Below are positions 1-24,255 of a stretch of DNA of 24,255 bases, piece by piece. The translations under genes and the position numbers were made by a program. This DNA is from a virus: IMG/VR virus record IMGVR_UViG_3300000116_006912, positions 1-24,255 of that record; one strand, written 5' to 3'. Positions within the stretch are counted from its first letter, which is position 1. Every line of letters starts with the position of its first letter. The notes below the pieces were generated by a model, which was given only the letters and a program-made list of their open reading frames with translations, ran no database searches and was not told where the DNA came from.

Positions 1-752
1 TTAATTTTCCTCCTATGACAGCGAAATACTTATATGAGAGATTTACAGATGATATACAATCACAAGAAACTATCAAGATCTTCGACCCCAGTTCAGGATG
101 GGGTGGTAGAATTCTTGGCGCTATGTCTTGTCGGGATAATCGTAACATTCACTACATTGGTACTGATCCCAATCCTGACAATTTCTTTGATGGTGGCGGT
201 TCTAAATATTCTTCTGTCGCTGATTTTTACAATACTGAAACGTACAGGGGTAATGCGTTCTTCAGTTCAACAAACAGCTACGAGATTTACCAGCTAGGTT
301 CTGAAGAAATTCAGCATGACGAAAACTTTCATAAACATAAAGGATCAGTTGATCTAATATTCACTTCTCCACCATACTTCAATAGAGAAGCCTACAGCGA
401 AGATGAAAATCAATCCTACAAAAAGTACGGCTCTTCCTATGAGTCATGGAGAGATGGATTTCTTAGACCAACTTTGAAAACTTGTGTTGACTGGCTAGGG
501 AGTGATAGGTATCTTCTGTGGAATGTGGCAGATATTAAGGTCAAAAATAATTACTTGCCACTAGAAGAAGATTCTAAAAGCATACTTGAAGAATGTGGTA
601 TGGTATTCAAATACACACTGAAGATGGCAATGGAATCTATGCCAGGTCAAAACCGAGTCGATGAGAATGGAATACCGAAGTGTAAGAATTACTGTAGAGT
701 GAATGGCAGATATATGAAGTACGAACCTGTTTTTGTTTTTTGGAAACCTTAG
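1..752 (+). CDS. SAM-dependent DNA methyltransferase, 5'-partial
   Basis: Probable DNA base methyltransferase (N4-cytosine or N6-adenine type). The SAM-binding motif I reads FDPSSGWGGR and the catalytic motif IV reads TSPPYF; motif I precedes IV. The reading frame is open to the left edge: codons from position 3 read N-F-P-P before the first ATG at 15, and CCTCCT in front of that ATG is not a ribosome binding site. The true start therefore probably lies upstream of the window and the first residues are missing. No restriction endonuclease gene is next to it, which fits an orphan phage methyltransferase that protects phage DNA or marks it for regulation. The target base and recognition site cannot be read from the sequence. 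The family call is firm; the specificity is not. Confidence 0.85.
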   Translation, partial: NFPPMTAKYLYERFTDDIQSQETIKIFDPSSGWGGRILGAMSCRDNRNIHYIGTDPNPDNFFDGGGSKYSSVADFYNTETYRGNAFFSSTNSYEIYQLGSEEIQHDENFHKHKGSVDLIFTSPPYFNREAYSEDENQSYKKYGSSYESWRDGFLRPTLKTCVDWLGSDRYLLWNVADIKVKNNYLPLEEDSKSILEECGMVFKYTLKMAMESMPGQNRVDENGIPKCKNYCRVNGRYMKYEPVFVFWKP

Positions 753-760
753 ATGGTCAG

Positions 761-788
761 TTGCTTTTTTTGAGATATCGTGTATACT
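761..788 (+). promoter_or_regulatory. sigma-70-like promoter abutting a start codon
   Basis: TTGCTT (761-766) and TATACT (783-788) are separated by 16 bases, which resembles a bacterial housekeeping -35/-10 pair. Initiation would fall near 795, the A of the next gene's ATG. No Shine-Dalgarno sequence lies in front of that ATG, so a transcript from here could be leaderless. This is predicted by eye only. Confidence 0.45.
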
Positions 789-794
789 ATAGAC

Positions 795-1229
795 ATGAAG
801 AAAACAGAAACAGAATTCAATAGTGGGGTAAATCCCAAGTCCAGTGTGTCATATGAAAAGTATTTGGCTGCGGGACTTGAGATGATTCACCCCAAAGATC
901 TGACATATAGAGCATATAAGTTGGCTCCAGCAGAGGAATATCCATCATTCATTCGTGGAAAGGATCTCCGTATTGCTTTCTTTATTAAGAACAAACCTGT
1001 GATGACTTCTGATGGTAGACCATACGAGTTTATTGTCGAGGTTAATTTCTGGACTTCGAAAAACACAAATAAAGAAGACAGAGAATATATGAGAGGTTTT
1101 GCAGATTTCCATCTTAAGACTTTCTATGCTGCCAAAAAGACAAAGAAGAAAGTTGTAAAGAGAAGAAAGAAAACTGTAAAGAAGGTTGGATCAACCCAAC
1201 GTGATTTTGACAAGATGAAAACTAAATGA
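795..1229 (+). CDS. unknown protein with lysine-rich basic tail
   Basis: Protein of about 144 residues, family not recognised. The N-terminal two thirds looks globular with alternating hydrophobic stretches (for example RIAFFIKNKPV and YEFIVEVNFW), suggesting beta strands. The last 35 or so residues are strongly basic, with KKTKKKVVKRRKKTVKKV, resembling histone-H1-like nucleic-acid-binding tails. The start is placed at ATG 795; a GTG in frame at 780 would put the -10 element inside the gene. Its position between a DNA methyltransferase and the replication genes, together with the basic tail, makes DNA binding plausible, but this is inference. No signal peptide or membrane segment is seen. 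Confidence 0.7.
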   Translation: MKKTETEFNSGVNPKSSVSYEKYLAAGLEMIHPKDLTYRAYKLAPAEEYPSFIRGKDLRIAFFIKNKPVMTSDGRPYEFIVEVNFWTSKNTNKEDREYMRGFADFHLKTFYAAKKTKKKVVKRRKKTVKKVGSTQRDFDKMKTK

Positions 1230-1257
1230 AAGGAATTGATTTTATTGGTGTCCTGTA

Positions 1258-1449
1258 ATGAGCAAGAAAATAAAAAACAGATACAGTAGTGAATATGATG
1301 ATGATGAATACGGAGACTTTCGTAAACCTAATAGGAAGTCAAAACGGAAGCAGGAGAAAGAAGTGCTTCGTGATTTCACCAACACACTACAAGACAATGA
1401 AATCGATTATGATGAGTATATGGATTACCTTGAACATGGAGATAATTAA
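1258..1449 (+). CDS. small charged unknown protein
   Basis: A 63-residue protein rich in charged residues: an acidic patch (EYDDDEYGD), a basic middle (KPNRKSKRKQEK) and an acidic C-terminal end. No recognised domain. It is probably real because it fills the gap between two genes on the same strand and its TAA stop directly touches the ATG of the sliding-clamp gene, so the two are likely co-translated. A GGAG at 1438-1441, inside its last codons, serves as ribosome binding site for the clamp. Its own start has no clear Shine-Dalgarno sequence. The function is unknown; the mixed charge suggests an unstructured partner-binding protein. Confidence 0.6.
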   Translation: MSKKIKNRYSSEYDDDEYGDFRKPNRKSKRKQEKEVLRDFTNTLQDNEIDYDEYMDYLEHGDN

Positions 1450-2145
1450 ATGACAGTCGCACAGCGAGTAACACTATCGGATACCACCCTCGGAATTCTT
1501 AAGAATTTCTCTGGTATCAATTCAAACATCTTGATCAGACCTGGGAATGTTCTCAAGACTGTTTCTCCCATGAAGAATATCATGGGTTCTGCTACGATTG
1601 AAGAAACCTTTGATCGTGAAATTGCTATCTGGGATCTTAATCAGTTCCTTGGTACTGTGTCATTGTTCGACAAGCCTGACTTCGAATTCGAAGACAAGTT
1701 TGTTACCATCTATGGCGAGAAGGGTGCTAGTGTTCAGTATTTTTACTCTGCACCAAATCTTATTACCACGGTGAACAAGGACATTGAGATGCCTGACATC
1801 GCAGTGAGTTTTGAATTGAAGCAGAAGCAACTGCATGAAATTCAGAAAGCATCTTCTGTTCTAGGTGTTCCTGATCTTTGTGTCAGATCAAACGGAGAAA
1901 ATATTGAGATGGTTGCTATTGACAAGAAAGTCAGTAGCTCAAACTCATACTCAATCGATCTGGGTGAGAACCATTCTTCTGGTGGGGCTGATTTCAAGTT
2001 CTACTTCAAGGTAGAGAATCTCAAGATGGTTTCTGGTGACTACACCGTTAACATCTCGGAGAAGGTAGTAAGTGAATTTGTAAACACATCAGTTGATGTG
2101 ACTTACTACATCGCACTCGAATCTGATTCCGTTTACACTAAATGA
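1450..2145 (+). CDS. 45: DNA polymerase sliding clamp (gp45)
   Basis: Trimeric ring that tethers the phage DNA polymerase to DNA and, in T4, also activates late transcription with gp33 and gp55. The length, 231 residues, is close to T4 gp45 (228). Recognisable gp45 features are the N-terminal TTLGILKNFSGINSNI (compare T4 TTALLKNFATINSGI), AIWDLNQFLGTVSLF (T4 AIYDLNGFLGILSLV) and the C-terminal YYIALESDS (T4 YVVALEADS). ATG 1450 has GGAG at 1438-1441 with 8-base spacing and touches the upstream stop. It heads the module 45-44-(GroES-like)-62-regA, the T4 order apart from the extra gene. A gp45 clamp fits the late-promoter-like elements near the end of the window. Confidence 0.95.
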   Translation: MTVAQRVTLSDTTLGILKNFSGINSNILIRPGNVLKTVSPMKNIMGSATIEETFDREIAIWDLNQFLGTVSLFDKPDFEFEDKFVTIYGEKGASVQYFYSAPNLITTVNKDIEMPDIAVSFELKQKQLHEIQKASSVLGVPDLCVRSNGENIEMVAIDKKVSSSNSYSIDLGENHSSGGADFKFYFKVENLKMVSGDYTVNISEKVVSEFVNTSVDVTYYIALESDSVYTK

Positions 2146-2153
2146 GGTGACTG

Positions 2154-3089
2154 ATGCAAGAGTATTTGTGGGTTGAAAAGTACAGACCCCATAAAATTGA
2201 CGACTGCATTCTACCAAGTGGTATCAAGGAAACGTTCGAACAGATGGTGGATTCTGGTGAGAGTCAGAATCTACTTCTGTGCGGTGGACCTGGGTGTGGT
2301 AAGACGACAGTCGCAAAGGCACTATGTAATGAATTGGAAACAGAGTTCCTTTTGATTAACTGTTCTGAAGATGGGAACATCGATACCCTCAGAACTACAA
2401 TTCGAAACTTTGCAAGCACGGTATCAATGAGTGGTAGTAAGAAAGTTGTTATCCTAGATGAGTTTGACTACAGTAATGCACAGTCAACTCAACCTGCTCT
2501 TCGTGGATTCATTGAAGAGTTCAGTAAGAACTGTAGGTTCATTCTTACTTGTAATTACAAGAATAGAATCATCGAGCCAATTCATTCTCGATGTACGGTT
2601 ATTGAGTTTAAGATTCCAAAGGATGATAAACCCAAGATGGCTATGGGTGTTCTTCAGAGGATTAAAACAATCCTCGACAGAGAGAATATTACTTACGAAG
2701 AGAATGTGTTGATTCAACTTGTGATGAAGCATTTCCCTGACATCCGCAGAGTTCTTAATGAGCTTCAACGATACTCCATCAGTGGAAAAATTGATGTTGG
2801 GATTCTTACACAACTAGGTGAGATCAATCTGAAGGAACTCGTTTCTTCTATGAAAATAAAGGAGTTCACCAAAGTTCGCTCATGGGTGGTTGATCATATG
2901 GACAACGATCCAACGCATATTTTTAGAACCATTTATGATGGTTTGTATGACAGTCTCAAGACACATTCTGTTCCCGAGGCTATTCTAGTTTTAGCTGATT
3001 ATCAATACAAGTCTGCGTTTGTTGCAGATCAAGAAATTAACATGGTCTCTTGTTTGACCGAAATTATGATGAGGTGCGAATTCAAATGA
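2154..3089 (+). CDS. 44: clamp-loader ATPase large subunit (gp44)
   Basis: AAA+ ATPase that, with gp62, opens gp45 and loads it at primer-template junctions. It has 311 residues; T4 gp44 has 319. Visible motifs are the early LWVEKYRP box, Walker A GGPGCGKTT (residues 44-52), Walker B VVILDEFD (ending at 105), sensor-1 TCNY (N134) and the SRC motif with its arginine finger (145-147). The C-terminal half is helical, as in the collar of clamp loaders. GAGGTG overlaps the stop of gene 45 and gives good spacing to ATG 2154. The stop overlaps the next gene by four bases (ATGA), so translation is probably coupled. Confidence 0.96.
   Translation: MQEYLWVEKYRPHKIDDCILPSGIKETFEQMVDSGESQNLLLCGGPGCGKTTVAKALCNELETEFLLINCSEDGNIDTLRTTIRNFASTVSMSGSKKVVILDEFDYSNAQSTQPALRGFIEEFSKNCRFILTCNYKNRIIEPIHSRCTVIEFKIPKDDKPKMAMGVLQRIKTILDRENITYEENVLIQLVMKHFPDIRRVLNELQRYSISGKIDVGILTQLGEINLKELVSSMKIKEFTKVRSWVVDHMDNDPTHIFRTIYDGLYDSLKTHSVPEAILVLADYQYKSAFVADQEINMVSCLTEIMMRCEFK
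3071..3076 (+). promoter_or_regulatory. Shine-Dalgarno that sets the co-chaperonin start
   Basis: GAGGTG lies 9 bases before ATG 3086, inside the end of gene 44. It selects this ATG over the earlier in-frame ATG at 3050, which lacks such a site and would add 12 residues not seen in GroES proteins. Confidence 0.7.
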
Positions 3090-3382
3090 CACGAGCTTTT
3101 TATCCAAGCAGAGCAAAAGTTGCTATTTTACCCAAAGTAAAAGGTGGTGAAACCACAACCGCAGAGGGTATTATTTACACAGAGAACGACAATCAAATTT
3201 ACATCGAAGGTAAAGTTGCTTCGATTGGACTCCCAAGTGTAGACTCTAGTGGTAATGAACATCTACCTTCATGCAATGTGGGTGATATTGTATATTACGA
3301 CAGACAACGTGCCAATACAGTTGAAGGTCTAGACATAATTCCGTTCGATGCGATACTGGGAGTTATAGATGAATCTGGGTGA
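3086..3382 (+). CDS. groES: GroES-like co-chaperonin
   Basis: Lid protein that would cap a GroEL chamber; T4 replaces host GroES with gp31 to fold its capsid protein. The product is 98 residues, the size of GroES (about 97), not the larger T4 gp31. Alignment by eye with E. coli GroES: an N-terminal strand AKVAILPK, a mobile-loop-like stretch GGETTTAEGIIYT (residues 20-32) in which I-I-Y sits where GroES has the GroEL-binding I-V-L, then EGKVASIG (GroES RGEVLAVG), NVGDIVYYD (KVGDIVIFN) and a final DAILGVID (DILAIVE). It overlaps gene 44 by four bases and gene 62 by 14, so it sits inside the clamp-loader operon. No GroEL gene is in the window; the partner would be the host chaperonin. Confidence 0.85.
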   Translation: MTRAFYPSRAKVAILPKVKGGETTTAEGIIYTENDNQIYIEGKVASIGLPSVDSSGNEHLPSCNVGDIVYYDRQRANTVEGLDIIPFDAILGVIDESG

Positions 3383-3755
3383 GATTCTATCTTCTATCAA
3401 TCACAACAAGGAAAATATTCTGCGTGAGCGGGATGAGCGTGAGGAAAAGCAGTACGCTCCTTACGTTATCAATAGGTGTCTTTCCTACTTCCCAGATACA
3501 ATCTTTCTTGTCAACTCGATGAACTGTATCCCTAACGTTGACAAGCGTATGCATTATGAGTTCCTTCTTACTTCAGTTCGGAAACGTAAACGTTTTAGTA
3601 AGTGGTTGAAGAAAGAACAGGATGAGCGACTTGATTGGATCAAGGAGTATTACAATCTTTCTGATAAGAAGGCTAGGGAATATATTTCTTTCCTGACGGA
3701 TGAGCAGATAGAAGATATCAAGTCTAGGACAACATACGGGGATAAAAATAAGTAA
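3369..3755 (+). CDS. 62: clamp-loader small subunit (gp62)
   Basis: Non-ATPase subunit of the clamp loader; in T4 one gp62 joins four gp44. At 128 residues it is shorter than T4 gp62 (187) and resembles the short version of marine T4-like phages. Supporting features are the position just before regA and the family-like segments YVINRCLSYFPDTIF, NEFLLTSVRKRKRFSKW-type basic stretch (here FLLTSVRKRKRFSKW) and a C-terminal helix-rich part with LTDEQIEDIKS. GGGAG (3358-3362) precedes ATG 3369 by 6 bases, and the gene overlaps the co-chaperonin gene by 14 bases. No Walker motifs are present, as expected. Confidence 0.88.
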   Translation: MNLGEILSSINHNKENILRERDEREEKQYAPYVINRCLSYFPDTIFLVNSMNCIPNVDKRMHYEFLLTSVRKRKRFSKWLKKEQDERLDWIKEYYNLSDKKAREYISFLTDEQIEDIKSRTTYGDKNK

Positions 3756-3777
3756 ATCATACATACAAGGATAGTAT

Positions 3778-3782
3778 GGAGG
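3778..3782 (+). promoter_or_regulatory. strong RBS of regA, possible autoregulatory site
   Basis: GGAGG six bases before ATG 3789 is the best ribosome binding site seen in this module. T4 RegA represses its own translation by binding around its initiation region. That this site is used that way here is inference from the family. Confidence 0.5.
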
Positions 3783-3788
3783 TTTACT

Positions 3789-4196
3789 ATGGAACATATA
3801 GAATTATCAATAAATGATTTACTTGAAGTGACACTAAAGCAAGACGACGATTTCCTAAAGGTAAAAGAAACCTTGACTCGTATAGGAGTTTCCTCTCGAA
3901 GAGAGAACAAGCTCTATCAGTCTTGTCATATACTACACAAACGAGGTAAATACTATATCGTTCATTTCAAAGAACTCTTTGCTCTTGATGGTCTTCCTAC
4001 AGACATCAGCGAAACTGATCTCGGTAGACGAAATGCAATAGCAAATCTTTTAGATGAATGGGAACTTTTAGAAGTAGTGGATATAGAAAAGACAGAAAAT
4101 CCCAGAGTTTCACTTGCACAAATTAAAATTTTATCATATAATGACAAAAAGGATTGGGAACTTATACCTAAGTACCATATCGGAAGGAGACGATGA
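3789..4196 (+). CDS. regA: RegA translational repressor
   Basis: RNA-binding protein that represses translation of many early phage mRNAs by binding near their start codons. It has 135 residues (T4: 122). Unmistakable T4-like blocks are DDFLKVKETLTRIG (residues 20-33; T4 EDFLKVKETLTRMG), LYQSCHIL (42-49), YYIVHFKE (55-62) and the C-terminal WELIPKYHIG (T4 WKLVPKYTIG). The N-terminus is about ten residues longer than in T4. It is preceded by a 33-base gap with a strong GGAGG. In T4 the next gene is 43 (DNA polymerase); here a glycosyltransferase gene starts immediately after the stop. Confidence 0.95.
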   Translation: MEHIELSINDLLEVTLKQDDDFLKVKETLTRIGVSSRRENKLYQSCHILHKRGKYYIVHFKELFALDGLPTDISETDLGRRNAIANLLDEWELLEVVDIEKTENPRVSLAQIKILSYNDKKDWELIPKYHIGRRR

Positions 4197-4931
4197 ATGG
4201 CTGATATTGTGATTAAGATGGCGACTCGTGAAAGACCAGACAAGTTCAAGAAAACTCTACAAAAGCACATAGACTACCTATCAGGAAAACATAACGTTCG
4301 ATTCATTATTACAATGGATGATGACGATGGTAGTATGAACACCGATGACATGAGAGAGTGGTTAGACTCTCGTGGTGTTCCCGTTAAGTATAATTACGGT
4401 GAGTCAAAAACTAAGATAGAAGCCTGTAACGCAGATCTAGAAAATGAAACTGGAGACATACTCGTTCTCAGTAGTGATGACATGATCCCTTGTCTCGAAG
4501 GATACGACGACATTATCTCACAATCATTTGATCAATGTTTTCCAGACTACGTTGGAGCAGTAAAGTTTAACGATGGTCTTAGACCAGCAGATGATCTTCT
4601 TATGACATTACCTGTCATGGGATTTCCTTTATATGAAGCTATTGGGTATCTCTATCACCCAGATTATACCTCAATATATTGTGACAATGAAATGACTTCG
4701 GTTTGTGCTAAACTAAATAAGTTAGCTATCTCACCTGCTTGTTTGATTCGTCATGAATGGATACAAGGAAATCACCCAGATGCAGACAAATTGCATCAAA
4801 GGAATGAGGGTGATGCCATGTACAAGAAAGATGGCGCTGTTTATAATGAAAGAATGAAAATCGATTTTGAAGTCGATAAAGTGAAAGAACGTCTAAATGA
4901 AAGTGGATACGCCCTCGCTCCAAGTAATTAG
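4197..4931 (+). CDS. GT2-like glycosyltransferase
   Basis: Probable GT-A-fold glycosyltransferase of 244 residues. The N-terminal VIKMATRERPDKF resembles the nucleotide-sugar-binding start of family 2 enzymes (first strand, then R-x-R-P). ITMDDDDGSM follows near residue 38, and DILVLSSDDMIP (87-98) stands where the metal-binding DXD is expected. Donor and acceptor are unknown. AAGGAG (about 4184-4189) precedes ATG 4197, which starts directly after the regA stop. It is the first gene of the glycan cassette and overlaps the next gene by 35 bases. No membrane segment is seen, so it would act in the cytoplasm. Confidence 0.75.
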   Translation: MADIVIKMATRERPDKFKKTLQKHIDYLSGKHNVRFIITMDDDDGSMNTDDMREWLDSRGVPVKYNYGESKTKIEACNADLENETGDILVLSSDDMIPCLEGYDDIISQSFDQCFPDYVGAVKFNDGLRPADDLLMTLPVMGFPLYEAIGYLYHPDYTSIYCDNEMTSVCAKLNKLAISPACLIRHEWIQGNHPDADKLHQRNEGDAMYKKDGAVYNERMKIDFEVDKVKERLNESGYALAPSN

Positions 4932-5607
4932 CTTTGCTTTATGGGAAAATGAACCTCGATATGTAGAGGGTGCTTTCCGTAATATAGAGTTAGCAAAAAC
5001 GATATACCCAGATTGGGTCTGTCGAATTTTTGTTTCTTCGCAGTTAATACCAGAAGACATCATAGTCAGATTTAAAGAACATGATAATGTTGATGTTGTT
5101 CTTGTCGATGAAGAACCTATGGACGGTTCTCTCTGGAGGTTCTGGGTTGCTGATGATCCTTCTGTAGAATTATTTGTTGTTAGAGATACTGATTGTAGAC
5201 TGTCGATCCGAGAAAAAGAAGCTGTCGATGAATGGATTGAATCTGGTAAGGAATTTCATGTGATGAGAGATCATCCATTTCAAATGTCCCCGATAGTTCC
5301 TAATCTCTGGGGTATGCGTGTGGGTAATTTTAAAGACATGAGAGTAAAGACTACAAGATTTGTAGAAGGAAATTATTATAAGAGACGAGGGGGGTTAGCG
5401 GAGGCATTTATATGGGGTACTATTTGGCCTTTAGCTCAATCAAATTCTTTTATACATGATCCTTACTTCTCCGAGGATTGTCATTTTCCTGTCCCAGAGA
5501 GAGATGTTGATGAGCTTTGTTGGTTCGTTGGTGAAAAATTCGATCAGGAAGATAACCATACCCCACACAGAAGAAGTCTTTTAAAAATGGACAGAAAGGT
5601 ATATTGA
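4897..5607 (+). CDS. GT-A-like glycosyltransferase
   Basis: A 236-residue putative glycosyltransferase. It begins with a strand QVISFALWEN typical of nucleotide-sugar-binding folds, has a DXD-type motif in FVVRDTDCRLS (D97, D99) and then a conserved-looking block REKEAVDEWI...FHVMRDHPFQMSPIVPNLWGMR. I recognise this block as common in uncharacterised bacterial and viral sugar-transferase-like proteins. The sugar is unknown. The start ATG 4897 lies inside the previous gene (35-base overlap) with only a weak upstream GAAAGAA. The C-terminus is rich in His and aromatic residues, possibly part of the acceptor site. Confidence 0.7.
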   Translation: MKVDTPSLQVISFALWENEPRYVEGAFRNIELAKTIYPDWVCRIFVSSQLIPEDIIVRFKEHDNVDVVLVDEEPMDGSLWRFWVADDPSVELFVVRDTDCRLSIREKEAVDEWIESGKEFHVMRDHPFQMSPIVPNLWGMRVGNFKDMRVKTTRFVEGNYYKRRGGLAEAFIWGTIWPLAQSNSFIHDPYFSEDCHFPVPERDVDELCWFVGEKFDQEDNHTPHRRSLLKMDRKVY

Positions 5608-5609
5608 TT

Positions 5610-6467
5610 ATGAAGACATACTGTACATTATCTGACATGAATTATTTGAAACAGGGAAAGGCATTATTTCGATCACTATGTGATACTTCATCGGAAACCT
5701 TTGTTTTATATTATCTTTGTTTAGATAAACAAACATATGAAGCCGTATTAGAATATGACTCTAGAATCATCCCAGTTCTTCTGGATGAATTAGAGGATGG
5801 AAATGAAAAGCTCGCTTCTTTTAAAGACTTCAGTCCATACAATGCTTTTTGTTGGTCACTTGCTTCTACCTTCTGTCTCTATCTTTTGGAGGAGAAAAAA
5901 GTAGAGTCGATCATGTACATCGATTCAGATATTTATTTCTATCAGGATATCAAATTAGTTTACGATGAAATTGGGAACAAGGGTGTAGGTATCATCAGAC
6001 ACAGACACAACACATCCCTGTCTCCTGATGGTGAATACAATGTCGGAATTATTTACTTCAAGAATGATGAAGCTGCTATTGAATGTCTTCGTTGGTGGAA
6101 TGATGCAGTTCTTCTTGGAACCACCCCAGAACTCTCTACGTGTGGGGATCAAAAATACCTAGAAGGATTCCTTCCTAGATTTGGTGATGCTATCTGTGTC
6201 ATAGATGAAACTATCGCACATGGCGCACCTTGGAACTTTAGACTTTATGTTTATGATCATATAGATGAGGGTAAAGTTATATGGGGAAACAAAGTTCAAC
6301 CACTAGTTTTCAACCACTTCTCCAAGTTTGGATATGCAGAAGATGGCAGAATTTGGCCTGACAAAAACTGTTACACACCACATACGATGAATGGTGCTGT
6401 GTATATGTTACCAGCAGTGCAAAAATTTTATACTGATTATCATGAAGCATTGGAGAAGATTGTATGA
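5610..6467 (+). CDS. GT8-like glycosyltransferase
   Basis: Putative family-8-like retaining glycosyltransferase, 285 residues. The N-terminus YCTLSDMNYLKQGKALFRSL fits the first strand and helix of the family. IMYIDSDIYFY (around 101-111) carries the D-x-D metal site (D105, D107), and the later EYNVGIIYFK and NHFSKFG suit the family's second half. ATG 5610 was chosen because AAGG (5596-5599) is better spaced for it than for the in-frame TTG at 5604. It follows the previous gene's stop almost without a gap and overlaps the next gene by ATGA. Donor and acceptor cannot be told. Confidence 0.75.
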   Translation: MKTYCTLSDMNYLKQGKALFRSLCDTSSETFVLYYLCLDKQTYEAVLEYDSRIIPVLLDELEDGNEKLASFKDFSPYNAFCWSLASTFCLYLLEEKKVESIMYIDSDIYFYQDIKLVYDEIGNKGVGIIRHRHNTSLSPDGEYNVGIIYFKNDEAAIECLRWWNDAVLLGTTPELSTCGDQKYLEGFLPRFGDAICVIDETIAHGAPWNFRLYVYDHIDEGKVIWGNKVQPLVFNHFSKFGYAEDGRIWPDKNCYTPHTMNGAVYMLPAVQKFYTDYHEALEKIV

Positions 6468-7273
6468 AAATTTTAAAGCCCCTCAAGTATAAAGACGAAC
6501 TGCTAGTAGGATCTCATTGTGGTGATACGTTCCGTGAGTTGGTTGACTTGTGGGAGGAAGCAGGATATTGTACAGTAGAGAATAGCCCAAATGATTTTGT
6601 CTGGGTTGATAAGGTGGGAGGAACTATTCTTTATGACTACCCTCGTATCGATGACAGACAAATTCCACCATTCGAACATGGTGTGTTTGGTAACTTTGTT
6701 CCAGATCATGAGCGTTGCGTCCCTTGGACTTTTTGGGCTAGGGCCCCTAGACTACTTGAATCTACTAGACAACGTGGAATTAAAACCTATGAAGAACGTG
6801 ATATTGAATCTATCTTCTTGGGTAAGATAGAGAACGGTATCCAAAACGAAAACAGAAAAAACCAAGACTGGTCTACTGCTGGTGTTGAGTTGTTTAATTG
6901 TCCAGTTGATAAGCCAGGACCAGATTACTACCGATACACTCAACAAGAATATTTGGATCTGGTTGGAAGATCTAAGTTTGGTTTGTGTCTTGCTGGATAT
7001 GGTCCAAAGTGCAATAGAGAAATTGAACTTCTTGGTTTGGGATCCGTCCCAATCTTTGCTCCCGAAGTGGACAATACTTATCACGAACCATTGGTAGAGG
7101 GATTGCATTTCTTGCGTGTTGATAGTCCAGAGCAAGTTAAAGAAAAGATTGACTCTACCACAAAGGAACAATGGATTGAGATGCACGAAGCAGGACAAGA
7201 TTGGTTTGACAGGAATGCCTCCGTTCATGGCTCGTTTAACCTTACTAAGAAAATTGTAGAAGGATTAAAGTAA
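6464..7273 (+). CDS. exostosin/GT-B-like glycosyltransferase
   Basis: 269-residue putative glycosyltransferase. The best signal is in the C-terminal half: SKFGLCLAGYGPKCNREIELLGLGSVPIF (residues 170-197), which resembles the donor-binding segment of exostosin (GT47) and related GT-B enzymes, where a Lys/Arg and a Glu bind the nucleotide-sugar. It is shorter than typical exostosins, so it may be a minimal or single-domain form. It starts with an ATGA overlap of the previous stop and shares one base with the next ATG (TAATG). The assignment to a fold is moderate; the substrate is unknown. Confidence 0.65.
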   Translation: MKILKPLKYKDELLVGSHCGDTFRELVDLWEEAGYCTVENSPNDFVWVDKVGGTILYDYPRIDDRQIPPFEHGVFGNFVPDHERCVPWTFWARAPRLLESTRQRGIKTYEERDIESIFLGKIENGIQNENRKNQDWSTAGVELFNCPVDKPGPDYYRYTQQEYLDLVGRSKFGLCLAGYGPKCNREIELLGLGSVPIFAPEVDNTYHEPLVEGLHFLRVDSPEQVKEKIDSTTKEQWIEMHEAGQDWFDRNASVHGSFNLTKKIVEGLK

Positions 7274-8085
7274 TGAGCATACCTGTAGTATTCTTACATG
7301 TCGGTGCTAATAGCCCTGTGCTAGAAAAGGTTATTAAGCAGGCGAGTAAACAAAATGAAGTGATCCTTATAGGGGACTCTAACACTGTACACTTGCGGGA
7401 TGAGTGTGGTATTGGTTTCGTGGACATACAGAAAGTAGTGGATGAAGACTTTGTGCTTTTTGACAAGCTCTATGATCACCTAAGTACAAATCCAGAGTTT
7501 ATAGAAAAGTTTTGTTTCCTTAGATGGTTCGCTGTTAGAACCATGATGGAACGAGCTAATCTTGATCGAATCTTTTATGCAGATTCTGATGTCATGTTGT
7601 ATTGTGATGTCACAGAAGAGAACAAGAAATTCCAGCAGTTTGATATGACACTGGTGCATAGATGCTGTGGTTCAACCTCCTTCATGTCTAAAGAATCATT
7701 GGCTACTTTTTGTGATTATATATTGGACATATACAAGGAGAAAGAAGGATTTGCTTACGGTGATCTCCTTAATAAATTCTCAAACATGAGAAAGCATAAT
7801 AAAGATGGTGGTGTTTGTGATATGACACTACTAGATCGATTTCACTATGAAGATTCAAAGGGTGGTGGACCATGTAGAATTGGTGAGATGACTCACGTCA
7901 TAGAAGAATCAACCTATGATCACAACATAAATACTGATGAGGGTATATACGATCACGATGGTCGTTCTAAAAATATAGTATGGAAAGATGGTAATCCATA
8001 TTGCTACAACAAAAATCTAAAGAGAGAAATTAGATTTAATGCCCTGCACTATCAAGGACCAGCAAAACAACTTCTTTTTGATTGA
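7273..8085 (+). CDS. GT-A-like glycosyltransferase
   Basis: 270-residue protein with the layout of a GT-A glycosyltransferase. An N-terminal strand is VVFLHVGANSP, then VILIGDSN, then FLRWFAVRTMMER followed by LDRIFYADSDVMLY, where D104 and D106 form the probable metal-binding DXD. A Gly-rich, His/Asp-rich C-terminal half (EGIYDHDGRS, NALHYQGPAK) could hold the acceptor and the late metal-binding His. It shares one base with the previous stop. The next gene begins 9 bases later with little ribosome binding site. The sugar is unknown. Confidence 0.7.
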   Translation: MSIPVVFLHVGANSPVLEKVIKQASKQNEVILIGDSNTVHLRDECGIGFVDIQKVVDEDFVLFDKLYDHLSTNPEFIEKFCFLRWFAVRTMMERANLDRIFYADSDVMLYCDVTEENKKFQQFDMTLVHRCCGSTSFMSKESLATFCDYILDIYKEKEGFAYGDLLNKFSNMRKHNKDGGVCDMTLLDRFHYEDSKGGGPCRIGEMTHVIEESTYDHNINTDEGIYDHDGRSKNIVWKDGNPYCYNKNLKREIRFNALHYQGPAKQLLFD

Positions 8086-8094
8086 GACTAAATT

Positions 8095-8721
8095 ATGAAT
8101 GATGTGAACCTAAATAATGCTTGGAAAAATAAAAAAGTTTTTGAAAAACAATTGAAGTGTAATATTTCTGAGTTGTCCTCTAAGGATAACTATCCACCCC
8201 ACTGGAATGCATCACTCGAATTGATTAGTCACCACGAACCAAAAACCATACTTGATATTGGTTGTGGATGTGGAGCTTTTTGTGAAGTTTGTTTCCGTAA
8301 TATACCTAACTTGCTATACACGGGAATGGATTATTCCGAAGATGCAATACGAATAGCAAAAGAGAACTTCAACGATAGTGCCTTTTTTGTCAAGGACGTT
8401 ATGGAACTGACAAAGGAAGATGTTGAAGAATATGATTTAGTATTCATGGGAGCTTTATTGGATGTTAGATCAGATGCTAATGAGATTCTTGAGCATGTCC
8501 TCTCCTTGAAGCCTAAATCCTTATTGTTGAGTAGAGTGAAATTGACAGAATCCGAAAGTTATATTGAAACCTATGAGGCTTATGATGAAATAGAAACTTG
8601 TGCGTTCTATCACAATGTTCAAAATTTTGTTGACATGTGTAAGCGTTACGGGTATGATATGGTAAATATTCAAGACAATTATTACTTGACTCTTGGGAAT
8701 GAAGATGCTGACACAGAGTGA
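8095..8721 (+). CDS. class I SAM-dependent methyltransferase
   Basis: 208-residue methyltransferase. Motif I is TILDIGCGCGAF (residues 51-62), followed by a second strand ending YTGMDYSEDAIRIAKENF that supplies the acidic residue for the ribose of SAM, then a motif near VFMGALLDV. Its place among sugar-transfer genes suggests O- or N-methylation of a sugar or glycan, but small-molecule or protein targets are possible. The start codon lacks a clear Shine-Dalgarno sequence. The end overlaps the next gene by about 23 bases. Confidence 0.75.
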   Translation: MNDVNLNNAWKNKKVFEKQLKCNISELSSKDNYPPHWNASLELISHHEPKTILDIGCGCGAFCEVCFRNIPNLLYTGMDYSEDAIRIAKENFNDSAFFVKDVMELTKEDVEEYDLVFMGALLDVRSDANEILEHVLSLKPKSLLLSRVKLTESESYIETYEAYDEIETCAFYHNVQNFVDMCKRYGYDMVNIQDNYYLTLGNEDADTE

Positions 8722-9541
8722 ATCAAATGATTATATCAAGAACACAATACTTTCCGACAAGATTCTAAGCGCAGGTAAGATAGGAAACTCAGAAAGAATA
8801 GGTCTTATTCAATGCAGTCAAAATGCGTTGGATGATTATGGTGTGGAAAATTTACACTATAATGCAGGCGTATATCCACCTAACTCCAATTCTCTTTATG
8901 CTTTCTGTTCAGAGTATGTTAACTCAATAGGAAAGATAAATGTTTTTGCACAATGGATCGCTGATGGTTTGGGTGGGTTTGTAGAAGCACCCATAATAGA
9001 TCAGTTGGCGCCAGACTCACAAAGAATTCATTCGCGGGCATTGGAACCTTTTTACCATGAAGATCCTTGGTCTTCTGCTTTGAAAGGTAAACGTGTTCTG
9101 GTTGTCAGTCCATTTGAGGATAGCATAAAGAAGCAGTATGATAAGCGTAAAGACTTGTGGGAAAACAAAAACATTCTTCCTGAGTTTGAATTGTTGACAC
9201 TAAGAACACCCATGTCCGCTGGTATATCTGATCCAGAGTTTGATACTTGGTTTGATGGTTTGACATATTTCAAGGAGCAGATAAAAGACAAAGCTCCTGA
9301 ATTTGTCATAGTTGGTGCGGGTGCATGGTCACTTCCGATTGTTGCATACTGTTCTGACTTAGGAATTGATGCGCTTCATATGGGTGGAGGTACTCAGATT
9401 TTATTTGGAATTAAAGGTAAACGCTGGGATAATCATGATGTAATTTCTACGTTCTATAATGAAGAATGGGTTCGTCCATCGGGGGATGAAGTTCCACAAC
9501 GAATGAATAATATGAGAATAGATACAGGACACTATTGGTGA
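8699..9541 (+). CDS. GT-D-like glycosyltransferase or related protein
   Basis: About 280 residues. The pattern GKIGNSERIG near the N-terminus resembles the start of GT-D-type glycosyltransferases, which carry a G-x-G-x-x-E-like motif near the first strand. FVIVGAGAWSLPIVAYCSDLGIDALHMGGGTQILFGIKGKRWD shows a Rossmann-like strand-helix-strand followed by a Gly-rich turn and the GKRWD ending seen in such proteins. The end EWVRPSGDEVP...GHYW is also family-like. ATG 8699 is taken as start; ATG 8705 is equally possible and a TTG at 8693 less so. Moderate confidence in the fold, low in the activity. Confidence 0.6.
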   Translation: MKMLTQSESNDYIKNTILSDKILSAGKIGNSERIGLIQCSQNALDDYGVENLHYNAGVYPPNSNSLYAFCSEYVNSIGKINVFAQWIADGLGGFVEAPIIDQLAPDSQRIHSRALEPFYHEDPWSSALKGKRVLVVSPFEDSIKKQYDKRKDLWENKNILPEFELLTLRTPMSAGISDPEFDTWFDGLTYFKEQIKDKAPEFVIVGAGAWSLPIVAYCSDLGIDALHMGGGTQILFGIKGKRWDNHDVISTFYNEEWVRPSGDEVPQRMNNMRIDTGHYW

Positions 9542-10494
9542 ATATAAACTTATTTGAATTTGATGATCATGTAATTGATACTGCTGAGTTTGACCACTAT
9601 CTTCATGGTGAAGTAGTTAAAGAATTTGAACAGGCGATTTGTGAGTATGTGGGTGCGAAATACGCAGCTTCTTTCTTCAGTGCATCATACGCTCTCTATT
9701 GTATAATGAAGAGTAGAGTGTGTACACCTTCAGTTCCTTTGATCATGAATCATACTGGTAGGTTCGCTCCCACTGTATCGGTCCCTTCTATGATTCCTCC
9801 TGTTGTTCCTAATGCAATACGATCAGTTGGTTACGATCTTGATTTTACAGATGACACTGCCTGGGTGGGTGGATCGTATCAACTATTAGAAAACGTAATT
9901 GACTCTGCTCAACGTTTGGACCGTAACCAGTATGTGAACGAATGTGCTGATGATGACCTGTTGGTGTTTTCTTTTTATCCGACAAAACCATTGTCTTCTC
10001 TGGATGGTGGGATTGTAGTCTCTAATAACAAAGAAAAGATTGATGATCTCAAGAGTCTAAGTTTTTATGGTATGGAGTACCATGAAGACTCGTGGAGTAG
10101 AAACCAAATACAGGTTGGATACAAGGCGTACTTGTCTACTATGCAAGCAACTATTGCACACAGAAATCTACAGAATCTAGATAAGAAGTATGAGATCATT
10201 GATTCGGTCAGAGATCAATACAACAAAGAGTTTGATCTAAACAACACAAGCCGACACCTATACCGAATAGAAGTTGATGACAACGAAAAAGCAATTAATC
10301 ATTTCAAGGAAAGAGGCATTGTGTGTGGTATTCACTATGCTCCTCTACACAACAGTCCTGTATTTTCTACAGGTCAGAACTTACCATCTGTAGTAGCTGC
10401 CTCTGAGAAAACATTGTCAATTCCACTACATCACAAGTTGACATCATCCGATGTATCATATATAATTAAATCGGTGACGGATTATTGGAGATGA
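9538..10494 (+). CDS. DegT/DnrJ/EryC1-type sugar aminotransferase
   Basis: PLP-dependent aminotransferase family that puts an amino group on a keto-sugar nucleotide. About 318 residues; most members have about 370, so it is short. Visible are the family ending of the large domain LLVFSFYPTKPLSSLDGG with the presumed PLP lysine K150, a preceding VIDSAQ with D122 where the family has an Asp that pairs with the PLP ring nitrogen, and the C-terminal IHYAPLHNSPVF. The start is GTG 9538, which overlaps the previous stop (GTGA) and has AGGA 8 bases upstream. It is followed by an FdtA-type ketoisomerase, the usual partner for 3-amino-deoxysugar synthesis. Confidence 0.85.
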   Translation: MNINLFEFDDHVIDTAEFDHYLHGEVVKEFEQAICEYVGAKYAASFFSASYALYCIMKSRVCTPSVPLIMNHTGRFAPTVSVPSMIPPVVPNAIRSVGYDLDFTDDTAWVGGSYQLLENVIDSAQRLDRNQYVNECADDDLLVFSFYPTKPLSSLDGGIVVSNNKEKIDDLKSLSFYGMEYHEDSWSRNQIQVGYKAYLSTMQATIAHRNLQNLDKKYEIIDSVRDQYNKEFDLNNTSRHLYRIEVDDNEKAINHFKERGIVCGIHYAPLHNSPVFSTGQNLPSVVAASEKTLSIPLHHKLTSSDVSYIIKSVTDYWR

Positions 10495-10500
10495 TTTATT

Positions 10501-10917
10501 ATGAAAAAAACAACTGTAGACGATGTTTTGTTTATAAACAACAAAACAATAATAGACGAATACGCTAGTCTGACCCCAATAGAAGGTGAGCGAGATGTTC
10601 CCTTTTCAATAAAAAGAATCTTTTATGTTAGTGGTGTTCGAGACAAAGCTACACGAGGCAAACATGCCCACTATAAAACAAAACAACTTCTTATCTGTTT
10701 GAATGGTAAGATTGACGTAATCTGTAAGGACGGGGAGCGCGAAGTCAGATACCTTCTGGAGTCACCTAAACAGGCTGTTCTTATCCCAGAAATGATTTGG
10801 GATGAACAGGTATATCAATCCGAAGATTCTCTTTTGCTCTCTATCTGTAATACCAACTATGACACCGAAGATTATATTCATAGTTTTGAAAAGTTTCAGG
10901 AACTAAAGTCTAAGTGA
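10501..10917 (+). CDS. fdtA: FdtA/WxcM-type sugar 3,4-ketoisomerase (cupin)
   Basis: 138-residue cupin. FdtA/QdtA enzymes move the keto group of dTDP-4-keto-6-deoxyglucose from C4 to C3 so that an aminotransferase can act there. The active-site block RGKHAH (His55, His57) is intact, followed by the family pattern [17 protein letters not shown] and [12 protein letters not shown]. Length matches the family (about 135-140). GGAG (10487-10490) precedes ATG 10501 by 10 bases. Directly downstream of the aminotransferase, it most likely forms a ketoisomerase-aminotransferase pair. The dTDP-glucose supply enzymes RmlA and RmlB are not in the window and would come from the host or elsewhere in the phage. 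Confidence 0.88.
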
Positions 10918-11543
10918 ATACTGATATAAAAACATGTGCAGTGATAGGAAACGCTCCTAGTATATTAGAACAAGAGTATGGAGAAGAGATTGATTCCCAT
11001 GACATTGTTATTCGATGCAATAGATCGATAGTTGATGGGTACGAAAAATTCGTAGGATCAAAAACAAACCTTCGACTGTTGAATTGTCATCTATTTTATG
11101 AAATTTGTAATAAAAAAGTTCCTGAATTTAATAAAGTATTTTCTAAAATAGAAACAACTTCTTTAAATGAGATTATAAAACCAGACGAACTTTTGGTGTT
11201 GAAGGATGATATGATTTGTTCAGAAATGTTGAAAAGAAATACCGAAGTGGAAGAACTTTTGCAGAATCGATGGGAGATGAATAACAGCGTATGCTCTATA
11301 AATTTACCTTACATCACAGATCAATCTAATTTAACTGCAAGAGCTTCTGCTGGAGCAGTTGCTATTGCATTGTGTAGAGCATGGTTTCCGCTTGCAACTG
11401 TAAACTGTTATGGGTTTTCTTTTTATCAAGAAAATAAGGATTGTTCTCATTATTATGAGAGCGTTGCTCCTAAAACATTGGGTCATGATTATGACAGTGA
11501 GAGAAAAATTCTTTTATCTTTAGATAGGGTTAGTTTTAAATGA
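10914..11543 (+). CDS. GT29-type sialyltransferase-like protein
   Basis: 209-residue protein with the four sialylmotifs of the animal-type family GT29. Motif [12 protein letters not shown]...[16 protein letters not shown]...[16 protein letters not shown] (residues 8-57), close to ST6Gal/ST8Sia sequences. Motif [15 protein letters not shown]...NCYGFSF (about 143-169). Motif III: HYYE (179-182). Motif VS: H-x4-E in GHDYDSE (His191, Glu196). Cys8 and Cys154 match the positions of the pair that links motifs L and S. Expected role: transfer of a CMP-nonulosonate to a glycan. It is shorter than animal enzymes and has no signal anchor, so it would be cytoplasmic. Start is GTG 10914 overlapping the stop (GTGA). 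The NeuB-, aldolase- and NeuA-type genes follow. Confidence 0.8.
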
Positions 11544-13042
11544 CATATTATATTTTCGAAATGGCAAATAATCATCAAGGTAATGTAGATCATGCTAAGA
11601 CTATAATTGATAGTTTTTCTGATTTGGCTATTGCTAAAAATGTAAATGCTGCAATAAAGTTTCAGTTTAGACAGCTTGATAGTTTTATTCATGATGATTA
11701 TAAGAATTCAGATCTAAAATTCGTCGAAAGGTTTAACTCAACTAAGTTAGAAAAATCTGAATTTGCTGAATTGATTGATTATGCAAAACAAAAAGGATTG
11801 GATGTTGTTTCTACACCCTTCGATAATGAGTCATTGACTTGGTTTGATGAAATGAATATTGATGTTGTGAAAGTGGCAAGTTGTTCGGTTGATGATTGGC
11901 CTCTTTTGTTTGGTGTGCGATCCTTGGGTAAGAAGACTGTAATTTCAACAGCAGGTGCTTCTATCGACCATCTCAAAAAGGTATATGCGTTCTTTAAAAA
12001 TGAGAAAGTTAATATCGCGTTTATGCATTGTGTTGGTGAATATCCAACACCATCAGAGCATTCAAATTTAAATAGAATACTTTTACTCAAAGAAACTTTT
12101 CCAGATGTTGAGATTGGATTTTCGACACACGAATCTCCTTTAGATGATACTAGCTGTGATTATGCTGTTGCTATGGGATGTACGATCATCGAAAAACATG
12201 TTGGAGTTGAAACCGAAGCCATCAAGTTGAATGCGTATTCTTGTACACCAGATCAAATGGAAATTGTGATTGATAAAATCAAATCACTTGATGAATGTAG
12301 AAATGGTGTAAGTGCTAATGAAAATGACACTCTTAGAGATTTGAAGAGAGGTGTTTATCTCAAAGTTGATAAGAAGGAGGGAGATGTTATTGGTATTGAT
12401 GATGTTTACTTTGCAATGCCGATTCAGGATTCTCAATATGATGCTTCTCATGTTTGTGGTGAATGGGGTTGGGTTCGTAGAGTTGACAACTTGATAGGAA
12501 CAGTCTTAACTAAAGATAAGGAAAAGAAAGATCCTATCCTGACAGGTGACGTATACTTTGTAAAAGCAGATAACCCAGCAATAAAAGATATAAAACAAAA
12601 AGTTAACTTGATTTTAAACAAATCTAATGTTACAATAACCAAGAAGGATTCCGTTGAGATATCTTGCCACTACGGTATTGAAAATTTTGGAGAAACTGGT
12701 GCGGTTATTATCGATAAAGTGAACAGAGAATATTGTAAGAAAATTATAGTTGTTCTTCCAGGTCAGAATCATCCCACACACTATCATAAAATTAAAGAAG
12801 AGTGTTTTGAATTACTGCATGGTGATTGTACTTTGATTTTGAGCAATAAAAAAATTGAATTGCAAAAAGGGTTGCCAATATTAATAGCGAGAGGTATTCC
12901 ACATTCCTTTTCCAGTAAAAGTGGATGTGTTATAGAAGAAGTTTCAACAACCCATGTAGTGGGCGATTCCGTTTATGATGACGTTAGTATTAATAATCTT
13001 CCGATTGAAGAAAGAAAAGTAAAGGTAAAACTACATGATTGA
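11540..13042 (+). CDS. neuB: NeuB-type nonulosonate synthase with C-terminal cupin
   Basis: 500 residues; NeuB alone is about 345. Residues 1-250 form the TIM-barrel condensing domain, which joins phosphoenolpyruvate to a 6-carbon amino sugar to give a sialic-acid-type sugar. Motifs are EMANNHQG (7-14), KFQ (40-42), STPFD (91-95), HC plus YPTP (163-171), STHES (195-199) and EKH (218-220). Residues about 265-345 look like a SAF/antifreeze-like domain. A cupin follows (about 398-475) with likely metal ligands in [12 protein letters not shown] (H411, H414, H416, E420) and a later H455. The cupin may act on the same sugar, as isomerase or epimerase; that is inference. ATGA overlap with the GT29-like gene. 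Confidence 0.88.
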
Positions 13043-14027
13043 TTTGAACAGCATTAAAGAAAAAATAGTGGGTCCTGTTTTTCCAATTATTACACCATTT
13101 TTAGATAACGATAATAATGACATCGATTATGATTCGTTGGAAAGTTATATAAAATTCTTATATGCAAATGGTGCAAGAGTTTTTTATGTAATGACATACA
13201 ACGGAAGATTTAGCCTTCTTTCTTGGGAAGAAATGAAAGACGTAAATGAATTTGTCACTAGGAAAGTGAAGAGCATTGACGACGATTGTGTTGTTATTGT
13301 CGCAGATCCAATGACAAACCCAACCAGTGTTAGTGTTGATTTTGCAAAACACGCAGAAGAAATCGGCGCCGATGTTATCAGTTTAATTTTCATGGAACGT
13401 TATCACTTCGATGATCAAGTTTATGATCATTTTAAAACTGTCGCAGACAGCACCAACATTGGAATACTTATTCATGAACAAAACCTTGATAGTATCAGGG
13501 GTAGTATTAGGTATCCATTGGAATTGTTAGACAGGTTAGCTGACATTGAGAATGTCATTGCTTTGAAGGAAGACAGTAAAGATGCTTTATTTTCTGAGAA
13601 AATTATTGATCTTCTATCCGATAGGTTGAATATTGTAATTTCTGGACGAGGAAAGAGACAATTTATACATTTCAATAATATGGGATGTCAGTCACATTTG
13701 GTAGGTGTTGGAAGTTTTGCCCCAGAATTATCTGTAAAATTTCATGAAGCATATAACGCTAATGATATGAAAACTTGTTGGGGAATCATAAACGAAATAG
13801 AAAGACCTTTCTTTGATATTGGAATGAAATATGGATGGCATCCAGTTCTAAAGTCAGCGATGGAAGAGTTTGGTTTGATGTCTAGAGTTGAACGCGCACC
13901 TCTGTGTAAATTACCAAATGATCAGCATGAAGAAGTTCTTTCTGTTCTGTCTCAAATGAAAAATTCTAAGTACTGGACCGCAGATAAAACTTTATATGTA
14001 AATTCTTTTGATGGAGTTGTGGATTGA
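13035..14027 (+). CDS. DapA/NanA-family aldolase, altered active site
   Basis: 330-residue TIM-barrel protein of the dihydrodipicolinate synthase / N-acetylneuraminate lyase family. Supporting blocks are GPVFPIITPF (13-22), the Schiff-base lysine in VIALKEDSK (K178) and GVGSFAPE. Two canonical elements are changed: the GTTGE loop reads TYNGR (residues 54-58) and the catalytic Tyr position reads His (IHEQN, H147). The lysine chemistry is therefore kept but the partner residues are not, so neither DHDPS nor sialic acid lyase activity can be assumed. It overlaps neuB by 8 bases and the CMP-synthetase gene by TTGA, so it belongs to this nonulosonate operon. Confidence 0.8.
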   Translation: MIDLNSIKEKIVGPVFPIITPFLDNDNNDIDYDSLESYIKFLYANGARVFYVMTYNGRFSLLSWEEMKDVNEFVTRKVKSIDDDCVVIVADPMTNPTSVSVDFAKHAEEIGADVISLIFMERYHFDDQVYDHFKTVADSTNIGILIHEQNLDSIRGSIRYPLELLDRLADIENVIALKEDSKDALFSEKIIDLLSDRLNIVISGRGKRQFIHFNNMGCQSHLVGVGSFAPELSVKFHEAYNANDMKTCWGIINEIERPFFDIGMKYGWHPVLKSAMEEFGLMSRVERAPLCKLPNDQHEEVLSVLSQMKNSKYWTADKTLYVNSFDGVVD

Positions 14028-14695
14028 AAAACATAGCAGTGATACCAGCGAGAGGTGGCTCTACTCGCTTAAAGGATAAAAACATACACCCACTTGGGGG
14101 AAAGCCTTTAATTAGGTGGATAACAGAGACTGTTTTAAACTCAGGTGTTTTCGATGAGGTTGTGGTTTCTACTGACTCTGATGGAATCTTTGATGTAGTG
14201 TCCAATCTTGGTGTGTTGAGACATGATAGACCGCAAGAACATGCTACTACAAAAGCTACTGTGTTGGATGCCATGTTAGATTTAATGAAACACTCTAGTG
14301 GGTATGATACGTTTTCTTTTTTCTTACCAACACATTGTGCTTTTATAGATCCAAATGATATTCGTGTAGGCATGGATAAGCTAAAAAATAAAAATGTTGA
14401 CACGGTTGTTGGTATGACAAAAATGACAGAAACAATTCAATTGGCATGTCAGATGAGTGAGGATTGCGTTCTTCCCGTCTTTGATAATCTAGAATGTGGA
14501 ATGACAAATAGTAAATATATTAAGAGTTATTATAAGCCAGCAGGATTTTACATGGGGAAGTGGAATCATATTCTAACTAGTAAGAATTTTTTCAAGGGTA
14601 ATGTCAAAGGAGTTATCATACCCAAGGAAAGATCTATTGACATAGATGATATACATGACATGAACGTAGCAGAAAATATTTTGACGATTGGATAA
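14024..14695 (+). CDS. neuA: NeuA-type CMP-nonulosonate cytidylyltransferase
   Basis: 223 residues, the length of single-domain CMP-sialic acid synthetases. The N-terminal nucleotide-binding motif is VIPARGGSTRLKDKN (residues 6-20; family IPARGGSKRLPGKN), followed by VVVSTDSDGI, the family LDAML region after ATTKATV and late SIDIDDIHDM with acidic metal ligands. It would activate the NeuB product with CTP, making the donor for the sialyltransferase-like protein. The start is TTG 14024, overlapping the previous TGA; GGAG at 14013-14016 with 7-base spacing supports it. The closely related CMP-KDO and acylneuraminate branches cannot be separated from sequence alone. Confidence 0.85.
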   Translation: MKNIAVIPARGGSTRLKDKNIHPLGGKPLIRWITETVLNSGVFDEVVVSTDSDGIFDVVSNLGVLRHDRPQEHATTKATVLDAMLDLMKHSSGYDTFSFFLPTHCAFIDPNDIRVGMDKLKNKNVDTVVGMTKMTETIQLACQMSEDCVLPVFDNLECGMTNSKYIKSYYKPAGFYMGKWNHILTSKNFFKGNVKGVIIPKERSIDIDDIHDMNVAENILTIG

Positions 14696-14699
14696 TAAC

Positions 14700-15380
14700 A
14701 TGACAAATACTATAGACGATATTTCTAAAACATTGATAGATAAGGGAATTTACATTTTCCCACAACCCGTTGCCACACCCGAACAGATTCAAGAGATGAT
14801 TGATATCCAAGAGAAGAATCTAGGACCTGATGATGGTTCCTATGAGTTTGGTAGATCAGGAAGAATTGGATCACTCAACAGGTGGGGAGGTACAGCAATT
14901 CATGATGTGTTTGCAAAGAACGTTGTGATAGAAACTGCAAACACATTTATGACTGAGGAGATGGGTGGTTCTCCACAGTTCAATGAGTTTCACATTACTC
15001 ACGATTACAGATCAGATCAAGGACTTGCTAGGAACGGACATCTACACTTTGATCGTCTCGGCACCTTTAAGTTCTTCATGTACCTTACCGACTGCGATAG
15101 GAGCAGCGGAGCTTTCTCCTATATTCCTGATTCCTACACGCTAGGTAAAGAACTACGAGAAAAAGCATGGGAAGAAACTTCTGACTATGGTGGTGCAAAG
15201 AATCGCTTGGAACTTGACTATCCTGATCTTGGATATAAAGCCAAAAATGCAGTTCCCATCGAGGGACCAGCGGGAACACTGTTTGCTTTCCATAGTGATG
15301 TGTTCCACATGGGGGGATCTGTGGACGAAGGAAAAGAGAGAAGAGTTATTCGATTCCATCTAGACACGAAATCAAGATAA
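14700..15380 (+). CDS. PhyH-type Fe(II)/2-oxoglutarate dioxygenase
   Basis: 226 residues. The iron site H-x-D is in GHLHFDRL (H116, D118). The distal His is H203 in SDVFHMGG, and R214/R215 in KERRVIRFH is placed to bind 2-oxoglutarate. Between them, FFMYLTDCDRSSGAFSYIPDSY and PIEGPAGTLFAFHS follow the phytanoyl-CoA dioxygenase pattern. A hydroxylation or similar oxidation of a sugar, lipid or small metabolite is expected; the substrate is unknown. ATG 14700 is chosen because the in-frame TTG 14688 lies inside the previous gene with no ribosome binding site. Placed between the CMP-synthetase and a C-methyltransferase, it probably tailors a sugar of the cassette. Confidence 0.75.
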   Translation: MTNTIDDISKTLIDKGIYIFPQPVATPEQIQEMIDIQEKNLGPDDGSYEFGRSGRIGSLNRWGGTAIHDVFAKNVVIETANTFMTEEMGGSPQFNEFHITHDYRSDQGLARNGHLHFDRLGTFKFFMYLTDCDRSSGAFSYIPDSYTLGKELREKAWEETSDYGGAKNRLELDYPDLGYKAKNAVPIEGPAGTLFAFHSDVFHMGGSVDEGKERRVIRFHLDTKSR

Positions 15381-15391
15381 TGGAGATGTAG

Positions 15392-16573
15392 ATGAACAAG
15401 AGAGAGTTTTTAGATTTAGGAAAACAACCTATTGCCAATGGTTTTTTGTATGAGAATGAATTCGATAAGGAATTCTTTTACGATTTAAATGTAGCTATTG
15501 ACAGGGACACACACTTGATAACGCATGTGGATTACGTCAAACCAGAGTTGATGTTCAATGACACATATGCTTATCGTGGTTCGATGTCTCTTACAATGAG
15601 AAAACATTTTGCCGAGCTTAGTGAAAGTCTAAAGAAAACTCTTCCTAGTAAGCCAAAGATTCTAGAGATAGGAAGTAACGATGGTGTGTTCATTAAGAAC
15701 TGGGACAAGGAAACAACCATTGCGGTTGAACCTTGTTCTAATTTTGCCAAAGAGACTAATGATCTTGGATACAAAACCTATGACGGTTTCTGGACAACTG
15801 AATTAGCAGAAACTATTCTAGAAGAAAACGGTAAGGTAGACTTGGTGTTTGCGGCTAATTGCATGTGTCACATTCCAGATCTAGATCAGACGTTCTCTGC
15901 TGTTGAAAGTATTCTCACTGACGATGGTTTCTTTGTGTTTGAGGACCCTTCGTTGTCTAAGATGATCAATGAAAATTCATTCGATCAGATCTATGATGAA
16001 CATCCCCATATCTTTTCTGTGATAGCACTTAAGAGTTTTCTAGAAAGAAACGGGTTGGTTATTGTTAGGGTTGACAACATCTCCGTTCATGGTGGTTCAA
16101 ATAGAATTTGGGCGCAAAAAGAAAAAGCAGCCAAGCCAGACTCTAGCGTGGAACAAAACACTACACATGAAAAGATCATAGGACTTGATACATTTTGTAC
16201 GTTTGATAGGTTTGCAGAAAATGTAGAGGACTGTAAAACTGATTTGCATAGACTCTTAACACGTTGTGCTGATCAAGGTAAGAAGGTAGTTAGTTATGGA
16301 GCAACATCCAAGTCCACCACGGTCTTCAATTACTGTGGTATTGGTCCTGATCTTATCCAGTATATAACTGACACTACACCAGAGAAGCAAAACAAATTTT
16401 CTCCTGGCGTACACATTCCAATTGTTTCTCCCGAAGGAAACTTCGACGACAGCGTGGACATTGCATTCTTGGGTGCATGGAATTTCGCAAAGGAGATTAA
16501 GAAGAAGGAAGAACTGTTCATAAATAGAGGCGGAAAGTTTATCAGTCATGTTCCTATTGTGAGATTTTTGTGA
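15392..16573 (+). CDS. sugar C-methyltransferase (TcaB9/TylCIII type)
   Basis: 393 residues. N-terminal FLDLGKQPIANGFL, middle SAM motif ILEIGSNDGVFI (90-101), active-site-like YDEHPHIFSV and the HGGS motif, then a C-terminal YGATSKSTTVFNY...PGVHIPIVSPEG and AWNFAKEI. This is the three-part plan of NDP-hexose C-methyltransferases that add a methyl branch to a keto-sugar. These enzymes normally begin with a Cys-rich zinc site, C-x2-C twice; here the protein starts at the following FxDxGxxP box and the N-terminal zinc cysteines are absent. GGAG (15382-15385) lies 6 bases before ATG 15392, supporting the start. Substrate probably a dTDP- or GDP-keto-deoxysugar. Confidence 0.85.
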   Translation: MNKREFLDLGKQPIANGFLYENEFDKEFFYDLNVAIDRDTHLITHVDYVKPELMFNDTYAYRGSMSLTMRKHFAELSESLKKTLPSKPKILEIGSNDGVFIKNWDKETTIAVEPCSNFAKETNDLGYKTYDGFWTTELAETILEENGKVDLVFAANCMCHIPDLDQTFSAVESILTDDGFFVFEDPSLSKMINENSFDQIYDEHPHIFSVIALKSFLERNGLVIVRVDNISVHGGSNRIWAQKEKAAKPDSSVEQNTTHEKIIGLDTFCTFDRFAENVEDCKTDLHRLLTRCADQGKKVVSYGATSKSTTVFNYCGIGPDLIQYITDTTPEKQNKFSPGVHIPIVSPEGNFDDSVDIAFLGAWNFAKEIKKKEELFINRGGKFISHVPIVRFL

Positions 16574-17751
16574 TTAAAAAAACTAAAATAAATTCAATAT
16601 CTGATATGCTTGGATGTAATATAAAAACTACGATGAGTATTTCAGAAGCACAAGAATCTCTTGTAGAATACTTAGTAAATAATAACATAGAAGGTGATAT
16701 TGTTGAATTGGGATGTGGTAGAGGATCTAATACACACCAGTTTGCCAATAGTTTTAAAAACCATAATAGAAATAATATAATTTATGGGTTTGATACTTTT
16801 TGTGGTTATACTAAAACGGACTTAATTGAATGTCTCCGTGACGACCCTGTCCTGGCGCGGGGATATATACAGAATCAAACCTCTGAGCGATGGGTTGTCG
16901 ATGAATCTATTGTAAAAACTAAGTTGAAAGATCTTGGATGTGATAATACAACAAAACTAATTAAGGGTGATATAAGCGAAACCACAAAAAAGTTTACACC
17001 CAAGAGCGGTAAAATATCAATGTTATACATTGATTGTAACATATATGGTGCCTCTAAATCTGGTATTGATAATTTAAAAAAATATTTTTCTGATGGTTGT
17101 TTGGTTGTTATAGATTCTGGTTTTTGCCAAGGTGAATTCATGGCCGACCGTCTCAAAGGAACGGGCACAGATGTTGATCCATTCGGGGTGATCACCGAGA
17201 AAGTTCTCGATCCGCTGGGCGGAGAACACAGGGCTTTGTATGAATATTCGGTCGAAAGTGGTAATGATTTATTTAGAACTTATTTTGGAAACTATATTAG
17301 TTATTTTGTTGAGGTTAAAAACATGAAAGAAAAACTTTTTGATATTAAGGAACTACCATCAATACAACAAATTCAATATAACGAAGACGATAGAGCGCAG
17401 CGTTGTCTCGATATATTTCCAGAAGCCAAGGAACAAATAAACATATCACATGTAAATTCAACGGATCATGTCGTAGCTTGGCATAAGCATAATATACAAA
17501 CTGATTATTGGTATTGTATTAAAGGTTCTTTCAAGGTAGGACTATCTGATGGAAATGATGTTGTGTGGAAATATCTTTCCGATAGAAATAATAGAACCCT
17601 TAAAATCCCCCCAGGCATTTATCATGGGTATAAAGCATTAGAGCCAGGTTCGGCTCTTTTGTATTATCTTACTGAAAAGTATGATCCTAGTGATGAAATT
17701 CGTGCTAACGTTGGGGACTTTGGTGAAACATGGGAAACTGAGAACAAGTAA
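16570..17751 (+). CDS. TylF-like methyltransferase fused to RmlC-like cupin
   Basis: 393 residues, two domains. Residues about 1-250 resemble TylF/MycF sugar O-methyltransferases: IVELGCGRGSNTHQF for SAM binding and a later MLYIDCNIYGAS and LVVIDSGF. In MycF the metal is held by Asp residues in IDxD and DDY; here these read IDCN and IDSG, so the metal site looks partly degenerate. Residues about 251-393 resemble RmlC-type dTDP-sugar 3,5-epimerases: VAWHKHNIQTDYWYCIKG, LKIPPGIYHGYKAL and YYLTEKYDPSDEIR. The start is GTG 16570 overlapping the stop (GTGA). The ATG at 17323, with its own GAGG, could also yield the cupin alone. Confidence 0.7.
   Translation: MIKKTKINSISDMLGCNIKTTMSISEAQESLVEYLVNNNIEGDIVELGCGRGSNTHQFANSFKNHNRNNIIYGFDTFCGYTKTDLIECLRDDPVLARGYIQNQTSERWVVDESIVKTKLKDLGCDNTTKLIKGDISETTKKFTPKSGKISMLYIDCNIYGASKSGIDNLKKYFSDGCLVVIDSGFCQGEFMADRLKGTGTDVDPFGVITEKVLDPLGGEHRALYEYSVESGNDLFRTYFGNYISYFVEVKNMKEKLFDIKELPSIQQIQYNEDDRAQRCLDIFPEAKEQINISHVNSTDHVVAWHKHNIQTDYWYCIKGSFKVGLSDGNDVVWKYLSDRNNRTLKIPPGIYHGYKALEPGSALLYYLTEKYDPSDEIRANVGDFGETWETENK
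17311..17325 (+). promoter_or_regulatory. internal RBS and ATG for the cupin domain
   Basis: GAGG (17311-17314) lies 8 bases before an in-frame ATG (17323-17325) exactly at the domain boundary. Translation from here would give a separate 142-residue RmlC-like protein alongside the fusion. Seen in sequence; use in the cell is inference. Confidence 0.45.
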
Positions 17752-17758
17752 TATTCTT

Positions 17759-18658
17759 ATGCATAAGAACCTTTTAATTACAGGTGGTTGTGGTCATATC
17801 GGATCTGCGTTGGTTAGGGAATTATCCAAGAGCTATTCTGTGACTGTGGTTGATGACATGACAACCCAACGGTATTGTTCTTTGTTCAACATGGGACGAT
17901 CGATAAAGTTTTTAGAAAAAGACATAGCCGAGTTAAATAAACAAGATCTTAACGACATAGATGTTGTGATTCACCTAGCTTCCATAACAGATGCAGCACG
18001 TAGTTTTGGCGATAAAGAGGAAGTTGAAAGAGTTAACTATACAAGCACAATCAAGTTGATGGATCTGTGTAAACTGACTAACTGTAAGTTCATTTTCCCT
18101 TCGTCTACCAGCATTTATGGTGTTGCTGCTGAAACTGTTTACGAGGATGATCCTTCTTTTGTTAATCCGCAGAGTCCCTATGCTGAATCCAAGATCAAAG
18201 GTGAAGACTATCTGAAAACATGTGGGTTGGACTATCTAATTCTTAGATTGGGAACAATCTTTGGTGGTAGTAGGGGTATGAGATTCCATACAGCAATTAA
18301 CAAGTTTTGTTATCAGGCTTCTATAGAACAACCACTCACGATATGGAAAGAAAATTACGAACAGCATAGACCTTACTTGGGTCTGACTGATTGTATTTTT
18401 GCCATAACTCATTTTCTAAATAGTGATCATTGGGGACAAACGTTTAATGTATTGTCGGGAAATTGGAGGTTGTCTGATATTGTTGATATGATACAAGCCA
18501 AGACTGAGGTGTCTTTGAACATGGTAGATACGCCTTTACTCAACCAGTACTCCTATTTGGTGAGTAATCAAAAACTTCTTGAGACTGGGTTTTCTCCGAT
18601 GGATGATCTTGAAGAAGAGATCGAAGACACTCTGGATATGCTGAGTAATTTAAAATGA
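17759..18658 (+). CDS. NAD-dependent sugar epimerase/dehydratase (extended SDR)
   Basis: 299 residues from ATG 17759. The NAD-binding TGGCGHIGS (residues 8-16) follows the first strand, and the catalytic set is FPSSTSIYG (S115-T117) and YAESK (Y141, K145). The length and the LILRLGTIFG block fit UDP/GDP/dTDP-hexose epimerases or dehydratases; which one cannot be decided. An in-frame earlier start at 17681 would overlap the previous gene by 71 bases and add residues before the Rossmann strand, so it is rejected. It ends in an ATGA overlap with an RmlD-like gene, which suggests consecutive steps on one nucleotide-sugar. Confidence 0.85.
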   Translation: MHKNLLITGGCGHIGSALVRELSKSYSVTVVDDMTTQRYCSLFNMGRSIKFLEKDIAELNKQDLNDIDVVIHLASITDAARSFGDKEEVERVNYTSTIKLMDLCKLTNCKFIFPSSTSIYGVAAETVYEDDPSFVNPQSPYAESKIKGEDYLKTCGLDYLILRLGTIFGGSRGMRFHTAINKFCYQASIEQPLTIWKENYEQHRPYLGLTDCIFAITHFLNSDHWGQTFNVLSGNWRLSDIVDMIQAKTEVSLNMVDTPLLNQYSYLVSNQKLLETGFSPMDDLEEEIEDTLDMLSNLK

Positions 18659-19392
18659 AAAAACTTTTAATTTCTGGTGGTAATGGTAACTACGCCAAAG
18701 AAATAATAAAACAAAACACTGAGTATGAAGTGTATGCTCCTACACGAAGTGAAATGGATATCACAGATTTGGATGCTGTTAAAGAAGTGGTAAAGACATT
18801 CCAACCAGATATATTTTTACATCCAGCCGCTCTCACTAGACCTATGGTGGTGCATACTGAGAACCCTGAGTTGAGTATAAATTCTAATATCATAGGAACT
18901 TCTAACATTGTATTAGCATGTATAGAGAGTGGGATTAAGTTAGTTTATATCTCCACTGATTATGTTTACCCAGGCACTGCTGGTGACTATAAAGAAGAAG
19001 ATCCATTATACCCTGTTAATTTTTATGCATGGTCAAAGTTGGGTGGTGAGTGTGCAGTTAGATTATATGAAAACAGTTTGATTCTTAGAGTTTGCATGAC
19101 AGAAAGACCTTTTGTTCATAAGAAAGCTCTGGTGGATTCTTATAAAAGTTTGATGTATATCGAAGAAGCTGCTCACGTATCTCTGAAATTATTTAATGAG
19201 TTTGGTGTTATAAATGTAGGAGGAGATCCTACAAATTCATATGATTTTGTTCGAGAGAACGAAGGACTTTCTCCAGACAAAATTTATAGAGAAGATATAC
19301 CAGAGTCGATGGCATCAAATAGTACCATGAATTTAGATCGTCTTAGGAATAGATTAAAGTTAAGTATAGGAATTAGAAGACATGAAAAATGA
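18655..19392 (+). CDS. RmlD-like NAD(P)-dependent sugar reductase
   Basis: 245 residues, short for RmlD (about 290). The N-terminal LLISGGNGNYAKEI has a Gly-rich loop in which the last Gly is Ala. YISTDYVYPG is the family STDYVF block, YAWSK holds the catalytic Tyr124 and Lys128, and HPAAL with the DIxD pattern (MDITDLD) is typical of dTDP-4-dehydrorhamnose reductases. It would reduce the 4-keto group of a finished deoxysugar. The shortened C-terminal part could mean a changed substrate site. ATGA overlap upstream and 11-base overlap with the next gene. Confidence 0.8.
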   Translation: MKKLLISGGNGNYAKEIIKQNTEYEVYAPTRSEMDITDLDAVKEVVKTFQPDIFLHPAALTRPMVVHTENPELSINSNIIGTSNIVLACIESGIKLVYISTDYVYPGTAGDYKEEDPLYPVNFYAWSKLGGECAVRLYENSLILRVCMTERPFVHKKALVDSYKSLMYIEEAAHVSLKLFNEFGVINVGGDPTNSYDFVRENEGLSPDKIYREDIPESMASNSTMNLDRLRNRLKLSIGIRRHEK

Positions 19393-20320
19393 TTTTAGCA
19401 TACTGCTCGTACTGAAAGACAGACCTCAATATACCAAAAGGTTTATGAATTCACTTGTCGCAGACCTTTTCCCATTCAAGGTGTTGATCGCTGACGGAGG
19501 TAAGGATACCGACATACAACGGTTGTTCGAAGAAAATGCATGGCCTTCTATAGACTGTGAATACGTTCGATATCCCTATGATGCTACCCTCGATGATTTT
19601 TATGAAAAGATGGCAGATGCAACATCAAGAATACAAACAAAGTTTGTTTCGGTAATGGACAATGATGACTTTGTACTCACTGAGGGAATTGAAAAATGCT
19701 TAGAGATATTAAAAGATCTAAGATATAGTTCTGCTCGTGGGAGAATAGATGACATGTCGGGAAATAACATGTACACGAAGTTTCCTAATGACATCACTGG
19801 AGAAACTGTTCTGGATCGTGTCAGAGATCAGACAAAACATTTTCATTCAAACTGGCATAATATTACTAGAACTGAACATGTACAGGCGGGCTGGTCTCTG
19901 TTGAATATAACTAAACCAAAAAATTGGAGGTTCACAGAACAGGTCACATCATATCTAAATGTTATATGGGGGGATGGATATAGAGGGGACTTCCCTTGGG
20001 TGGTTCATGATTATGGGGAACGAATACAAACAGAAAATGGTTCGCTTCAAAACCACTTTCCAGATCAAGAGACATGGATCAAATCTGATTATTGGTTGCA
20101 TGAATTTAACAAGATGACAGAAATTATGGGTGTAGCAATTTCGTACAAAGATAACATTTCTGTTGAGGATGCTATGAAAGAGTTCACAGAAATTTATCCA
20201 GACAAGCTACCAGACTTGGAACTTCTTTTAAATTCGAGAATTGCAAAAGCAAAGTCTATCGGGTATAATAAAGAACGGATAAAATTACTTTTCAAAACAA
20301 TAGAAAGGTTTGACGTATGA
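19382..20320 (+). CDS. GT2-like glycosyltransferase (DNDD)
   Basis: 312 residues. The N-terminal FSILLVLKDRPQYTKRFMNSL and VLIADGGKDTD are the first two strands of a GT-A fold, followed by FVSVMDNDDFVL with the metal-binding DNDD (93-96). ATSRIQTKFVS precedes it in the usual place. The remainder, rich in Trp and Tyr (FPWVVHDYGE), is probably acceptor-binding. The family is GT2-like; the sugar is unknown. The ATG lies 11 bases inside the previous gene. Confidence 0.75.
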   Translation: MKNDFSILLVLKDRPQYTKRFMNSLVADLFPFKVLIADGGKDTDIQRLFEENAWPSIDCEYVRYPYDATLDDFYEKMADATSRIQTKFVSVMDNDDFVLTEGIEKCLEILKDLRYSSARGRIDDMSGNNMYTKFPNDITGETVLDRVRDQTKHFHSNWHNITRTEHVQAGWSLLNITKPKNWRFTEQVTSYLNVIWGDGYRGDFPWVVHDYGERIQTENGSLQNHFPDQETWIKSDYWLHEFNKMTEIMGVAISYKDNISVEDAMKEFTEIYPDKLPDLELLLNSRIAKAKSIGYNKERIKLLFKTIERFDV

Positions 20321-20931
20321 GTAAAATTAATTTGGGTTGTGCATCGAACCCCCTTGATGAATATATTAATGTGGATATGGATACTCTCGAAGAGATGAGA
20401 TTAAGATACCCACATAAATCATTTTCCGATGACTTGGTGATAAAACAATGGGACATCTTCAACCTACCAGTCGAAGACAACTCTGTGGATGAGATTAGAG
20501 CAGACTGTCTTTTTGAACACTTAGATTTTAAAGAAGAGAAAAAAATATTCCATGAGTGTAAACGAGTCTTGAAGGTTGGTGGAACCTTGAACCTAGCTGT
20601 TCCTGATGGAGAATCTGTTCTTAGGTCGTGGTTAGAAGCTGAGGACGATTGGAAAGACTGGTACAGAGATGACGATGCAGCGATCAAAGAAAAACATTGG
20701 TTTGGCACATATGAATATTCTTACACAAACAGATGGGGATATTTAACAGCGTGTCTTTTCGGTAGTCAAAACGGAGAGGGACAGTATCATAAAAATTGTT
20801 ACACCACAGGAAAACTCCGAAACATATGCAAGCGATTGAATCTGGAAATTTTTCATGAAGAGTTGTTTGACTGGCCTAGTAGTGGAAACCTAGACAAAAT
20901 TATAAGAATAAAGGCAAAGAAAATAAAATGA
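20317..20931 (+). CDS. class I SAM-dependent methyltransferase
   Basis: 204 residues. It starts almost directly with the SAM motif INLGCASNP (4-12), then YINVDMD, and has VDEIRADCLFEHLDF and ECKRVLKVGGTLNLAVPD, the pattern of predicted methyltransferases that act on lipids or sugars and often sit in surface-glycan clusters. No extra domain. The substrate is unknown; the neighbouring glycosyltransferases point to a glycan. It overlaps its neighbours on both sides by ATGA. Confidence 0.78.
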   Translation: MSKINLGCASNPLDEYINVDMDTLEEMRLRYPHKSFSDDLVIKQWDIFNLPVEDNSVDEIRADCLFEHLDFKEEKKIFHECKRVLKVGGTLNLAVPDGESVLRSWLEAEDDWKDWYRDDDAAIKEKHWFGTYEYSYTNRWGYLTACLFGSQNGEGQYHKNCYTTGKLRNICKRLNLEIFHEELFDWPSSGNLDKIIRIKAKKIK

Positions 20932-21230
20932 ATATATTTGTTGACATTGATGAAACTATTTGCTTATCCCCAAAAGATAGAAATTATGCGAATGCAACTC
21001 CTATTACAGAGCGGATTGATAGAATCAATAAATTATATGATGAAGGAAATAGAATCGTTTATTGGACTGCACGAGGAACTGTCTCTGGTATTGACTGGAG
21101 AAACGTGACTATGGATCAGTTCGAGCAGTGGGGTGTTAAATATCACCAAGTTAAATTTAACAAACCAGCATATGATCTTTTCATAGACGACAAGAACATA
21201 AATTCCGACACATATTTTTCAGATAAATAG
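20928..21230 (+). CDS. small HAD-superfamily phosphatase-like protein
   Basis: 100 residues with the HAD catalytic start IFVDIDETI (nucleophile D6, acid D8), motif II YWTARG and a late KPAYDLFIDDK carrying the conserved Lys and acidic pair. It is the minimal HAD core without a cap domain, so it may dephosphorylate a sugar-phosphate or larger substrate. Such small HAD proteins are common beside surface-sugar genes. Last gene of the tightly overlapping cassette; the stop TAG lies inside a late-promoter-like element. Confidence 0.78.
   Translation: MNIFVDIDETICLSPKDRNYANATPITERIDRINKLYDEGNRIVYWTARGTVSGIDWRNVTMDQFEQWGVKYHQVKFNKPAYDLFIDDKNINSDTYFSDK
21222..21229 (+). promoter_or_regulatory. T4-type late-promoter-like element
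   Basis: GATAAATA, extending to ATAAATAGA, resembles the T4 late consensus TATAAATA. It overlaps the stop of the HAD gene and lies about 30 bases before ATG 21260. The same nine-base core recurs before the fibre gene. Confidence 0.5.
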
Positions 21231-21259
21231 AAGAAACCCAATCACATTATGGAGTGAAT

Positions 21260-22537
21260 ATGAGCCTACCAAAAGTTACATTATGCATGATCGTCAAGAA
21301 CGAAACTAAGATTATTAAAGAATGTCTTGAGTCTGTTTACAAGTACATCGACCGTTACGATATTACAGACACAGGTTCTACTGATGGAACCCAAGAACTA
21401 ATCAAAGAATTCTTTGATGAGAAGGGTATTCCTGGCGAGGTGTATCAGAGTGATTGGAAAGGTTTCGGTGATCATGCTGGTAAAGAAGGTTCTCGAACCG
21501 AGTCTATCAGAAACTGTCATGGTAAAGCTGAGTACGGATGGGTAATTGATGCAGATGACTATATCCATGTTGGTTCTAGCGGGTTTAGTTGGCCTGAAGT
21601 TATGGATGCTACTTCTTACGTGCTGAGAATTCAGCGTGGTGATTTTGTTTGGTGGCGCAATCAGGTATTTAAGTTGGATGATAAAGTTAACTGGAGATAT
21701 GTTGGTGTTCTCCACGAATATGCTGACTGTGATTTACAGGAAGACAGACGAACCATTAAGGTAGATGGTGATTACCATATCGTTGCTAGAACCGAGGGAT
21801 CAGAACGAAACGAAGGAATCACCCCACAAGAAAAGTATGGTAAAGACGCTGATATATTGGTTGAAGCATTGAAAGATGAACCAGACAACCACCGATATCA
21901 GTTCTATCTTGGTCAAAGTTATTTTGATTCTCAGCAATGGGAAAAAGCATATGATGCATATGCAACGAGAGTAGCTGCTGGTGGTTGGGAAGAGGAACAG
22001 TGGTATTCTGCATATCGAATGGCGATAGTCTGTAGCATCCTAGAGAAACCTTGGCCTGAAACTGCACAGCACTATCTTCAAGCGTATAACATGAGACCAA
22101 GTAGAGCGGAACCTCTTTGGCAACTTGCAAGAATTCACAGACAAGAACGAGAAGAGCATAGGATTGCTTATCTCTACGCAAAGACTGCATGTGAAATTCA
22201 GTATCCAGAAAACGATATTCTTTTCATCTCGTCTGAGATCTATCAGTGGCAAGCACTTGATGAATTTGCTGCCGCTGCTTTCTACGCGCATGATTTTCTC
22301 CGAGGATATAACGCATGTAAATCTTTGATTGAAAATAAATATGTTCCTGATTCCGAAAAGGAACGTATTGCTAGAAATATGAAAACATACGAGCAAAAAC
22401 TGATGGAACTCCAGCAGCAAAATCAGCAGATGCAAGAGGGTATGAAACAGCAAAATGAAGAACATAGACAAAAGTTGATACAGCAACGAAAGTCTATGGA
22501 AGCTAAGAAGAGAAAGAAAAAGAAGAACAAGAAATAA
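21260..22537 (+). CDS. GT2 glycosyltransferase with TPR region and Q/K-rich tail
   Basis: 425 residues. N-terminal GT2 domain: TLCMIVKNETKIIKECLESV, then DTGSTDGTQELI and WVIDADDYI with the metal-binding DADD (97-100). Residues about 190-340 are repeating helices with TPR-like spacing (YFDSQQWEKAYDAYATRV and similar Trp/Tyr/Ala patterns), a likely protein-binding surface. The end (about 375-425) is a Gln-rich coiled coil that finishes in a run of lysines. GGAG (21251-21254) precedes ATG 21260. It has its own late-promoter-like element, unlike the cassette genes, and is next to the fibre gene. This fits a transferase that binds a structural protein and adds sugar to it. Confidence 0.85.
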   Translation: MSLPKVTLCMIVKNETKIIKECLESVYKYIDRYDITDTGSTDGTQELIKEFFDEKGIPGEVYQSDWKGFGDHAGKEGSRTESIRNCHGKAEYGWVIDADDYIHVGSSGFSWPEVMDATSYVLRIQRGDFVWWRNQVFKLDDKVNWRYVGVLHEYADCDLQEDRRTIKVDGDYHIVARTEGSERNEGITPQEKYGKDADILVEALKDEPDNHRYQFYLGQSYFDSQQWEKAYDAYATRVAAGGWEEEQWYSAYRMAIVCSILEKPWPETAQHYLQAYNMRPSRAEPLWQLARIHRQEREEHRIAYLYAKTACEIQYPENDILFISSEIYQWQALDEFAAAAFYAHDFLRGYNACKSLIENKYVPDSEKERIARNMKTYEQKLMELQQQNQQMQEGMKQQNEEHRQKLIQQRKSMEAKKRKKKKNKK

Positions 22538-22538
22538 A

Positions 22539-22546
22539 CATAAATA
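22539..22546 (+). promoter_or_regulatory. T4-type late-promoter-like element
   Basis: CATAAATA, again with the core ATAAATAGA, lies just after the stop of the GT2-TPR gene and 24 bases before ATG 22570. A GAAGGGAAG ribosome-binding-like stretch follows it. Likely drives the fibre gene late in infection; not tested. Confidence 0.55.
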
Positions 22547-22569
22547 GAGTAAATGATTGAAGGGAAGTA

Positions 22570-23964
22570 ATGTCAACAGGGCCTAATCAAATTTTACTTA
22601 AGAGAAGCGATTCACCAGGCGTAGAGCCTAGTGGATTGTCTTTTGGCGAACCAGCAGTAAATACTTCTGATGGTGTTTTGTTTTTGGATAAACAAACAAA
22701 CGGAACTGTTGATGCTAATCACCACTGGAAATTTCATGGAACCACCAATGAAAGTATAGTAACTTCAGTCAACGGACGAACTGGTCCTGTTTTATTCAAC
22801 GCAGGCACAAACGTCACACTTACTACGGGTGTAGGTGGAATAACTGTTGATGCTTTTGGTGCAGGTTCAAATGTAACCTCTTTCAATGGTATCACTGGTG
22901 CTGTTACTACGAGTGGCTTACATTTACACGTTACTGGTCTATCGGTAGATGTTGGTATTACGTTCAGTGATGGTACTACTATGTCAACTGCTTTTACCAC
23001 CCCACTCAAGGGTAAACTAGATGCTATTGAAGCAAGTGCTGATGTCACTGATACAACCAATGTAACATCAGCAGGTGCATTAATGGATTCTGAACTTGCG
23101 TCTATTGCAAATGTCAAGGCATTAGATCAATCCGTTGTATCAGGTGCCAGTCCCACATTCGGCACAGCCAACTTTACTGACGCTTCTAATAAGCGGTTAA
23201 TGACAGATGCACAGGAATCGAAGTTGGATGGTATTGAAGCAAGTGCAGATGTGACTGACACTGCTAATGTAACATCTGCTGGTGCATTAATGGATTCTGA
23301 ACTTACATCTATTGCAAATGTGAAGGCATTAGATCAGTCGGTTGTGTCAGGTGCAAGTCCCACTTTCGGAACAGCTAACTTTACTGACGCTTCCAATAAG
23401 CGTTTGATGACAGACGCACAGGAATCGAAGTTAGATGGTATTGAAGCAAGTGCTGATGTAACTGACACTGCTAATGTAACATCTGCTGGTGCATTAATGG
23501 ATTCTGAACTTACATCTATTGCAGATGTTAAAGCGTTAGATCAGTCAGTCGTGTCGGGAGCAAATCCTGTGTTTACCAATATCACCGCCATTGTTGGTAT
23601 TAGTGTGGGTGCTGGTGGTCTTACGTTCAGTGATGGCACTACCATGTCAACTGCTATTAGAACAGATTCATATACAGGACAAATTGAAACTGCTGCGGAT
23701 AAAACTTACACCCTTGATCCAAAGGTTGCAACAGCAAGGACAGTCACTGGATTCTTCATTAAGTCTGCATCTGGTACAGTGACCGCCACTCTCAAGAATG
23801 GTTCTGACACAATCAAAGCAGCAAGTGTAAGTTCTTCGAGTGGAGATCAATCGTCACTTGGAAACACTTCTGTTGCTGCTGACGCTGTTCTAACCATAGT
23901 AACTTCTAGTAACTCATCCGCTCTCGATGTTATCTTTAACGTGGAGTATACAGCAGCATTATGA
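22570..23964 (+). CDS. fibre-like structural protein with tandem repeats
   Basis: 464 residues, Ser/Thr/Gly/Ala-rich, typical of phage tail or whisker fibres. The N-terminus QILLKRSDSPGVEP...FGEPAVNTSDGVLFL resembles the particle-binding start of many T4-like fibre proteins. VTSVNGRTGPV and VTSFNGITGAV are common short fibre turns. Residues 149-333 hold 2.7 copies of a 69-residue repeat starting KLDGIEASADVTDT, and TFSDGTTMSTA occurs once on each side of the block. The last 95 or so residues look like a separate beta-rich tip domain that may bind a receptor. No cysteine is seen. It may be a target of the neighbouring sugar-transfer genes. Confidence 0.82.
   Translation: MSTGPNQILLKRSDSPGVEPSGLSFGEPAVNTSDGVLFLDKQTNGTVDANHHWKFHGTTNESIVTSVNGRTGPVLFNAGTNVTLTTGVGGITVDAFGAGSNVTSFNGITGAVTTSGLHLHVTGLSVDVGITFSDGTTMSTAFTTPLKGKLDAIEASADVTDTTNVTSAGALMDSELASIANVKALDQSVVSGASPTFGTANFTDASNKRLMTDAQESKLDGIEASADVTDTANVTSAGALMDSELTSIANVKALDQSVVSGASPTFGTANFTDASNKRLMTDAQESKLDGIEASADVTDTANVTSAGALMDSELTSIADVKALDQSVVSGANPVFTNITAIVGISVGAGGLTFSDGTTMSTAIRTDSYTGQIETAADKTYTLDPKVATARTVTGFFIKSASGTVTATLKNGSDTIKAASVSSSSGDQSSLGNTSVAADAVLTIVTSSNSSALDVIFNVEYTAAL
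22958..22992 (+). repeat. flanking direct repeat, copy A
   Basis: 35 bases encoding TFSDGTTMSTA, repeated at 23621-23655 with two mismatches. The pair encloses the 69-residue repeat block. Confidence 0.7.
23014..23220 (+). repeat. 207-bp tandem repeat, unit 1
   Basis: Unit of 69 codons beginning K-L-D-A-I-E-A-S and ending D-A-Q-E-S; the next unit starts exactly 207 bases later. Confidence 0.9.
23221..23427 (+). repeat. 207-bp tandem repeat, unit 2
   Basis: Second complete 69-codon unit, beginning K-L-D-G-I-E-A-S. It shares an exact run of about 63 bases with unit 3. Confidence 0.9.
23428..23568 (+). repeat. 207-bp tandem repeat, unit 3, incomplete
   Basis: About 47 codons of the unit; after S-G-A-N-P the sequence leaves the repeat. 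Confidence 0.85.
23621..23655 (+). repeat. flanking direct repeat, copy B
   Basis: Second copy of the 35-base TFSDGTTMSTA segment found at 22958-22992. Confidence 0.7.
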
Positions 23965-24255
23965 GTCCTCATTGGTTATTCTTTCCTACACAGTCAACGG
24001 CTGCTCAGTACATCTATGAGGTTCAAACTGATAGAGCCGTAGTTCGTGGCGCACCTCAGACAGACAGAAGAAAAGAGGACAGCACAGGGACAGAAAGTGG
24101 TAGTCTAGCTGATCAATTTTCTCCTTTTGTTAACAATAGTCAATTTAGGTTGAGTAGTAATAGTATCATTCAATATAGGACCAATAATGATACGAGTACG
24201 GCAGGATTTGAAACCAAGGCTAATATCTCAAGTAATTTGACCTCCGCCACACTTA
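23961..24255 (+). CDS. unknown, probably structural protein, 3'-partial
   Basis: Open frame from ATG 23961, overlapping the fibre stop by ATGA, with no stop before the window ends (98 codons seen). It begins M-S-P-H-W-L-F-F-P-T and continues rich in Ser, Asn, Thr and Gln, with a charged segment QTDRRKEDSTGTESG. Composition resembles phage structural proteins and the overlap suggests co-translation with the fibre. No domain recognised; it is too incomplete for a function. Confidence 0.7.
   Translation, partial: MSPHWLFFPTQSTAAQYIYEVQTDRAVVRGAPQTDRRKEDSTGTESGSLADQFSPFVNNSQFRLSSNSIIQYRTNNDTSTAGFETKANISSNLTSATL

What the first reader, a model, noticed from the sequence alone, without database searches (positions are those of the whole stretch)
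22958..23655. Tandem 207-bp repeats framed by a near-identical 35-bp direct repeat
The 69-codon repeats share an exact run of about 63 bases, and TFSDGTTMSTA segments flank the block. Recombination could expand, shrink or swap the central shaft without touching the tip domain, giving fibre length variation. It is also a site where assembly could miscount repeats.
Basis: seen in the sequence. Interest (0 to 1): 0.5.

Follow-up and report, generated by a model that had tools for sequence, protein, structure and literature searches.

The report
Length-variable repeat in phage tail fibre
A tail-fibre-like gene of a probably marine bacteriophage carries a repeated 69-amino-acid segment, and the closest related virus found has, as assembled, exactly one copy fewer, which suggests that the fibre shaft changes by whole units; similar changes are already known in other phages.

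Summary
In a 464-aa tail-fibre-like gene (22570-23964) of a T4-like phage fragment, a 207-bp (69-codon) unit occurs 2.7 times (23020-23577). Units 2 and 3 share an exact 63-bp run; a 35-bp direct repeat (33/35) frames the block.

The nearest relative found, contig 3300023196_001110, has no substitution in 812 aligned bp of the shaft region, while adjacent flanks differ by 3-14%. It lacks exactly one 207-bp unit, and both ends of that indel fall in the 63-bp run. This fits shaft exchange between diverged phages plus one in-frame unit change, with most of the C-terminal domain unchanged.

It does not look like a fast switch: 0 of 16 ORF pairs at >=99% identity have a large internal gap, against 4 of 8 pairs at 91-98%. 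The framing repeat is two copies of a recurring linker motif, though its two copies are unusually alike. Assembly collapse at the 63-bp run is not excluded for the key pair.

Duplication and loss of fibre segments is known (T4, OP1/Xp10, EfV12-phi1), so this is a new member of a known kind. No effect on host range or fibre length was tested.

The parts
22570..23964 (+). Tail-fibre-like gene, 464 aa
   Evidence: ORF; PHROG 24456 'tail fiber protein' E 1.2e-34 and PHROG 892 E 4.6e-19; no Pfam family over its cut-off
22570..22957 (+). N-terminal part, perhaps virion attachment
   Evidence: 51% identical in L012 (113 aa) and L057 (119 aa); pLDDT blocks 43-52. Attachment role is inference
22958..22992 (+). 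Left copy of framing repeat / linker motif ITFSDGTTMSTA
   Evidence: 33/35 identical to 23621-23655
23020..23226 (+). Repeat unit 1 (69 aa)
23227..23433 (+). Repeat unit 2 (69 aa); one unit length is absent from L004, with the junction between units 2 and 3
23434..23577 (+). Repeat unit 3, truncated (48 aa)
23254..23316 (+). Exact 63-bp run, copy in unit 2; contains the indel junction of L004
23461..23523 (+). Exact 63-bp run, copy in unit 3
23621..23655 (+). Right copy of framing repeat / linker motif LTFSDGTTMSTA, starting 16 aa before the YTG of the C-terminal domain
23653..23961 (+). C-terminal beta-sandwich domain (probable tip), shared by otherwise different fibre ORFs
   Evidence: 42 distinct sequences, window included; pLDDT blocks 78-95; fold matches up to Z 10.4
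22762..23780 (+). Tract with 0 substitutions against contig 3300023196_001110 (apart from one 207-bp indel), between diverged flanks
21254..22537 (+). Upstream glycosyltransferase gene, same order in relatives
   Evidence: PF00535, PHROG 13126, order
23961..24255 (+). Downstream gene (cut by the window end), same order in relatives

Best explanation
This is a modular tail-fibre-like gene of an uncultivated, probably marine, T4-like phage. SHOWN on the assembled sequences: the 207-bp units encode a 69-residue repeat between a separate N-terminal part and a conserved C-terminal domain. Related phages differ in unit number. In the closest pair the difference is exactly 207 bp, with both ends inside the 63 bp that units 2 and 3 share, and the shaft lies in a tract identical between two phages whose flanks differ. 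INFERRED: the units form the fibre shaft (predicted as alternating short and long helices), so adding or losing one changes shaft length by a few nanometres while the tip is kept. The changes arise by homologous recombination between units, within one genome or between co-infecting phages. The 63-bp identical run is either the site used for a deletion or the footprint of an insertion; the direction is not settled.
For: Tail-fibre PHROG matches. L004 lacks exactly 207 bp: it equals the window up to 23253 (unit 2) and again from 23461 (unit 3), so its last unit joins unit 2's left end to unit 3's right end through the 63-bp run. Tract 22762-23780: 0 of 812 substitutions, against 43/1300 in 21281-22580, 12 in 22675-22761, 38 in 23781-24255 and 17-35 per 100 further left (20281-20780); at the 43/1300 rate P(0 in 812) is about 1.4e-12. 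Differences between units 2 and 3 cluster: 2/27, 0/63, 17/54; P(gap >=63) 1.4e-4 in 200,000 random placements. Other pairs with a unit match fewer and a gap of 40 aa or more: L011 against L008/L009 (57 aa holding a unit piece, plus 55 aa without), L123 against L124 (82 and 37 aa). Two AF2 models give helices repeating every 69 residues.
Against: One key pair only; no reads. That contig is held in two pieces with positions 2441-2450 missing, inside the N-terminal coding region. Turnover is slow: no large gap in 16 pairs at >=99%, and in the L008/L009/L011/L013 group most units are closest to the same-position unit of the sister phage; in L006/L007/L010, in contrast, units 4 and 8 are closest to their own neighbours. 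Shaft models have middling confidence (pLDDT blocks about 54-86) and are monomers; the predicted helices have low hydrophobic moments (0.04-0.17 near 100 degrees), which does not support a simple amphipathic coiled coil. No solved structure matches by sequence. Location in the virion was not tested.
Confidence: 0.72

Rival explanations
1. The one-unit difference between the window and contig 3300023196_001110 is an assembly artefact: a k-mer assembler skipped the loop between the two exact 63-bp copies, or the contig is a chimera or a merged consensus.
For: The junction falls exactly in the 63-bp exact repeat, where a short k-mer graph is ambiguous; the contig has a hole about 90 bp left of the identity tract.
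Against: Other relatives with the same C-terminal domain have 1+partial (L005), a partial unit only (L012) or none detected (L019, cut at its start), and L011 has one unit match fewer than L008/L009, so number varies without this pair. L005's longest exact repeat at lag 207 is 41 bp. One switch point cannot give diverged-identical-diverged sequence inside the hole-free L004 stretch; two switches or merged variants could.
Confidence: 0.2
2. The units are an ordinary fibre-shaft periodicity; number changes are rare neutral by-products of recombination with no adaptive use.
For: 0 of 16 ORF pairs at >=99% identity have a large internal gap; many units keep positional identity between phages; 19 silent against 3 amino-acid-changing codons between units 1 and 2 show constraint on the protein.
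Against: The recent shaft tract, and cases elsewhere in which fibre duplications went with changed infectivity or host range (PMC6365445, PMC2248197, passages read).
Confidence: 0.45
3. A dedicated diversification device (reverse-transcriptase template/variable repeats or a phase-variable switch) acts on this block.
For: Repeated identical stretches inside a fibre gene.
Against: No same-strand 16-mer of the block recurs elsewhere in the window (opposite strand and the rest of the genome not searched); units 1 and 2 differ mostly at silent sites; the indel is in frame, not on/off; no reverse transcriptase was searched for.
Confidence: 0.03

Closest known systems
T4 tail-fibre adhesin small-domain duplications (Tetart et al. 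1996; seen only as cited in other papers; gp37 named from a passage of PMC9004378 and recall)
   Same: in-frame duplication of a short fibre segment in a T4-type phage
   Different: there the adhesin is duplicated and host range expands; here the repeated part precedes the C-terminal domain, and there are no host-range data
Xanthomonas phages OP1 / Xp10 / Xop411 tail-fibre domain duplications (PMC2248197, passages read)
   Same: related phages differ by number of short domains in the fibre gene, and short repeats are proposed to mediate it
   Different: there domains within about 118 aa at the N-terminus, isolates with host-range mutants; here 69-aa units, metagenomic contigs only
Enterococcus phage EfV12-phi1 1.8-kb tandem tail-fibre duplications (PMC6365445, abstract and passages read)
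   Same: in-frame tandem copy-number change upstream of a predicted binding domain
   Different: there fresh copies arising within an 8-day coevolution experiment; here diverged copies (88% DNA identity for units 1 and 2) and slow natural change
BACON-domain tandem arrays in crAss-like phage tail-associated proteins (PMC6949934, abstract and section 3.4 read)
   Same: tandem domains in a tail-associated protein, positional conservation plus horizontal exchange
   Different: named as a different domain (no comparison made here); single-unit indels between near-identical alleles are not described in the section read
Podophage Lau218 tail fibre (NC_024329, KJ183192, KJ183193)
   Same: annotated fibre protein carrying a match to the unit
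   Different: each record has one partial match, positions 2-37 of the unit profile

Membership tests
PHROG 24456 / 892 tail fibre proteins | profile match over the repeat region | tested here: met
   E 1.2e-34 and 4.6e-19
Phage tail fibre (virion component) | protein present in the virion tail | not testable with these tools
   needs proteomics or EM
T4-like phage genome | T4-type replication genes in the same record | tested here: met
   clamp PHROG 223 E 8.5e-75, clamp loader PHROG 168 E 1.1e-120; clamp loader 55.8-57.7% identical in the 12 listed of 2525 matching phage records, mostly marine T4-like phages by name
T4-like phage genome | T4-type capsid, portal and terminase genes | not tested
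   not looked for; the 24-kb fragment is incomplete
Fibre genes with copy-number-variable repeats | related genomes differ by whole in-frame units | tested here: met
   207-bp indel window/L004; 4 of 24 near-relative pairs have an internal gap of 40 aa or more and one unit match fewer in the shorter ORF; on assembled contigs only
Fibre genes with copy-number-variable repeats | unit number changes host range or infectivity | not testable with these tools
   no cultured host
T4-adhesin-type duplication | duplicated segment lies in the receptor-binding tip | tested here: inconclusive
   repeats lie N-terminal to the conserved C-terminal domain, but which part binds the receptor is inference
Diversity-generating retroelement target | template repeat near the gene | tested here: inconclusive
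   no same-strand 16-mer copy elsewhere in the 24-kb window; rest of genome unknown
TNF/C1q/BclA-like jelly-roll domain (C-terminal domain; family labels partly recalled) | jelly-roll beta-sandwich fold | tested here: inconclusive
   Z 10.4 to a phage 7-7-1 fibre domain, but many unrelated sandwiches lie at Z 8-10, BclA at 7.8

The most novel reading that the evidence does not exclude
The fibre shaft is an exchangeable, length-adjustable cassette in this phage group: whole shafts move between diverged phages under a conserved tip, and a recombination slot in the conserved first half of the unit lets one length step of a few nanometres be added or removed, tuning reach through host surface glycans that the same phage may also remodel.
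Probability: 0.15. Interest if true: 0.5.

Novelty: new member of a known kind. Interest (0 to 1): 0.3.

Why it matters
It gives a natural pair of assembled alleles that differ by one unit inside an otherwise identical tract, which makes fibre-length evolution in uncultivated phages testable, and it warns that repeat counts in viral contigs need checking. The phenomenon itself is known.

Tried and rejected
Considered and rejected or weakened: the framing 35-bp repeat as a special recombination site (recurring linker motif, though its two copies are unusually alike); a rapid switch; homogenisation of neighbouring units as the general rule (exceptions in L006/L007/L010, and the 63-bp patch looks converted or duplicated); self-duplication of the L004 array as the origin of unit 2 (unit 2 differs from unit 1 at 13 of 117 bases in positions 91-207 while the rest of the tract shows no change), although import of a unit from a third phage is open.

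Led nowhere or weak: solved-structure sequence search (one hit, E 0.92); Pfam (three weak hits, none over cut-off); the C-terminal part (23614-23961) had no match at E 0.1 in 50,697 phage records; PDB fold matches of the C-terminal domain are many sandwiches of similar Z; in the viral library 24 of the 50 listed matches have no name; a first ORF-pair survey filtered on gapped identity, missed pairs with large gaps, and was replaced. Genome contigs gave 12 loci from 66 stretches, 41-77% identical in the best segment. Paper searches used general words and did not target this unit, so I make no claim that it is unpublished. PMC9004378 was opened for passages and used only for a citation of the T4 work.

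Dropped rows: contigs fetched twice were left out by script and by hand when counting; one search also left out unit matches under 60 bits. In one search the pair L129/L133 lies on one contig and is left out of my counts (24 of 25 pairs used). The 16 pairs at >=99% form 10 clusters, many with one or two unit matches or cut ends, and identical pairs may be one virus assembled twice; L008/L009 against L011 are not independent.

Full report
Observation. The block is real. The ORF 22570-23964 (+) encodes 464 aa. Units of 207 bp start at 23020, 23227 and 23434; the third matches the unit for 48 codons. Units 1 and 2 agree at 183/207 bp and 66/69 aa, with 19 codons changed silently and 3 in sense. 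Units 2 and 3 share an exact 63-bp run, 23254-23316 = 23461-23523, the longest exact direct repeat in the window; 30 Markov sequences gave 13-18 bp. The framing repeat 22958-22992 / 23621-23655 agrees at 33/35.

What the gene is. The protein matches PHROG tail-fibre families 24456 (E 1.2e-34) and 892 (E 4.6e-19) and no Pfam family over cut-off. The window also holds a T4-type sliding clamp and clamp loader, the latter 55.8-57.7% identical in the 12 listed of 2525 matching phage records, mostly marine T4-like phages. The window is the whole of a 24,255-base virus record and ends inside the next gene. 'Marine' is inferred from relatives.

Anatomy in relatives. A scan with the whole protein gave 52 viral loci. 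After leaving out contigs fetched twice, one search printed 27 contigs besides the window; 16 of the 27 show glycosyltransferase - fibre ORF with the same C-terminal domain - downstream gene in that order (L066 on a weak 77-aa glycosyltransferase match), and the key contig has the glycosyltransferase too, on its L058 piece. Several others are cut. The body between the ends is very variable, and the 69-aa units were detected in 5 of the 27: L004 and L005 1+partial, L012 partial only, L014 and L015 cut. Of 50,697 named phage records 24 match at E 0.01: Lau218 records, roseophages, P-SCSP1 cyanophages and a Nocardia phage.

The key comparison. Contig 3300023196_001110 is held in two pieces, L058 (1-2440) and L004 (from 2451). 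Against the window it differs at 17-35 of 100 bases per block over 20281-20780, 43 of 1300 over 21281-22580, 12 in 22675-22761, 0 of 812 over 22762-23780, and 38 over 23781-24255 plus small gaps. Inside the identical tract it lacks exactly 207 bp. Its sequence follows unit 2 up to 23253 and resumes in unit 3 from 23461; because 23254-23316 and 23461-23523 are identical, the junction lies somewhere in those 63 bp. At the 43/1300 rate the chance of no difference in 812 is about 1.4e-12, assuming an even rate. This fits recent exchange of the shaft between two lineages plus one in-frame unit indel. Direction is open: L004 may have lost a unit by recombination in a pre-existing identical run, or the window may have gained a foreign unit with the run duplicated. 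A plain self-duplication of the L004 array is unlikely, since unit 2 differs from unit 1 at 13 of its last 117 bases. Assembly collapse at the same 63 bp would give the same picture and is not excluded.

How often. Among 109 unit-bearing ORFs (cut ones included), 25 of 95 candidate pairs reached 88% identity over 150 or more ungapped positions; one pair lies on one contig and is dropped. Of the 24 left, 0 of 16 at >=99% identity have an internal gap of 40 aa or more, and 4 of 8 at 90.8-98.1% do: window/L004 (69 aa), L008/L011 and L009/L011 (55 and 57 aa; not independent; the 57-aa one holds a unit piece), L123/L124 (82 and 37 aa); in each the shorter ORF has one unit match fewer. L006 and L007 differ instead by a 12-aa collagen-like segment. 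In the L008/L009/L011/L013 group most units are closest to the same-position unit of the sister phage, while in L006/L007/L010 units 4 and 8 are closest to their own neighbours. So the number seems to change over evolutionary time rather than as a quick switch.

The framing repeat. A loose pattern for [ILV]TFxDGTxxxTA occurs in 21 of 48 ORFs with this C-terminal domain, and in 19 of 48 a copy starts 15-17 residues before the YTG that opens the domain; 27 of 48 have none (counted from the printed list; some contigs are near-duplicates). The framing copies are therefore two linker motifs. Against a purely ordinary reading, their DNA agrees at 31 of 33 bases, where 7 within-ORF pairs average 26.7 and 84 between-ORF pairs 24.2, so recent duplication or conversion is possible. 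Recombination between them would remove 663 bp in frame (arithmetic); I did not identify an allele made that way.

Structure. AF2 on the whole protein (45 rows) gives a C-terminal beta-sandwich (10-residue blocks 78-95) and helices in the repeats at a 69-residue period (blocks about 54-80). A model of the array alone (25 rows) repeats this: helices 21-50, 90-119, 159-188; the two models share method and sequence. Helix hydrophobic moments are low, so a coiled coil is not supported by that test. The C-terminal domain's first match is a phage 7-7-1 tail-fibre domain at Z 10.4, 103 residues, 2.2 A, but unrelated proteins are tied. A trimeric shaft is inference. With 12-20 residues per nm, a rule stated in PMC3556154 (passage), one unit would be about 3.5-5.8 nm.

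Known cases. Fibre-domain duplications that go with changed host range or infectivity are in print: T4 (Tetart 1996, seen only as cited), Xanthomonas phages (PMC2248197, passages), EfV12-phi1 (PMC6365445, abstract and passages); BACON arrays show positional stability and exchange (PMC6949934, abstract and one section). The finding is a new member of this kind.

Noticed in passing
window 9535-19392: Sialic-acid-like gene block on a T4-like phage fragment: DegT aminotransferase, FdtA, a GT29 sialyltransferase-family gene (10914-11543), NeuB (11540-13042), DHDPS-like, cytidylyltransferase, epimerase-like genes. At E 1e-5 the GT29 protein matches 1 of 50,697 phage records and the NeuB protein 3 of 50,697.
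   Followed up: partly
window 21254-22537: Glycosyltransferase-2 gene directly upstream of the fibre gene, in the same order in 16 of 27 distinct contigs; a lysine-rich C-terminus.
   Followed up: partly
window 23653-23961: C-terminal domain found as 42 distinct sequences, window included, in viral contigs with otherwise different fibre bodies; no match in 50,697 named phage records at E 0.1.
   Followed up: partly
L006 4261-7569 and L007 4225-7569: Near-identical fibre ORFs (1101/1103) that differ by a 12-aa collagen-like GPQGNTGNTGNT segment, perhaps a faster-changing repeat than the 69-aa unit.
   Followed up: no
window 23115-23501, minus strand: The reverse strand of the array translates to something weakly like the unit itself (E 9.7e-9, 42% identity, with stops), perhaps a composition effect.
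   Followed up: no
window 3050-3382: Short GroES-like co-chaperonin gene (PHROG 3188, E 1.5e-6), reminiscent of T4 gp31 (name recalled).
   Followed up: no
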